From: Krasilnikovia cinnamomea
GTDB taxonomy: Bacteria; Actinomycetota; Actinomycetes; Mycobacteriales; Micromonosporaceae
Length of the DNA: 64,000 nt
Direction: 5' to 3'
Assembly: GCF_004217545.1 (NCBI RefSeq)
Contig: NZ_SHKY01000001.1
Span: 5,580,001-5,644,000 of the forward strand
Shown one piece after another: positions 1-64,000 of the stretch. Made by a program: the position numbers and the translations under genes. Below the pieces are notes generated by a model. It was given only the letters and a program-made list of their open reading frames with translations. It ran no database searches and was not told where the DNA came from. Every line of letters starts with the position of its first letter. Positions within the stretch are counted from its first letter, which is position 1.

Positions 1-335
1 ACCATGGGCAACGCGTCAGCGGCATCGACCACCCGCGGGTCGTCGATCGCGTACCGGCGGCCGTACACGTCGATCGTCGCCCGGCCGGACGCGCGGATGT
101 TGCGCAGCCAGTCCACGTTTGCGCCGTACGGCAGGGGGATCACGAACTCGTCACCCACCGGCTCCGCCACGACCGGGGTCGTGTACGAACGTCCGGAGCG
201 GCGTCCCACGTGGTGCAGGGCGGCGGCGTACCAGTAGCGGCGTCCGGCCGCCAGCCGCATGATCGGGTTGAGGATCCACTTGTTGAATGTCCGTACCGCT
301 CCCAGACGGTGGGGGTTGGTCTTCGTTCCGGCCAT
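1..335 (-). CDS. Deazaflavin-dependent (F420-type) nitroreductase-family oxidoreductase, C-terminus outside window
   Basis: The ORF runs on the minus strand from an ATG at 335 off the left edge, giving the first 111 residues. The start MAGTKTNPHR, then a stretch with HHVGRRSGRSYTTPVV and the run VIPLPYGANVDWLRNIRASG, is the pattern of the split-barrel F420/deazaflavin-dependent nitroreductase family (DUF385), in which a conserved R-S-G-R and a G-x-x-x-D-W-x-x-N-x-x-A segment form the cofactor pocket. A GGGGAG stretch lies just upstream of the start. The family is usually about 130-160 aa, so most of the protein is visible. Family assignment is by eye; the substrate is unknown. Confidence 0.7.
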   Translation of the reverse strand, partial: MAGTKTNPHRLGAVRTFNKWILNPIMRLAAGRRYWYAAALHHVGRRSGRSYTTPVVAEPVGDEFVIPLPYGANVDWLRNIRASGRATIDVYGRRYAIDDPRVVDAADALPM

Positions 336-733
336 CGTGACTCCCCGGCCCGGGCGGACCGCGGCGGCCCGCGGTGATGGATGCCCGAAGCTCCACCTTC
401 AGCACATCGCAGAGACTGGCCGGCGGGAAGGGAACATGGTCCCGAGCGACCGGGGGTCGAAGGGCTCGGCCCTTGTCGAGGTGTCCGGCACGCCAGCTCA
501 CCGGTCCGTCGGCACGCTCCGCGGCGCGCCATTCTTGCGCGGACCGGAGCAGCGCGAAGCGCGTCCACGTGGACGCGCTTCGTGGGCGGGCCCTCACCGC
601 GGTGCCGCTGGGTCGCCCTGCGGGCCGACAATGGGTTGCTCGTGCCAACAAGCGAACTCGACGCCTCCTCCGAACGTCTCATCGATAGAATGCGATCTGG
701 GGTCGGGTCTGTGCGTGAGATTGGAGTTCCCAC
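336..733. other. Intergenic region, 398 bp
   Basis: No convincing gene was seen. The region separates two divergent genes and should hold both promoters. Its one striking element is the 28-bp perfect palindrome listed separately at 555-582. Confidence 0.5.
555..582. repeat. 28-bp perfect palindrome between divergent genes
   Basis: The left arm CGAAGCGCGTCCAC is followed directly by its exact reverse complement, with no spacer. It sits between the minus-strand oxidoreductase (start 335) and the plus-strand secreted protein (start 734). It could be a cruciform or terminator-like element, or a dimeric regulator site. No function is demonstrated. Confidence 0.6.
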
Positions 734-1159
734 ATGAGACGTCTGACCTATGCTCTCCCCATCCTCGCGGCGGCCCTCTCCACCGCGCCTGCACCCACGG
801 CCGCCTCGGCGACCGGTCACGGCCAGGGGCATCGCGGCTGCGTGTCGGTGCGGCCGGATGTCGGCTTCTACCAGGCCGGACGAGTCGCCACCGAGATCCT
901 CACCGTGCCCGACTCCCCTTGCCGGACGATCAGCGTGTCGCACGTCAAGGACCCAGCCAGTCCGTCGGACCGTTGCCAGACCTTCCTCGTCGGGTTCTAT
1001 CCGCTGGTTAACGGCAGCCTGACCTACACCGACCCGGTAACGGCATGCGGGCCGCGCCGCACGGTACTGGCTCGCGACGTCCCCAACGGCACCCGGTACA
1101 TCGTGTTGTACGACGTCGACTACCTGGAGCAACGGATCCAGTTCCGAGTTCATCACTGA
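734..1159 (+). CDS. Small secreted protein of unknown function
   Basis: The product is 141 aa. The N-terminus MRRLTYALPILAAALSTAPA is a Sec signal peptide with a likely cleavage after an Ala-x-Ala near residue 25-28. The mature part is about 115 aa and has four cysteines spaced like two disulfides (CVSVRPD, SPCRTIS, DRCQTF, TACGPR), which suits an extracellular fold. A GGAG sits a few bases before the ATG. I do not recognise the family. It is not in an obvious operon; the next gene is also secreted and lies 216 bp downstream. Confidence 0.6.
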   Translation: MRRLTYALPILAAALSTAPAPTAASATGHGQGHRGCVSVRPDVGFYQAGRVATEILTVPDSPCRTISVSHVKDPASPSDRCQTFLVGFYPLVNGSLTYTDPVTACGPRRTVLARDVPNGTRYIVLYDVDYLEQRIQFRVHH

Positions 1160-1375
1160 ACCGGCCGATCCCCATCCACCCGGCCGGCAGAGGGCCACCT
1201 GCCCGGGGAGCACCGATCTGGAGATCTGGAGACCAGCCGCCGACCCGGCGACGCCCGCAACCGGCTCGCAACCGTCGGAGGACCGCCGCCGCAACCACGG
1301 GATCCGACCGTTCGGCGTGTTCGGCCGTGCCCGGGAGTCCCCGCGCCGCGGCCGTCTCGACACCTGAGACGGTCC

Positions 1376-2185
1376 ATGCGTATTCTGCGAATCACCGCCA
1401 CCTCGCTGCTGGCGGTCGCCGCCTCGTCAGCGTTCGCCATGCCGGCTCAAGCCGCGCCGAAGGACTCCGACCACGACGGCATGCCCAACTCGTGGGAGAT
1501 CAAGCACAAGCTCAACCCCCGCAGTAAGGCGGACGCCCGCAAGGATCTCGACGGTGACCGGCTGCCGAACGTTCTCGAGTACCGGCTCGGCGGGAATCCG
1601 CGCGACGAGGACACCGACAACGACGGCCAGGACGACGGCGACGAGCGCAACACCCGAACCCGCGTCGACAAGGCGGACACCGACGGTGACCACATTCTCG
1701 ACGGTGACGAGGACTGCGACCACGACGGCGTGGCCAACGAGGACGAGGACGACGCGACCGAGCGGTGCGCCAAGGACGACGACGACGTCGACCGCGACTT
1801 CGTCGCCGACGAGGACGAGAACGACCTCGGGCTCCGCGTGGGCGATCGCGACACCGATGCCGACGGGGTGCCCGACGGCAGCGAGGACCGCGACCGCGAC
1901 GGCCGGGCCAACGAGGATGAGGACGACTCCGGCCACGATGCCTGCGACGGAGACCGGGATCACGACGGCAAGCGGGATGAGGACGAGGCCGACCGCCTCG
2001 GCACGGTCGAGAGTTTCGAGATGGGGACCGGCGCGCTGGTCGTCGTCACCACGACTGGGTCGCGGCTCAGCGCCAAGGTGACCGACGACACCGAGATTGA
2101 GTTCGAGGACGGGCACGACGCCGAGGAAGAGGGCGCCGATGTGTCGGTGCTACCGCAGGCGCCGGAATCGCGGAGCTGGAGCTGA
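1376..2185 (+). CDS. Secreted thrombospondin type 3 repeat protein, C-terminal frameshift
   Basis: The reading frame gives 269 aa with a signal peptide ending near MPAQAA. Residues about 28-205 are an almost continuous run of Asp-rich units such as DSDHDGMPNSWE, DTDNDGQDDGDE and DTDADGVPDGSE, the calcium-binding pattern of thrombospondin type 3 repeats. A short beta-rich tail follows (GALVVVTTTGSRLSAKV). The last residues of the open frame (PQAPESRSWS) look wrong. One base inserted near 2150 restores LTAGAGIAELELNRSAG and an end IKII at a stop at 2221-2223. The protein is probably an extracellular or surface-associated calcium-binding protein; its partner is unknown. Confidence 0.65.
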   Translation: MRILRITATSLLAVAASSAFAMPAQAAPKDSDHDGMPNSWEIKHKLNPRSKADARKDLDGDRLPNVLEYRLGGNPRDEDTDNDGQDDGDERNTRTRVDKADTDGDHILDGDEDCDHDGVANEDEDDATERCAKDDDDVDRDFVADEDENDLGLRVGDRDTDADGVPDGSEDRDRDGRANEDEDDSGHDACDGDRDHDGKRDEDEADRLGTVESFEMGTGALVVVTTTGSRLSAKVTDDTEIEFEDGHDAEEEGADVSVLPQAPESRSWS

Positions 2186-2227
2186 ACCGCTCGGCGGGCA
2201 CCGTCAAGATCAAGATCATCTAACCGG

Positions 2228-2248
2228 CGAAGCCCCTGTGCGGCTTCG
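2228..2248. terminator. Short hairpin after the thrombospondin-repeat gene
   Basis: CGAAGCC and GGCTTCG form a perfect 7-bp stem with a 7-nt loop, beginning 5 nt after the stop codon (2221-2223) of the frame-corrected gene. No U-tract follows, as is common for actinomycete terminators. Confidence 0.4.
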
Positions 2249-2537
2249 GGGCGTACGGCTGCATCGGGCGCCCGCCGGAGGACGGACGATTCGCGGCCCG
2301 CCGACCACCACCATGGTCGGTGGGCCGCCCCGCCACCGCCCAGGAGAGCGGCGAGACGCGACGATCGACGTCGCCCAGTTGGAGAAGCTGTTCCTTTCGC
2401 TGGCGTGACACTCCCGGTCTGGGCGCGCGCCGGCAGGGGGCGGTGGTTGTCACCGCGCTCCTCGCTCTCGGGCCTCCCGTTTCGGTCCCGTGTGTGTTCT
2501 GGTGGGTAGGTGCCGAAAAGGGCCATCCGGCTCTGTG

Positions 2538-2957
2538 TCAGATCGTGCCGATGACGACAAACGCGGCGACGGCGAAGACGAGGTAGGCGAACAGGCGCTG
2601 CAGGCGCCGGGTGGGTATCCGGGTGGCGATCCGACCGGCGGCGAGTGATCCGGCGATGGCGGTCACGGTGAAGGCGGCGGCGATCCGGTAGTCGATCGCC
2701 GCGTCGCTGGCGTGCGCGGCGAACCCCGCGAACGAGTTGATGACGATGATGACCAGTGAGGTGGCGACGGCGGCGGGCATGTCCAGGCCGAGGAGCAGGA
2801 CGAGGGCGGGGATGAGGAAGCCGCCGCCGACGCCGAACAGGCCGGTGAGGAACCCGACCGCGATCCCGGTACCGACGGCGTCGAGTCCCTCAGCGCCGAG
2901 CAACACGGCGTCGACGCCGAGGGGGAAGCTGTGCCCCCAGCGTTGGGAGAGGAGCAA
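2538..2957 (-). pseudogene. TauE/SafE-type sulfite exporter permease, C-terminal half only
   Basis: The 139-aa frame is hydrophobic with about four membrane segments. It carries the family's glycine-rich motif [18 protein letters not shown] near residues 35-52 and a second segment [16 protein letters not shown]. TauE/SafE (DUF81) permeases are normally about 240-270 aa with two such halves; here only the second is present. The nominal start is a TTG inside a 13-bp inverted repeat (2933-2967), and upstream sequence in all frames lacks the first half. It therefore looks like a truncated remnant rather than a working exporter. Confidence 0.65.
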
Positions 2958-2967
2958 CGCTGGGGGC
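2933..2967. repeat. 13-bp inverted repeat at the truncation point of the permease
   Basis: GCCCCCAGCGTTG (2933-2945) and its exact complement (2955-2967) flank a 9-nt spacer. It coincides with the place where homology to the permease stops, so it may mark the breakpoint of a deletion or insertion. Confidence 0.5.
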
Positions 2968-3693
2968 TGCCGTCGAGGGGGCTCCGGGTTGGCGGGCCTG
3001 CGTCCCGACGGGGCGCATCACAGCAGGCAGGGGTGGGCCTCGGTCGCCTGAACTTGGCTGTGTGGCGGCATCGGTAGCAGCACAACCCGTCCATCGGCAC
3101 CGTGCCCTTCGCGGTTACCTTCACGATCGGTGTGACGCCTCCAGATGCCCACGTCGTGCCATATGCCCTTCAGCGTCTGGCCGAACTGGTCGGCGAAGCA
3201 GACTTAGACGGACCTGCGGGCGGCGATTCTCTCCCGCCGGCCACGGTACCGCCGCCAGTGCGCGATGGCCTGCTCGTCACGCTCGATCGCGCGGTGGATC
3301 AGCAGCAGAGCGGTATAGCTCAGCCGGCGCATCACCTGCCACGCCCGTTGCCAGCGCGGTACCTCCAAGTCCTGACGTTGCTCGGAAGCATCCGTGAGTC
3401 CACGGGACCCTGCGTCCGGAGGCTTTCCGTCGTGCGGAGATCAGCCCCGAATTCCAAGGAAACGGGGGCTGTGATTGGGTGCCGTGGCAGGTGAAGGTTT
3501 AGATCCAAATTGACCGCGCCTGCTATCAACCATGTATGACGGGTTCGATCGTGCCGACCAACGGGATGGCGTAGGCATCGGGTTCGGACACGTTAAACCC
3601 CATATCGATCATTGCGCTCGCCGTGAGATCGGATGGGGTTTCGTGTTATCTGGCCTTTCTCGAAGTCCCGGCTATTCCGAGACGGCAATCGCT
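2968..3693. other. Gene-poor stretch with decayed coding scraps
   Basis: No intact gene is supported. On the minus strand around 3240-3400 a frame reads EQRQDLEVPRWQRAWQVMRR and continues with RLSYTALLLIHRAIERDEQA, protein-like but ending after about 55 residues. It could be a transposase scrap; I cannot name it. Two hairpins are visible: CAGCCCC/GGGGCTG (3442-3448 and 3465-3471) and AAACCCCAT/ATGGGGTTT (3595-3603 and 3633-3641). The second lies just past the stop of the recombinase gene and could serve as its terminator. Confidence 0.4.
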
Positions 3694-3921
3694 TCACCGG
3701 CCTCCGTTCAACTGACACCGTCGACGCGGCGCCGGAGGTTTCCACCCGTCCGCTGGTGACTTGGTCAGCGCCGAGTCTCCGCTTCCAGTGTCGGCCAGCT
3801 GCTCGGCCTCGCCGAGGGGACGGTCTTCGGGCTCGCCGGCGGCGTACTCGATCACCAGAGTGCCGGGGCCGCAGACGACCACCATGTCCCGCGCCCTCAG
3901 ATACGCCGCGACATCCCCTAA

Positions 3922-4812
3922 GAGCTCCTAACTCAATCGGGTGTATCGGTATGACCTGATCTTCGGTGTGGTCGTTGTCGGTGACATGAGGAAGCGCGAC
4001 CCGCAACCGTGGCTGGTCGACGACGACCTCTGGACTCGGGTCGAGCCGCTGATTCCGAAGCAGCGGCCGCGGTCGGGTCCTGGTCGTCGACCGGTCGATG
4101 ACCGCAAGGTGTTGTGCGGCATCCTGTTCGTCCTCTACACCGGCATCCGTTGGGAATGGCTACCCCGCGAGCTCGGCTTCGGCTGCGGCATGACCTGCTG
4201 GCGACGGCTGCGTGACTGGAACAACGCCGGCGTCTGGCAACGGCTGCACGAGGTCCTGCTGGCCGAGCTGCGTGCCGCGGGCAAGCTCGACCTGTCGAGG
4301 GCCGTGGTCGACGCCAGCCATATCCGAGCGCTCAAGGGCGGCCCAAAACCGGCCGGAGTCCGGTAGACCGCGGCCGGCCGGGCTCCAAACACCACCTCAT
4401 CACCGACGCCGGCGGTGTTCCCCTCGCGGTGCTGCTCACCGGCGGCAACCGCAACGACGTCACCCAGCTCATCGCACTACTTGAAGCCGTTCCGCCGATC
4501 CGCGGCAAACGCGGACGGCCCCGCCAGCGGGCCCCGAAGGTCTACGCCGACCGGGGCTACGACCATGACAAGTACCGTGCCCAGGTCCGCGAGCTCGGCG
4601 TCACTCCGGTCATCGCCCGCCGTGGCACCGCGCATGGTTCCGGGCTGGGAAAGTTCCGGTGGGTCGTCGAGCAGACCTTCGCGCTGCTGCACTGGTTCCG
4701 TCGTCTACGCATCCGCTGGGAGATCCGCGACGACATCCACGAAGCCCTACTCAAACTCGGCTGCGCCCTCATCTGCTGGCGCCGCCTCCGAACCACAAAG
4801 AGTTAGGAGTTC
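3922..4812 (+). mobile_element. IS5-family insertion sequence (IS427-like), copy 1, 891 bp
   Basis: The terminal inverted repeats are GAGCTCCTAACTC at the left and GAGTTAGGAGTTC at the right, one mismatch apart. The flanking bases TAA (3919-3921) and TAA (4813-4815) form a 3-bp direct duplication. The same element, same length and with identical predicted proteins, is present in the opposite orientation at 47274-48164. Confidence 0.9.
3941..4806 (+). CDS. IS5-family DDE transposase made by -1 frameshift (orfA 3941-4366, orfB 4345-4806)
   Basis: OrfA ends at 4366 and contains the helix-turn-helix region and the first acidic residue in VVDASHIRALKGG. OrfB supplies KVYADRGYDHDKY (second D) and KFRWVVEQTFALLHWFRR (the E). 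The frames overlap at the heptamer C CCA AAA (4342-4348), a canonical -1 slippery site. Slipping there gives GGPKTGRSPVDRG, the sequence expected for this family. The orfA start is either GTG 3941 or, more likely, ATG 3986 (MRKRDPQPW). The element looks functional. Confidence 0.85.
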
Positions 4813-6253
4813 TAAGTCCGCCAGGCCAGCCAGTTCCGCGTTCGCCGCGATCAAGTCCTCAACGAGCCGGACTTCCGACCGGTACACCCAGCGCGGCGCA
4901 TCCTCCGAGGCCGGTTGGGCGCTGGTGTGCCCGTGACGGCAGCGGTATCCGGCCCGCCCGTTCACCCAATGCCCCGACATCCGTCGGCCGCAGACCGCGC
5001 AGACCAGCAGGCCGGTCAGTGCGTACCGGCGCTGCTGCCCGCCCTCAGGTATCGCGCGGGCGGTGATCTCCTGGGCCTCAGTGAAGTCCTCGTCACTGAC
5101 CAATGCCGGGTGGGTGCGTTCGGGGCAGATCACCCAGTCCGTACGGGGATTCCAGACCCGGACCGGGCCGAGACTGGTCCGCCGATCTCCTGGTACCGCT
5201 TCCCGATGATCGGTGAACTGCCGATTCCACACCTGCCGACCCGTGTACCGCGGGTTCGCCAGGATCGCCGCCACCGTCCGCAGCGTCCACACCGTGCCCT
5301 CACGGTGCGGGTTCCGCGCCCGGTCGTGGGTGCCCGGCGACGGCACCCGCCGCTCGTTCAACGCCCGGGCGATCCCGGCCGTGCTCCAGCCGTCGAGGCG
5401 CCGGGCGAAGATCCACCGCACATGCTCCGCCGCCACCGAATCCACGGCCAGACGATGCTGGCGCCGGCCCCAACTCGCCTGCACCGCGTTCGAATGCGGA
5501 CCGCCGTCCACCAGCCGGTAGCCGTACGGCGGTCGGCCACCAAGATGACGGCCCTGCTCCCGCACCTGCGCCGTCATCGCTGCTCGTACCCGGAACCGCG
5601 TCCGCAGCACCTCCCGCTGCGACTGATGACCCAACATCATCAACAACGCCCGATGATCAGAATTGCTGAGGTCGACCGGCCCTTCGGCCTCCGGCAGCCA
5701 CACCTGGACGCCGAAGGCCTGCAGCTGCTCGATCACTCGGCCGGCCTCGCCACCGCCGGCGAACGCCCGCTCGAACTCCGCCACCACCACCGCATCGAAT
5801 CCGCGATCCGGCTCCGCCGCCGCAGCCAGCAGAGCAGCGGCCCCCGGCCGTTTATGCCAGGGCAGACTCCGCGACGCCCCAGGGTCGAAGAACTCCACCA
5901 CGAGCCGGCCCCGACCAGCCACCACCCGCTGCGCCGCCTCCACCTGCCACGCTCGCGACGACACCGGATCCTGATACTCAGCCGTCGAAATCCGCCCATA
6001 GAACGCGAACCGCCACCCACCACGGGTGAGCGGTCGACCTCGACCACGCGCCCGCAGTACAGGCTGGCCACTGCGCAACCATGCGAGCGGACAGGCGAAA
6101 ATCCTTGCTGACGGACAGTTGAGTCCCGGCTCGCGGACACCGGAATTCCTGGTGGGCGGTCAGGTGATCTCCGTCATGGCCACGTGAAGTGGATCTCTCC
6201 GGTCGGGTTGGGTGCCGGTTGCTGACCTTGCAACCCGACCGACCGGAGAGACC

Positions 6254-7750
6254 GTGACCAAGTCTGACAGGGAGATCATGGAAATCTTGGAGGCGTACGA
6301 CCTGACCCGCTGCGCGTACTCAGCGGGGCAGTTGGCCGGCTGTGATCCGAAGACGGTGCAGCGGTATGTGGCGGTGCGCGACGCCGGCGGGGACCCGTTC
6401 GTGCGGGTAGGGCGGCCGAAGTTGATCGATGCGTTCCTGCCGAAGGTCGAGGAGTTGGTGGACCGGTCGCAGGGAAAGATTCGGGCGGATCGGGTGCATG
6501 AGCGGCTGGTGGCGATGGGGTTCACCGGCACCGAGCGGACCACGCGGCGGGCGGTGCGGGCGGCCAAGGACGCGTGGCGGGCCGGGCGGCGGCGCACGTA
6601 TCGGCCGTGGGTGCCCGAGCCGGGGCTGTGGCTGCAGTTCGACTGGGGCGACGGGCCGCGCATCGACGGGCGGCGCACGAGTCTGTTCTGCGCGTGGCTG
6701 GCCTGGTCCCGGTTCCGGGTGGTCATCCCGACCTGGGATCAGACGTTGGGCACCCTGGTGTCGTGTGTGGACGCCGCGCTGCGGCGCATCGGCGGCGCGC
6801 CAACGTATCTGCTCGGCGACAACGCGAAGACCGTGACGGTGGAGCACGTGGCCGGGGTGCCGGTGCGGCACCCGGTGATCGTGGCGGCGGGCCGGCACTA
6901 CGGCTGCAAGGTGGAGTCGTGTGAGCCGTTCGACCCGGAGACCAAGGGCGGCGTGGAGGCCACCGTGAAGATCGCCAAGCAGGATCTGGTGCCCACGTCG
7001 GCGAATCTGCGCGGCCAGTACACCAGCTTCACGGAGCTGGTAGTTGCCGCGGACGAGTGGTGTGATCACGTCAACGCCCGGCCGCATCGGGAGACCGGGG
7101 TGGCGCCGGTCGAGCGGCTGGCCGTCGAGCGGGAGCTGCTGCATGTGCTGCCGGCCGACCCGCACGCCGCCGCGTTGGGCGAAGAGCGGCTGGTCAACGA
7201 CGACCAGACGGTGCGGTTCGGGTCGGTGCGGTACTCCACCCCGCCGGGGCACGTCGGGTCGCGGGTGTGGTGCCGTGTCGTGGGCGACGAGTTGGCCATC
7301 GCCGCGATGACCGGCACCGGCGTGGCCGAGATCGCCCGGCACCGGCTGTCGACTCCGGGCCACCCGCGGATCGCCGACGAACACTACCCGGGACATCCCG
7401 GCGGCAACGGGCCACGCCCGCCGCGGCCACGGGCCCGAACCCGGCAGGAGGCGGCGTTCCTGGCCCTCGGCGCGGGTGCCCACGACTGGCTCGTGGAGGC
7501 CGCTGCCAGCGGCGCGACCAGGGTGCGGGCCAAGATGGCCCGGGCCGTGGAGTTGGCCGCGATCGTCGGCGCCGACCGGGTCGACCACGCGTTGGGCCTG
7601 GCCGCCGCGGCCGGCCGGTTCGCCGAGCACGACCTGGCCGCGATCCTGGACCACCTGTCCTGCGCCGGCGACCCGGCCGACGTAGTGGTCGCCGACGAAG
7701 CCCACTCGGCCCAGCCCGGCACCGGCCCCTGGACAGGATTCGGCGCATGA
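6254..7750 (+). CDS. istA: IS21 transposase IstA
   Basis: From the GTG at 6254, preceded by GGAGAG, the product is about 498 aa. An N-terminal helix-turn-helix (GQLAGCDPKTVQRYVAVRD) precedes a DDE core: D in LQFDWGDGPRI, D in YLLGDNAKTVTV and E in KGGVEATVKIAKQDL. The C-terminal part fits IstA. The stop overlaps the istB start (ATGA at 7747-7750), the usual translational coupling. All catalytic residues are present. Confidence 0.92.
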   Translation: MTKSDREIMEILEAYDLTRCAYSAGQLAGCDPKTVQRYVAVRDAGGDPFVRVGRPKLIDAFLPKVEELVDRSQGKIRADRVHERLVAMGFTGTERTTRRAVRAAKDAWRAGRRRTYRPWVPEPGLWLQFDWGDGPRIDGRRTSLFCAWLAWSRFRVVIPTWDQTLGTLVSCVDAALRRIGGAPTYLLGDNAKTVTVEHVAGVPVRHPVIVAAGRHYGCKVESCEPFDPETKGGVEATVKIAKQDLVPTSANLRGQYTSFTELVVAADEWCDHVNARPHRETGVAPVERLAVERELLHVLPADPHAAALGEERLVNDDQTVRFGSVRYSTPPGHVGSRVWCRVVGDELAIAAMTGTGVAEIARHRLSTPGHPRIADEHYPGHPGGNGPRPPRPRARTRQEAAFLALGAGAHDWLVEAAASGATRVRAKMARAVELAAIVGADRVDHALGLAAAAGRFAEHDLAAILDHLSCAGDPADVVVADEAHSAQPGTGPWTGFGA

Positions 7751-8598
7751 CCACCGACACCACCACGGACCTCACGATGGACGTGACCACCCCGGCGCCG
7801 CGGCCCCGCGGCCGGCGCACCACCACGGCTCCGGCGGCGCCGGCGTTGCCGGCCGAGCTGGAGGCGCTGCTGCGCCGGATGCGACTGCCCTACCTGCGCG
7901 CCGCCGCCCCCGAGGTCATCGCCACCGCCAAGGCCCAACGCTGGGACCCCGCCGAAGTCCTCCGCGTGCTGCTCACCGAGGAGGTCATCGGCCGTGACGC
8001 CGCGACCCGGCGGATGCGCCGCAAGAGCGCGAACTTCCCCGCCGGCAAGACCTTCGCCACCTGGCGACCGGACGAATCGTCGATCCCGGCGGCCACTCAA
8101 CAGGCGCTGTCCACCCTGGAATGGATCGGCCGAGCGGAAAACCTCGCCATCGCCGGCCCGTCCGGCACCGGCAAGAGCCACTTCGTCGAAGCCCTCGCCC
8201 ACACCGCGATCGACAACGACCTGCGGGTGGCCTGGTTCACCCTCGAAACACTGACCACCGCGGTCGGCCGAGCCAAGGCCGACGGGTCCGTGGCCCGCAC
8301 CGTCGCCCGGATCTGCCGGGCCGACCTGATCGTGGTCGACGACATCGGCATGCTGCCCGCCGGGCAGGACGCCGCCGAGGCGTTCTACCGCGTCGTCGAC
8401 GCCGCCTACGAACGCCGGTCGGTGGCGGTCACCAGCAACATCCACCCGTCCGGCTTCGACACCATCATGCCGAAGACCCTGGCCACGGCGACCGTGGACC
8501 GGCTGCTGCACCATGCCCACCTGATCACCACCAAGGGCGACAGCCACCGCCTGGCCCAGGCCCTCGCCGGCAAGGGGGTGCAGCCCTTGACCACCTAA
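7747..8598 (+). CDS. istB: IS21 helper ATPase IstB
   Basis: The product is 283 aa. The AAA+ core carries Walker A GPSGTGKS and Walker B LIVVDDIG, with sensor region VAVTSNIHPSGFD. IstB assembles as an ATP-dependent regulator that delivers IstA to target DNA. The first about 35 residues are a Thr/Pro/Arg-rich tail. The start codon overlaps the istA stop. Confidence 0.92.
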   Translation: MTTDTTTDLTMDVTTPAPRPRGRRTTTAPAAPALPAELEALLRRMRLPYLRAAAPEVIATAKAQRWDPAEVLRVLLTEEVIGRDAATRRMRRKSANFPAGKTFATWRPDESSIPAATQQALSTLEWIGRAENLAIAGPSGTGKSHFVEALAHTAIDNDLRVAWFTLETLTTAVGRAKADGSVARTVARICRADLIVVDDIGMLPAGQDAAEAFYRVVDAAYERRSVAVTSNIHPSGFDTIMPKTLATATVDRLLHHAHLITTKGDSHRLAQALAGKGVQPLTT

Positions 8599-8646
8599 AC
8601 CCAGCAGGAGATCACCTGGCCACCAGCACGGAATTCCGCTGTCCGC

Positions 8647-9621
8647 CCACACGGAGGTCACAAGACCGCAGGACAGGACTTCGTCCTGACCGTTGACAAA
8701 CCACGCATCAAAGGCACCCGACGGCGCAGTCACGGATGAAGGCAGGGGTGTCGGCATCACAGATCACCTCACGCAGCGACGAACCAGCCACTAACCCATC
8801 AATACGTGGCAGACCGACCCGCTGTCGTCGCCCAATCGAGACAGGTCACCCTCACCACGCTCACCGAATACCGGTGACCACTCCAGCGAGACAGCCCCTA
8901 ATCTGCCTGCTCAGTCCTCGGCAGGCGCACGAGCTCCGCCGACGGTTCGGGATTCCTCTTCCGAGGGGTCACATCATCCAGTGTCGTTGTCATCACGGCA
9001 CCTTCCTCGTCGGCCTACGCCCGGCGGGTCAGGGCGGACAATCCGTCAGATCCACAGTCCCGATGATGTTGAACGGCCGTACCCGGTGTATGTCGGGGAG
9101 TGGGGGAGGCGTGGTGGGTGTGCACTGAGCGGCGACCAGCAGCGGACGACGGGGCACGCCGGTCAGCGCAACTGCGGCGAGCACGAGGCTCGGGCGGGGT
9201 TTCGTCGGTCAACGCGGCGGCGAGTGCACCCGGCGGACCAGGCGGGGTCACCGCCGCCGGCGGAGCAACACCTCGGCGTACGTGGTCGGCAATGATCCTC
9301 GGCCGGGTGGCGCCCAGGTCCTTGGAAGCCAGCGCGAAGGCACCGTGGTGCCCACGCCCAGCGCCGGTGCGCCGAGGTCCGCCCGGCCGCCGGGAAGTCC
9401 TGGCGAGGTGGAACGGGCGGGAGGCTGCTTGGGCGCTACGCGCCCGGGTGGTGGAACCGGAATCCGCCGGCACTCACCGGTTCGTCGCTACCGTACGCAG
9501 GTGCCGGGCGATCCGGCGTTGGAACGCCCCCCGCGGCGGGATGAATGGTGATCTCAGCTTGCCCGACGCTGGTGGCGGCCGGGCGGGTGGCGGGTGGGTC
9601 GTGTGCGGCGGCCGGGCGCTG
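8647..9621. other. Intergenic region, about 970 bp, no supported gene
   Basis: Several overlapping open frames exist on both strands because of the GC content. None shows a recognisable domain, a sensible start with a Shine-Dalgarno sequence, or a biased third position. An 11-bp hairpin-like AGGAC-TTC-GTCCT lies just past the IS21 right end. The longest candidate, a minus-strand frame at 9015-9473, is Arg/Pro-rich and was not accepted. Confidence 0.4.
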
Positions 9622-11817
9622 CTACGTCCGATGCCAGGTGCGTGGGCTCGTGTATCGCACGTTGCCGAGCTTGTCGTACGCTCGGACTTGCACCTTCATG
9701 GTGCGCGGCTGCGTGCCGGTGGCGACCTTGAGGACGTACGCGGCGCCGCGATCGGTGGCGACGACCTTGCCGTTGATCAGCAGCTGAACCCGGGCGACGC
9801 CGCTGGCGTCCGTCGACTTGGCGTAGACGGTCACCGTGCCGTGGACCTTCGCCTTGTTCCGGGGCGCCTTGGTGATGGTCACGGACGGTCCGGCGTTGTC
9901 CACGACAACGCTGCGTGCCGGCAGCGTCTGGGACAGGCCCCAGCGGTCGGTAACTTTCCAGCTCAGCGTGAGGTTGCCGCTGAACGAGCCGGTCTTGACC
10001 GCCAGCGCGTACGGCGCGGTCGTGTCGGTACCCACGAGCGCGCCGTTGGCCCGCAGTTCGGCCTTGACGTAGCCGCTCAGGTCGGTGACGCCGGTCAGCG
10101 TGCTGGTGAACGTGCCGCGCACCCTGGCTCCCGACGCCGGGGCGATGGTGCCACCGGAGGGCGGGTTGTTGTCGATCTGCACGTTGCCGAACAGTCCCCG
10201 GCGGTTGCCGACCTTGTCCGTGAGCGACAGCTGGATCTCGCCCGACGGGGTTACCGGGACCCTCCCCTGCCACCGATCCGAGTCGCCGATTCTGGTGAGC
10301 GAGCCGTCGCCGTACTGCGAGGTGATGGACTGCAGGTCGGTGTCCGAGCTTTTGACGGTGACGTCGACCATCGTGGAGTGCACGACCTTGAACGGTTCCG
10401 GTGACAGCAGTCTGCCGGTGGGCGCGAGGGTGTCCGTGTGAACCATCGTGGTCGCCTCGCCGACGTGTCCGGCGTAGTCGTATGCGCGGACGGTCACCGG
10501 GAAGGGGCCGCTGTGGTTCGCCGGCGGTTGCACGAGGATCTTCCCGCCGGGGCGAAGGACGACGAACCGGGAGCGGCCGTCGACGAGCACCTCGTAGCGT
10601 TCGATGCCATGGTCGTCGGTCATCTGCGGCAGGGTCATCACGCCCTCGGCCGGGATGAACGCGTTCTCGGTCAGGCCGGTCGACGTGACCGTGGGCGCCA
10701 CGGTGTCGACGCCCCCGAGGTCGTAGATCACCCGGCCGGCGTTGACCATGGGAGTGCCGTACGGCGGGTGGAGCGGGCTCAGCTCAGCGTTGCGTTGGAT
10801 CGCCGAGCGCACCTCGTCCGCGGTCGCGTCCGGCTTCATCGCGAACGCCAGCGCCGCGACCCCGGACACGAGCGCAGTCGCGCCGGAAGCGCCCGTGAGG
10901 GGTACCGGTGTGTTGTTGCGGCCGAGCACATCCCAGGTGCCGTAGGCCTCCACGTCGACCCACCGGTCGGCGGCGGTGTTCTTCGTCGGCCCGGCCTGGC
11001 TGACCGAGAGGACGTGCTCGTACGCGGCCGGATACCGTCGCGCGGTCGACGCCTCGTTGCCGGCTGAGGCGACGACCAGAGAACCCTTGGCCGCCGCGTG
11101 CTCGACGGCATCGCGCAGCAGGCGGCTCTGCGCCGGGGTGCTGAGCGACACGTTGACCACCTGGGCGCCGTGATCCGCCGCCCAGGCGATGCCGGCGGCG
11201 AGGTCCGCGGTCGTGCCCGTGGGGCCGCTCAGCGCGCGCACCGGCATGATCCGGCATCGGTTGCACAGCCCGCCATAACCGACGCCGTTGGTGCCGTCGC
11301 CGGCGATGAGGTTGGCGGCCATCGTGCCGTGCCCGTTGCCGTCCGCGGTGTCGGTGTCGCCGTCGACGACGTCGTAACCGGCGGCCAGCCGGTCCGCGAC
11401 GAGATCGTCGGTCGGGTTGACGCCGGTGTCGACGACCGCGACCGTGACGCCGGGGTCGCCCATCGTCCAGGTCCAGGCCGGCGGGATGTCCATGAGTCCG
11501 AAATTGAGACTGATTTTGTCGCTGTCCGCTCGTACGACCGCTCCCCGCTCCGCGTATCGCACCCCCGGCGTGGCACCGAGCTGGGAGAGGGCGGCCTCGG
11601 CCTGGTCGGCGGCCACGTCAACGGTGATGGCGTCCAGGCCCGGCACCGGGCCGGTGCGTACCACGGCGTCGCCGAGGGTCGCGACCACCGCGGCCGGGTC
11701 GGCGCCCGCGGCGAGACCGACGTCCAGGCGCACCGGGCCGGTGTCGGCCGCCGCGGCGGGTGAGACGGTGCCGGCCACGAGTACGGCCGCGGTGAGACAG
11801 GCAGTGACAGCGCGCAA
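9622..11817 (-). CDS. Secreted subtilisin-like (S8) serine protease with C-terminal Ig-like repeats
   Basis: The product is 731 aa. A signal peptide ending at AAAADT is followed by an inhibitor-like propeptide (about 28-95) and a subtilase domain with Asp130 (VAVVDTGVNP), His163 (GNGHGTMAAN), oxyanion Asn254 (ASAGNEAS) and Ser311 (TGASGATALVSG). The serine box is GASGAT rather than the common GTSMAT, but the nucleophile is present. Residues about 360-731 form three Ig-like/bacterial cohesin-type repeats (VDTVAPTVTSTGL, IDNNPPSGGTIAP, VDNAGPSVTITKAP). The start is a TTG preceded by AGGGGACGA. It is probably an extracellular or wall-associated endopeptidase, transcribed alone. Confidence 0.85.
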   Translation of the reverse strand: MRAVTACLTAAVLVAGTVSPAAAADTGPVRLDVGLAAGADPAAVVATLGDAVVRTGPVPGLDAITVDVAADQAEAALSQLGATPGVRYAERGAVVRADSDKISLNFGLMDIPPAWTWTMGDPGVTVAVVDTGVNPTDDLVADRLAAGYDVVDGDTDTADGNGHGTMAANLIAGDGTNGVGYGGLCNRCRIMPVRALSGPTGTTADLAAGIAWAADHGAQVVNVSLSTPAQSRLLRDAVEHAAAKGSLVVASAGNEASTARRYPAAYEHVLSVSQAGPTKNTAADRWVDVEAYGTWDVLGRNNTPVPLTGASGATALVSGVAALAFAMKPDATADEVRSAIQRNAELSPLHPPYGTPMVNAGRVIYDLGGVDTVAPTVTSTGLTENAFIPAEGVMTLPQMTDDHGIERYEVLVDGRSRFVVLRPGGKILVQPPANHSGPFPVTVRAYDYAGHVGEATTMVHTDTLAPTGRLLSPEPFKVVHSTMVDVTVKSSDTDLQSITSQYGDGSLTRIGDSDRWQGRVPVTPSGEIQLSLTDKVGNRRGLFGNVQIDNNPPSGGTIAPASGARVRGTFTSTLTGVTDLSGYVKAELRANGALVGTDTTAPYALAVKTGSFSGNLTLSWKVTDRWGLSQTLPARSVVVDNAGPSVTITKAPRNKAKVHGTVTVYAKSTDASGVARVQLLINGKVVATDRGAAYVLKVATGTQPRTMKVQVRAYDKLGNVRYTSPRTWHRT

Positions 11818-12339
11818 GAGTCGTCCCCTATGCCAGAAATCTTGCGAAGCCGTCGCATGTTACGACACGGCACCACCACAGTAGGTAACGAAGACGTCCC
11901 GATCTCCCCGCACCGCCATCCGGTCGTACGCCGCCCGCAGACGTCCACCATTCCGCACATAGTTCCTGTTCAGGCTCGATCGGGTGGAGTCAAGAGAACC
12001 CCATCTCGGCTGTAGCGGAGGTCGTAGAGCGGCAGCCCGGTCACGTTCGGCACCTGGAATGCGAATACGGACGGTGACGATTGGCGTCGCCCCGTCTGGA
12101 GTTCCGGCCTGGGACCACACCAGCGTTGATTCGACGCGAGCGGCCTCAGCTCGAACATCCCCGGGGGTTGCGGACACAGGAGCGCGACCAGTGGGGCGCC
12201 TCAGCCGTCGAGCGACCGCCCAGACGGCATCGGCGGTCAGCCCCTGACGGGTTCCTGACCGGGCGGTTCGGGGGCACCGACCGGCTCGCGTCCGCATCAT
12301 CGCCCGTCGACGGGCCCGGCGCGCCCCGCGGGGCTCGCC
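11818..12339. other. Intergenic region, about 520 bp
   Basis: This is the promoter side of the subtilase gene. A short minus-strand frame at 11970-12158 contains QVPNVTGLPLYDLRYSRDG, which looks protein-like but has no recognisable family or strong start. Nothing else is supported. Confidence 0.35.
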
Positions 12340-12363
12340 GTAGTTTCCAGCGAAAGAACAACG
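12340..12363 (+). repeat. 24-bp repeat, left member of an inverted pair
   Basis: The unit beginning GTAGTTTCCAGCGAAA recurs on the opposite strand at 19060-19083 with 23 of 24 bases matching. This copy lies immediately upstream of a decayed resolvase gene; the other lies upstream of the tyrosine recombinase module. The pair could be transposon ends or recombination sites. Confidence 0.5.
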
Positions 12364-12376
12364 ACAGTCTTGTCTT

Positions 12377-12905
12377 GACCTGGCCTTTAGGAAGATCCTG
12401 CTCGACCTCGGCGTACCCGACGACCGCATCTACCTCGACCGGGCATACTCCGGCACCACCCGCGAGCGGCCCGGCCTCGACCAGGCCCTCGCCGCCGTCC
12501 GCCCCGGCGACACCCTCGTCGTACCGAAACTCGACCGGCTCGCCAGATCCGTGCCCGACGCCCGGCAGATCGGCGACACCCTCGCCACCCGCAACATCCG
12601 GCTGCGGCTCGCCACGATGGTCTACGACCCCGCCGACCCGATGGGAAAGATGTTCTTCAACATCCTCGCCACGTTCGCCGAGTTCGAGGTCGACTGCTGC
12701 GCATGCGCACCCGCGAAGGCATGGCGATCGCCAAGGCCAAGGGCAAACTCAAGGGCCGGGCACCGAAACCGTCCGCGCCCCGGCAGGCGCACCTACGCAA
12801 GCTGCATTCCGCTGGCGAGCACACCATCGCCGAACTCGCCGAGCTGTTTGAGGTTTCCCGGCCCACCGTCTACCGGGTCCTCGAACGTTCCCAAACGCCA
12901 CGACC
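12377..12905 (+). pseudogene. Resolvase/invertase-type serine recombinase, N-terminus missing and frameshifted
   Basis: The frame enters at KILLDLGVPDDRIYLDRAYS, runs through the conserved LVVPKLDRLARSVPDARQIG and DPMGKMFFNILATFAEFE, then shifts near 12693. Adding one C restores DLLRMRTREGMAIAKAKGKL, followed by a Hin-type helix-turn-helix TIAELAELFEVSRPTVYRVL. About 30 N-terminal residues with the catalytic serine are absent. It is clearly inactive, a relic of a Tn3-type or invertible element next to the 24-bp repeat at 12340. Confidence 0.85.
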
Positions 12906-12907
12906 GC

Positions 12908-13296
12908 GTGACGGCCATCGTCGCCACCAGGATGGCGCGAGCAGCCGGCGCAGCGATCGTGCTTGTCGCCATCACCGTCGGGCTCGAACTGCATGTCCTG
13001 ACCGGGCTGGATACCGCCGTCGCCGACGTCTTCCCACGTCACCGTGACCCGATGTTTCCCTGGCCCACGCACGCCGGGTTCGCGCCGCCTCCATGATCTA
13101 CCTCGGCTACCACTGGACCACCGATGCGATAGCCGGCTTCGCCCTCGGCTGCCTTCTCCGCATCGGCGTCACACCCCCGCTCACCACCGCACTCGGCTCG
13201 CTCTGCGACCCCGACGATTCCGCTCCGCCCTCGACAAGGCCCCGGCTGTCAGCCGTGGCAAACCCCGCTGACAGCGAGATGGCGAACGAGCGCTGA
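12908..13296 (+). pseudogene. PAP2-family phosphatase remnant with internal deletion
   Basis: The first frame reads MARAAGAAIVLVAITVGLEL, a membrane segment, to about 13040. Another frame from about 13057 gives VRAASMIYLGYHWTTDAIAG, the C-terminal PAP2 active-site motif (Y-L-G-x-H-W-x-x-D), then AGFALGCLLR. The central part, including the first catalytic motif, is missing. The remnant directly abuts the resolvase relic. Confidence 0.65.
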
Positions 13297-13507
13297 CAAT
13301 GACGTGGCGACTTCCACACCCGCGGAGTTGGGAGGGGACCGCCGCGGGCGACGGCGCGGGGCGCGACGGCGACGGCCGCCGCGAGCCGCCAGGCCTCCCG
13401 GCACACCCCGGCCGGTGCCCGTGACCTCACCGGCAAGCTCCGCGCCGCGGCGGGCCGCCGGCCGTTCCCTGGCCGCCGGCGAACCCCACGAGGTCGAGGC
13501 GTCCGGA

Positions 13508-13927
13508 TCAGGGAATTAGTGTGAGGCTGATGCTGATTGCCCGCGGGGTCGTGGTGCTGTGGAGGATCGTTAGCTGGGCGTTGGTGCCGGCCATGGGCTT
13601 GGTGAGGATTCCTTCCGTCACGGTGGTGGTCCAGCCGGCGGCTTGGGCGGCCGTGATGCCGGCTGCCACCGCGGCCGTGACTGCCGCGTCGTCCGGAAGT
13701 GTGTAGATCCTAAGGATCTGGGCCTGGCGGCGTTTTCCTTCGAAGGTGCCGCCGGCGCGGTAGCCGACCTCGAAGGTGCGGGTGGGGGTTCCCGCGCCGG
13801 CGGGTGCCCAGGCTGCCATGGGGTCTTGCTTCAGAGCCGGTAGGTACGTGTCGTCGGTGGGGTCGGTGCAGCCGGTCAGGCTGAGGAGGGCGGCGGCGCA
13901 GGCGGCCAGGATGCGGAGGCGGGTCAA
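13508..13927 (-). CDS. Small lipoprotein of unknown function
   Basis: The product is 139 aa with a classical lipobox LSLTGC, so it should be lipid-anchored at Cys20 on the outer face of the membrane. The mature part contains FEVGYRAGGTFEGKRRQAQI and a Thr-rich C-terminus. No family was recognised. The gene lies 70 bp downstream of the SGNH/VWA gene on the same strand, but a strong hairpin (13954-13994) separates them, so it may have its own promoter. Confidence 0.65.
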   Translation of the reverse strand: MTRLRILAACAAALLSLTGCTDPTDDTYLPALKQDPMAAWAPAGAGTPTRTFEVGYRAGGTFEGKRRQAQILRIYTLPDDAAVTAAVAAGITAAQAAGWTTTVTEGILTKPMAGTNAQLTILHSTTTPRAISISLTLIP

Positions 13928-13953
13928 GGGGATCCTTTCGGGCGCGGGGCGCT

Positions 13954-13994
13954 GGCCCGGAGCGCCACCACTATGCGGGTGGCGCTCCGGGGCC
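13954..13994. terminator. Strong GC-rich hairpin between two minus-strand genes
   Basis: GGCCCGGAGCGCCACC pairs with GGTGGCGCTCCGGGGCC across an 8-nt loop, about 16 bp of stem with one irregularity. It starts 4 bp past the stop codon of the SGNH/VWA gene on the minus strand, where a terminator is expected. Confidence 0.65.
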
Positions 13995-13997
13995 GGT

Positions 13998-16556
13998 TCA
14001 ACCGAGGCGGACAGAGGTGAGAACGTACGGTCCGCTGCGCTGGCCCTGCTTGGCGGAGACCTTGAGCAGGTAGTTGCCGGGCTTCAGTGTCACCCGGATC
14101 TTCTCGCTGCGTAGGCCGATTTCCTCGCTGGAACCGAGGATGTCGCCGCTGGTGTCGGTGATGGCCAGGTCGTAGTCGGCGCTGAGGCCGCCGAGCACGG
14201 TCTGGACGGCGCCGGTCTTGGTCACTTTGATGCCGAAGTAGTCGACGTCGGCGGCCGAGTGCAGGGTGTCGCGGTTGTGGAAGTTGAGGTCGGCGAACTC
14301 CTTTACGGCGGCGGGGGTGCTGTTGCCGTCCTCGTCCTGGGTGAGCTGGCTGTTGTCGACGGTCTCGGGGTCGCCGGGCACCTCATAGCCGGAGGTGGTG
14401 TCGCAGGCGTCGCCGGTACCGTCGCCGTCCTGGTCGCCCTGGTCGGGGTTGAAGACGTCGGGGCAGTTGTCGTTCCCGTCGGCGATGGTGTCGCCGTCGC
14501 GGGTGATGTACAGCTTGGTCGTGGCCAGGCTGCTGTGACCGGCGCCGTCGGTGACCTTCAGGGTGACGAGGCCCTCCACCGCGGCGGAGTACGTGTGGGT
14601 CGTTTGCGGGGTCGTCGTCGTGGCGTCGTAGGTGCCGTCGCCGTCGAAGTCCCAGGCGTAGCTGAGCGCGGAGCCGTCGGTGGCGTAGGAGCCCTGGGCG
14701 CTCAGGGACAGCGACTGGCCGATCTTGCCCACCACCTGGTGTTCGAGCACCGCGGTCGGCCGGGTGAGAGCGGTGGACAGGACGCTGCTGATGGCATCGG
14801 GGACGCTGATGCCGTCGGCGGTGCGGTACTGGGCGCCGCCCGTGCCGGCGGACAGCGGGGCCAGGTTCGCGGCCGCGTTGTAGCCGGAGACGTCGACGCT
14901 GTAAATCTGCACCGGGTCGATGGCCAGAGCATGGTTGATGACATCGGCGCTGGTGAGCCCTGACACCGGCTCCGGGTCGTGGGCCGGTGCGTCGGTCATG
15001 AGGATGGCGACCTTCTGCACGTTGGTACGCCAGGGGAGTTTGAGACCTTCCTCCAGGCCGGACAGTGCGCTCTCCGGCCAGTCGCCCCCGCCGCTCGCGT
15101 AGAGGGTGTTCAGACCAGTCTGCAATTGGGCGAGGTCCGAGGTGAAGGGCACGACCAGCCGGGACGGGTAGTCACCAGATGAGCCGGTGTACGCGGGCTG
15201 GTCACGGTAGTCGACCAGCGCGAAGCGGTAGCTGTTCGACCGGGTCGCGAGCTGGTTGGCGATCTGTGACGCGTACGCCTTGACGGAGTTGATCGTCGAT
15301 GACATGGAGCCTGTGGTGTCGATGACGAACACCAGGTCGATGTCGTTGCGCAGGCCGGTCGGGGCGCCGGCGCCGAACGTGCCGTAGGTGGCCAGGTGTG
15401 CGGCGAGCGCGGCGTGGCCGGCGGGGTTCATGTGGTAGAACTCGTCTTTGATTCGCAGGTAGTCGCCGCGGGGAGTCTCGAAGATCCAGCGGTTCGGGTT
15501 CGTGTCGTTGAAGCGGCCGTCCGGCTCATGCCCGGAGAACAGTTCCGGCGTGCCCGACACCATGGTGATCGCGTTGCGGCCGAGCTTGGCGTTGACCGCG
15601 TCGACAACGGCCTTCTGCCTGTCGCGGGCGAGCAGGCCGAGCTCGCGGACCTGGTGGCCCACGTCGATCTTGTCACTGCCGAAGATCTTCGACAGCTCGA
15701 AGTTGTCGTTGAGCTCCAGCAGCGGATAAGAGACGTAGGCGATCTTCGCGTCGGCGCGCAGCCGGTGCGCGGGGTCGGAGTTCGTCGTCATGGTGGTCAG
15801 GACCCTGTCGACCGAGGCCATCGCCGTGTCGAGGTTGTTCCTGGCGAAGTCGATCTTCTCCCGGCAGCCGGAAACGCTACGCAGCGCCACGGTGAAGCAC
15901 TTCATCACAATGTCGCTGAAACCGATGTCGTTACCACCGAAGGTGAACAGCACCAAGTCGGTCTGCGGGGTCACGGAGTTGACCTGACGCGCGACGTATC
16001 GCGCGCACTCGCCGGAGGCGCTGGTAGTGCCGGGGGACGAACCGACGCCGATGCTATCCACCCGCACCCGCCAGAACTCGTCGTCGCTGAGCGTCCGGCG
16101 TTCGGAACATCCGGTCTTCGCATTCACAGCGGCGGCGACCCCCGGGTCGTCCTTGCTGCTGTAGCTCCCGCTGACGTCTACCGAGTAGCCGGTTCCCTCC
16201 ATCCGCCGGTCATCGAAGAACTGTCGGGTTACGCCGCCGGAGCAGGCCCGGTTGAGCAGCGTGGCGGGGGTCCCCGCAGCGTTGAGCCGATTGACGTACT
16301 GGCTGGACCAGTTCGTATAGCTGCGGTAGCAGCCTTCGGCACCGAAATACGTCCGGTTGTCGCCGGAGTCCCGCGAGCCGTTGCCCGCAGAGTACGAGTC
16401 GCCCAAGAGCAAGACGTTGAGCGGCCGGCTCGTTGAGCCGGCCGCCTCCGCCTGTGCCTGCGTCGCAGGGACGAACACGCCAGCCGACGCCACGCCGACC
16501 AGGGTCACTAGCGCCGCCGCGAGCGACGCCCGCGACCGGCGCGGGGTTGCGTCCAT
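13998..16556 (-). CDS. Secreted SGNH esterase / von Willebrand A / PKD / thrombospondin-3 fusion protein
   Basis: From ATG 16556 the product is 852 aa with a signal peptide (ASLAAALVTLVGVASAG). Domains in order: an SGNH/GDSL hydrolase (LLLGDSYSAGNG with the serine, FTFGGNDIG, and a late EFYHMNPAGHAAL with the His); a vWA domain with MIDAS DLVFVIDTTGSMSS; a PKD domain (LSYAWDFDGDGTYDAT); one thrombospondin-3 stretch (DGNDNCPDVFNPDQGDQDGD); and a C-terminal PPC-like domain (YDLAITDTSGDILG). An extra upstream GTG at 16613 has an AAGGA but lies inside the IS256 terminal repeat. The IS therefore replaced the native upstream region and may now drive or silence the gene. It is probably a wall- or matrix-binding lipase/esterase. 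Confidence 0.8.
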   Translation of the reverse strand: MDATPRRSRASLAAALVTLVGVASAGVFVPATQAQAEAAGSTSRPLNVLLLGDSYSAGNGSRDSGDNRTYFGAEGCYRSYTNWSSQYVNRLNAAGTPATLLNRACSGGVTRQFFDDRRMEGTGYSVDVSGSYSSKDDPGVAAAVNAKTGCSERRTLSDDEFWRVRVDSIGVGSSPGTTSASGECARYVARQVNSVTPQTDLVLFTFGGNDIGFSDIVMKCFTVALRSVSGCREKIDFARNNLDTAMASVDRVLTTMTTNSDPAHRLRADAKIAYVSYPLLELNDNFELSKIFGSDKIDVGHQVRELGLLARDRQKAVVDAVNAKLGRNAITMVSGTPELFSGHEPDGRFNDTNPNRWIFETPRGDYLRIKDEFYHMNPAGHAALAAHLATYGTFGAGAPTGLRNDIDLVFVIDTTGSMSSTINSVKAYASQIANQLATRSNSYRFALVDYRDQPAYTGSSGDYPSRLVVPFTSDLAQLQTGLNTLYASGGGDWPESALSGLEEGLKLPWRTNVQKVAILMTDAPAHDPEPVSGLTSADVINHALAIDPVQIYSVDVSGYNAAANLAPLSAGTGGAQYRTADGISVPDAISSVLSTALTRPTAVLEHQVVGKIGQSLSLSAQGSYATDGSALSYAWDFDGDGTYDATTTTPQTTHTYSAAVEGLVTLKVTDGAGHSSLATTKLYITRDGDTIADGNDNCPDVFNPDQGDQDGDGTGDACDTTSGYEVPGDPETVDNSQLTQDEDGNSTPAAVKEFADLNFHNRDTLHSAADVDYFGIKVTKTGAVQTVLGGLSADYDLAITDTSGDILGSSEEIGLRSEKIRVTLKPGNYLLKVSAKQGQRSGPYVLTSVRLG

Positions 16557-16584
16557 GGAGGTGGTGTACGACGGGCCTGGTAGC

Positions 16585-17953
16585 GGGCGTGTCGTGAGAT
16601 AGGAGACGGTCACCGCGGAGATCCTTTGAGACGGCTAAGTCAAGATCAAAGGAGACCAACGCGATGACCGCACCTGAGAGTGTGAACCCTGCCGGGCTGT
16701 TGCGCGAGCAGCTGGAGGCGACGAGCCCGGATCTGCTCCGGGCCATGATCAAAACGTTCGCGGACGCGCTCATGTCCGCCGAGGCGGACGCGGCCTGCGG
16801 CGCCGACTACGGACAGCGCAGCCAAGCGCGGGTGAACTCCCGCAATGGGTACCGGCCGCGGGAGTGGGACACCCGGGCCGGCACCGTGGAGTTGGCGATC
16901 CCGAAGCTGCGCTCGGGCTCGTACTTTCCCGACTGGTTGCTGACGCATCGCCGCCGGGCAGAGCAGGCGCTGGTCTCGGTGGTCGCCACCAGCTACCTGC
17001 TCGGCGTCTCGACCCGACGGGTGGAGAAGCTGGTCGAACAGCTGGGTGTGCGGCAGCTGTCGAAGTCGCAGGTCAGCGAGATGGCCACGCATCTGGACGC
17101 GCAGGTCGAGGCGTTCCGTAACCGGCCTCTCGACAGCGGGCACTACACCTTCGTCTGGGTGGACGCCCTGGTCATCAAGGTCCGCGAAGCCGGGCGGACG
17201 GTGAACGTGCACGCCCTGGTCGCGGTCGGCGTGAACGCCGACGGCGGCCGGGAAGTGCTGGGCCTGGACGTGTGCTCCGACGAGGACGGCGCCGGCTGGC
17301 TGGCCTTCCTCAGATCCCTGACGGCGCGGGGCCTGTCCGGGGTGCGGCTGGTCATCTCCGACGCCCACCGCGGCCTGGTGTCCGCGGTCGGTGCCGCGCT
17401 GCCCGGCGCGGCCTGGCAGCGGTGCCGCACGCACTACCTGCGCAACCTGCTGTCGAAGGTCCCCAAGAGCGCTCAGCCGTGGGTCGCCACCCTCGTTCGC
17501 ACGGTCTTCGACCAGCCCGACGCCGACGCCGTCCGTCAGCAGTTCACCCGGGTGGTCGAGGCGATCGAGGTGAAGTTCCCCGCCGCGGCCGAGCACCTCG
17601 ACGACGCACGCGCGGACCTGCTGGCGTTCACCAGCTTCCCGCGCGAGATCTGGCGCCAGATCTGGAGCAACAACCCGCAAGAGCGGCTGAACAAGGAAAT
17701 CCGCCGCCGCACCGACGTCGTCGGGATCTTCCCGAACCGGGCCGCGATCATCCGCCTCGTCGGCGCCGTCTTGGCCGAGCAAACCGATGAATGGACCGAA
17801 TCACGCCGCTACATGGGACTGGAACTCTTGGCCAAGGCACGCCTCACGCCGCTGGAAACCGAAGCGTCGGCAACGCCCGAAACCCACACCACAGCCATCG
17901 CCGCATAGGATCGACCTGGATCTCCACGGTGATCGTCTTCTACACCACGCCCG
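16585..17953 (+). mobile_element. IS256-family insertion sequence
   Basis: It contains one intact transposase gene. The terminal repeats are imperfect: GACGGTCACCGCGGAGATCC near 16605-16624 matches the complement of the sequence at about 17915-17935 at 18 of 20 positions. Weaker matches continue outward to GGGCGTG (16585) and CACGCCC (17953). No clear 8-9 bp target duplication was seen, so the outer limits are approximate. Confidence 0.7.
16664..17908 (+). CDS. IS256-family transposase
   Basis: The product is 414 aa, the usual length. The N-terminal part contains GYRPREWDTRAGTVELAIPK. The DDE residues sit in YTFVWVDALVIKVRE (D), VRLVISDAHRGLV (D) and NNPQERLNKEIRRRTDVVGI (E), the last being the family hallmark. 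The start follows AAAGGAGACC. It is intact and probably active. Confidence 0.92.
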   Translation: MTAPESVNPAGLLREQLEATSPDLLRAMIKTFADALMSAEADAACGADYGQRSQARVNSRNGYRPREWDTRAGTVELAIPKLRSGSYFPDWLLTHRRRAEQALVSVVATSYLLGVSTRRVEKLVEQLGVRQLSKSQVSEMATHLDAQVEAFRNRPLDSGHYTFVWVDALVIKVREAGRTVNVHALVAVGVNADGGREVLGLDVCSDEDGAGWLAFLRSLTARGLSGVRLVISDAHRGLVSAVGAALPGAAWQRCRTHYLRNLLSKVPKSAQPWVATLVRTVFDQPDADAVRQQFTRVVEAIEVKFPAAAEHLDDARADLLAFTSFPREIWRQIWSNNPQERLNKEIRRRTDVVGIFPNRAAIIRLVGAVLAEQTDEWTESRRYMGLELLAKARLTPLETEASATPETHTTAIAA

Positions 17954-18401
17954 TGGACGTGACCCGGCGCGGAGCAGGACGAACGTTCTTGCCGTGCATG
18001 CATACCGCCGTTCTTCGCAATTCAGCTCTGACGGCGTACTCGTTCGGTGCAGCGGCGCAACGCAGGCTCAAGTGAGGATGTTTCACCGGCTCAAGAAGAC
18101 GCTGACGCAGCCGGGCCCCACGCGCGCGGTTCAGCGATGCGTAGTGGGCCGAGCGGCCACAGGCGCAAGCACTGGTACCTCTCACTGGCGGCCATCGAGA
18201 TGCGCGCCGACCCGCCTCCGCCGCCGGCGCTGTTACCTCGTCCCCGACGGTGCCGGCAGGTCGCCCCGGGACCCTGCGGACGGGCGGCTCCGGTCTGCCC
18301 TGGCCAGCCGCCATCGGCGCCCGATGCCGTGACGAGGTACACGCCCGCTCAGACACCACTCGAACGGGCAATACCGCAACGCACCGACGCCAGCCGCGGA
18401 C
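17954..18401. other. Stretch without a supported gene, about 450 bp
   Basis: This is the right flank of IS256. Open frames here are Arg/Pro-rich shadows. The N-terminal part of the methyltransferase remnant downstream would be expected here but could not be recognised. Confidence 0.35.
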
Positions 18402-18950
18402 ATGCACGCCGCGGGCTACATGGTGGTGCTGCGGCATCCGCACGGCGATGACGAGCGCCGGCCGCTGCGGGGTTGGACGCGCCGGGGGCGGCGGTGGCTG
18501 CCGACCTACTGGCTGGAGGGGGAGCTGTTCGCGCTGGACGTCCAGGCGCCGGGCTTCGCTGAGGACCCGATCGAGCCCGGCAGGATCCTGTCCGACCAGG
18601 TCGTGCGTGACACCCTCGACTTCACCCGGCCGGTCGCGCTGATGCTCGTCCGCCATCGTGCGTCGGCTGGTCGACGCGCTGGCCCCGGCAGCTACGTGGT
18701 GCTGTCGCACGCCACCTTCGACCCGCTCGACGAGGACACCGTGGCCCGGCTCAACGCGGTGAACACCGACAGCGGCCCGCCGTTCTGCCCACGCCGCTTC
18801 GACGAGGTCGCCCGGTTCTCCGGTCTCCACCTGCTGGAGCCGGGGATTGTGTCGGTGGCCGACTGGCGCGCGGACGACGAGCCACAGCCACGGCCGGCAC
18901 CGGCCGAAGTCGCCTGGTACGGCGCCGTCGGCCGCAAGCCGGCCAGCTGA
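18402..18950 (+). pseudogene. SAM-dependent methyltransferase (DUF574 type) remnant
   Basis: Matching segments are DPIEPGRILSDQVVRDTLDF, TRPVALMLV, PGSYVVLSHATFDPLDED and LLEPGIVSVADWRADDEP, ending in WYGAVGRKPAS. This is the C-terminal half of the actinobacterial S-adenosyl methyltransferase family PF04672. Between LMLV and PGSY about 20-30 residues are lost. A neighbouring frame reads IVRRLVDALAP, so a deletion plus a one-base shift has occurred, and the SAM-binding N-terminus is not visible. It is inactive. Confidence 0.65.
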
Positions 18951-19059
18951 CCGGCGCTTCCCCGGGGGGTCCCCGCGCCCGCCGACGTTGACACCCATCA
19001 CTGTCGCGCTGGCGGCGCTGGGCGGGGCGCGGACCGGGGCCGCCGCGCAGGGTGGGGCG

Positions 19060-19083
19060 CGTTGTTTTTTCGCTGGAAACTAC
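19060..19083 (-). repeat. 24-bp repeat, right member of an inverted pair
   Basis: This is the reverse complement of 12340-12363 with one difference (a run of six T here). Ten bases further on lies a small inverted repeat GTATTCG-N8-CGAATAC (19093-19114), making this a compound site. Confidence 0.5.
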
Positions 19084-19261
19084 AACCGCCGCGTATTCGA
19101 TCTGATGCGAATACAAGACAGTCTGCGTGCAACCTGCGGCCGGGGTTGGCCCTGCTGGTCGTGCGAGTAGCGGTTTCGACGACTGTAGACCTCCTGGAGG
19201 TGGCTCCTTGCAGCGAGGGATGCGAATCCCGCCATCCTGACCTGCATGTTTGACAAGCCGG

Positions 19262-19296
19262 TCGCATCAGATGCGAAGATCTCGCATCTGATGCGA
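19262..19296. promoter_or_regulatory. Nested palindrome upstream of a recombinase module
   Basis: The 15-mer TCGCATCAGATGCGA, itself a palindrome around a central A, is repeated in inverted form (TCGCATCTGATGCGA) after a 5-bp spacer AGATC. This gives four copies of TCGCATC in 35 bp. It ends 20 bp before the start of the tyrosine recombinase frame, so it could be an operator for the module's HTH protein or a recombinase-binding core. A related GATGCGA lies in the 19093-19114 repeat. Confidence 0.65.
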
Positions 19297-19316
19297 GTGG
19301 CGGGAGGTCACTGTCG

Positions 19317-20437
19317 GTGGACGTGGAACGCGCCGCTCCGGGCTCGGTGGCCCTGCAACTGGCCGACGGTGTCCGGCTGCTGCGTCCGGACGAGCAAGTC
19401 TTCACCGCGATGCTCGACGGTTGGCGTAACCAGCAACTCGCGCGGAACCTGTCCTTCGGCACCGTGGAAAGCCGACAGCGGTCGGTGCGAGCGTTCGCCG
19501 AGCACGCGCAGGCACTGCCGTGGCGGTGGACGCCGCAGCTGGTCGACGAGTGGTGCACCGATCTACGGCCGTGCGCCGGGTACGCCGCTCGACGCTGCGC
19601 GGCTACCAGGAGGCGATCCGGCTGTTCTGCGCGTACCTGACCGACCCGTCCTACGGCTGGGTCGGCGAGTGCGAGAAGCGCTTCGGCACGCACCCGGTGC
19701 AGGTGGTCCACGAGTGGAACGCCGCCGTCCACGTCGCCGCGGCCGAGGGCGACCCGGCCAAGCGCGCGTTCACACTCGACGAGATGCAGGCCCTGCTGGA
19801 CTACGCCGACGAGCAGGTCACCCGGATCCGCGCGGCCGGGCGCAAGGGCTGGCTCCCGGCGTTCCGCGACGCCACCCTGTTCAAGGTCGCCTACGGGTAC
19901 GGACTGCGGCGCAACGAGACCCGGATGCTCGACGTAGCCGACTTCGGCCGCAACCCGCACGCCAGCGAGTTCGGCGAGTACGGCGTGCTCTACGTGCGCC
20001 ACGGCAAGGCGATGAAGGGCTCACCGCCGAAACGGCGCAGCGTGCTGACCGTCTGGGCATGGGTGCCAGAAATCCTCGCCGAGTGGATTGAGGAGATCCG
20101 GCCGCTGCTGGCCATCGATGGCAACCCTGCGCTGTGGCCCTCGGAACGGGCACCGCGGGTCGGGCTGGCCCAGCTCAACGCGCGGCTGTCGGCCTACCGC
20201 GACGCCCTCGGCCTGGACGCCGGGCTGGACTTCCACTCCCTGCGCCGCTCGTATGTCACCCACCTGATCGAGGCCGGCTGGGATCCGTTGTTCGTGCAGC
20301 AGCAGGTCGGCCACGAACACGCTTCCACCACGGCGATCTACACCTGCGTGTCGTCGGACTTCCGCACCCGCACGCTGCGGCAGGCTCTCGACGCGACCAT
20401 GAACGCGGCACTACGACCGGCACGAAGGGCCCGATGA
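19317..20437 (+). pseudogene. Tyrosine recombinase/integrase with one frameshift
   Basis: A GTG start gives MDVERAAPGSVALQL and a core-binding domain (LARNLSFGTVESRQRSVRAF). The frame changes near 19569; adding one base joins DEWCTDLR to VRRVRRSTLRGYQEAIRLF. The catalytic domain is complete: Arg in YGYGLRRNETRML, His-x-x-Arg in DFHSLRRSYVTHL, His in VGHEHASTTAI and nucleophile Tyr in AIYTCVSSD. Reconstructed length is about 373 aa. Its stop overlaps the next gene (ATGA). If the shift is an assembly error the enzyme would be functional. Confidence 0.8.
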
Positions 20438-20769
20438 GCATGAAACGCCAGGTCAGCTACCGGTGGCGGCTGCGGGAGATGATGGCCGCCCGCGGCGTGT
20501 TCACCGCCACCGAACTAGTCCCGCTACTGCACGAACGCGGCATCGACCTATCCGCCTCCCAGGTCCACCGCCTCGTCACCGGCACACCCGAGCGGCTGTC
20601 GCTGCCCGTCCTCGCGGCGCTATGCGACATCCTGGAGGTCACCCCCGCCGACCTGGTCGTCACGACGGCGGCCAACGTCGCGCCGCGCAAGGCCGTAGCC
20701 GGCGACGCCCCGGCACCGGTGGACCTGGCCACGGTCCGCCCCAAGCGCGCCCGCGTGCGACCGGACTGA
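20434..20769 (+). CDS. XRE-type helix-turn-helix regulator
   Basis: The product is 111 aa. The sequence GIDLSASQVHRLVTGTPERL followed by LPVLAALCDILEVTPADLVV is a Cro/C1-type HTH with the usual downstream helix. The start ATG overlaps the recombinase stop and its own stop overlaps the next ATG (20769), so the three genes are translationally coupled. It could repress the module through the 19262-19296 palindrome; that is inference. Confidence 0.8.
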   Translation: MSMKRQVSYRWRLREMMAARGVFTATELVPLLHERGIDLSASQVHRLVTGTPERLSLPVLAALCDILEVTPADLVVTTAANVAPRKAVAGDAPAPVDLATVRPKRARVRPD

Positions 20770-22263
20770 TGGGCCGGACCTACACCGCTGAGCAGTACGA
20801 ACGCTGGTTCGTCCGCGACTGCGTCCGCTGCGGCCGACGCAGTTCCACCGTTCGGTGGCCTGACGGCCAGGTCTGCCGCACCTGCCAAGATCGGGCGTTG
20901 CGGACCCAGGGCCGCTGCCCCGGCTGCAGTCACGACCGGCTCCTGGCCGGACGGCGGGCCGAGGACCGGGCTCCGATCTGCACCAGCTGCGCCGGATTCT
21001 CCATCTCGTATACCTGCGCCGAGTGCGGGCAGGAGGGCAAGCTGCACGCCGGCCGCCGGTGCACCCGCTGCACGTTCACCCGGCGCGTCGCCGAGCTCCT
21101 CGACGACGGCACCGGCCGCATCCGCCCTGAACTGGCGCCCCTGGCCGAGCTGCTGACCAGCATGGACAACCCGCTCACGGGCCTTGCCTGGGTCTCCTCC
21201 CGGCACGGTCGCCCCGCCCCGGCGGCGGATCTGCTGCGAGGTCTGGGCCGAGCTGACATCGAACTGAGCCACGACGCGTTCCACCGCCTGCAACCATGGC
21301 GAGCTGCCGCCCACCTGCGGGAACTGCTCATGCAGTGCGGTGTCCTGCCCCCGTTCGACAAGCAGATCCTGCTGTTCGAGAGATGGTTGCTCGAGCACAT
21401 GGACACCATCACCGACACCGAACAGCGCCAGCTGCTGCGCCAGTACGCCACCTGGTACCTGCTGCCCTGGCTGCGCCGCCGCGCCGAACGCGGGCCCGTG
21501 AGCCGCAGCACCCGCGGCGAACTCGGACAGCAAGTCCTGCGGGCCGGCGACTTCCTCACCGGGATCCAGGAGCAGGGACTCACCCTCGCCCGGCTCCGGC
21601 AGGACGACCTGGACCGCTGGATCGTCACCCATCCGCCGCGTCAACGGCAGCTCCTCAAACCGTTCCTGACCTGGGCCGCCCACGCCGGGCACATGCCACG
21701 GCTGCACGTCGCCGCGCACCGGCCCGGCCAGCGATCACCGATCACGCAGCACCGGCGCATCGGACTACTCCGCAAGCTGATCACCGACGACACCGGCGAG
21801 CTCCGCGCCCGCGTCGCCGCAATCCTGCTGCTTCTCTACGCCCAACCGCTCGGCCGCATCCTGCGCCTGACCATCGACGACATCGACACCACCGGCTCCG
21901 ACGTCCTGCTCCGGCTCGGCGACCCGCCGACGCCGGTTCCCGCACCCGTCGCCGAGCTGCTGCTGGCGCTACGTGACCAGCGCACCAACATGCGCACCGC
22001 CACGAACCGCAACGCCCGCTGGCTGTTTCCCGGCCGCCGCGCCGGCCAACCGTTGACCACCCGCACGATCGCCCCGCTCATCCGTGACCTCGGCGTCCCC
22101 ACCATTCCTGGCCGCACTGCACCAACTTGTCCTCCAAGCCCCGGCACCGGTCATCGCCCAGGCCCTCGGCTTCCACCACACCACCACCCAACGCCACCAC
22201 GCCGCCGCCGGCGGAACCTGGAACCGATACGCACCAACGACAGCTGATCAAGCCAGCGGCTGA
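20769..22263 (+). pseudogene. Zinc-finger tyrosine-recombinase-like protein, frameshifted near the C-terminus
   Basis: From the ATG at 20769 the N-terminus has repeated Cys pairs (RDCVRCGRRSS, VCRTCQDRAL, CPGCSHDRLL, CTSCAGF, CAECGQEG, CTRCTF), three or more zinc ribbons. A core-binding-like middle and a degenerate integrase fold (LLLLYAQPLGRILRLTIDDI) follow, with Pro where the first catalytic Arg would be. Near 22105-22125 the frame breaks; a second frame continues FLAALHQLVLQAPAPVIAQ, then ALGFHHTTTQRHHAAAGGTW, to a stop at 22261-22263. Reconstructed length is about 495 aa. It is probably an accessory recombinase to the upstream integrase. Confidence 0.65.
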
Positions 22264-22309
22264 TGAGCGTGGTCGAAGCAGACGGACAGCGATCAATTAC
22301 CGTGCCACC

Positions 22310-22978
22310 ATGCAGCGACTGGCGTTGTTCGACCTGGATAACACACTCATCGATCGCCAGGCAGCGTTCCGCGCATGGGCTGAAGAGTTCGTGACCGAAC
22401 GCGGGCTTGACGATAAAGCCCTGACCTGGCTGATCGCCACCGACGCACACATGCCAGGCCCCAGAGGCCCCTTCTTCACCGCAGTCCGCAACGAATTCAC
22501 TCTCACGCAAACCGCTGAGAATCTCTGGCAGCAGTACCGCCAGCGCATGCCCGAACTGGTCTCCTGCAGAGCCGAGGACCTCGACGCGCTCCGACAACTG
22601 CGCTCGGCAGGCTGGCGCATCGGGATCGTGACCAACGGCATGACCGACAACCAGCAGGGAAAGATCCGCCGCACGGGGTTGGACGTGCTCGTTGACGCCT
22701 GGTGCATCTCCGACGAGGTAGGAATCCGCAAGCCTGACCCGACGATCTTCCAGATCATCGCTCAACGCTGCGGAGCCCCCACGCAGCACGGTGGATGGAT
22801 GGTCGGCGACGACCTGACACTCGACATCGCCGGCGGCCACGGCGCCGGCCTACACACGATCTGGTTGCAATCGACCCAGACACCTCAGGAGTTCGTGGGC
22901 CCCCGGCCCGACTTCACCACAGCCACCGTGACCGACGCCGTCCAGATCCTCCTCACGCATAATGCACCTCCCGCCTGA
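22310..22978 (+). CDS. HAD-superfamily hydrolase
   Basis: The product is 222 aa. Motif I is FDLDNTL with the nucleophile Asp and acid Asp, motif II is GIVTNG, motif III has the Lys of RKPDP, and motif IV is VGDDLTLD. A helical cap domain lies at about residues 18-85. The family includes phosphoglycolate-type and nucleotide phosphatases; the substrate cannot be told. The gene begins 46 bp after the recombinase module and is intact. Confidence 0.85.
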   Translation: MQRLALFDLDNTLIDRQAAFRAWAEEFVTERGLDDKALTWLIATDAHMPGPRGPFFTAVRNEFTLTQTAENLWQQYRQRMPELVSCRAEDLDALRQLRSAGWRIGIVTNGMTDNQQGKIRRTGLDVLVDAWCISDEVGIRKPDPTIFQIIAQRCGAPTQHGGWMVGDDLTLDIAGGHGAGLHTIWLQSTQTPQEFVGPRPDFTTATVTDAVQILLTHNAPPA

Positions 22979-23075
22979 CGCTGCAGGCACACCTCGATGA
23001 TCACTGCGCGTGACGACCAAGACTGAACTCGGCCGAATACGGGACAGCCCAATTACCGCATCCTGCCAGTCGGCC

Positions 23076-23360
23076 GGGCCCCGCGCGGCGCGATGCCCGG
23101 CGGGCGCCAAGGACGTGGGCAGGGTCGCGGTCGAGGTTGTGCCGGTCCCGGTCGTAGCGGCGGGTGGTGCGGGGGGCCATGGCGTCCTGCACGTCCTCGA
23201 GGGGGCCGGCTTCGCGGGCGGCGGTGGCGAAGGCGTGCCGCAGCGAGTGCGGGGAGAGCCGGCGGGCGGAGCCGAGGCCTGCGGCCGCGGACGGGGACAG
23301 CTGGATCGGATCGACGGGTGCGTCGACGCGCTCGCCGGAGCGCTGCGCGTGGCGGGCTAA
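23076..23360 (-). pseudogene. Tyrosine recombinase C-terminal remnant
   Basis: On the minus strand the segment SARRLSPHSLRHAFATAARE is followed by AGPLEDVQDAMAPRTTRRYD and RDRHNLDRDPAHVLG. This is the His-x-x-Arg box and tyrosine end of a phage-type integrase. The GHxD that should sit between DAMA and PRTT is deleted, and the N-terminal two thirds are missing. It is inactive. Confidence 0.75.
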
Positions 23361-23445
23361 CAGCCCGGCCCTAGGTTGTCTGCTGAGTGAGCGGCCGCGC
23401 TGCTCGATGTTGCGTGAGCAGGCGGGGACATCGACAGAGCGGGCA

Positions 23446-23464
23446 TGTTTACAATTCGTAAACA
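23446..23464. promoter_or_regulatory. Palindromic operator-like site before the toxin/antitoxin-like pair
   Basis: TGTTTAC-AATTC-GTAAACA is a perfect 7-bp inverted repeat with a 5-bp spacer, AT-rich against a GC-rich background. It ends 18 bp before the GTG at 23483, where an autorepressor or promoter-overlapping operator would sit. Confidence 0.55.
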
Positions 23465-23482
23465 CCGAGATAGGCTGGGTTC

Positions 23483-23760
23483 GTGAGTGAATACCGGTTC
23501 GACGACGAGAGCTATGACGCGATCGCGGGGGCCGGCACGGACGTGGTCGCGGTGATAGCGGCGCTGCACGGCAGTCGGCCGCGGATTCGCCGACACATCG
23601 GCACTGGGGGCTGCACCTCTACGCGTCGACACCGGGTGGCCGATGGTTGGCCATGGCGTTTCTGGAGGTCTCGGACGATGTGTGGCTGCTGACGAAGGCC
23701 CGGTTGCTCACTGACCAGGAGACGGTGGACATCCGGCGGGCGCTCGGAGGAGGGGCTTAG
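23483..23760 (+). pseudogene. Toxin-like small protein, frameshifted
   Basis: The first frame gives VSEYRFDDESYDAIAGAGTD then VVAVIAALHGSRPRIRRHIG. After about 23599 a second frame continues WGLHLYASTPGGRWLAMAFL then EVSDDVWLLTKARLLTDQET, ending at 23760. One missing base (HIG-x-WGLHLY) accounts for it. The reconstructed about 92-aa protein is followed 2 bp later by a probable DNA-binding partner, as in type II toxin-antitoxin loci. A RelE-like fold is possible but not shown. Confidence 0.5.
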
Positions 23761-23762
23761 CG

Positions 23763-24101
23763 ATGAGCATGAATCAGGAACGCCAGCAACTGAATGAGGC
23801 ACTGGACGTCCCCGTCGCGGAGTTGCTGGCGTCCGGCGACTTCACGGTGGAGCAGGAGCCGCAGCCGGCAACGGTGGTGTTCTCGGCCCGGATGCCCGGC
23901 ACCTGGACCGACGAGATCGCGGCGGAGACGGCGCGGCGAGGGCTGAAGAATCCCGGCCAGCTCATCAGGGCGCTGGTGCGGGAGGGGCTCGATCGTGTGG
24001 CCGCCGGGGAGGCGCACGATCCGCAGACCGTCGAGGCTTTGCAGCACCTGGACGCCGTACGCCGCGTCCTGATCAAGGGCAGCAGCCGGACGGCGGCCTG
24101 A
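23763..24101 (+). CDS. Antitoxin-like protein with ribbon-helix-helix-like C-terminus
   Basis: The product is 112 aa. The segment MPGTWTDEIAAETARRGLKN followed by PGQLIRALVREGLDRV resembles the strand-helix-helix pattern of CopG/Arc-type antitoxins. The N-terminal half is acidic. It starts 2 bp after the toxin-like frame, probably in one transcript under the 23446-23464 palindrome. The family assignment is weak; position and size support a regulator/antitoxin role. Confidence 0.5.
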   Translation: MSMNQERQQLNEALDVPVAELLASGDFTVEQEPQPATVVFSARMPGTWTDEIAAETARRGLKNPGQLIRALVREGLDRVAAGEAHDPQTVEALQHLDAVRRVLIKGSSRTAA

Positions 24102-24257
24102 CGGCAGAATCGTGCCGGCGTCTGGCTTCCTTTGGTCTCGGGGTGTGCCGATGGGGCGCCACCTCCCGTGGAGTTCGGTGCGCAGGGGATGGCGACCGAG
24201 GCTTCAGTGCGATGACGGATCGCCAGGACGAACGAGAAGCGACACTCACCGCCGCTG

Positions 24258-25334
24258 TTGTGGGGCTCGCACTCCGCCGACGAGGCGCCGGGGGCACCAC
24301 CGGCCCGGTATTGCGGATACAGCCGGTGCGGCCGCCAGCTGTCCTACGACGGCCGGGGGCGGCCGCCGGAATACTGCCCCGAGCGGCGCTGGCAGCCGGG
24401 CAACAAGACCTGCAAACAGATGGCGGCCGCCGAACGCGACGGCGTACGCGCGGCCGGCCTGGACGCGCCCCTGGACGAGTTCGCCGCGCACGCCGAGCGG
24501 CTCACCGCGGTCGCGGCGCCGCTGGCCGAACAGCTGCGGCTGCTGCTCGACGGTGTCGGCAAGGTCCGCGACGGTGCCCTGGTCCGCGTCGGCGACGCCG
24601 AGCGGGAGATGGCCGAAGCCTTCGCACGCGCCGAGCGCGCCGACGACCGCGCCGCCCGAGCCCGACAGGCTCAGGCCACCGCTGAGGATGTCGCGGCCGT
24701 GGCCCGCGCGGAAGCCGAAGAGGCCCGCCGACAACTCGTGGCGGTCCGCCAGGACGCCAAGACCCGGGTGGCGGACGCGCTGGACCGGCTGACCATCGTC
24801 GAGCGCGAACACGGCCAGGCCCTGGCTCGCGCGCAGGCCGCCGAGGCCACCCGCCAGGAGGAGACCCACCGGCGCGAGGCCGCCGAGCGACGCGCCGCCG
24901 ACCTCGATGCCCAGCTGCAGCAGGCCCGCGACACGATCGAGGACCTGCGCGCCTCGCGCGACGCACTGCACGCCCGCATGGACACCGCCCAGCAGCACGC
25001 CCAGCGGGCCGAGAGCCACCTCCAGCAGACCGTCCTGCGCGCCGAGCAGGCCGAAGCGCTCGCCACCGCCCGGGCCGCCGAACTCGACCAGGTACGGGAC
25101 CGGCTGACCAGCGAACACGCCCAGGCCGAGGACCGCGCCGAGCACGCCACCCACGCCCTCGCCAAGGTCCAAGCCGACCGGGAGGAGCTGCGCCGCCAGC
25201 TCGCCGAGGCCACCGCAGCCGCCCGGGCCGCCACCGAACGCGCCGAACGCGCCGAAACCCGCCACGACCAGCTCGTGGCCACCCTGTCCGACCTGGCGCA
25301 CCGTGGCGCCCCCACCGAAGGTGAACCCGCGTGA
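24258..25334 (+). CDS. Long coiled-coil protein with N-terminal Cys motif
   Basis: The product is 358 aa with a weak TTG start; an ATG at 24211 lies in another frame and could be the true start if a base is missing. Residues about 15-55 contain RYCGYSRCGRQL, PEYCPERRWQPGNKTC, a compact four-Cys putative zinc site. Residues about 60-345 are an almost uninterrupted Ala/Glu/Arg/Gln coiled coil (for example ARAAELDQVRDRLTSEHAQ). The architecture recalls KfrA-like partition or nucleoid proteins of plasmids and integrative elements, which is inference. It overlaps the following membrane-protein gene by 4 bp. Confidence 0.6.
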   Translation: MWGSHSADEAPGAPPARYCGYSRCGRQLSYDGRGRPPEYCPERRWQPGNKTCKQMAAAERDGVRAAGLDAPLDEFAAHAERLTAVAAPLAEQLRLLLDGVGKVRDGALVRVGDAEREMAEAFARAERADDRAARARQAQATAEDVAAVARAEAEEARRQLVAVRQDAKTRVADALDRLTIVEREHGQALARAQAAEATRQEETHRREAAERRAADLDAQLQQARDTIEDLRASRDALHARMDTAQQHAQRAESHLQQTVLRAEQAEALATARAAELDQVRDRLTSEHAQAEDRAEHATHALAKVQADREELRRQLAEATAAARAATERAERAETRHDQLVATLSDLAHRGAPTEGEPA

Positions 25335-25534
25335 CGCCCAGCCCGAACCGGCCGCTGTGGACCGCCCTGGTGGTGCTCACCGCCGCGCTGATCGCCGAAA
25401 CCGCCGGGCTCATCGCCTACGCCGGCGGCGCCGGCATCTCCACCGCCATCCTCACCGGCGGCGGCGCCTTCGCCGGGGCCGTCGCCATGCTGTTGGCGCT
25501 GGCACACTTCGCCGGCGTGACGGGAGGCCACTGA
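25331..25534 (+). CDS. Small two-helix membrane protein
   Basis: The product is 67 aa. Two hydrophobic segments (WTALVVLTAALIAETAGLIA and FAGAVAMLLALAHFAG) are separated by a Gly-rich loop GGAGISTAILTGGG. The GTG start overlaps the coiled-coil stop (GTGA), so the two are translationally coupled and may work together at the membrane. Confidence 0.6.
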   Translation: MTPSPNRPLWTALVVLTAALIAETAGLIAYAGGAGISTAILTGGGAFAGAVAMLLALAHFAGVTGGH

Positions 25535-25635
25535 GCGAGCCCGAGCGGCCGTCCCCCTCCCTGTCACGCTGATGTGAGACAGCCCGTCTACCAGGGAATA
25601 CTCTTCCTGGACGGCCCTGAGGAGAACACACCAGC

Positions 25636-26067
25636 ATGACTTCGAAGCCCCATGAGAGCCCGGATCTGGACGCCCGGCCCCAGCGGCGGACATTCACCGC
25701 GGAGTTCAAGGCGCGGATCCTGGACGAGTACGAGTCGGCGCCGGATGCGGCGGCTCGCGGGGCGATCCTGCGCCGGGAACGACTGTATGGGTCACACATT
25801 CTCGACTGGCGCAAGGCCCGAGACGCCGGAGCCGCGGCCGGCCTGACCGACCGCCGTCAAGCGGCCGCGCGGGCAGCGAAGAAGGCCGAAAACGCTGAAC
25901 TTGCCCGCCTGCAGCGGGAGAACGCCCGCTTGCAGGCCAAGCTGGCCAAGACCGAGACCGCGCTGGCGATCATGGGAAAAGCGCACGCGCTCTTGGAACT
26001 GCTCTCCGAGAGCGCGGATGCCGCGCCGATGTCGAACCCGTCCTCACCGAGGCGCTCCAGGCGCTGA
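25636..26067 (+). CDS. IS3-family OrfA (HTH protein)
   Basis: The product is 143 aa. The segment RRTFTAEFKARILDEYESAP begins the IS3/IS911 helix-turn-helix, and the leucine-zipper-like NAELARLQRENARLQAKLAK precedes the typical end IMGKAHALLELLSESAD. It overlaps orfB in the -1 frame. A G GGA AAA heptamer (25974-25980) in phase with orfA could direct a -1 shift, since the orfB frame stays open from there. Confidence 0.85.
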   Translation: MTSKPHESPDLDARPQRRTFTAEFKARILDEYESAPDAAARGAILRRERLYGSHILDWRKARDAGAAAGLTDRRQAAARAAKKAENAELARLQRENARLQAKLAKTETALAIMGKAHALLELLSESADAAPMSNPSSPRRSRR

Positions 26068-27089
26068 CCCCGGCGTGGGGCATCGCCGGGGCGTGCCGAC
26101 TGACCGGCGTATCCCGCGCGACGCTCTACCGGCACCGCAACCCGCCCGCGCCGCCGAAGCCGCGGACTCCGCGTGAGCCGCCGCCCTCGGCGCTGTCGCA
26201 GGCCGAACGTGAGCAGGTCCTGCAGTTGCTGAACCGGCCCGAGTACGCCGACCTGGCGCCGGCGCAGGTATGGGCCCGCGAGCTCGACGAGGGCCGCTGG
26301 TGGTGCTCGGAGTCCACGATGTACCGGATTCTGCGGGCCGCCGGTCAAAACGGTGAACGCCGCAGCCAGGCCACGCATCCGGCCCGGACCAAGCCCGAAC
26401 TCGTGGCCGACGCGGCGAACCAGGTCTGGTCCTGGGACATCACGAAGCTGCGCGGGCCGGTCAAGGGCGTCTGGTTCCACCTCTACACGGTGATCGACAT
26501 CTGGTCGAGGTACGTCGTCGGGCACCTGGTCGCCGCGCACGAGGACGGGCAGCTCGCCGAAGCGCTGATCGCCGACGCCGCCGCCCGTGAACGCGTCGAT
26601 CCCGATCAGTTGACCGTGCATGCCGACCGCGGCGCGGCGATGACCAGCAAGACCGTCACCCAGCTGCTGACCGATCTGAAGATCGGCCGTAGTCACAGCC
26701 GGCCGAAAACCTCGAACGACAATCCCTACATCGAGGCGAGCTTCAAGACGTTGAAGTACGACCCGAGCTTCCCGGACCGGTTCGGGTCGATCCAGCACGC
26801 CCGGCAGCACTGCGAGGCGTTCTACACGTACTACAACCACGAGCACCGGCACTCCGGGATCGGCCTGCATACTCCGGCCTCGGTCCATCACGGCACCGCC
26901 GGACAGATCCGTGAACAGCGGCAACGGACCCTCGACGCCGCCTGGGCCGCGCACCCCGAACGGTTCGGGCGCCGCCGTCCGCAGCCACCCCGCCTCGCTC
27001 ACCGGGCATGGATCAACAAACCCGACAACAGCGACCTCGGACAAGTCGCCGTCGCGGCTGTGACCACCCTTCCAACAGCACAAAGCTAA
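26028..27089 (+). CDS. IS3-family OrfB transposase (DDE integrase core)
   Basis: The frame is open well upstream of the first ATG (26226), reading DVEPVLTEALQALTPAWGIA, so it is probably expressed as a frameshift fusion with OrfA or from a non-ATG start. Catalytic residues lie in VWSWDITKLRGP (D), TVHADRGAAMTSK (D) and NPYIEASFKTLKYDP (E, with the downstream K). The C-terminus HSGIGLHTPASVHHG is typical. It appears intact. Confidence 0.85.
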   Translation, partial: DVEPVLTEALQALTPAWGIAGACRLTGVSRATLYRHRNPPAPPKPRTPREPPPSALSQAEREQVLQLLNRPEYADLAPAQVWARELDEGRWWCSESTMYRILRAAGQNGERRSQATHPARTKPELVADAANQVWSWDITKLRGPVKGVWFHLYTVIDIWSRYVVGHLVAAHEDGQLAEALIADAAARERVDPDQLTVHADRGAAMTSKTVTQLLTDLKIGRSHSRPKTSNDNPYIEASFKTLKYDPSFPDRFGSIQHARQHCEAFYTYYNHEHRHSGIGLHTPASVHHGTAGQIREQRQRTLDAAWAAHPERFGRRRPQPPRLAHRAWINKPDNSDLGQVAVAAVTTLPTAQS

Positions 27090-27276
27090 AGAAGATCAAG
27101 AAACTGTCTCAGTTGACTTGACAGGTTCCGTCCCTTCTCCGGGCTGCTGAGACCGCCTGGGCGCGGGGCAGCTGGGCCCGGGCGCCGGCGCCCGGAGGTG
27201 TGTATACAGAGGTTGAACCTGCTGAGATTTGGTGGGCCGCAGATCGCGCCTTCGTGCGATGCTGCCCGCCGTGACA

Positions 27277-27588
27277 ATGGGCGAGCCGGTCGTGATGCAG
27301 GTGTACTGCCGTGTTGAGGTCGTGGTCGATGACCAGGCTGCGGTCGCCGAGCTGGCTGTGCAGCGGCTCGGGGATGCGGAAATCGACTGGTCGCGTGAGC
27401 AGGACACGGTCGAGGACGCCGTGGCTGAGCTACGCACGGACCTGGTGCAGGCGCTGGCCAGCGTGGTCGATCCAGAACGGATGCTGGATGGTGTACCGGG
27501 CGTGCAGGTACGACGAGGACGGTGGTGGGCCGAACGCGGGGAACCCTCGGCCCGTTTCCAGCCGGGCTTCACGCCGCCGGGTAGCTGA
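27277..27588 (+). CDS. Conserved-looking small protein of unknown function
   Basis: From ATG 27277 (alternatives GTG 27271 and ATG 27295) the product is 103 aa: an acidic protein with VYCRVEVVVDDQAAVAELAV, two Asp/Glu-rich helices and an aromatic end RRGRWWAERGEPSARFQPGF. It lies between an IS3 element and an IS66 remnant. I do not recognise a function. Residue composition and codon use look like a real actinomycete gene. Confidence 0.5.
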   Translation: MGEPVVMQVYCRVEVVVDDQAAVAELAVQRLGDAEIDWSREQDTVEDAVAELRTDLVQALASVVDPERMLDGVPGVQVRRGRWWAERGEPSARFQPGFTPPGS

Positions 27589-27593
27589 CGAGG

Positions 27594-28216
27594 TGGGATG
27601 GGCCGGCTCGGGCTACGGCGCCTACCAAGCTCCCTACCAGCGGCTACTGACCGGCATCGACGCGGTCCTGGCCGGCATCCAGCAATGCGTGCAACACGTG
27701 ACCCGCCGCTGCCGCGGCGTCGCCAAGCTCGGCCCCGGCACCCTGCAATCACACTGGACCGGGCAGGTCACCACCGCGCTGACCGACGCCCACACCGCCG
27801 TCCAAGAGGCGAAAGCCAACCACAAGACCGTCCTCGACCCCGACCTGCTCGCCGACCTACGCAACCGCTACGACACAGCCGTCGACAGCGGCATCATCCA
27901 CAACCGGCACCGCGACTGGCACGACGGCAACCACCCCGGCTACACCCTCGCCACCTGGCTGAAAACCCACGCCGACCAGGTCTGGCACTTCACCCGACAT
28001 CTCAACGTCGACTGGACCTCCAACGCCGCCGAACGCGGCGTCAAACCCGCCAAACGACACCAAGCCGTCTCCGGCTACTGGCAAACCCACGACACCCTCA
28101 CCCGCTGGTGCCTGATCAATTCCTACCTCACCACCACCCGCAACCACGGCCTCACCGTCCTCGACGCCATCACCCGCGCCCTCACCGGCCGACCCTGGCT
28201 ACCCGCAGCAGCGTAA
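27594..28216 (+). pseudogene. IS66-family transposase, C-terminal fragment
   Basis: The open frame gives about 207 aa beginning near GWAGSGYGAYQAPYQRLLTG. It includes RYDTAVDSGIIHNRHRDWHD, the IS66 hallmark VDWTSNAAERGVKPAKRHQA (with the catalytic Glu) and the end LDAITRALTGRPWLP. Family members are about 450-520 aa, so the N-terminal half with the first Asp residues is missing and no start is present. Confidence 0.75.
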
Positions 28217-28332
28217 CCAGATCCCTTCACGCCACCAACCCGTGAATGGACACGGCCTCAGACCGCTCGATCCTTCGTGTCGGCCGGGGCGCCCAACCCG
28301 GAAGGCAGCCGATGACGTCCACGCTCCGGCAG

Positions 28333-28803
28333 CTAAATCCTTTTGGCCATCTGTTGCGACATGACCCGGTATCCGAGGCTCTCGTACAATCGGATGGCTC
28401 GCTTATTCTGGCCGAAGACGTTGAGTCCAAGTCTCGTCACTCTCAACTGACTCAGTTCCTCCTCGATCGCAAGGAGGATCGCCCGCCCGTAACCGTTGGA
28501 CCGGTAGTCCGGGTCTACTTCGATGTTGTGCAGCCACGCCATTTCCGGCCGACCGGGGGCTCCGGGCAATGAGGCCCAGACCCATCCGACCACGTTGCTG
28601 TCCACGCATGCGGAGCGCAGGATCATCTTGTCGCTGTCGAAACCTTCGGGGAGAACCACCTTCATCTGACGCAGCGCCTCGGCAGCTGCGTCAGATTCGG
28701 TCATGCCCCGCTCACGCTGCAGGTCTCCGGAATATCGGGACAGCAGGGTGCCCACTCGCTCTTCGAAGGCGGACCGAGACATCGGAATAAGTGCAACCGT
28801 CAT
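28333..28803 (-). CDS. GNAT-family N-acetyltransferase
   Basis: The product is 156 aa. The acetyl-CoA motif A is visible as VDPDYRSNGYGRAILLAIEE (R-x-x-G-x-G/A), followed by RLGLNVFGQNKRAIRLYESL and GYRVMSQQM, the usual C-terminal signature. It is divergent from the NRPS cluster and separated by about 750 bp. It could be housekeeping or a self-resistance enzyme; nothing in the sequence decides. Confidence 0.8.
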   Translation of the reverse strand: MTVALIPMSRSAFEERVGTLLSRYSGDLQRERGMTESDAAAEALRQMKVVLPEGFDSDKMILRSACVDSNVVGWVWASLPGAPGRPEMAWLHNIEVDPDYRSNGYGRAILLAIEEELSQLRVTRLGLNVFGQNKRAIRLYESLGYRVMSQQMAKRI

Positions 28804-29258
28804 TGAGTCCCCCAGAAATATTTGCCTCGGCTACGTCGCCCGATGGCGACCACTTGACGTCAATATTACTCACTGTATTGGCGATGTCGCGGAGGGCACG
28901 TGAGGCGGTTGTGAGCGGTGCCACACGTTAGATCATCCGCTTTATCTGCTGTTACCCAGTGTGCCGAGTATTTGGCGGGGCGACACCCCGGACGGATCGC
29001 ACCTCAGCAGGCACTTCTCGCCGAAAGGCGGAGATGCTGGGGGAGTAGGCCGGTTTGTAGTCACTGCAGAGAGTAACGGAGGGTTCGGGCCGCTCCAACT
29101 CGCGATCTTGACGAGCTGGGAAAGACGTGCTTTGGTGGATTTGTCGGATCGCATCGTTTATTGAGTTTCGTCGGATTTTGCCATCCACCTGACGTTCGGT
29201 CGATGCCAATGAATCGAACGGTTCAGGGGATCTGATTACTCACGGGGAGAGCATTCAG
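28804..29258. other. Upstream region of the NRPS cluster
   Basis: No gene was seen. The region is less GC-rich than its surroundings and contains a hairpin with a GAAA tetraloop (CGCC-GAAA-GGCG at 29019-29030) inside a possible outer stem CAGCA/TGCTG (29005-29009 and 29035-29039). Promoters for the divergent GNAT gene and for the cluster should lie here. Confidence 0.4.
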
Positions 29259-29345
29259 ATGCGCGATTACTGCCTGATCGATCACGTCGGCTGTGCCACC
29301 TATCGCAGTGGGCTGCCCGTTTCGGCGCCTGCTAACGGCGCATGA
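29259..29345 (+). CDS. Putative 28-aa small protein upstream of the NRPS gene
   Basis: An ATG with a well-placed GGGGAGA 8 nt upstream opens a 28-codon frame starting MRDYCLIDHVGCATYRSG and ending APANGA. It contains two cysteines. It lies about 215 bp before the synthetase start, on the same strand. It could be a leader peptide, a small regulatory protein or chance. A second short frame (29386-29502, GTG start) follows with no clear ribosome site. Confidence 0.3.
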   Translation: MRDYCLIDHVGCATYRSGLPVSAPANGA

Positions 29346-29535
29346 ATCCTGCAGCCGACCGTCGCTGAATACGAGTTCGGCATCCGTGAACCGAGATGCC
29401 GCCAGTCTCTCTCATGAGGCGGACGACCAGACCGGCCGCCATGCGGTGATGAAGCGTCGGCGACGGCCAGTTGATGGCGTGCTGACCGGGTCGTTCGGCT
29501 AAGTCCCATCGAATTACCCTTGCCTTGTATTACAT

Positions 29536-29545
29536 ATTTGCAAAT
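29536..29545. promoter_or_regulatory. AT-rich palindrome next to the NRPS ribosome-binding site
   Basis: ATTTGCAAAT is a perfect 10-bp palindrome in an AT-rich patch (TTGTATTACATATTTGCAAAT), followed at once by GGAGAC and the NRPS ATG at 29560. It could be part of a promoter or a regulator site for the cluster. Confidence 0.4.
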
Positions 29546-29559
29546 GGAGACACGGACTG

Positions 29560-32500
29560 ATGCCCGGATCGACCATCGATTCGCCTACCGTTTCTGCCCT
29601 GCCCACCGGTGCCTCCGAGACGATACCGGCGTTGTTCGCGCAGCGCGTTTCGGCAGATCCCACTGCGATTGCACTTGCTACTCGCGGGGCCAGCTTGACC
29701 TTTGCGGAACTCGACGCGAAAGCCGACCGGCTCGCGCGGAAACTGGCCCGGTACGGGGTAGGACCAGAACGGCTCGCCGGGGTGGTATCGAGCGAACCGG
29801 TGCAGGCGATCGTGGCGATGCTGGCCATTCTGAAATGTGGTGGCGCCTATCTGCCCCTGGACGCCGAATACCCCGCTGAGCGACTGAAGTTCATCATTGC
29901 CGACGCCGCCCCGGTGCTCCTGCTGACCGGCCGAGAATCGGTGCGCGCCGTGCCCGCGTTCACCGGGCCCCGCATCCCGATCACCGCCGACGCCGACGCC
30001 GACGCCGACGAGATTAGCGGCGGCGAGGTGAGTCTGCAGGCGGAGGTGGCGAACCTCGCCTACGTCATCTACACCTCGGGTTCGACCGGTACGCCGAAGG
30101 GTGTGGCGGTCTCCCACGCCGGCCTTTCCGGTCTGGTGCGTGAGCAGTCCCGCCGGTTCGAGATCGGGCCGGGATCCCGCGTCCTGCAATTCGCGTCGCT
30201 CTGTTTTGACGCATCCGTCTCGGAAATCTGGACCACCCTCTTGTCGGGCGCCACCCTCGTTTGTCCGGAGAAGGGACGGCTGCTGCCGGGCAGCATGCTC
30301 GCCGAATTCGTCCAGGAGCAGAACGTCAGCCATCTGACCTTGCCGCCCACCGCGCTGGACATAATGGCGCCGGAAGATCTGCCGGCGGTGACCGTCGTCG
30401 TCGCGGGGGAGGCCTGTGCGCCGGAGGTCGCGCGGAAATGGAGTGTCGGGCGCAGGCTGATCAACGCATACGGGCCGACGGAGACCACCGTCTGCGCCAC
30501 CATGAGTAACCCCCTCACCTCGGGTGAGACCCCGATCGGCCGCCCTCTGGCGGGCACCAGCGCCCACGTGTTGGACACCGCTCTGCGGCTGGTACCGGTG
30601 GGTGTTGTCGGGGAGCTGTATGTGTCGGGTGCCGGGCTGGCGCGGGGTTATGTGGGTCGGCCGGGTGTGACCGCGGAACGGTTCGTGGCGGATCCGTTCG
30701 CCGGGGACGGCCGGCGGATGTACCGCACGGGTGATCTGGTGCGGTGGCGTGAGGATGGTCAGCTCGAGTTCGTCGGACGTTCCGATGCGCAGGTCAAGAT
30801 TCGCGGGTACCGGGTGGAGCCGGGCGAGGTGGAGTCGGCGCTGCGGGCCTTGGACGGGGTGGCCCAGGCGATAGTCGTGGCAGACACCGACTCCGGCGGC
30901 CGCCGTCGGCTGGTCGGCTACGTCACCGCACGCGCCAACGGCCCCCTCGATGTCGCATGGCTGCGCAAGCAGTTGACGAACGTGCTCCCCGACTATCTGG
31001 TACCAGCCCATCTTGTTCAGCTGGACCGGATTCCGCTGACGCCGAGCGGCAAGGTGGACCACGGGTCGTTGCCCGCGCCGGAGGTGGTCGCCTCGAATGG
31101 CGGCAAGCCACGAACCCGGCGGGAACAGATACTGTGCGCCGCGTTCGCCGAAGTCCTAGGCGTCGAGGAGGTCGGCATCGACGACGACTTCTTCGATCTC
31201 GGCGGCGACAGCATCGTGTCGATCAACCTCATCTCCGTGGTCCGCCGCTCCGGGCTGGTCATCAAGCCGCGGGACATCTTCAAACATCGCAAGGTCGCGC
31301 CACTGGCGGCTGCCGCAACGGTCCGGGAACCCGAACCGGCGGCAGCGTTGGCCGACAACCTCGGGTCAGTGCCGCCGTCCCCGATCATGCATTGGCTCGC
31401 CGAGCGAACCACCGAGATCCGCGGGTTCCATCAGTCGATGGTGGTGCAGGTGCCCGCCGGCGCGACGGAGTCGCTTCTCACCGGTGCTCTGCAGGTGCTT
31501 CTCGACCACCACGATGCCCTGCGGATGCAGGTGGTCCCGGCATCGGACGGGCAGGGCTTCGACCTGACGGTCCGGGAACCCGGCGACGTCCGCGCGGACG
31601 GCTGCTTGGCGCGGGTCGACATCAGCGGATGGACGGAACGGGCGCGGCAGGTCGGTGAGGAGACGGCCGCCCGGGCGGCCGTCGACCGACTCGCACCCGA
31701 GTCCGGCGTGATGTTGCAGGCCGTCTGGTTCACCGACGGGCCGGAGGCGGGCCGGCTGTTGCTCGTCGTCAATCACATGGCCGTCGACGGGGTCTCCTGG
31801 CGCATCCTTATGCCGGACCTGCGGTCCGCCTACGAGGCCCTCGCTCGGGGCGAAGATCCGGTACTCCCGCCGGTGGGTACCTCCCTGCGCCAATGGTCAG
31901 AACGGCTCGTCGAGGAGGCCAGTGCTCCCCGCCGGGTCCAGGAGGCCGACTACTGGAGTTCCCTGCTGCCCGACCGTCAGCCGGTGATCGGCCGGCGGCC
32001 GATCGACCCGCAGCGGGACCGTACCCGTGACCTCGCATCGGTGACCGTGGAGCTGCCGGTCGACGTCTCCCGGGTCATTCTGACCACCGCCCCGGCAACC
32101 TTCCGCGCCCGCATCAACGACGTCCTGCTGGCCGCGCTGGGGCTCGCGACGGCGAAATGGCTGGGCAGCCGCGATGAAACCGGTCCGATCGTGGTCGACG
32201 TCGAGGGCCACGGCCGGGAGGACATCCTCCCCGGAGTGGACCTCTCCCGGACGGTCGGGTGGTTCACCACCGTGTTCCCGGTGGTGCTCGACCTGGCGGC
32301 GGCCGACTGGACCGCGGTCCGCGCCGGTGAGCCGGTCGTAGGACGCGCGGTGAGGACAGTGAGGGAGAAGCTGCGCGGCCTTCCCGACAACGGCATCGGG
32401 TACGGCATCCTCCGCTATCTGGACGGTCCGGCCCGGTCACGGATGCCTCGGGGGCCGCAGGCTGCCATCGGCTTCAACTACCTCGGCCGCTTCGGGACGC

Positions 32501-35500
32501 CCGGCAACGCGGACTGGAGTCCCGCCAGCCGCGGTGGAGAAGTCCTCAGTGGAAGTTTCGACCCGGCGACTCCGGTGGTGCACCCGCTCGCCGTCACGGC
32601 AGTGACGCTCGACGGAGAGGATGGCCCCCGGATCCTGACCGAGTGCTCCTTCCTGCCCGAGGTACTGACGGCCGACGAGGTGAGAGAGTTCACCGACGCG
32701 TGGTCCGACGCCCTCACCGGTCTCGCGAAGCACGTCTCCCAGACCGGCGTCGGAGGCTGCACACCATCAGACTTCCCGCTAGTGGACGTCACCATCAACG
32801 ACATCGAGCGACTCGAGGACGCCTTTCCGGGCCTGGAAGCCGTGCTGCCGCTCTCGCCGCTGCAGGAAGGGCTGCTCTTCCACGCCCTGTACGACGAGAA
32901 CGGTCGGGACGTCTACACCGTCCAACTCACGTGCACGCTGACGGGCGATCTGGAGCCGGAGCGGCTGCGCGCCGCCATGAACGCCCTCATCCGCCGGCAC
33001 GGCGCCCTCCGCGCGCGGTTCGTACACACTGGATTGGCGCGGCCGGTGCAGGTCATCGCCCCCGCGGCCGACGGCCTTCCCTGGGACTACCAGGATGTTC
33101 GCTCGTTGGACCCCGGGCAGCGCGAGGAGCACTTCTCGACGATCTGCGCGGCGGAGCGGGCCACTCGATTCGACACCAGCCGCGAGGTGATGGTCCGCTG
33201 TGTCCTCGTCCGGACCGCGGACGAGGAGCACCGGTTGCTCGTCACGAGCCATCACCTCATCTTCGACGGCTGGTCCTCTCGGATCATGGTCCGCGATCTG
33301 CTTGCCCTCTATGCGGCGAACGGCACGGCATCGGCGCTGCCGCCGGCCGCCCCGTACTCCGACTTCCTTGCCTGGCTTCACGAACAGGACCACGATGCGG
33401 CCACCGCGGCCTGGCGTACCGCGTTGGCGGGCCTCACCGGTCCCACCCTCGTGGCGGGACCACGCGCCGCGTCCGCGGCTACGCCGGCGGACCGAATCGA
33501 CCTCGCCCTGACAACCGAGGAGAGCGCCCGGCTCATCCGCTTCGCGCGGTCGTGCGGGCTTACGCTCAACACCGTCTTCCAGGGAGCCTGGGCGCTGCTG
33601 CTCAGCCATCTCACGGGCATCGATGACGTGGTGTTCGGCGCCACCGTCGCCGGTCGTCCACCCGAGGTGCCCCGCGCCGACGAGATGGTCGGCCTCTTCA
33701 TCAACACGCTGCCGGTCCGCGCCCGGATCGATCGGTCACGGCCGGGCAACACATTCCTGACCGACCTGCAGGATCGCCAGGCCGAACTCATGGAATTCTC
33801 CTACGTCGGCCTGGGCCAGTTACAGGCTCTCAGCGGCCTGGCCACGCTGTTCGACACGATCGTGGTGTTCGAAAACTACCCCGGCGGCGGAACCGAGCAG
33901 GACGACGACTCCAGCACGATCCGGCTGAGCGGCCTCGACGGCTATGACGTGACCGACTATGCGCTGGCACTGGTCGTCATGCCGGGGGAGCACATCGACC
34001 TGCGTCTGGACTACCGTTCGGATGCCGTCACGAAATCGCTGGCCGCAAGCATCCTGCACCGGCTGCGGCATCTCCTCCTCGCGATGACGACCGATGCCCG
34101 CATACCGGTCGGACAGCTCACCATCGCCGACCCCGGGGATGCCGCTCAACTGCTGGCTGCCGGAACCGGCGCGGCATCACCGACGATCGCCGGCGGCGTG
34201 GGTGAAGCGATCTGCCGCATCGCGCACGAGCAACCGGACAGCATCGCGGTGCGATGCGGCGATATCGCCCTGTCGTACGGGGAGTTGGACAAAGCCGCGG
34301 CTAGCCTGGCGGCCCGGCTCGTCGCCGCGGGTGTGTGCCCCGAGAGCCGGGTGATCGTCTTCCAGCAGCGCTCGGCCGGCCTGGTGGTCTCGCTGCTGGC
34401 CGTCGCCCGGTCGGGTGCATCGTATGTGCCTCTGCTGGGCAGTTCCCCAACCGCGTGGCTGCGCGAGTCGATCACCGACGCCGCGCCGCGAGTGATCCTC
34501 ACTGATCGGGCCCTGTCGGCACACGAGCTCTTCGCGGAACCTCTAACCGTGCCGATGATCGTCGTCGACGACCCGGCACTGGCTACGTGGGAGCCGCTGG
34601 CACCGCAGCCCTGCCACCCGGACCAGGTCGTCGGCCTGGCGTACACGTCCGGCTCGACCGGGACGGCCAAGCCGGTCGGTACCACACATGCGGACCTACT
34701 CTGGTTGGCATCGGAGCCGAGCTGGGGCGAGAGACCACAGCGGGTTCTGCTGTATTCGCCGCACAATTGGGACGCACTCTCCTTCGAACTGTGGGCTACC
34801 CTCCTGCAGGGCGGCGAGGTCGTCGTCGCGCCGCCTGGTGACACCGACCCCGCCGTCATTCGGGCGCTCGTCGCCCGCTACGACATCAGCCGGATGTGGA
34901 TCACCGCGGGCTTGTTCGATCTGCTCGCCGAGGACGACCCGGCCGCGCTCGCCCGGCTCGACCAGGTGTGGACCGGTGGCGATGTGGTGTCCCCCGAATC
35001 GGTCCACCGATTCCTGACAGCCTGCCCCGACACGCGCCTCTTCAACGGCTACGGCCCGTGCGAGGCGACGGTCTTCACCACGTGTCACCCGATCACGTCC
35101 GCCGCTGAACTGCAGCGCGCCGTTCCCATTGGCAGACCAATCAGTGGCAAGAACGTCTATGTCCTCGACACCGCTCTGCGGCTGGTACCGGTGGGTGTTG
35201 TCGGGGAGCTGTATGTGTCGGGTGCCGGGCTGGCGCGGGGTTATGTGGGTCGGCCGGGTGTGACCGCGGAACGGTTCGTGGCGGATCCGTTCGCCGGGGA
35301 CGGCCGGCGGATGTACCGCACGGGTGATCTGGTGCGGTGGCGTGAGGATGGTCAGCTCGAGTTCGTCGGACGTTCCGATGCGCAGGTCAAGATTCGCGGG
35401 TACCGGGTGGAGCCGGGCGAGGTGGAGTCGGCGCTGCGGGCCTTGGACGGGGTGGCCCAGGCGATAGTCGTGGCAGACACCGACTCCGGCGGCCGCCGTC

Positions 35501-38412
35501 GGCTGGTCGGCTACGTGCTACCCGACGCGGGCCGTACCCTCGACGGGAGTGACCTGCGCCGCCGCTTGTCCGCGGTGGTACCCGACGCTCTGGTACCCGC
35601 CGTGGTCATGGTGGTGGACGCGTTCCCGTTGACCCCGAACGGCAAGGTCGATCGCGCTTCCCTACCGGCGGCTGAGGCGTCGGTGCCGGCCGGCCGACGG
35701 CCACGTACATGGCGTGAACGCGTGTTGTGCGAGGCGTTCGCGGCAGCGCTCGACCGGCAACGGGTGAGCATCGATGACAACTTCTTCGATCTGGGCGGCA
35801 ATTCCCTGATCGCGATACGGCTCATCGGCCGGATCCGAAGTGCCCTGCAGACCGACCTCAACATCCGCGATCTTTTCGAGGCGCCCACCGTCGCCGCCTT
35901 GCAGGAACGCCAGGCCGGGCAGTCGGCCTCCGCGCATGTGAACTTGGTCAGATACCCCCTGCCGGACCGGATCCCCTTGTCGTCCGCCCAGCGCGGCCTG
36001 TGGTTCATCGACCGGCTGCAGGGCGCCAGCCCGGCCTACAACGTGCCGTTGGCTTTGCGCCTCACCGATGACATCGATGTGGTGGCCCTGGATCAGGCGC
36101 TCGCGGATGTGGTTGCGCGCCACGACGCCCTGCGCACCGTCTACCGGGACACCGATGGAGAGCCCTGGCAGACCATTCTTCCACCGGCCGACTGCCCGTT
36201 CCGGCTCATCGAGTGCCGGGTCAGTGAACGAGATCTGATCAGTCGCCTGGAGTCCTGCGCCCGGGAACCGTTCGACTTGGCCGCGCGCCCACCGGTGCGA
36301 GCGAGGTTGTTCCACGTCGAGGCAGGCACGCCCGTCCTGCTGCTCGTCGTCCACCACATCGCCGCCGACGGCGCGTCACTGGCCCCACTGATCCGGGATC
36401 TCGGTGCGGCGTATCGGGCCCGGCGTGCGGGTGAAAGCCCCGAGCTGCCGGAACTCCCCGTCCGCTACGTCGATTTCAGCGAGTGGCAGCGCCAGGTGCT
36501 CGGTGATGAGCAGGACCCGACCAGCGAGATCAGTCGCCAACTCGCCTTTTGGAGGCAGTCCCTCGCCGGCATTCCCGACCACCCGCCGATCCCGACCGAC
36601 CACCCGCGTCGTCCGGCCGTGGACGGCGCGGCCGGGGTGGTCCGTTGGACCCTGCCGGCAACCACCCACGCGGCGTTGCTGGCGCTGGCCCGGCAGAACC
36701 AGGCGACCCTGTTCATGGTTCTGCACACCGCGGTGGCCGCAGCGCTGAGCAGAATGGGCGCCGGTACCGACATCACGGTCGGTGCTCCCGTCGCCGGGCG
36801 GCCGGACTGGATCCTGGATGATCTCGTCGGATACTTCGTCAACACGGTGACGCTGCGAACGGACACCACCGGCCGCCCGTCGTTCCGGACTCTGTTGGCC
36901 CGCGTCCGCGAGGACGACCTTGCCGCCTTCGCTCACCAGGACGTGCCGTTCGACCGCGTGGTGGAGGCGATCAATCCGGTACGGACGCTCGCCTGGCACC
37001 CGCTATACCAGGTGATGCTCAGCATGTTCGATGACCACGCCTACGACGCGGATCTCATTGCCGACACGGCGCAGGAGATTCCGTTGGACCCGGCCGCGGC
37101 TGATTTCGACCTCGCGTTCGAGCTACGGCCGCAGATTCGCCCGGACGGGGAACCTGACGACATCAACGCCGTCCTCGGGTTCCGCGCGGATCTGTTCGAG
37201 CGACAGACGATCGAGCGTCTCGTTGGTGATCTGGACGGCATCCTGCAAGCCGCCCTGGAGGATCCCGACCGCGAGCTGGAGCTCGGTGCTGCGCAGGCGA
37301 CACTGGACGAGCCCAGCGCCGACGTCCCGGTGCCCGCGAGGCAGTCCCCCAGCACCGAACTCGAGCGCACGCTGTGCGGGCTGTTCGCCGAGGCTCTGGG
37401 CCGTGCCGAGGTCGGTGTGTCGGACAACTTCTTCGGCATCGGCGGCCACTCACTGTTAGGTGTACGCCTGATGGCCCGCATTCGGGCCAGGCTGGGCGGT
37501 GACCTGACCGTGCGGGATCTGATCGCACACCCCACGGCCGCCGACCTGGCAACGCGTTTCCAGGACGGCCAGGGAGGCGACGGGTTCGACGTGGCCCTGC
37601 CCCTCCGGGACCGGGCCACCGGACTAGCGCTGTTCTGCTTTCCACCGGCAAGCGGCTTGTCGTGGGCGTACGCCGGACTGCTCGCCCACATCCCGGACGG
37701 CGTCTCGGTTTACGGGCTGCAGGCCCGCGGACTCCAACCGGATGGCGGTGCTCCGCATCAGACGCTGGATGAGATGATCGACGACTATCTCGTCACGCTG
37801 CGCCGGATCCGGCCGAACGGCCCCTACGCGCTGCTCGGCTGGTCGTTCGGTGGCAACATCGCGCACCTCGTCGCGACCAGGCTGCAAGCGGAGGGCGAGG
37901 ATGTGGCCATGCTCGTGCTGCTCGATGCATACCCACCGCAGCCGACGAAGTCCTCGGAAGAAATTGACGAGGCATGGACGGTCCGGGCACTGCTGCGCCT
38001 GAACGGGCATCGGTGCGACGGGGACTGCGAGCTCACCGACCCGCTGGCCCATGCGGCCAGGATCCTGGCTGAGCCGGACGCCCCGCTCTCGGCGTTGCCA
38101 GCCGATCGGATCCGGCGCGTGCTGTCGGTTGTCCGCAACAGCGCCAGGCTCGGGGCCGGGTTGCGCCAGGGGCGGTTCGACGGTGACACGATCCTGTTCG
38201 TTGCCGGCGCCGACGGAGTCGACCCCGAAGACGCGGCGGCGGCGTGGCGACCGTTTCTAGCCGGCGATGTCGAGACCCGGGTCGTCGATGTCACCCACGA
38301 TGGCATGCCCCGGCCCGCCGCCCTGGCACACATCGCCGATGCCCTTCGGCCGGCGTTTGACCGACTGCTGGCACCCGAGATCAGGACCGTGAAAGGCGAA
38401 ATCGATGACTAA
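29560..38412 (+). CDS. Nonribosomal peptide synthetase A-PCP-E / C-A-PCP / C-PCP-TE
   Basis: The product is 2950 aa. A1: core motifs [11 protein letters not shown] (about 171), FDASVSE (about 217), NAYGPTET (about 302); by-eye code DASTVAAVCK, a Tyr/beta-OH-Tyr type. PCP1: GGDS, Ser551. [11 protein letters not shown] (His739), [16 protein letters not shown]2: SHHLIFDG (about 1230). A2: [10 protein letters not shown] (about 1696), code DAFWWGGVFK, Val type. PCP2: Ser2082. C3: VHHIAADG (about 2265). PCP3: IGGHS, Ser2631, with no A domain in this module. TE: GWSFGG Ser2762, Asp2789, His2913. There is no starter C domain, so the chain begins with the A1 residue, epimerised before condensation. 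Module 3 must be loaded in trans, most simply by the free A domain at 42730. The frame is unbroken and the stop overlaps mbtH. Confidence 0.93.
29986..30009 (+). repeat. Four tandem GCCGAC hexamers inside A1
   Basis: Four perfect copies encode Ala-Asp repeats in a variable loop of the first A domain. This is a potential slippage site that would change length by whole codon pairs and keep the frame. Confidence 0.7.
30574..30923 (+). repeat. 350-bp perfect direct repeat, copy in A1
   Basis: This spans A-domain core motifs A6-A9 ([39 protein letters not shown]). The nucleotide sequence appears identical to 35167-35516, at a constant offset of 4593 bp. The flanking A-domain sequence, including the specificity pocket, differs. 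Confidence 0.85.
35167..35516 (+). repeat. 350-bp perfect direct repeat, copy in A2
   Basis: This is the second copy of 30574-30923, in the equivalent place of A2. Identity without even synonymous change between two domains that differ elsewhere points to recent gene conversion or a subdomain exchange downstream of the specificity pocket. Confidence 0.85.
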
Positions 38413-38620
38413 TCCGTTCGACGTCCCGGACGCCGCATACCTCGTGCTCAGCAACGACGAGGACCAGTACTCGCTGTGGCCGGCGTTTGCTGAGGTCCCG
38501 TCCGGCTGGAGTGTGCGGCGGGACGCGACCACCCGGGGGGAAGCCCTGCAGTTCATCGAGGAGAACTGGACCGACATGCGTCCTCGCAGCCTCGTGGAAC
38601 AGATGAACGCCTCTTCCTGA
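38405..38620 (+). CDS. MbtH-like protein
   Basis: The product is 71 aa. The family signature is present: [20 protein letters not shown] (N-x-E-x-Q-x-S-L-W-P), GWSV and [10 protein letters not shown]. MbtH-like proteins bind A domains and support their folding and activity, and Tyr-activating domains often depend on them. The gene overlaps the NRPS stop by 8 bp, so production is coupled. Confidence 0.95.
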
Positions 38621-38666
38621 AAACAACCACGGTGGTTTCGCACACCCCGCCAGAAGGATTGAGGAG

Positions 38667-39011
38667 ATGCATCCCGTACGCCAGTACTACGACTATGTCG
38701 ACCGAGGCGACCTGTCGTCGTTGATCAACCTCTTCGCGGAAGAGGTGATCTACCACCGTCCCGGGTACGCCCCCATCGTCGGGCGGCCGGCGCTTGAGGA
38801 GTTCTACCGGCAGCATCGTGTCATCGAAAGCGGCCGCCACGAGCTCACCGAGGTGGTGGAGGAGAACGACCGAGTGGCCGTACGCGGGCACTTCGCCGGC
38901 AGCCTGAAAGACGGACGCGACGTACAGGTGGCGTTCGCCGACTTCTTCCGCATCGACGCCGAGGGTCTGTTCGTCCGCCGGGACACCTACTTTTTCACCC
39001 CGGCCGTGTGA
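38667..39011 (+). CDS. SnoaL/NTF2-like cone-fold protein
   Basis: The product is 114 aa. MHPVRQYYDYVDRGDLSSLI then FAEEVIYHRPGY and VGRPALEEFY match the SnoaL-like/ketosteroid-isomerase fold, with VAVRGHFAGSLKDGRDVQVA and ADFFRIDAEGL further on. In other pathways such proteins act as cyclases, isomerases or hydroxylase-like enzymes. It lies 46 bp after mbtH and overlaps the aminotransferase start. Its role in an NRPS pathway is not predictable from sequence. Confidence 0.8.
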   Translation: MHPVRQYYDYVDRGDLSSLINLFAEEVIYHRPGYAPIVGRPALEEFYRQHRVIESGRHELTEVVEENDRVAVRGHFAGSLKDGRDVQVAFADFFRIDAEGLFVRRDTYFFTPAV

Positions 39012-40186
39012 GCTTGTCGACGACAGCGAAGGGCGAGATGGAGATGATGGACGCACCCCCTCGACCGCAGGAGGTGTCTGTGGCGGATCTCCGAGGTCTG
39101 GCGCCGATGCCCGTCAACCCGCGCATCGATGACAATCGACGGCTCGAGGAGCCCGCCGGGCCAGCGTTCGGTCAGGCGTTCACTGAGCACCTGGTCTCGT
39201 TGGAGTGGACGTCCGCACGCGGGTGGCACGACCCCGGACTGCGCGAGCTCCACGCGCTCGACTGGCACCCCGCAACCGTGGGCCTGCACTACGGTCAGGC
39301 GGTGTTCGAGGGACTGAAGGCATATCGCCTGCCCGACGACGGCATGGGACTCTTCAGACCCGAAGCCCATGGCCGCCGCCTGCAGGCCTCCGCGCGACGC
39401 CTCTGCCTGCCCGTCCTTCCGGTCGACCTCTTCACCGCCGCCGTGACCCGCCTGGTGACGGCCGATGCGCACCTGCTTCCCGACGGTCCGGGGCTGAGCC
39501 TGTACCTCAGACCGCTGCTGTACGCCGCGGACGAATCGCTGGCCCTACGGCCGGGCCGTCGTTGCCGATTTCTGGTGATGGCATTCGTCACCGAAGGATT
39601 CTTCGGACCGGACGTGCGGCCCATCCGGGTCTGGGTCAACGAACGGTCCGCTCGTGCCGTGCCCGGCGGGACCGGCGCCGTGAAATACGCGGGCAACTAC
39701 GCGACCTCCTACGCGGCTCAGGAGGAAGCGAACGCTCAGGACTGCGACCAGGTCGTCTGGCTCGATGCCCTGGAACGCCGCTGGATCGAGGAACTTGGCG
39801 CCATGAACGTCTTTTTCGTGTACGGCAGCGGCTCCGACGCGCGACTGGTCACGCCACCGCTGGATGGGAACATCCTTCCCGGAATCACCCGCGACTCGGT
39901 GCTGACCCTGGCCGACCATCTCGGATACCGCACCGAGCAGCGCCGGATCTCGGTGGACGAGTGGAGGGTGGGCTGCGGTACCGGAGAGATCACCGAGGTG
40001 TTCGCGACCGGCACCGCCGCAGGGGTGTCACCGGTCGGCGACGTACGCTCGCGGACCCGTGACTGGACCGTCGGCAACGGCCGTCCCGGACCGATCACCA
40101 CCACACTGCACCGGGAACTGCGGCGCATACAGCGTGGACAGCGCAGGACGCCGGCATGGATGCACAGGGTCACGGAGGTGTCGTGA
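39008..40186 (+). CDS. Branched-chain amino acid aminotransferase (IlvE-like)
   Basis: The product is 392 aa from a GTG that overlaps the previous stop; an internal ATG at 39038 is an alternative. It is a fold-type IV PLP enzyme: LHYGQAVFEGLKAYR near the N-terminus, PLP Lys in GGTGAVKYAGNYATSY, the phosphate-binding region EITEVFATGTAAGVSPVG and IEELGAMNVFFVY. These are full-length BCAT features. In a biosynthetic cluster it probably supplies or transaminates a branched-chain or related 2-oxo acid, for example for the Val-type A2 domain or the third residue. Confidence 0.9.
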   Translation: MSLSTTAKGEMEMMDAPPRPQEVSVADLRGLAPMPVNPRIDDNRRLEEPAGPAFGQAFTEHLVSLEWTSARGWHDPGLRELHALDWHPATVGLHYGQAVFEGLKAYRLPDDGMGLFRPEAHGRRLQASARRLCLPVLPVDLFTAAVTRLVTADAHLLPDGPGLSLYLRPLLYAADESLALRPGRRCRFLVMAFVTEGFFGPDVRPIRVWVNERSARAVPGGTGAVKYAGNYATSYAAQEEANAQDCDQVVWLDALERRWIEELGAMNVFFVYGSGSDARLVTPPLDGNILPGITRDSVLTLADHLGYRTEQRRISVDEWRVGCGTGEITEVFATGTAAGVSPVGDVRSRTRDWTVGNGRPGPITTTLHRELRRIQRGQRRTPAWMHRVTEVS

Positions 40187-41379
40187 CCGTGGCAAACCCC
40201 TTCCCCGTCGACCTGGCAGACCCTCAGCTGTACCGCAGCGCCCGGCGCTACGACATGTGGCGCGACTTCGTGTCCGCCGACCAGGTGGTATGGAGTCCAC
40301 CCGGAAAATCACCTACTGGCTTCTACTCGGTGTTCTCGCACGCGGCATGCTCTCAGGTACTCGCGCCGAATGCGCCGTTCACGTCCGAGTACGGAATGAT
40401 GATCGGCTTCGACCGGGACCATCCCGACAAGGCCGGGCAGCACATGCTCGTGGTCGCGGAGGGCGACCGGCACTCGAGCCTACGGCGGTTGATCGGCCCG
40501 TTCCTTTCCCGAGCCTCGGCGTCCTCCCTGCAGGGTTTCGTCGAGCGGGAGGTCGCCGAGCTGCTCGTGCTGCTGCGGACCGGCGCCGATTCGAATGCGG
40601 CCGTCCAGGCGGGATCAAGACTGCCGGCCGCTGTCGTGTGCGAGATCCTCGGCGTGCCGGACTCGGATCGGGAACTTGTCATCACACTCACCAACCACGC
40701 GTTCGGCGGCGAAGAACCGTCGATGGCGGACATGTCACCGTCCGAAGCGCACGCCGAGATCCTCAGCTATTTCGTCGACATCATCGCGGACCATCGGCGC
40801 CACCAGCGTAGCGACCTCGTTGCTGCCATGATCGACGAAGGGACGATGGATGATCGGGCGATCCTGATGAACTGCGACAACGTCCTGATCGGCGGCAACG
40901 AGACCACCCGACACGCCGTGACCGGCGCCTTCCACGCCCTCGCCACCGCGGGCGACCTGCTGCCGCGCCTGCGTGCCGGGCAGTTCCGGATCGAACAGGC
41001 CGTCGAGGAGATCCTGCGGTGGACGTCGCCGGCGATGCACGTCCTGCGCGTGGCCACGCGCGACGTCACCGTCGCAGGGCAGAAGATCGCCGAGGGGACG
41101 CCCGTCGTCGCCTGGCTGCCCGCCGCGAACCGGGACCCCCGGATGTTCACCGCACCGGATGTCGTTCGCGCGGACCGGCACCCCAACCGCCATCTGACCT
41201 TCGGGCACGGTCCGCACCACTGCCTCGGGGCGGCGCTGGCCCGTGTCGAACTCGGCGTACTGCTGACTGCGCTGACTGCGAAGCTGGAAGGGCTCGAGAT
41301 CGCGGGAGTTCCGCAATGGATGAGCGTCCTTCAGGTCCAGGGGTACAGCAGCCTGCCCCTCACCTTCCAGTGGCGATGA
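40183..41379 (+). CDS. Cytochrome P450, NikQ/OxyD-like (carrier-bound amino acid hydroxylase type)
   Basis: From GTG 40183, preceded by GGAGG and overlapping the aminotransferase stop, the product is 398 aa (ATG 40156 is an alternative). I-helix GGNETTRHA, EEILRW (E-x-x-R) and heme loop FGHGPHHCLGAALARVE with the ligand Cys are present. The N-terminal FTSEYGMMIGFDRDHPD and the GNETTRHA helix resemble P450s that beta-hydroxylate amino acids tethered to a PCP (NikQ, NovI, OxyD group). With a Tyr-type A1, beta-hydroxylation of PCP-bound Tyr is the leading guess; another oxidation is possible. No ferredoxin gene is adjacent. Confidence 0.85.
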   Translation: MTVANPFPVDLADPQLYRSARRYDMWRDFVSADQVVWSPPGKSPTGFYSVFSHAACSQVLAPNAPFTSEYGMMIGFDRDHPDKAGQHMLVVAEGDRHSSLRRLIGPFLSRASASSLQGFVEREVAELLVLLRTGADSNAAVQAGSRLPAAVVCEILGVPDSDRELVITLTNHAFGGEEPSMADMSPSEAHAEILSYFVDIIADHRRHQRSDLVAAMIDEGTMDDRAILMNCDNVLIGGNETTRHAVTGAFHALATAGDLLPRLRAGQFRIEQAVEEILRWTSPAMHVLRVATRDVTVAGQKIAEGTPVVAWLPAANRDPRMFTAPDVVRADRHPNRHLTFGHGPHHCLGAALARVELGVLLTALTAKLEGLEIAGVPQWMSVLQVQGYSSLPLTFQWR

Positions 41380-41464
41380 CAGGCTGAAATCTCCATTCAC
41401 GAAACTGCGCTCGTATCGGCATGCAGCTCGCTGTCATGCCTTGAAGAGGAAGGGCCGCTCGACA

Positions 41465-42733
41465 TTGTCAGATCCCGCCGCCGAGGAGGCGGAGCAAGTC
41501 CCGCTCGGCCGTAACCGCGACTTCAAGCGGCTGTGGTTGAGCCAAGCATTGTCCGCAACCGGGTCGCGCGTCAGCTTCCTCGTCTATCCACTGCTCATCC
41601 TCGCGCTCTTCGAATCCGTCGCCGCGGCCAGTGCCGTAGCCGCCGTCTGCGCCCTCTCTGAGGTCGTCGCCCGGCTACCAGCAGGGGTGTTGCTCGACCG
41701 TCTCCAACGCCGGTCGGTGATGCTCTGGTGCGAGACCGCCCGCATCCTCGCGATGGTCGTCGCCATCGTAACGATCGCCACCGGCAGCGCCACGCTTTGG
41801 CTGATCATGTTGGTCGCGGCGGTGGATGCGGGCGGCGCCGCGCTCTTCGTCTCCGCGGAACGGACGGCACTGCGCCACATCGTGCCGATGGAGCAGATCC
41901 AGACTGCGGCCGCCCGCAACGAGGCCCGCACCTTTACCGCCGAACTTCTCGGCCCCGCACTGGGCGGCGTGCTTCTGAACATCGCCCGGGTGGCGCCGTT
42001 CATTTTCAATGCGTTCGCTTACTCCCTCTCATTCCTGTCCGTCCTGGCCATCCGCAAGCCACTGCAGAGCCCTCGCGAGCAGGACGGCGAGGGGGTATGG
42101 GCCTCCTTCCTCATCGGTGCCCAGTTCCTGTTCCACCAGCCGTTCCTACGTGCCCTGGCCGCCATCGGGCCCCTGCTCAACATGGCTTTCACCGGCACCA
42201 TGTTCGTCGTCGTGGTGGTGCTGAACGAGGCCGGTGTGCCGTCCTACGGCGTAGGTGTATGCCTGGCCGTCGTAGCGTCCGGCGGCATCCTCGGAGCGGT
42301 CCTCGCGCCGATGCTGCAGCGCAAGCTCCCGCCCCGGCGGCTCGTGGTGATTCTCTCCTGGACGAGCGCATCTATGGTGGCGCTCTGCATCGTGCTGCCC
42401 GCCGGTTACTGGATGGTGGTACCGCTGCCGATCCTCGTACTTTTCGCGCCGCCGACCACCTCCATCCTGTTCGGGCACCAAACGGCGGTGACGCCAGACC
42501 ATCTGCACGGCCGCGTCGTCGCCGCCATGGGCCTGCTGATCTCCGGGCTCAACCCCTTCGCGCCCTTGTTGGCGGGACTTCTGCTGGAGACTTGGAATCA
42601 CGCCGTGGCGTTCGCCGCGTTCACGTTCATCTTCGTGATTGCATCGATCATCGTGACTTTCAGCAAGGGTGTGCGCATGTTGTCGGCGGCGAAGTTTGCC
42701 CCCGGTATCGTAGAAAGGACCTCACACCCATGA
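41465..42733 (+). CDS. MFS transporter, probable peptide exporter
   Basis: From TTG 41465 (GAGGAAGG upstream; TTG 41441 is an alternative) the product is 422 aa with about 12 membrane segments, for example VSFLVYPLLILALFE and the A-motif-like LPAGVLLDRLQRRSVML. It resembles the drug-export type MFS (MdtG/EntS-like) common in siderophore and peptide clusters. It ends in an ATGA overlap with the free-standing A-domain gene, so it belongs to the operon and probably exports the product. Confidence 0.85.
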   Translation: MSDPAAEEAEQVPLGRNRDFKRLWLSQALSATGSRVSFLVYPLLILALFESVAAASAVAAVCALSEVVARLPAGVLLDRLQRRSVMLWCETARILAMVVAIVTIATGSATLWLIMLVAAVDAGGAALFVSAERTALRHIVPMEQIQTAAARNEARTFTAELLGPALGGVLLNIARVAPFIFNAFAYSLSFLSVLAIRKPLQSPREQDGEGVWASFLIGAQFLFHQPFLRALAAIGPLLNMAFTGTMFVVVVVLNEAGVPSYGVGVCLAVVASGGILGAVLAPMLQRKLPPRRLVVILSWTSASMVALCIVLPAGYWMVVPLPILVLFAPPTTSILFGHQTAVTPDHLHGRVVAAMGLLISGLNPFAPLLAGLLLETWNHAVAFAAFTFIFVIASIIVTFSKGVRMLSAAKFAPGIVERTSHP

Positions 42734-44274
42734 CCCCGCAATCGCTCTACGCATGGTTCGCAGCCAGCGTCGAGGCCTACCCGGAAGCGACCGCCATCGA
42801 GGTCAGGGGCCGTGCACTGTCATACCGGCACCTGCACGATGTCGTCGAGGAACTGGCCGCGCTCATCGCGAGCCGACCCGGCGGACCGTACCGGCGGATC
42901 GCCGTTCCCAGCGACCGGGGCGCCATCGGCTACGTGGCGTATCTGGCCGTGCAGCGATTGGGCGCAACGGTCGTACCGGTCAATCCCGATTTCCCGTCGC
43001 AGCGCAACGCAGCGATCTTCGCCGCAGCTGAAGTGGATCTCCTGGTGGTGGACACCGACGGGATCGCATTCTCACAGATCCCGCACGGCATCACCGCTGT
43101 TGCCGTATCGATGGATGAGCTCGAGCGCGGATCAGCGGATCGCGGCGTCCTCCCCGCTTATCACAGTAGCGAGGACGACGTCGCCTACATCCTGTTCACC
43201 TCCGGCTCGACCGGCACTCCGAAAGGGGTCCCGATCGAGCACCGGAATCTGAACCGCTATCTCGATTTCCACATCCGCCGGTTCCAAGTCGGTCCCGGTT
43301 GTCGACTGTCCCAGGTGTTCGACCTGACCTTCGACCTGTCGGTGTTCGACATGTTCGTCGGCTGGGGCGCGGGTGCGACCGTCGTCGTTGCAGACCGCAT
43401 CGACCTGTTGTCGCCTGCCGACTACATCCGCGAGAAGCGACTGACACACTGGTTCTCCGTACCGTCAGTCGTCTCGCTGGCCGGCGAAGACGGCAGCCTC
43501 CGTCCGGCGTCCCTGCCGTCGCTGCGCTGGAGCATCTTCTGCGGTGAACGGCTCACCTACCGGCAAGCAGGAGCCTGGGCGGCGGCCGCCCCCGGATCGT
43601 CGATCGACAATTTGTACGGTCCAACCGAACTGACCATCTCGTGCACCGCCTACCGGCTTCCGGCCAATCGCGATGAGTGGCCGCGCACGCACAACGACAC
43701 GGTCCCGATCGGGCCGGTCCTGCCGTGGCTGGAGGCGCTGATCGTCGATGAGCGCGGCGACGAGGGAGACGTCGGTGAGCTATGCGTACGCGGTCCGCAG
43801 CGGTTCGCCGGCTATCTGGATCCGGTCGAGAACCAGCACCGGTTCTTCGAACCGGCGTTGGCGGACACCCGCGGTCATAGTGGGCCGTTGACCGACGACC
43901 ACTACTACCGAACCGGCGATGTGGTGAGGGTCGAACCGGCCGGGATCGTCCATGTGGGTCGTGTGGACCACCAGATCAAAAACAGGGGATTCCGGATCGA
44001 GCCGGGCGACATCGAGGCGGTCCTTAATCGGCACCCCTCCATAAATGAGGCGATCGTTGTCACACCGCACGATGGGTCGGAGCCCGAGCTGCTGGCAGCG
44101 TACACCGGCGATCCCGTCGCAGTGAACGAGCTCATGCAGTACACCCACCAACACCTGCCCGCCTACATGGTGCCGGTCGGCTTCGTGCGGCTGGAAAGCC
44201 TTCCACGCACCAGCAACGGCAAGGTCGACCGGCGATCGATCACAAAGACGGTGCAGTCGGTGTGGCGGGTCTGA
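42730..44274 (+). CDS. Free-standing adenylation domain
   Basis: The product is 514 aa, a complete A domain without [76 protein letters not shown], and the catalytic Lys in RTSNGKVDRRS. The by-eye pocket code DLFFICLISK is not one I can assign. The Asp235 equivalent is kept, so an alpha-amino acid substrate is likely. It is coupled to the MFS gene (ATGA). Because the third NRPS module has C and PCP but no A domain, this enzyme most simply loads PCP3 in trans. Alternatively it could make an adenylate for the neighbouring ATP-grasp step. Confidence 0.9.
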   Translation: MTPQSLYAWFAASVEAYPEATAIEVRGRALSYRHLHDVVEELAALIASRPGGPYRRIAVPSDRGAIGYVAYLAVQRLGATVVPVNPDFPSQRNAAIFAAAEVDLLVVDTDGIAFSQIPHGITAVAVSMDELERGSADRGVLPAYHSSEDDVAYILFTSGSTGTPKGVPIEHRNLNRYLDFHIRRFQVGPGCRLSQVFDLTFDLSVFDMFVGWGAGATVVVADRIDLLSPADYIREKRLTHWFSVPSVVSLAGEDGSLRPASLPSLRWSIFCGERLTYRQAGAWAAAAPGSSIDNLYGPTELTISCTAYRLPANRDEWPRTHNDTVPIGPVLPWLEALIVDERGDEGDVGELCVRGPQRFAGYLDPVENQHRFFEPALADTRGHSGPLTDDHYYRTGDVVRVEPAGIVHVGRVDHQIKNRGFRIEPGDIEAVLNRHPSINEAIVVTPHDGSEPELLAAYTGDPVAVNELMQYTHQHLPAYMVPVGFVRLESLPRTSNGKVDRRSITKTVQSVWRV

Positions 44275-44310
44275 CGCGATCCGGAATTCTTCTGAGAGAA
44301 GGGTCATCGC

Positions 44311-45612
44311 ATGCAGGATGGTCGTCGTCCCCGTCTCATCGTCATGTTCGAGGAAGGAGCGGTCACCCCGTCCGAAATCCTGCTGAGCCTCACGGAATGG
44401 GCTGACCTCATCATCGTGCTCGGCGACTCACCGTACACCCTGACGGCCGCGCCCTTCCTCGAAGGCATCGCCGAAACGACGCCGCTGCAACAGCCGCGCG
44501 ATCAGCTGATCGCGCTACTGCGGCAGTGGGAGCCCGACGGCATCATCACGTACGCAGAAAGAATGCTCGTTCCCACCGCCGAGATCGCGGACGCGCTGAA
44601 TCTGCTGTTCCATTCGCCGGAGACGGCGATGCTGCTGCGCGACAAGTACGCCCAGCGGCGGCGGCTGGCGGCCGCCGGCGTTCAGGAGACCAAGAGCGCC
44701 CACCTACGCGATACCACGCAATGGTCGAATGTTGTGCGCGATGTCGGACTTCCCGTAGTGGTCAAGCCACGGCTCGGTGAGGGAAGCCAGTACACGCACC
44801 TGGTACGCGACGAGGCCTCCGGCGCGATGCTGCTCAGCCGCCTGGCCGCGGAGTACGGCGGCGAGCTTGTCGCCGAGGAGTTTATCGAAGGTCAATCCCG
44901 GTTACCGTTCGGCGACTACGTCTCAGTGGAGAGTTACGTCGTCGAGGGCGAGATCACTCATCTCGCCATCACCGGGAAATTCCCCATTTTGCCCCCGTTC
45001 CGGGAACAGGGCCACTTCTGGCCCGCACCGGTCTCGTCCGCCGAACACGACGAGATCATCGCCCTGACCCGGCGTGCATTGCTCGCCCTCGATATCCGCA
45101 CCGGCATCACCCATACCGAGGTGAAACTGACCTCTGAAGGCCCACGACTGATCGAGGTGAACGGCCGCATCGGCGGTCAGATCAACGAGCTGGCACTGCG
45201 CGCGTGCGGGGTGGATCTGATCGCGGCGGCCGCCGCGATCGCAATGGGCCATCCCGTCCATGGGTTGGCATTAAATCCACAGGGAACGTTCTTTCAATAC
45301 CACAACCTGCCGCCGCTAGCGGCGTGCCGGCTGACCGAGGTCAGCGGCGTGCAGGACGCCAAGCAGGTCGACGGCGTCCAGTCATACGAGGTTTACCTGC
45401 ACCCACCGGCGGAACTGAACCGCGGAGTGATGACGACGTGGATCGACGTCATCCGGGGACGGGCCACCAACCACCTCGAGATGCTGGACATCCTCGACCG
45501 CGCGAACGCGAAACTGTCATTCACCTATGACACGGTTGAGGGGCCTCTGACCGCGCCGGCGATGTGGACGCTGCAACGAACCGGTAGCGCCCTGGTCGGC
45601 CCGCCCATCTGA
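44311..45612 (+). CDS. ATP-grasp carboxylate-amine ligase
   Basis: The product is 433 aa. A pre-ATP-grasp region (residues 1-105) precedes LRDKYAQRRRLAAAGVQ, ATP-binding GLPVVVKPRLGEGSQYTHLV, the adenine/metal region ELVAEEFIEG and the Mg-binding end HTEVKLTSEGPRLIEVNGRI. The fold is that of BacD/biotin-carboxylase-like ligases, which activate a carboxylate as acyl phosphate and join it to an amine. It is the last gene of the cluster, 36 bp after the A domain. It probably adds an amino acid or amine to the peptide or builds a dipeptide precursor. Confidence 0.88.
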   Translation: MQDGRRPRLIVMFEEGAVTPSEILLSLTEWADLIIVLGDSPYTLTAAPFLEGIAETTPLQQPRDQLIALLRQWEPDGIITYAERMLVPTAEIADALNLLFHSPETAMLLRDKYAQRRRLAAAGVQETKSAHLRDTTQWSNVVRDVGLPVVVKPRLGEGSQYTHLVRDEASGAMLLSRLAAEYGGELVAEEFIEGQSRLPFGDYVSVESYVVEGEITHLAITGKFPILPPFREQGHFWPAPVSSAEHDEIIALTRRALLALDIRTGITHTEVKLTSEGPRLIEVNGRIGGQINELALRACGVDLIAAAAAIAMGHPVHGLALNPQGTFFQYHNLPPLAACRLTEVSGVQDAKQVDGVQSYEVYLHPPAELNRGVMTTWIDVIRGRATNHLEMLDILDRANAKLSFTYDTVEGPLTAPAMWTLQRTGSALVGPPI

Positions 45613-45623
45613 CCTCTTTCTTC

Positions 45624-45641
45624 ATCAGTGAGTGAACTGAT
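45624..45641. terminator. Weak hairpin after the cluster
   Basis: ATCAGT-GAGTGA-ACTGAT forms a 6-bp stem 11 nt past the ATP-grasp stop. It is short and AT-rich, so its terminator function is uncertain. Confidence 0.3.
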
Positions 45642-45770
45642 CTCAGCAAGGAAGAGCTACTAATTCTGGATGACACGGGTGAATAGGTAGTATCGGACGT
45701 TCCTGGAAATAGACGTGGAGCCATCGATAGACAGGTCTTGCGACAGATCCACGTCTTCGAGAGGGCTCCA

Positions 45771-46577
45771 CGTGCTGGCTTATCGTGCCATGGTCGACGT
45801 TCCGAGGGAACTGGTGCAGCACGTGGCCCGGTTGCTGCACGCCGAGCGCCGCGCGCTTGGCACCCGGAAGAAGACTCGCGCGCTGACCTGCTTCTACCAG
45901 GCATTGTTCGTGCTCGTCTGGTTCCGTAAGCAGGAGGACCTGACCCTGCTGGGCGCCGGCTTCGGGGTCTCGCGGGCGACCGCATACCGCTACCGCGACG
46001 AAGGCGTCGCGGTCCTCGCCGCGCAGGCGATCGATCTGCACACCGCCCTGCGCCGGGCTGCCGCCGACGGCTGGTCATACGTGATCCTCGACGGCAAGCT
46101 GTTCGACTGCGACCGGCTCACCGAGACCACCCTGTCGGTCAAAGGCGCAACGATCGACGCCTGGTATTCCGGAAAGCACCGCGACTTCGGCGCGAACATC
46201 CAAGCGATCATGCGTCCGGACGGGCTACCGATCTGGACCTCACAGGCAATGCCAGGGCATCTGCACGACACCAGCTGCGCCCGCGAACTCGGTGTGACCG
46301 CAGCGCTGAACTGGTCCGCCGCCGAACTCGACCTGCCCACACTGGCCGACTCCGGCTACGAAAGCGCAGGTCACGGCATCAAAACGCCGATCAAGCAACC
46401 CGCCGACGGGAAACCACTCGCACCCGACAACCGCGCCCACAACCGGCTGCTACGCGGCCTGCGCTGGCAAGGCGAACGCGGCTTCGCCATCCTGATCGGA
46501 CGCTGGAAAACACTACGCCACACCACGATCAGCCCACGCCGGATCGGCGACGTCGTCGCCGCCGCACTGCACCTGAC
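45771..46577 (+). pseudogene. IS5-type transposase, 3' end missing
   Basis: GTG 45771 (or ATG 45789) opens a frame with KTRALTCFYQALFVLVWFRK, an HTH (DLTLLGAGFGVSRATAYRYR), WSYVILDGKLFDCDRL (first D), LPTLADSGYESAGHGIKTPI (second D) and GFAILIGRWKTLRHTTISP. Homology stops at VVAAALHLT (46577), where the last about 7 residues and the right end of the IS should be. Another transposase scrap is fused there. Its left end lies somewhere in 45642-45770. Confidence 0.75.
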
Positions 46578-46757
46578 GCGCTCAACGCGGGGCGTATCGA
46601 CGTCGAATCGCTGCGCCGACGCCTGGCCGGGGTGCCGTTGCCGCGGGCGGCGGACGGCCGCCTGGTCCTCGCGGTGGATGTCTCGCCGTGGCTGCGCCCG
46701 GACGGCAACTGCAGCCGCAGCGTTCCTTTTGCCACACCTACGGCCGCGGCAAGGACG
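46578..46757 (+). pseudogene. IS701-like transposase scrap, frameshifted
   Basis: One frame reads LNAGRIDVESLRRRLAGVPL then RAADGRLVLAVDVSPWLRPD. After one missing base near 46716 another frame gives PQRSFCHTYGRGKDEH. The pair VDVSPWLRP plus CHTYGRGK is a signature of an actinobacterial IS701-type transposase (about 400 aa). Only about 60 residues remain, bounded by two other broken genes. Confidence 0.6.
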
Positions 46758-47224
46758 AACACGTCCGCCGACGCGGCCGGTCCGAGGAACGTGGCGACGT
46801 TCAGCGCCACCGCGGCCTCGACGTCACCGGCGTCCAGCAGTTCCTGCTCGCGGGCACCGAACTTCAGGATCGCCTCGGTGGGCGGGTGCAGCCGCGTCGC
46901 CGCGCAGAGCAGCACCAGTGCCGTGACCCGCCTGGGCCACCTTGCGGCGATTTCCTGGGCGACCCGGCCACCGTAGGAGGAGCCGATCAGGATGGCGTCG
47001 GACACCTGCAGCGCATCGAGCAGATCCCGGACGTCGTCGGCCGCGTTGAACGCTTCGGTCGGGGCCGGCGACTCGCCATGCCCCCGGAAGTCGCAGCGCA
47101 CCACGCGGTATCCGGTGTCCAGCAGGATCTGCCACTGCGGGTCCCACATCCGCCGATCGCAGACCGAGGAGTGCAGCAGGACCACCGCCGGACCCGTCCC
47201 GGCCACGTCATGAGCAAGAAGCAC
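46757..47224 (-). pseudogene. Alpha/beta hydrolase, C-terminal part missing
   Basis: From a GTG at 47224 the frame gives about 155 residues of a hydrolase: GTGPAVVLLHSSVCDRRMWD (oxyanion region), RVVRCDFRGHGESPAPTE, nucleophile elbow LIGSSYGGRVAQEIA, and a cap start LNVATFLGPAASADV. The fold needs about 250-280 aa with Asp and His later on, which are replaced by the IS701 scrap. The 891-bp IS copy 2 lies 49 bp upstream of the start. Confidence 0.75.
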
Positions 47225-47273
47225 CGGCCGACAGTAGCCGACTGGTGAGGAGCATCGGACCGGAATCCGCTAA

Positions 47274-48164
47274 GAACTCCTAACTCTTTGTGGTTCGGAG
47301 GCGGCGCCAGCAGATGAGGGCGCAGCCGAGTTTGAGTAGGGCTTCGTGGATGTCGTCGCGGATCTCCCAGCGGATGCGTAGACGACGGAACCAGTGCAGC
47401 AGCGCGAAGGTCTGCTCGACGACCCACCGGAACTTTCCCAGCCCGGAACCATGCGCGGTGCCACGGCGGGCGATGACCGGAGTGACGCCGAGCTCGCGGA
47501 CCTGGGCACGGTACTTGTCATGGTCGTAGCCCCGGTCGGCGTAGACCTTCGGGGCCCGCTGGCGGGGCCGTCCGCGTTTGCCGCGGATCGGCGGAACGGC
47601 TTCAAGTAGTGCGATGAGCTGGGTGACGTCGTTGCGGTTGCCGCCGGTGAGCAGCACCGCGAGGGGAACACCGCCGGCGTCGGTGATGAGGTGGTGTTTG
47701 GAGCCCGGCCGGCCGCGGTCTACCGGACTCCGGCCGGTTTTGGGCCGCCCTTGAGCGCTCGGATATGGCTGGCGTCGACCACGGCCCTCGACAGGTCGAG
47801 CTTGCCCGCGGCACGCAGCTCGGCCAGCAGGACCTCGTGCAGCCGTTGCCAGACGCCGGCGTTGTTCCAGTCACGCAGCCGTCGCCAGCAGGTCATGCCG
47901 CAGCCGAAGCCGAGCTCGCGGGGTAGCCATTCCCAACGGATGCCGGTGTAGAGGACGAACAGGATGCCGCACAACACCTTGCGGTCATCGACCGGTCGAC
48001 GACCAGGACCCGACCGCGGCCGCTGCTTCGGAATCAGCGGCTCGACCCGAGTCCAGAGGTCGTCGTCGACCAGCCACGGTTGCGGGTCGCGCTTCCTCAT
48101 GTCACCGACAACGACCACACCGAAGATCAGGTCATACCGATACACCCGATTGAGTTAGGAGCTC
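47274..48164 (-). mobile_element. IS5-family insertion sequence (IS427-like), copy 2, 891 bp
   Basis: This has the same ends, length and predicted proteins as 3922-4812, in inverted orientation. The flanks are TAA (47271-47273) and TTA (48165-48167), not a direct repeat, unlike copy 1. This copy may have lost its original flank by an adjacent deletion. Confidence 0.9.
47280..48145 (-). CDS. IS5-family DDE transposase, copy 2 (orfA 47720-48145, orfB 47280-47741)
   Basis: Both frames give the same proteins as copy 1 (VVDASHIRALKGG; YADRGYDHDKY; FRWVVEQTFALLHW), with the same C CCA AAA slippery heptamer on the minus strand at 47738-47744. It is intact and could supply transposase for both copies. 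Confidence 0.85.
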
Positions 48165-48812
48165 TTAGCGGCAGGCGTTGCGAAGGCCGTCGTAATGCTT
48201 CTTGTATGCGTACATGCACTGCAGCTCGTAGCTGTCCCAGTGATGGTCCTTGTCGCCCGATCGGAAGCCCTGGAGCCCCACAGTGCTCTTTGATGTGGCG
48301 GCGAGGAACCTGGTTTCGTTCGCCTTGTCTGTGTGGTATTTGTTCCACACCCAGTACGGGTGCCTGAACTCCGCGGGGACGTGCGAGCCACCAATGCGCG
48401 AGGGTTCGTCGGTCAGCGGTATCAGTTTCCAGAGTTGATGGTCCGCGCCGTTGCACGCCCAGAGTTGGAGACGGCCGTCGGCCTTGGTCGCCTCGAGGCA
48501 TTTGCCGGTTGGTTCAAGCTTGATTCGGTAGCCGGTGGCGGCGGCGTCCCACTCCATGTACCAGCGCTGGTTGGCCTGATCGACGGCACCTGCATCGTGA
48601 CAGTAGTGGAGCTTGACCGCGCCGCCGTCACGACCCATGGTGCCAGGCGGTGCGTCGAGGCAGTGGCGAGGGCGGCCCATCGTCTGGAGCCACAGGCTGT
48701 CAATGTCGCGGCCGTGGTGTGCGCCCGCTGGCTCGCTGGCTGTGAGGATTCCCGCTGAAACGATCGCGGCGACAACCACCGACACGACGGCGCGTGGGAA
48801 CTTCCTGATCAT
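48165..48812 (-). CDS. Secreted ricin-type beta-trefoil lectin protein
   Basis: The product is 215 aa with a signal peptide (AVVSVVVAAIVSAGILTA). The ricin-B pattern is visible in KCLEATKADGRLQLWACNGA and DHQLWKLIPL, with earlier RHCLDAPPGTMG and NQRWYMEWDAAATGYRIKLE. A Cys-containing tail YELQCMYAYKKHYDGL follows. The stop TAA (48165-48167) is the first trinucleotide outside IS copy 2, so the IS sits exactly at the gene's end and the native 3' end may have been slightly different. It probably binds carbohydrate outside the cell. Confidence 0.8.
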   Translation of the reverse strand: MIRKFPRAVVSVVVAAIVSAGILTASEPAGAHHGRDIDSLWLQTMGRPRHCLDAPPGTMGRDGGAVKLHYCHDAGAVDQANQRWYMEWDAAATGYRIKLEPTGKCLEATKADGRLQLWACNGADHQLWKLIPLTDEPSRIGGSHVPAEFRHPYWVWNKYHTDKANETRFLAATSKSTVGLQGFRSGDKDHHWDSYELQCMYAYKKHYDGLRNACR

Positions 48813-48980
48813 CGGGCTCCTATCGAAGAAACTGAGTGTGCCGATGATAGAAGGTCGTGGGTCGCCGTGTCGGTCGCGGTATGCAGCGGTGGCTGCTCAT
48901 GCTGCGGCGCAGCCAGCATGGGTGAGTCCAGCCGTGTTCGGCATCGTCGGAACGTGTCAAGGGAATGAGGCCAACGGGAG

Positions 48981-49988
48981 TTAAGCGGTTTGGAGTTCGG
49001 GCTGGGTTTCCTGGTCGGGCTGGTTGATCCAGACTTGGTCGGGCAGGTCGAGGATCTTGGGCAGTGGTGGGCTGGTGCCGAACCGTTCTGGGTGGGCGGT
49101 ACGGGCCGCGGCGAGGGTGTCCTCGCGGCCGGCGCGGACCTGGTGGTGGCGGCCGTGGTGGACGTCGGCGGGGGTGTGCAGGCCGATTCCGGAGTGCCGG
49201 TGAGCGTGGTTGTACCAGGCCACGAACTCGGCCATGAACGCCCGGGCATCGGCCAGCGTCGCGAACCGGTCCGGGAAGACCGGCGCGTACTTGAGCGTCT
49301 TGAACCAGGCCTCGGAATACGGATTGTCGTTGGAGGTCTTCGGCCGCGAGTGCGAACGGGTCACCTGAAGGTCTTCGAGCAGGTCAGCCACCGACTTCGA
49401 GGTCATCGAGGTGCCCCGGTCGGCGTGGACCACGTGCGGGACGCCGTGGACGTCGAACACCTCCCGCATCATGTTCTCGGCGAGCGGACCCGATTCGCGG
49501 GCGTGCACCCGTGCGCCGACGATGTACCGGGAGTAGATGTCGATCATCACGTAGGCGTCGAAGTAGACGCCTTTGACCGGGCCAGCGAGTTTCGTGATGT
49601 CCCAGCTGTAGACCTGCCCCGGTGCGTCGGCGACCAGCTCGGGACGCGTCCGGGCCGGATGCCGGGCCTGCCGGCGACGCTCACGGACCTGTTCATGCTC
49701 ACGCAGAATCCGGTACATCGTCGCGATCGAGCCCAGGTACACGCCCTGGTCCAGCAGCGCCGCGGAGATCTGCGCCGGGGCGGCGTCGACGAACTCGGCA
49801 CTGGTCAACAACCGCAGGACCTGCTCACGCTCGGCCGGGGTGAGCGCGTTCGCCGGTGCCCGCCGGGACGGCCGTGACGGTGTCGGGCGACGCCGGTCCC
49901 GGTCCGCGCTGGACCGGGCGATCCCGGTCAGCCGCTTCGCCTCCCGCGTCGGGATCTTCACGCTGGTCAGCTCGTGATAGGTGTCCAT
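48981..49988 (-). CDS. IS3-family OrfB transposase
   Basis: The product is 335 aa and intact. HTH_21-like start PTREAKRLTGIARSSADRDR; catalytic D in VYSWDITKLAGP, D in VVHADRGTSMTSK, E in NPYSEAWFKTLKYAP; C-terminus HSGIGLHTPADVHHGRH. Its ATG shares one base with the orfA stop (TGATG), so it is expressed by re-initiation rather than frameshift. Confidence 0.9.
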   Translation of the reverse strand: MDTYHELTSVKIPTREAKRLTGIARSSADRDRRRPTPSRPSRRAPANALTPAEREQVLRLLTSAEFVDAAPAQISAALLDQGVYLGSIATMYRILREHEQVRERRRQARHPARTRPELVADAPGQVYSWDITKLAGPVKGVYFDAYVMIDIYSRYIVGARVHARESGPLAENMMREVFDVHGVPHVVHADRGTSMTSKSVADLLEDLQVTRSHSRPKTSNDNPYSEAWFKTLKYAPVFPDRFATLADARAFMAEFVAWYNHAHRHSGIGLHTPADVHHGRHHQVRAGREDTLAAARTAHPERFGTSPPLPKILDLPDQVWINQPDQETQPELQTA

Positions 49989-50392
49989 CAGCGCTTGCCG
50001 AGCCCGAACACGTCCGGACCGTCCGGCTCGCTCCTGGAGATGTCCTCCAAGAGCTCGCGCGCTTTTCCCATGATCGTCAACGCCGTCTCCGTGCGTGCCA
50101 GCTTCGCCTGCGCCTGCGCCAGCTCACGGCGCAGCCGGGCGATCTCGGCCTGCTCCGCCGACGGCCGCCCGACCGTCTCACCGGCAGGTTTACCCTGCAA
50201 CAGCCCGGCGTCACGGGCCCGGCGCCACTCCGAGATCAACGACGAGTACAAGCCCTCGCGCCGCAGGAACGCCCCGCCCTCACCGGCCTCCACGGCCTGC
50301 TCATAGCGGGTCAACAGGTCCAGCTTCTGCCCCGGCGTGAACGACCGGCGGGCCCGCGAACCGCCCGAACGCGGCCCCTTCTTGCGACTCAT
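49988..50392 (-). CDS. IS3-family OrfA (HTH protein)
   Basis: From ATG 50392 (MSRKKGPRSGG) the product is about 134 aa; upstream in-frame ATG and GTG starts (50416, 50452) run into the probable IS end. The HTH segment RRSFTPGQKLDLLTRYEQAV, a heptad region QAEIARLRRELAQAQAKLAR and the end IMGKARELLEDISRSE are typical. Confidence 0.85.
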   Translation of the reverse strand: MSRKKGPRSGGSRARRSFTPGQKLDLLTRYEQAVEAGEGGAFLRREGLYSSLISEWRRARDAGLLQGKPAGETVGRPSAEQAEIARLRRELAQAQAKLARTETALTIMGKARELLEDISRSEPDGPDVFGLGKR

Positions 50393-50424
50393 GACCCCAT
50401 CCTGGGCCACGACCATGTCAACAG

Positions 50425-50723
50425 CAGTAGTCAACGCTTCTCGATCCTGCACTCGCCCTGTCCGGCGGACTTGCTATGAACCGCTGGCCTCAACTCACCC
50501 TGGCAGACAGGGTCGTGGCCGCGGCGGACGCTCACGAGGTGGTTTACGCGTGGCACTCCCACGCCTGCGCGACGGGTCCGCCAACGAACCGACCGCGACT
50601 GGCATGGAACACGACCAGAACCCACGCCCGCGGCGACGACGGCCTGGTCGGCGGTTACGGCCGGGCCGGGTCTGATCCGGTGGGAACGCGACGCCGATCA
50701 AACCACGTGAATCAGACGTCCTC
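50425..50723. other. Intergenic region, about 300 bp
   Basis: No supported gene. It lies between the right end of IS3 element B and the 3' end of the PPOX-fold gene. Confidence 0.4.
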
Positions 50724-51223
50724 TCAGGCGCGCTGCCGTTCGGCCCGTTGCCGGATCAGCTCCTCGACCGCGGTGGGGAGGGTGGTTTTTCGAAGTCGAT
50801 CAACTTCGCCCAGGTCGGGGTGATGAGGATGCGGACCATGCCGTCGTAGAGCGAGCGAACCTCTGCCTCCCACTCGACCCGTTGCTCGGGCGTCATCGGG
50901 TAGCTGCCGTTCATCTCCAGGTACTCCTCGGGGATGCCGTCGACGACATCCAGCTCGGCACGCCCGCGGATGAGCAGGATCTTGGGCGGATGTACCTCGG
51001 TGTCGATTGTCAGCGCGACCTCGGGTTTGTGGCGCAGAGAGGGGAGTTTCGGGGCGTTCTTGGTGGTGCATAGGACGATCTCCGAGCCGTTCCAGGTGAA
51101 CGCGATCGGGATGTTGCGCGGTGTCCCGTCCTTCGCGACGTAGGCCAAGCGGGTCAGGTCGCGAGCCAGCAGCTCCTGGCTGAGCGGGCGGTTCAGGATC
51201 TCGGTGATCTCGTGCTGTTCCAT
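50724..51223 (-). CDS. Pyridoxamine 5'-phosphate oxidase-fold protein, late frameshift
   Basis: ATG 51223 follows AGGAG and gives MEQHEITEILNRPLSQELLA. The split-barrel pattern is RLAYVAKDGTPRNIPIAFTW, LPSLRHKPEVALTIDTEVHP and ILLIRGRAELDVVDGIPEEY. The open frame ends at 50756 with an odd tail PPSPPRSRS. Adding one A to the A5 run (50786-50790 on the plus strand) gives EKTTLPTAVEELIRQRAERQ to a stop at 50724, the better C-terminus. It is probably a flavin- or F420-binding oxidoreductase. The short run makes an assembly error as likely as a real mutation. Confidence 0.7.
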
Positions 51224-51519
51224 GCTCTTTCGCTCCTGTAGGCGGTGTCGTCGAGCCGGCCGTTCGGCTCCTCGTACCCCTGGGACGGAGCCGGTCGGAC
51301 GTTCTCGACATCCATGGTGAGGTTTCCGATTCATTGTCGGGCCCGGCTGGCCGACACCTGAAGATCAGCCGACGATGGCGGCCCCGGAGTTCAGTCGAAC
51401 CCTGTGCGGGGCCAGACCGACCTCGCCGTGCTGGAGACGACGATCGCGCGGCTGGATTTGGCGAGGACGTCGTCGTGCCCGGCCCGCCGGACGAGCCATG
51501 GTGTCACAGCCCCGCGCGG

Positions 51520-52857
51520 CTACCGGCCGGTGCCACCGCCGCGAGCGGCCCGCCCTGCCGGCTCCGGGGCGGTCGGTGAAACCCGCCGCCAGCCACCGCC
51601 GAACAGGTACAGAGCGGGGAGGAAGAGTACGTTGCAGAGCGTCGCGATGAGCAGCCACCCGCTCCATCCCGCGCCACCGGCCGCGACGACCGGCGATCCG
51701 ACCAGCACCACCACGATCATGAGCCGGACCGAGAGGCCGAACGCGCCCCAGGCCGTGGCCTGCAGGTCCGGCCGCAGATCCTCGACGTCCTCGGAGAAGA
51801 GCGCCATCCAGGGTGCATACGTAGCCGCGATCGCGACGCCGAGCAGTGCGTTGACCCCGATCAACTGAGCGACGCTTGCCCGGCCGCTGTCGGCCAGCGT
51901 GACGAAGAGGACCATGCCGACGATCCCGCCGATGGCGCCAACCAGGATGATGGGCTTACGCGCTTGCAGGCGATCGGAGAGCCGCCCGGCGACGATCAGT
52001 GTCAGGAGGGTGATTGCCCAGGTGACGGCCATGACGGACGCGGCGCGGCTGGCCGTGAGTCCGAACGTCTGCACGAGCAGCGTCGGCCCGAAGATCTGCA
52101 TTGTCCAGTACCAGACCAACCACAGGGTGATGCCCGCGAGGTGTGCCCAGAAGACCCGGTGCGCCATGAGCCCCCGGGCGGCGCGCAGGTCGACCGCACC
52201 GTCGCCGTCCGCCGCCACCATGTCCGACTCCGAGGTGATGACACGCGCCCGCAGGTGCGGCGACAGGTCCGCGATGAAGAAGGTGATCACGATGCAGAAC
52301 ACCAGTGCGACAGTGCCCATGATGACGACCTGCGACTGCCAGGTCCCGAAGATGGGCAGTGTCACTCCGGCGATGCCGGCGGCCAGGAAGTTCGCGCCGA
52401 TCGGTCCCCAGGTCCAGAATCCGAACGCGGTGGCGCGTCCCAGCCGCGGCGAGAAGTCCCGGACCAGGCCGGCGGTCGTCGTGACCGCCGCGCCTTCGAC
52501 GAACAGCAACAGGCAACGGACCACCAGAAACTGCGTCGGCGTCTGCACCAGTACGGTGGCGTAGGTGCACAAGGCCGCGAGCACCAGCGCGGGCATCAGG
52601 AGCAGGACGCGGCCGTGCCGGTCGGCGAGCCCGCCACCAATCGCGGCCGAGATGCCGCCGACGACCACGGCCACCGCGACGATCACGCCGTAGGTCTTCA
52701 GCGACATGCCCAGGTCGTCGAGCAGCAGCGGCACGACGGGCGAGATCTGGCCCTCGAAGTTGACGATGAGGCTGGCCATGACGGCCATCAACAGATAGCG
52801 CATCCGCCGGGCACCGGTGGGGTACTGCGTCAGCTCGCGTGCGTAGAACGGTCGCAC
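51520..52857 (-). CDS. MFS transporter of the P450/SDR/FMO operon
   Basis: The product is 445 aa with about 12 membrane segments. YGVIVAVAVVVGGISAAIGG then GLADRHGRVLLL is the MFS loop 2-3 motif (G-x-x-x-D-R-x-G-R). A second half begins near residue 235 (MAHRVFWAHLAGITLWLVWY). It starts 28 bp after the FMO stop, so it is the last gene of the operon. It could import the substrate or export a product of the oxidative pathway. Confidence 0.85.
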   Translation of the reverse strand: MRPFYARELTQYPTGARRMRYLLMAVMASLIVNFEGQISPVVPLLLDDLGMSLKTYGVIVAVAVVVGGISAAIGGGLADRHGRVLLLMPALVLAALCTYATVLVQTPTQFLVVRCLLLFVEGAAVTTTAGLVRDFSPRLGRATAFGFWTWGPIGANFLAAGIAGVTLPIFGTWQSQVVIMGTVALVFCIVITFFIADLSPHLRARVITSESDMVAADGDGAVDLRAARGLMAHRVFWAHLAGITLWLVWYWTMQIFGPTLLVQTFGLTASRAASVMAVTWAITLLTLIVAGRLSDRLQARKPIILVGAIGGIVGMVLFVTLADSGRASVAQLIGVNALLGVAIAATYAPWMALFSEDVEDLRPDLQATAWGAFGLSVRLMIVVVLVGSPVVAAGGAGWSGWLLIATLCNVLFLPALYLFGGGWRRVSPTAPEPAGRAARGGGTGR

Positions 52858-52885
52858 GAGGACACCTTCCCGCAGCGTTGGTCGG

Positions 52886-54376
52886 TTACGCCGTCTGGCT
52901 GGCGGCCTCGTGGCTCACGGGTCGGCGGGAGAATCGCATGGCGCCGTCCTCGATCCGGCCGTGCCGAAGCCTCAGCAGGTCGTGCGCGTAGCTCATGCCA
53001 AGATGCCAGGGGGCCCGCGAGCCGGCCTTGGGGAACTCGTCGATGGAGCGCAGCACGTAGCCGGCCTGGAAGTCGAGCAGTGGCCGCTGGGTGACGGTCG
53101 GGTCGTCGTTGGCCGGCACGCACTGGTCGTAGCCGTGCGCGTCGAGGTACCGCAGCAGCCGGATGACGTACTCGCTGACGAGGTCGGCCTTCAGGGTCCA
53201 GGACGCGTTCGTGTAACCGACCGTGAAGGCGAAGTTCGGTACGCCGCTGAGCATCATGCCCCGATAGGCCATGGTCTCCGGAAGTTCGACCGCGTGGCCG
53301 TCGACGGCGAGTCGGAGGCCGCCGAGTGCCAGCAGCTCCAGCCCGGTGGCGGTGACGACGACGTCCGCGTCGAGTTCGGCGCCGGACTCCAGGCGCAGTC
53401 CCGCCTCGGTGAACTCTGCGATGCGGTCGGTCACCACGGACGCCCGTCCCTGGCTGATCGCGGCGAACAGATCGCCGTCGGGGGCGAAGCACAGCCGCTG
53501 GTCCCACGGTTGGTAGCTGGGATTGAAATGGGTGTCGACGTGGTAGCCGGGCGGCAGTTGACGGATCGCCGCCTTGCGCAGCAACGACCTCATGAGGTGT
53601 GGACGGCGCCGGCTGACCTGGTAGATCAGCGTGCCCATCGCGATGTTCTTCCACCGTACGATCGGATACGCACGGCGTGCCCCGAGCACGCGCCGCAGCC
53701 GGTTCGCGATCGGGTCCTCGGCGGGCAGCGACAGGATGTAGGTGGGCGAGCGCTGCAGCATCGTCACGTGTTCGGCCCGGTCGGCCATGGCCGGCACGAG
53801 CGTCACGGCCGTCGCCCCGCTGCCGATCACGACGGCCTTCTTGTCGGTGTAGTCGAGGTTCTCCGGCCAGCGCTGCGGGTGGACGACGGTGCCGCCGAAC
53901 CGCTCGATACCGGGCAGATCCGGCGTATAGCCGGCGTCGTAGCGGTAGTAGCCGCTGCAGACGTACAGGAAGTTGGTGGTCAGGCGGACAGTCTTGCCGT
54001 CATGGACCGCCTCGACCGTCCAGCGCGCGTCCGGGGTGGACCATTCCGCGCGCATCACCCGATGCCCGAAACGGACCCGCCGGTCGAGGCCCGCCTCGGC
54101 GGCGGTGTCGCGGATGTAGCGCAGGATGGCCGGCCCGTCGGCGATGGCCTTGGCCTGTGTCCACGGCCGGAACCGGTAGCCGAGGGTGTGCATGTCGGAG
54201 TCGGACCGCACGCCGGGGTATCGGAACAGGTCCCACGTCCCGCCGATCGCGTCGCGGGCCTCGAGGATCGCGTAGTTCCGGCTGGGGAAGGCCGATTGGA
54301 GGTGGTGTGCCGCACCGATGCCGGACAGTCCGGCGCCGATGATCAGCACATCGAGATGCTCGGTCGTCGTTGTCAC
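52886..54376 (-). CDS. Flavin monooxygenase of Baeyer-Villiger type
   Basis: From GTG 54376, overlapping the SDR stop (GTGA), the product is 496 aa. The FAD-binding site is VLIIGAGLSGIGAAHHL. The fingerprint FGGTVVHPQRWP matches the Baeyer-Villiger F-x-G-x-x-x-H-x-x-x-W pattern. The NADPH site is VVIGSGATAVTLVP, and GGTWDLFRYPGVRSDSDM is typical. The C-terminal MLSGVPNFAFTVGYTNASWT is common to actinomycete BVMO/EthA-like enzymes. It should convert a ketone to an ester or lactone using NADPH and O2. Confidence 0.88.
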   Translation of the reverse strand: MTTTTEHLDVLIIGAGLSGIGAAHHLQSAFPSRNYAILEARDAIGGTWDLFRYPGVRSDSDMHTLGYRFRPWTQAKAIADGPAILRYIRDTAAEAGLDRRVRFGHRVMRAEWSTPDARWTVEAVHDGKTVRLTTNFLYVCSGYYRYDAGYTPDLPGIERFGGTVVHPQRWPENLDYTDKKAVVIGSGATAVTLVPAMADRAEHVTMLQRSPTYILSLPAEDPIANRLRRVLGARRAYPIVRWKNIAMGTLIYQVSRRRPHLMRSLLRKAAIRQLPPGYHVDTHFNPSYQPWDQRLCFAPDGDLFAAISQGRASVVTDRIAEFTEAGLRLESGAELDADVVVTATGLELLALGGLRLAVDGHAVELPETMAYRGMMLSGVPNFAFTVGYTNASWTLKADLVSEYVIRLLRYLDAHGYDQCVPANDDPTVTQRPLLDFQAGYVLRSIDEFPKAGSRAPWHLGMSYAHDLLRLRHGRIEDGAMRFSRRPVSHEAASQTA

Positions 54377-55224
54377 ACGGACTCCCTCTGGCGGGCACGC
54401 AGCCCGGCCTGCAGGCGCGAGATCACGGCGTAGTAGTGGGTCGGCGCGATCCGGGCGAGTGCGTCGAACAGGTAGGCGTCCGGCCCGACCAGAATCCGGG
54501 CCTTGCCGTGCTCTACACCGCGGTGGATGATCGCTGCGGCCTTGTCCGGCGACGTCATGGTGACGGCCTCGAACTGCGCTGCCATCTGTTCCTTCGTCCG
54601 CCCGAGGCCCTCGGGGTCGGTGCGGAAGCGCGCGTTGCGGGCGATGTTCGTGGTGATGCCGCCCGGGTGCACCGTCACGGCCCGTACGCCGGTGCCGCGC
54701 AGTTCCTGGCGCAGGGCGTCGGTGAACCCGCGGATGGCGAACTTGGCGGCGCAGTAGGCGCTCTGATAAGGCATGCCGAGGAGCCCGAACACGCTCGAGG
54801 TGTTCACGATGACGCCGTCGTCCTGCTCGATGAGGACCGGCAGGAACGCCCGGGTCCCGTGGACGACGCCCCAGAAATTGGTCTGGAACAGCCAATCGTC
54901 GTCCTCCGGAACGGCGCCCGCGACGGTCGATGTGACGGCGACGCCTGCGTTGTTGAACACCGCCGCCAGCGGCGCCGGGAGCCACTCGCGCATCTCGTCG
55001 GCGAACCGCAGCTGATCGGCCGCGTCCCGGACGTCCAAGACCCGGCTGAACACCGGACCAGACAGCATCGCAGCGGTCGCGTTCAACCCGGCCTCGTCCA
55101 CATCGGCGATGGCCACGGGGGAGCCCAGCCCCGACAGCCGCCGGGCCAGGCTGCGACCGATGCCGGAGGCCGCGCCGGTGATCATCACGGGGCGGCCGGC
55201 GATCCGACGAGATCGTCGGGGCAT
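54373..55224 (-). CDS. Short-chain dehydrogenase/reductase
   Basis: The product is 283 aa. The cofactor motif ITGAASGIGRSLARRL, VFNNAGV, catalytic Ser in NTSSVFG and the Y-x-x-x-K of SAYCAAKFAIRG are present, with a C-terminal extension of about 40 residues. ADVDEAG after the second strand suggests NAD(H) preference. It lies 35 bp after the P450 and overlaps the FMO start, so it probably oxidises the alcohol made by the P450 to the ketone used by the FMO. Confidence 0.88.
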   Translation of the reverse strand: MPRRSRRIAGRPVMITGAASGIGRSLARRLSGLGSPVAIADVDEAGLNATAAMLSGPVFSRVLDVRDAADQLRFADEMREWLPAPLAAVFNNAGVAVTSTVAGAVPEDDDWLFQTNFWGVVHGTRAFLPVLIEQDDGVIVNTSSVFGLLGMPYQSAYCAAKFAIRGFTDALRQELRGTGVRAVTVHPGGITTNIARNARFRTDPEGLGRTKEQMAAQFEAVTMTSPDKAAAIIHRGVEHGKARILVGPDAYLFDALARIAPTHYYAVISRLQAGLRARQRESV

Positions 55225-55259
55225 CGGCACTCCCGCTGGCCCGGACCCGCCGCGCTCGG

Positions 55260-56606
55260 TCACGACCGCGCTCCGGTGTCGCCGGCCGTGGTGGACGGCA
55301 GCGGTGCGATGCTGCGGCGGCGAACGACCGCGCGGCCGCCCTGGGCCGGGGCGTTGGCCACGCCGCGCGAGTGCCAACGCTCGCCGGGTTCGTCGGTGGG
55401 CACCAGGGCGAGGTCGCGCAGCATCGTACGCAGGACGACGTTCATCTCCAAGTTCGCAAACGCGGCACCGAGGCACCGCCGGCTGCCGCCGCCGTACGGA
55501 ATCCACTGGTACAGGTCAGGTCGGGTGCCGAGGAAGCGGTGTGGATCGAACCTCTGGGCGTTCGGGAACATCGACTCGTTGTCGTGCATCAGCGTGATGC
55601 TGACCAGCACCGCGTACCCCTTCGGCACGGTCCACCGGCCCACCTGGAAGTGGTCGGCCTGCACCTGCCGTCCGACAAAGTCGATCACCGGACGGGTGCG
55701 CTGCACCTCGAAGATCGCCGCCTCGCGCAGCGCGTCGCCACCCGCGTCCACCTCGTCGAGGAGCTCGCTCAGGACCGCCGGGTGACGGCGCAGCCGCTCG
55801 ACCGCCCAGGCGAGCGTCGTCGCGGTCGTCTCGTGCCCGGCCGCGAGCAGCGTGAGCAGCTGATCGGCGATCTCGCTGCCGCTCATCTCCGAGCCGTCGT
55901 CGTAGCGACTCTGCAGCATCAGCGCGAGGATGTCGTCGCGGGCGTCGAGGTTCACGTCCCGCCGCCCCTTGGCGACCAACCGTCCCACGATCGCGTCGTA
56001 CTCGCGGCGCATCGCCCAGAACCGCCCCCACGGGCTCCACCGTCCGAGGTCGACCTTGGGAACGGGCAGTACGGCCAACCGTGACCCGAGCTTGATCATC
56101 CGCGGCAGCAGCTCGCGCAGGTCGGCGAACTCGGCACCCGCGGAGCCGAACACCGCGCGCAGGATGATGTTGAGGGTGATCCGCGTCATCGAAGGCAGTG
56201 TCGCGAAGGCCGGGCCCTGCGGCCACGACGCCAGCTCCCGCACCGTCTCCTCTTCCACGATCTTCTCGTAGACCGCCAGCCGGCGGCCGTGGAACGGCGG
56301 GACGAGCAGCCTGCGCTGCCTGCGGTGCTCCTCGCCGACGAGCGCGAACAACGAGCCGGGACCGAGCACCCGACCGAGATTCCGGTCGGGCTTGTCCGCG
56401 AAGTTCGGGCTGGTCATGAACACCTGCCTGACCTCGGCGGGATCGCTGATGATCACGGCCCGGCCGTACGTCGGCACGTTGACGGTGAAAGAGTCCCCGT
56501 AGCGGTCTCGCATCCGGCGCATCCCGCGGTGCGCAACGGCCAGCGCGTACACGCCCTGCACGGCACGAGGTTTCGAGGGACCCGGCGGAAGCGTGACGGT
56601 CGTCAT
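55260..56606 (-). CDS. Cytochrome P450
   Basis: The product is 448 aa. I-helix LLAAGHETTATTLAW, an E-x-x-R-like EVQRTRP and heme loop PYGGGSRRCLGAAFANLEM with the ligand Cys are present. The N-terminal LPPGPSKPRAVQGVYALAV is a soluble class I start. The overall pattern (PNFADKPDRNLGRVLGPGSL, REEHRRQRRLL-like segment) recalls P450s acting on steroids, terpenes or alkyl chains. It is the first gene of a four-gene operon transcribed away from tetR. No ferredoxin or reductase gene is adjacent. Confidence 0.88.
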   Translation of the reverse strand: MTTVTLPPGPSKPRAVQGVYALAVAHRGMRRMRDRYGDSFTVNVPTYGRAVIISDPAEVRQVFMTSPNFADKPDRNLGRVLGPGSLFALVGEEHRRQRRLLVPPFHGRRLAVYEKIVEEETVRELASWPQGPAFATLPSMTRITLNIILRAVFGSAGAEFADLRELLPRMIKLGSRLAVLPVPKVDLGRWSPWGRFWAMRREYDAIVGRLVAKGRRDVNLDARDDILALMLQSRYDDGSEMSGSEIADQLLTLLAAGHETTATTLAWAVERLRRHPAVLSELLDEVDAGGDALREAAIFEVQRTRPVIDFVGRQVQADHFQVGRWTVPKGYAVLVSITLMHDNESMFPNAQRFDPHRFLGTRPDLYQWIPYGGGSRRCLGAAFANLEMNVVLRTMLRDLALVPTDEPGERWHSRGVANAPAQGGRAVVRRRSIAPLPSTTAGDTGARS

Positions 56607-56626
56607 CGGAGCACCACCTCCAGAGC

Positions 56627-56668
56627 GGTACGCGAACGTACCATTGGAACGGTACGCTCACGTACCGT
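56627..56668. promoter_or_regulatory. Twin TetR-type operators between the P450 operon and tetR
   Basis: Two palindromes share one core: GGTACG-CGAA-CGTACC (56627-56642) and ACGGTACG-CTCA-CGTACCGT (56649-56668), centres 24 bp apart, with an extra half site GGTACA at 56671. They occupy the 98-bp divergent promoter region, the classic place for a TetR autorepressor controlling both transcripts. Confidence 0.8.
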
Positions 56669-56704
56669 TCGGTACAAGGGAGCAAGCCGGACAGGAGGTA
56701 TAGC

Positions 56705-57355
56705 GTGGCCACGGTGACGACCGTGCGACACCAACGCGCTGCCGAGCCGACCGCACCCGTGAACGGCGACACCGGCCAGTTCCGCCGGCGGCTGCTCGAC
56801 GGCCTGGTCACATCGATCACGGAGGACGGCTACCGGAATACCACGGTCGCTGACATCGTGCGCCGCGCGCGTACCTCTCGGCGGACCTTCTACCAGCACT
56901 TCTCCGACAAGGAAGCCTGCTTCGTCGCGCTCCTCACCGATGCCAACGCCGAGATGATCCGCCAGATCTCGGCCGCCGTCGACGAGAAGGCACCGTGGAC
57001 CAGCCAGGTACGCCAGGCCGTCGAGGCATGGATCGCCTCCGCGGAATCCCGGCCCGCGATCACCCTCAGCTGGATCCGCGACGTGCCGTCCCTCGGTACT
57101 GCGGCCCGCCGACTTCAACGGGACACGATGGAAGCCTTCATCACCATGATCCAGGCCCTCTGCGACACCGCCGAGTGGCGCACGGTCCGGGTCAGCCCGG
57201 TGCCGCGACAACTCGCGATCATGCTGCTCGGCGGACTCCGCGAGCTGACCGCCTCCACCGTCGAGGACGGCGGACGCATCAGCGACAACACCGAACTCGC
57301 CGTCCATGCTTGCACCGCCCTGCTCGGCCCCACACCCCGAGTCCCGGGTCGCTGA
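56705..57355 (+). CDS. TetR-family transcriptional regulator
   Basis: The product is 216 aa; AGGAGG lies upstream. The N-terminal HTH reads ITEDGYRNTTVADIVRRART then SRRTFYQHFSDKEACFVALL, as in TetR proteins. The C-terminal ligand-binding half has no recognisable specificity. It is divergent from the P450-SDR-FMO-MFS operon with twin palindromes between; it probably represses the operon until a substrate-like ligand binds. Confidence 0.92.
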   Translation: MATVTTVRHQRAAEPTAPVNGDTGQFRRRLLDGLVTSITEDGYRNTTVADIVRRARTSRRTFYQHFSDKEACFVALLTDANAEMIRQISAAVDEKAPWTSQVRQAVEAWIASAESRPAITLSWIRDVPSLGTAARRLQRDTMEAFITMIQALCDTAEWRTVRVSPVPRQLAIMLLGGLRELTASTVEDGGRISDNTELAVHACTALLGPTPRVPGR

Positions 57356-57418
57356 CCGTCGGCGGTCGTCGCACAGCCGCACGGGTGCCGGCTGGCTCGG
57401 CCGCGTGGCATGAAGGCC

Positions 57419-57999
57419 CTACCGGAGGGTTGCAGTGGCGGTCAGCCACACCTTGGGCCAGTCGTCACGGACGCCGTCATGGAACGCTGAGAAGGGCCAG
57501 TCGTACGCCGGCAACGACCACGGCAACGTCCGCCCGATCCCGGCCACCACCAGCGCCTTCACCAAGCAACCAGTTCGGTGACGACGTCGTCGATGCTGCG
57601 CCCCAGGGGCGCCGGCACGTCCGCCGGCTGATGCCGGAATACCCCGCACGGCCCGGCGACATCCCACAGGTGGGTAAGCGCACCGACCCGACCGGGATCC
57701 GCCGCGCACATCACCGCGCAATGGATGTCACTGATGTAGGCGGCCAGCACTGGGTGACCAGTCGTCGCCGCGCCCGCCTCGCACGGCTGGAGCAGGTCCG
57801 GCGGATCGCTGAACCCGGTCGTCTCCAGCAGCTGCCAACCGCCACGGAGGTACGGCAACCAACGATGCTCATGGCCGAATCCGGCGACACCGTCCTGATC
57901 GGTCAGCAATCCTGCGGTCGTGCGACCACGACCGTCCCCCAGTAACCCACCGGTGGAGATTACCGTCATGATCATCCTGGGGCGCTCGGTCGCGTCCAC
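57419..57999 (-). pseudogene. Unknown protein gene with an apparent frameshift
   Basis: One frame reads from about 57999 (GTG) or an internal ATG (57969): GHEHRWLPYLRGGWQLLETT, VLAAYISDIHCAVMCAADPG, then SIDDVVTELVAW and a stop near 57559. The next frame continues at once with LVKALVVAGIGRTLPWSLPA then YDWPFSAFHDGVRDDWPKVW to a stop at 57419. The junction is near 57568. The combined product would be about 190 aa, with no family recognised. It is either a decayed gene or one indel error. Confidence 0.45.
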
Positions 58000-58325
58000 T
58001 GGAGCCCGAAGGTACGGACGTCACCAGTCACGCCAGCCACTTGATCCAATGGGTGGATCTCGGCACGAGCGCACCCGACCTTGGCGGGTCGCACGGAGTG
58101 GTAAGGCCAACAGCGCCGCCGTGCACGACCGGGGGCAGGACCGGATGGATGCGGGCGGCGACCCGCTGTCCACGGTGACCTTCCCCGACACCGACCTGGC
58201 CGTCGTGGTGGCTGGGGGAAGCGTTCCGCGGCCACCGAGATGTCACCCTGTTCAAAATCCGACATGGCACGACCGCTGGCCGGGGCGGTAACTTCTGCGC
58301 CGCATCCAACACCGGCGGGAGGGCC
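58000..58325. other. Intergenic region, about 325 bp
   Basis: No gene supported. It should contain the promoter of the CHAT operon. No strong repeat was noticed. Confidence 0.4.
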
Positions 58326-61300
58326 GTGCAGAAGTTACTTACGTCGGTGCGGCGCCGGTCGGCGGCGTACCTCAAGCGGGGCGACCCCGGTCCGGTGCTG
58401 TCGAACAGGGCGCTCACCGAGGCCGGCCGGCTGCTGGCGACCGCCCGGGCCGCCAGCCGGCACCACCCGATCTCACCCCAGGTGATGCGGGCGGTGGCCT
58501 GGCTGCACTGGTGCCGCTATCTCGCGTTGCCGGCCGGGGCGGGCCGCGCCGACTACGAGGTCGCGCAGGGGTTGTTCGCCACGGTCTTCCGGCTGGATCC
58601 CGCGCTGGTGCCCGAGGAGTTGCGCGAGCGGCTGGCTGCCGGCCAGGACGAGGCCGGGGAGCTGGGCGAGAGGGGCGCCCAGCTGCTCATGCGCGGCGAC
58701 CTCGCGAATGCAGTTGGCCTGCTGCGGCGGGCTGTGGAGGTCGGTGGGACCGACGATCCCGAACGGCACATGTGGCTGGCCAACCTCGGTCAGGCCCTGC
58801 AGGCCCGGTTCGCCGACACGAAACTGGACGGGGACCTCGACGAGGCCGTCCGCCGCCTGGAGGAGGCGCTGGCCGCCGTGCCGGCCGGGCATCCGTACCG
58901 GTCGGCGTATCTGCTCAATCTCGGCCGGACGCTGCGCCTGCGCGACCGGGGCGACGACCTCGGCGCGGCGATCACCCGGCTCCTTGCCGCGATCGACGAG
59001 TGCGCACTGCAGAACGATGCGGTCCGGGCGCGGGCGATGTGCCTGGCCGCGCTCGGCGAGGCGCTGCACGAGCGCTTCGTGCGCGGCCGGGATCCGGTCG
59101 ATCTGGACGCGGCCATCGCGGCCTGGGGCGACGCCGCCGACATGGAGCACGACGCCGCCGATCTGGCGCGGATCATGACGAACCTGAGCGTGGCATTGCG
59201 CGCCCGCCACCAGCGAGACGGGGATGCGCGGGACGCGGAGGCCTCGGTGACCGCCGCCCGGGCGGCGGTCGAGGCGGGCGCCGGCGCCGAACGGCCGGCC
59301 TGCCTCGCCAATCTGGTGGCCGCGCTCGCCCTCCAGGTTGACGAGGCCGCCGACTCGGAGATGATCGGAGCCGCTCGCGAGGCGCTCGCGGCGCTGCCGG
59401 CCGATCATTCCGACCGGGGTGCGCTGCTGGAGCGGCTTGGTGGCGCGCTGTGGCGGCGTTACCTCGCCGGCCGGGAGACCAGTGACCTCGACGAGGCCAT
59501 CGCCTGCTGCCGCAGTGCCGCCGAGGCGTTGCCCGGCGAGGGGCGCCTGGCCAACCTGACCACCGTCCTGATCGAGCGGGTGGCCACGCTCGGCGACGAC
59601 GCCGACCTCACGACCGTCGTCGCCGACGCGCGGTGGGTGCTCGAAGCGACCGGCCCCGACGCACCCGAGCGGGCGGGACGGTTGGCGCACCTGGGCGTGG
59701 TGCATCGCCTCCGGCACCAGCGCCTGGGTGAGACGGCCGACCTCGACGCCGCGATCGTCTCGTGGCGGGCGGTGGCCGACGCCGGGACATCGGACGCGGG
59801 CCTGCACGGCAACCTCAGTGACGCGCTGATCGATCGGTTTACCCGCACCGGCCGGCTCGACGACCTGATCGCCGCGGTTGCCCACGCGCGGACGGCGGCC
59901 GGCGCCGTCGACGGGGAGCACCCGCACCGGCCGCAGATGCTGGCCCACTTCAGCATCGCGTTGCGGCTCCGGTACCGGCGGCTCGGCGACCCGGCCGATC
60001 TCGACGACGCGGTCGACCAGGCGCAGGCCGCCGTCGATGCCACTCCCGCCGGCCACGCCGGCCGGGGGCCCTGGCTGTCCGCGCTGAACAACGCCCTGCA
60101 GGCCCGGTTCGAGCGCGCCGGCGACCCGCGCGACCTCGACCGGGCGATCGCCGCCAACCTGGAGACCCTCGACGTCGGCACCGACGCACCGGACGCGGCC
60201 CGGTCCAACCTCGGCGGCTCGCTCATGGTCCGCTTCCGGCACGGCGGGGACCCCGCCGACCTCGACGCGGCGATCACCCACCTCCAGTGGGCGATCGACC
60301 ACGCCCCCGTGGGACACCGGCACCGGGCGAACTACCTCGGCAATCTCGGGTACGCGCGGCACGTGCGCTACGACAGCGGCGGGGATCCGGCCGATCTGGA
60401 GGCCGCCGCCGTCCTCTGCCGGGACGCTGTCGAGGCGAGCGCGGGTCGCCCCGACCAGGCGCAGTTCCTGTCCAACTTGGCCCGGGTGTCGCAGGCGCGG
60501 TTCGACCAGTCGGGCAACGAGACGGCCGCCGACGCCGCGCTCGACGACCTGCGCCGAGCCGCCGCGATAGAGACGGCGCCCCCGACGGAACGGGTGGCCT
60601 GCGGCCGCCGGCGCGGTGACCTGGCGGCCCGTCTCGGCAGGTGGAGCGAGGCGGCGGACGGCTACGCCCAGGCGGTCGCGGTGCTGCCCCTGATGGCCTG
60701 GCGCGGCCTCGACCGGGACGGTCGGCAGGAACGGCTCGCCTGGTGGGGCGGCACGGCGGCGGACGCGGCGGCCTCCGCGACCGCGGCGGGCCGGGTCGAG
60801 CACGCCGTCGCCCTGCTCGAACAGGGCCGCGCGGTGTCCTGGGCCCAGCTGCTGGACATGGGCACCGACCTCGGCGCGCTGCGCCGCGTGCGACCGGCTC
60901 TCGCCGACCGGTTGGCGGCGGTGGGCGCCGAACTCACCAACGAGCCGGCGGCCGTGGTGCCGCTGGCGCCCCCGTCCGGCCCGGACACCGACCGGCGGAT
61001 CGCGGCGGCCCACGAGTGGGAGGAACTGGTCGCGCGGGTCCGCGAGCTGGACGGGTTCGCCGGCTTCCTGCGGCCGCCTCCCACCGGCAGCCTGCTGGCG
61101 GCCGCCGAGGGCGGACCCGTGGTGATCGTCAACGTGAGCCGGTGGCGGTGCGACGCGCTGCTGGTGCGCCGCGACGGGCTGCGGGCGTGCCCGTTGCCCG
61201 CCCTGACGCTCGGGGAGGTCATCGCCCGGGCCGAGGGCTACCTCACCCTCCTGTCTGAGGCGGAGGCCGCCGATCTGCGGCGCATCGAGGCGCAGCGGCC

Positions 61301-62240
61301 CGTGTCGGGCGAGTCCCCGCGCACGGTGGCCCGGCGGCGGCTCGACGCCGCCCGGGCGGTGGAGGAGGCGCACGAGCGCGTCGACCGTCTGCTCGCCGAT
61401 CTGCAGGCGTGGCTGTGGGACACGATCGCCGAGCCGGTGCTCGACGCGCTCGGCCACGCCGGCACGCCCGAGGGGGACGCGGCGACGTGGCCGCGGGTGT
61501 GGTGGTGCCCGACCGGGCCGCTCACCGTGCTGCCGCTGCACACCGCGGGCCGGCACGGCGAGGGCGACCGGACGGTGCTGGACCGGGTGGTGTCGTCGTA
61601 CACGCCCACCCTGCGGGCGCTGCTGGAGGCCCGCCGGCCCGCGGCCCCCGTGGATCCGGAGGCCGACCGGTTACTGCTGGTCGACGTGGCGGATCCGGAA
61701 GGGCTGCCGCCCATCGACAACTCGGCGGAGCGGACCGCGCTGCTGCGGGGCTTTCCAGCGGAGGCCCGCACGGTGCTCGACGACGTCGCGGCGGTGCGGG
61801 CCGCGCTGCCGCACCACCGCTGGGCGCACTTCAGCTGCCACGGCGACCAGGACCTCCGCGCCCCGTCGCGCGGCGGCCTGCGGCTACGCGACGGCGTGCT
61901 GACCGTCGCCGACCTGAGCACCGGCCGGTTCCGCGGCGACTTCGCTGGCCTGTCCGCCTGCAAGACCGCGGTCGGCGGCGTCCATCTCCTCGACGAGGTC
62001 GTCACCCTGGCGGCGGCGCTGCACCACACCGGCTTCCGGCACGTCATCGCCGCCCTCTGGTCGATCGACAAGGAGACCTCCGCGGAGGTCTTCGGCACGC
62101 TGTACGAGAGGATCGCGGCGCACGGGCGGATGGAACCCGACCGAGCGCCCGCCGTCCTGCATGAGGTGGTGCGCCGGATCCGGGACCGCCGGCCCGACTG
62201 GCCACACCGGTGGACACCATTCACCCACATCGGACCCTGA
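58326..62240 (+). CDS. TPR-like repeat protein with C-terminal CHAT protease domain
   Basis: The product is 1304 aa from a GTG. Residues about 90-830 are an array of roughly 50-residue helical repeats of the kind YLLNLGRTLRLRDRGDDLGA followed by AAITRLLAAI, with the recurring phrase GDPADLDAAI. Residues about 1000-1304 form a CHAT (caspase HetF-associated with TPR) domain with His1172 in HFSCHGDQDL and Cys1212 in GLSACKTAVGG, preceded by VWWCPTGPLTVLPLHTAG. The caspase-like dyad is intact. The repeats probably sense a ligand or partner. The next two genes follow closely and appear co-transcribed. Confidence 0.9.
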   Translation: MQKLLTSVRRRSAAYLKRGDPGPVLSNRALTEAGRLLATARAASRHHPISPQVMRAVAWLHWCRYLALPAGAGRADYEVAQGLFATVFRLDPALVPEELRERLAAGQDEAGELGERGAQLLMRGDLANAVGLLRRAVEVGGTDDPERHMWLANLGQALQARFADTKLDGDLDEAVRRLEEALAAVPAGHPYRSAYLLNLGRTLRLRDRGDDLGAAITRLLAAIDECALQNDAVRARAMCLAALGEALHERFVRGRDPVDLDAAIAAWGDAADMEHDAADLARIMTNLSVALRARHQRDGDARDAEASVTAARAAVEAGAGAERPACLANLVAALALQVDEAADSEMIGAAREALAALPADHSDRGALLERLGGALWRRYLAGRETSDLDEAIACCRSAAEALPGEGRLANLTTVLIERVATLGDDADLTTVVADARWVLEATGPDAPERAGRLAHLGVVHRLRHQRLGETADLDAAIVSWRAVADAGTSDAGLHGNLSDALIDRFTRTGRLDDLIAAVAHARTAAGAVDGEHPHRPQMLAHFSIALRLRYRRLGDPADLDDAVDQAQAAVDATPAGHAGRGPWLSALNNALQARFERAGDPRDLDRAIAANLETLDVGTDAPDAARSNLGGSLMVRFRHGGDPADLDAAITHLQWAIDHAPVGHRHRANYLGNLGYARHVRYDSGGDPADLEAAAVLCRDAVEASAGRPDQAQFLSNLARVSQARFDQSGNETAADAALDDLRRAAAIETAPPTERVACGRRRGDLAARLGRWSEAADGYAQAVAVLPLMAWRGLDRDGRQERLAWWGGTAADAAASATAAGRVEHAVALLEQGRAVSWAQLLDMGTDLGALRRVRPALADRLAAVGAELTNEPAAVVPLAPPSGPDTDRRIAAAHEWEELVARVRELDGFAGFLRPPPTGSLLAAAEGGPVVIVNVSRWRCDALLVRRDGLRACPLPALTLGEVIARAEGYLTLLSEAEAADLRRIEAQRPVSGESPRTVARRRLDAARAVEEAHERVDRLLADLQAWLWDTIAEPVLDALGHAGTPEGDAATWPRVWWCPTGPLTVLPLHTAGRHGEGDRTVLDRVVSSYTPTLRALLEARRPAAPVDPEADRLLLVDVADPEGLPPIDNSAERTALLRGFPAEARTVLDDVAAVRAALPHHRWAHFSCHGDQDLRAPSRGGLRLRDGVLTVADLSTGRFRGDFAGLSACKTAVGGVHLLDEVVTLAAALHHTGFRHVIAALWSIDKETSAEVFGTLYERIAAHGRMEPDRAPAVLHEVVRRIRDRRPDWPHRWTPFTHIGP

Positions 62241-62258
62241 CCCCGACCCAGAAGGCTC

Positions 62259-62579
62259 GTGAGCGAGATGACCCAGACACCCCCCGCGCCGCTGCCCTTC
62301 GCGAAAGTCCCCGCGGACACCTACGCCGCGGCGTTCTCGGCAACCTGCGAGCCCACCGAGACCCGCCGGGGCGTGCTGCTCACCGGGACCTGCCCGCGCT
62401 GCGGCGACCGCATGGACTACCTGGTGCCTACCGGCGTCTTCCTGGTCTTTCCGGGCGGCTCCGGGCCGCGGCCGACGCCGGTGATGTGCACCTGCCGCGC
62501 CGAGCACCCGGGCCGGCCGGACGACGACGAGGGCTGCGGCGCCTACTGGACGGTCGAGCTGACCGGGCTGGCGTCGTGA
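62259..62579 (+). CDS. Small zinc-ribbon protein of the CHAT operon
   Basis: The product is 106 aa from GTG 62259 (ATG 62268 alternative), 18 bp after the CHAT stop. Four or more cysteines form a putative zinc site: TCPRCGDRMDYLVPTG, VMCTCRAEHPG, GCGAYWTVEL. No family recognised. The close spacing and the overlap with the next gene suggest a dedicated partner or substrate of the CHAT protease. Confidence 0.65.
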   Translation: MSEMTQTPPAPLPFAKVPADTYAAAFSATCEPTETRRGVLLTGTCPRCGDRMDYLVPTGVFLVFPGGSGPRPTPVMCTCRAEHPGRPDDDEGCGAYWTVELTGLAS

Positions 62580-63226
62580 CCGTCCGGGTCTCCGCGGGCC
62601 CGCCGGCCGCGCCCGGCGACCGGGAGGCCGCCAAGGCCGCCCGCGACCTGCTCGCCGACGAACTGCCCCGGATCCGGACCGGCGCGCTTGCCTGGCGCAA
62701 CGGTCTCGGCGCGCTGCTGGCCGGGCTGATCGGCTTCGGTCTGGTGCGGGGCCGCTCCGACGTGACCCAGCTGAGCGCGCCGTTTGCCGCCGGGGTGGGT
62801 GCCCTGCTGCTGGCTGCCCTGGTCACCGGCGGCGCGGCGGCTCTGCTGGTGATGCGGGCCGCGCACGGCCGCCCCTACGCGGCCGCCCTGCCCACATCGG
62901 AGCGGACGGCCGCCGCCAACCCGGCGGAGCTCACCCGCTGGGCCGAGGCGAGCGCGTCTGAGCGTGCGCTGCGCCACGGTGTTGTGCTGTCCTTCGCCTG
63001 CATGGCGCTGCTCGCCGCCGCGGTGGGGGTGACCTGGTACGGCCCGGCGAAGGACAAACCGCGCATCGAGGTCCGCCTCCCGGGCGGCGCCCGCTCGTGC
63101 GGCGAGGTCGTCGCGGTGTCGGCGGGCCGACTCGTGCTCAAGACCCCGCTCGGCCCCCAGACCATCGACCTCGCCCAGATCGACGGCTTGGCCGCGGCGC
63201 CCACCTGCACCCCATCGCCCGGCTGA
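62576..63226 (+). CDS. Membrane protein of the CHAT operon
   Basis: The product is 216 aa from a GTG overlapping the previous stop (GTGA). Three hydrophobic segments are visible: GLGALLAGLIGFGLV, FAAGVGALLLAALVTGGAAA and VVLSFACMALLAAAVGVTWY. An exposed C-terminal domain of about 50 aa follows (IEVRLPGGARSCGEVVAVSA then GRLVLKTPLGPQTIDLAQID). No family recognised. It may anchor the system at the membrane or be the effector cleaved by CHAT; both are inference. Confidence 0.65.
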   Translation: MTVRVSAGPPAAPGDREAAKAARDLLADELPRIRTGALAWRNGLGALLAGLIGFGLVRGRSDVTQLSAPFAAGVGALLLAALVTGGAAALLVMRAAHGRPYAAALPTSERTAAANPAELTRWAEASASERALRHGVVLSFACMALLAAAVGVTWYGPAKDKPRIEVRLPGGARSCGEVVAVSAGRLVLKTPLGPQTIDLAQIDGLAAAPTCTPSPG

Positions 63227-63264
63227 CGGCCCGGACTAGGTCCATCACCCGGTGGGCCGGGCCG
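63227..63264. terminator. Inverted repeat after the CHAT operon
   Basis: CGGCCCGG (63227-63234) and CCGGGCCG (63257-63264) form an 8-bp GC stem with a 22-nt loop, starting right after the stop codon. Confidence 0.45.
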
Positions 63265-63442
63265 CCACCCGCACCACCGATCCCACCCGGCGCGCCGTCC
63301 ACTCCCGGTCCCTCGAGTTCCAACCCGGCGTCGGCAGCCCACACGCCCCAGCAACGCGGCCAAACCCCGCGCCTTGACCGCTGAGTCGGCCTGAGGCGCG
63401 GTGCCGGGATCACTCCCGGCCCGTTTCCCCAGGCCGCTCGCC

Positions 63443-63476
63443 GAACCCGCCGTGCGGATCTCTCCGCAACGGGCTC
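63443..63476 (-). ncRNA. Group II intron domain V
   Basis: On the minus strand a 34-nt sequence begins GAGCCCGTTGCGGAGAGA and ends CACGGCGGGTTC. It has the AGC triad, a GAGA tetraloop and the bulged second helix expected of domain V. It lies 16 nt after the intron-encoded protein's stop. A further perfect hairpin (GCCGGGA/TCCCGGC, 63403-63420) follows toward the intron 3' end, which is probably near 63385-63400. Confidence 0.75.
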
Positions 63477-63492
63477 TCCACGGTGTCTGTCG

Positions 63493-64000
63493 CTATGCGT
63501 GGTTGGGCAGGGTCCAGGGTGTGGGGATCGTGTTGCCGCGGTAGCGGTATCGCGTGATGGGAACTGCCGCGATGTTGAACAACTCGATCCCGTCCGCTGA
63601 CGGTCGCCGCCACTGCCCAGCGGGCGTGGTGAGCCGTCGGCGGACGTCTTTCCATCTCCAGTGGTGGCGTTCCATCAGCATCCGGATCACTCGCCGCCAG
63701 ACGAAGTTTTCCAGCACCTTGAAGGTGTGCTTGGCCACCGCGTGCTTGAAGTAGTTGGCCCACCCGCGCATGATCTGGTTCAGCCTGATCAGCACGGTCC
63801 CGAGGTCCTGCTGCGACGTCCTGCCTGTCAGAGCACGGATCTTCGTCTTCACCGAACGGATCGCCCGCGCGGCGATGAACGTGTAGACGTACCACTGCGT
63901 CGTTCCTCGCTTGCGGCGCCACTGGATGCGGAACCCCAGAAAGTCGAACGACTCGCTCATGTGCACCACCTGGGTCTTGGCCGGTGACAGCCTCAACCCC
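63493..64000 (-). CDS. Group II intron reverse transcriptase/maturase, C-terminal part
   Basis: The frame enters from the right edge and ends at 63493. LRLSPAKTQVVHMSESFDFL then GFRIQWRRK is the end of the RT domain. Domain X/maturase and an En-poor tail follow (LGTVLIRLNQIMRGWANYFK, HTFKVLENFVWRRVIRMLME). About 169 residues are visible of an expected 420-600. Together with the domain V just downstream it shows a group II intron 3' half, orientation minus. Confidence 0.9.
   Translation of the reverse strand, partial: GLRLSPAKTQVVHMSESFDFLGFRIQWRRKRGTTQWYVYTFIAARAIRSVKTKIRALTGRTSQQDLGTVLIRLNQIMRGWANYFKHAVAKHTFKVLENFVWRRVIRMLMERHHWRWKDVRRRLTTPAGQWRRPSADGIELFNIAAVPITRYRYRGNTIPTPWTLPNHA

What the first reader, a model, noticed from the sequence alone, without database searches (positions are those of the whole stretch)
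29560..45612. NRPS cluster whose last module has no A domain, with a free A domain and an ATP-grasp ligase nearby
The synthetase reads A-PCP-E / C-A-PCP / C-PCP-TE. Module 3 has a full C domain (VHHIAADG) and a PCP (IGGHS) but goes straight to the thioesterase. A lone A domain and an ATP-grasp ligase end the same operon. The simplest model is loading of PCP3 in trans by the lone A domain, giving D-Tyr-type/Val-type/X, with the ATP-grasp enzyme adding or preparing one further unit. I do not recognise this gene set (MbtH, SnoaL-like, BCAT, NikQ-like P450, MFS, A, ATP-grasp) as a known pathway.
Basis: partly seen in the sequence, partly recalled or inferred. Interest (0 to 1): 0.82.

Follow-up and report, generated by a model that had tools for sequence, protein, structure and literature searches.

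The report
Peptide synthetase with separately supplied module
This actinobacterial gene cluster builds a short modified peptide; the last station of its assembly line cannot pick its own amino acid and is most likely loaded by a free-standing enzyme made in the same operon, a known trick in a gene set that none of the sources searched here describes.

Summary
One 2,950-aa synthetase at 29560-38412 reads A1-PCP1-E / C1-A2-PCP2 / C2-PCP3-TE. It is followed in one operon by MbtH, SnoaL, BCAT, P450, MFS, a PCP-less A protein and an ATP-grasp ligase. Two partly syntenic clusters (Actinomadura terrae, Symbioplanes lichenis) share A1, PCP1, E, C1, PCP2, TE, MbtH, P450, MFS and ATP-grasp. Both lack exactly the C2-PCP3 pair and the lone A gene, so these occur together or not at all (three clusters only). 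The lone A is sister (99/98) to free A proteins from three other clusters whose synthetases also have an A-less C-PCP. Trans-loading of PCP3 is therefore well supported, but not proven. Refinements: the P450 is OxyD-like (55%), pointing to beta-hydroxylation of the A1 residue (Tyr-type code). SnoaL+BCAT looks like the aminotransferase/isomerase pair that makes L-allo-Ile, so A2 probably takes allo-Ile (or Val/Ile). The ATP-grasp gene is common to all three clusters and not a partner of the lone A in particular. In both relatives A2 is dead and a stand-alone A-PCP protein probably replaces it. The loading trick is known (SyrE/SyrB1, ramoplanin, albicidin). MIBiG could not be searched.

The parts
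29560..38412 (+). NRPS, 2950 aa: A1-PCP1-E / C1-A2-PCP2 / C2-PCP3-TE
29638..31074 (+). A1, code DASTVAAVCK (Tyr / beta-hydroxy-Tyr type; assignment from own knowledge)
   Evidence: clade with A1 of both relatives 100/100
31108..31329 (+). PCP1 (LGGDS), best-conserved domain (63-65% to relatives)
31357..32739 (+). E domain ([10 protein letters not shown]; first His replaced by Asn)
   Evidence: Condensation-family hit; motif read
32782..34119 (+). C1 ([10 protein letters not shown])
34177..35679 (+). A2, code DAFWWGGVFK; TSGSTG, Asp235, Glu of A5 and A10 Lys kept, but unusual A3 'AKPVG' and A5 'GPCE'
30574..30923 (+). 350-bp tract identical to 35167-35516 (A1/A2 homogenised, gene-conversion-like)
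   Evidence: repeat also
35167..35516 (+). second copy of the 350-bp identical tract, in A2
35692..35913 (+). PCP2, equivalent to the last PCP of the two-module relatives
35968..37278 (+). C2 (VHHIAADG) of the A-less module, absent from both relatives
37339..37563 (+). PCP3 (IGGHS), no cis A domain, absent from both relatives
37597..38409 (+). TE (GWSFGG), 47-49% to relatives
38405..38620 (+). MbtH-like protein
38667..39011 (+). SnoaL/NTF2-like protein, proposed isomerase partner of the BCAT (L-allo-Ile)
   Evidence: PMC7459860, PMC9943842
39008..40186 (+). ilvE_II-type branched-chain aminotransferase
40156..41379 (+). P450, 55% (213/390) to PDB 3mgx (OxyD, balhimycin Tyr beta-hydroxylase by own knowledge)
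41441..42733 (+). MFS exporter
42730..44274 (+). lone A protein, code DLF(F/S)ICLISK (fourth position depends on the alignment), all core motifs, no PCP
44311..45612 (+). ATP-grasp ligase (BacD / L-amino acid ligase-like)

Best explanation
A small NRPS operon for a linear or cyclised short peptide. Step 1 (inferred): A1 loads Tyr on PCP1, the OxyD-like P450 hydroxylates it at the beta carbon while tethered, and E makes the D form. Step 2 (inferred): BCAT plus SnoaL convert Ile to L-allo-Ile, which A2 loads on PCP2 (Val/Ile possible). Step 3 (best supported by comparison, not shown biochemically): C2-PCP3 has no A domain in cis; the free A protein at 42730-44274 adenylates a third amino acid X, probably small, and loads it straight on PCP3 in trans. 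C2 extends the chain and TE releases it. Step 4 (inferred): the ATP-grasp ligase adds one unit to the released peptide or supplies a capping unit, and the MFS protein exports the product.
For: PCP3 is the only carrier in the window without a cis A, and there is no free PCP. Two partly syntenic clusters lack exactly the C2-PCP3 pair and the lone A, while sharing A1, PCP1, E, C1, PCP2, TE, MbtH, P450, MFS and ATP-grasp; no lone-A relative above 39% was found in A. terrae. Lone-A family: its sister clade (99/98) comes from three clusters, two of whose synthetases have at least two C and two PCP but a single A by Pfam (L171, L173), and the third (L172) shows a C followed by a PCP without A by HMM. 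Most other members checked sit near free carrier proteins (L174-L178, L136, L080). The lone A keeps the A core motifs and folds with confidence. P450: 481 bits to 3mgx. SnoaL+BCAT recur as neighbours at 52-57% identity in three other NRPS clusters. The A2 clade includes A domains from a SnoaL+BCAT cluster (L184) and from one next to a SnoaL gene (L186). An aminotransferase/isomerase pair making L-allo-Ile is established (PMC7459860, PMC9943842). Trans supply to a C-T-TE module is established (SyrE/SyrB1, PMC8949500).
Against: No biochemistry. Only three syntenic clusters, and the two relatives are close to each other, so co-occurrence rests on few events and gain versus loss is not polarised. 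C2-PCP3 itself is not especially close to the A-less modules of L171-L173 (C2 30-38%), so the pair was not inherited with the lone A. The nearest solved structures are VinM and IdnL7, free A proteins that can act differently. A2 has two rare changes (A3 'AKPVG', A5 'GPCE'), and its equivalents in both relatives are dead, so A2 may be weakened. The allo-Ile assignment rests on gene pairing and clade; that DsaE is SnoaL-like is my own knowledge.
Confidence: 0.7

Rival explanations
1. The lone A is an amide-forming enzyme (VinM/IdnL7 or streptothricin ORF19 kind): it joins its aminoacyl-AMP directly to an amine, alone or together with the ATP-grasp ligase, and does not load PCP3.
For: VinM and IdnL7 are the nearest solved structures. 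Stand-alone A proteins that form amides exist (Maruyama 2012, listed in the references of PMC11702664). A lone A next to an ATP-grasp gene recurs in the same genome (L136) and in P. rishiriensis (L080).
Against: [quoted passage not shown] PMC11253843) are L, C and S here, while L180-L182 carry the signature and form a separate clade. The lone A-ATP-grasp pairs of L136/L080 are on another branch and have their own free PCP. It would leave PCP3 without a loader.
Confidence: 0.12
2. A2 (or A1) charges PCP3 as well, so one residue is used twice, and the lone A serves something else.
For: A2 and PCP3 are in one chain; one A serving two carriers is conceivable (own knowledge).
Against: The lone A would then have no carrier anywhere in the cluster, and its joint presence/absence with C2-PCP3 would be coincidence.
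Confidence: 0.08
3. C2-PCP3 is a non-extending relic: the chain passes through unchanged or module 3 is dead.
For: Both relatives do without it; relic domains occur in this family (dead A2).
Against: C2 keeps HHxxxDG and PCP3 keeps GGHS; both score as intact by HMM.
Confidence: 0.07

Closest known systems
Syringomycin SyrE [C-T-TE] completed by SyrB1 [A-T] (PMC8949500)
   Same: terminal module lacks A; amino acid activated by a separately encoded protein
   Different: SyrB1 carries its own T, so the residue must be moved between carriers; here the lone A has no PCP and would load PCP3 directly
Albicidin, ramoplanin, enduracidin: inactive A complemented by stand-alone [A-T] (PMC8949500)
   Same: logic of trans supply; the two relatives of this cluster (dead A2 + A-PCP, code DPFWLGGCFK) look like this kind
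   Different: in the window A2 keeps its key residues, there is no A-PCP, and the A-less module is an extra C-PCP
THR1/Thr2 free A plus free carrier (PDB 5n9x; PMC11253843)
   Same: free-standing A, third-ranked structural neighbour, loads a carrier in trans
   Different: carrier there is a free protein; here it is inside an NRPS with C and TE
Actinomadura terrae and Symbioplanes lichenis clusters (no product known to me)
   Same: A1-PCP1-E/C1-A2-PCP2...TE, MbtH, OxyD-like P450, MFS, ATP-grasp
   Different: no C2-PCP3, no lone A, no SnoaL/BCAT found in the stretches examined; dead A2 plus stand-alone A-PCP
Desotamide/globomycin L-allo-Ile pair DsaD/DsaE (PMC7459860, PMC9943842)
   Same: adjacent branched-chain aminotransferase and small isomerase gene in an NRPS cluster
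   Different: no direct sequence comparison with DsaD/DsaE was possible here

Membership tests
NRPS with A-less module loaded in trans (SyrE kind) | a module with C and PCP but no A domain | tested here: met
NRPS with A-less module loaded in trans (SyrE kind) | separately encoded intact A protein in the same cluster | tested here: met
NRPS with A-less module loaded in trans (SyrE kind) | trans A acylates the orphan PCP | not testable with these tools
   needs in vitro loading; indirect support from co-occurrence and tree
SyrB1-like stand-alone [A-T] protein | stand-alone protein carries its own T domain | tested here: not met
   514-aa A only; so the lone A is not a SyrB1-like [A-T] protein, though the supply logic is alike
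VinM/IdnL7-type amide-forming A proteins | Cys/Ala/Thr at the positions of IdnL7 C217/A285/T318 | tested here: not met
   L/C/S in the window; C/A/T in L180-L182 (PMC11253843)
VinM/IdnL7-type amide-forming A proteins | amide formation with an amine acceptor | not testable with these tools
   enzyme assay needed
OxyD-type P450 acting on PCP-bound Tyr | close sequence relation to OxyD | tested here: met
   213/390 identical to 3mgx; that 3mgx is OxyD is own knowledge
OxyD-type P450 acting on PCP-bound Tyr | Tyr-specific A and PCP partner | tested here: inconclusive
   A1 code DASTVAAVCK; specificity assigned from memory, no match in the papers held
L-allo-Ile aminotransferase/isomerase pair (DsaD/DsaE) | adjacent BCAT and isomerase genes in an NRPS cluster | tested here: met
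   38667-39011 and 39008-40186 overlap by 4 nt; pair recurs in L105, L184, L185. That the SnoaL-like protein is an isomerase is inferred
L-allo-Ile aminotransferase/isomerase pair (DsaD/DsaE) | sequence homology to DsaD and DsaE | not tested
ATP-grasp L-amino acid ligases | ATP-grasp domain with similarity to BacD / L-amino acid ligases | tested here: met

The most novel reading that the evidence does not exclude
An NRPS gained one residue without gaining an A domain: a bare C-PCP didomain was inserted before the TE and an unrelated free A gene was recruited into the operon to feed it, while sister clusters solved a different loading problem (dead A2) with a stand-alone A-PCP. The cluster family would be a natural experiment in plug-in module extension.
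Probability: 0.4. Interest if true: 0.6.

Novelty: new member of a known kind. Interest (0 to 1): 0.42.

Why it matters
If true, it predicts a new beta-hydroxy-D-Tyr / allo-Ile peptide with an ATP-grasp-added unit. It also offers a compact A/PCP pair that loads in trans without a carrier of its own, which is useful for NRPS engineering because a bare C-PCP plus a free A could extend a chain. The three related clusters show two different trans-loading solutions on one scaffold.

Tried and rejected
Lone A and ATP-grasp as one co-inherited cassette: rejected, because the ATP-grasp is common to all three clusters while the lone A's closest relatives come from loci without an ATP-grasp hit. C2-PCP3 and lone A acquired together from the L171-L173 lineage: not supported, C2 is only 30-38% alike. 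Ortholog of the relatives' A-PCP elsewhere in this genome: not found, best 42% inside larger NRPSs. Paper searches for the specificity codes, and for NRPS+ATP-grasp combined with all other features, gave nothing. A wider paper search gave four papers, of which only titles and abstracts were seen. Further clusters with a close ATP-grasp: only G520 (52%), which is a different, pantothenate-linked locus. Plasmid records hold only distant ATP-grasp relatives.

Full report
Check of the observation. The window is G000:C1:5580001-5644000 of a 7.6-Mb actinobacterial genome. The reading frame at 29560-38412 encodes 2950 aa. Pfam gives three Condensation-type, two AMP-binding, three PP-binding and one Thioesterase stretch, and an independent HMM scan of every window ORF of at least 50 aa places A domains only at A1, A2 and the free protein at 42730-44274, and PCPs only inside the NRPS. 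So module 3 really is C-PCP-TE, with a short linker and no A remnant. The P450 is closest to OxyD (3mgx, 55% identity). The E-domain motif reads [10 protein letters not shown], with the first His lost.

Related clusters. ATP-grasp relatives were sought in 101 genomes and in the GTDB contigs. Two of them, Actinomadura terrae (L045/L131) and Symbioplanes lichenis (L025/L026/L046), carry an equivalent NRPS with A1 (58-59%), PCP1, E, C1, A2, PCP2, TE, MbtH, P450 (61-66%), MFS (59-60%) and ATP-grasp (58-68%). They are two-module enzymes: alignment shows that the window's extra piece is C2-PCP3, inserted (or retained) between PCP2 and TE. Neither has the lone A, SnoaL or BCAT in the stretches examined, and the best lone-A match in A. 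terrae is 39%, in a large NRPS on another contig. Thus the A-less module and the lone A are both present or both absent. The number of cases is three, and the two relatives are closer to each other than to the window, so this is suggestive rather than conclusive, and gain versus loss is open.

A2. In both relatives A2 is dead by its motifs: A. terrae has lost TSGSTG, Asp235 (N), GPTE (GLGE) and the A10 Lys (NGEVD); S. lichenis has lost A3 and A5 and most of the C-terminal subdomain. Both encode a stand-alone A-PCP upstream with code DPFWLGGCFK, presumably the trans source for PCP2, as in albicidin or ramoplanin (PMC8949500). The window genome has no equivalent A-PCP, and its A2 keeps TSGSTG, Asp235, the A5 Glu and the A10 Lys, though with A3 'AKPVG' (Ala for Pro in 3 of 140 A domains, all three of this A2 family, with A. 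terrae counted twice because two loci cover it) and 'GPCE' (Cys in 1%). A 350-bp tract is identical between A1 and A2. I read A2 as probably active, perhaps weakened.

The lone A. It belongs to a family of free A proteins at 46-52% identity. In a tree of 53 A domains it is sister (99/98) to the lone A proteins of L171, L172 and L173. By Pfam, the L173 and L171 synthetases have one AMP-binding domain but two or more Condensation and two PP-binding stretches, i.e. C-A-PCP-C-PCP; L172 shows a C followed by a PCP with no A by HMM. Other members lie close to free carrier proteins: L174-L178, the same genome's L136 and P. rishiriensis L080. For L179 and the more distant L180-L183 no carrier was looked for. 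The common theme is a carrier without its own A, which in the window can only be PCP3. The nearest solved structures are VinM, IdnL7 and THR1. The residues said to be conserved in VinM-type enzymes (PMC11253843) are not present here, but are in L180-L182, which form another clade. The code DLF(F/S)ICLISK resembles DLFFLCLVSK of L175/L176/L178; its substrate is unknown, and 'small amino acid' is an inference from likeness to Ala-type codes that I know from memory.

SnoaL and BCAT. The pair is adjacent here and again in L105, L184 and L185 at 52-57% identity. L-allo-Ile is made by an aminotransferase plus an isomerase in the desotamide and marformycin pathways, and homologues sit in the globomycin producer (PMC7459860, PMC9943842); that the isomerase is SnoaL-like is my own knowledge, and its sequence could not be compared here. 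The A2 clade contains an A domain of the SnoaL+BCAT cluster L184 and one next to a SnoaL gene in L186. Allo-Ile for A2 is therefore likely but unproven.

ATP-grasp. The protein is related to BacD and L-amino acid ligases, and its family is widely found near NRPS parts. It is common to all three clusters and adjacent to the lone A only in the window, so it most likely acts on the peptide product or an added unit; what it joins is unknown.

Conclusion. Trans-loading of PCP3 by the lone A is the best-supported reading (0.7). It is a new member of a known kind. The product, proposed as beta-hydroxy-D-Tyr / L-allo-Ile / X plus an ATP-grasp-added unit, is inferred from codes and enzyme families.

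Noticed in passing
window 3904-4816 and 47270-48182: Inverted copies of a 913-nt insertion-sequence-like element (99%) flank a 42-kb stretch that holds the cluster; an IS5-type transposase gene (45715-46926) lies directly after the ATP-grasp gene.
   Followed up: no
L136 (G000:C1:2980001-2999900) 8025-11117; also L192: Second locus of the same genome: free PCP + lone A + ATP-grasp beside CoaBC-, PanD- and CoaX-like genes (names by sequence look only). L192 has ATP-grasp, A, PCP-TE, PanD- and CoaX-like genes too. Possibly an unrecognised pantothenate-linked pathway.
   Followed up: partly
L131 6859-16203; L025 12358-19000 with L026: Dead A2 domains at two stages of decay paired with a stand-alone A-PCP protein: natural examples of trans replacement of a lost A domain.
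   Followed up: partly
window 30574-30923 / 35167-35516: 350 bp identical between A1 and A2; A. terrae A1 and A2 are also very alike over the same part, so homogenisation seems recurrent.
   Followed up: partly
L171, L172, L173: Three clusters with an A-less C-PCP module plus a lone A of the same clade; PKS and trans-AT-like genes nearby in at least two (by sequence look).
   Followed up: partly
L050, L057, L065, L100 and others: Recurring gene order A-PCP, P450, free PCP-C, ATP-grasp across many actinobacteria; function not looked into.
   Followed up: no
L184 12111-12563 (-): A protein resembling the small cobalamin-binding subunit of glutamate mutase (by sequence look only) lies near BCAT+SnoaL+ATP-grasp.
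   Followed up: no
window 28333-28803 (-): GNAT acetyltransferase gene directly upstream of the NRPS on the other strand; might be self-protection.
   Followed up: no
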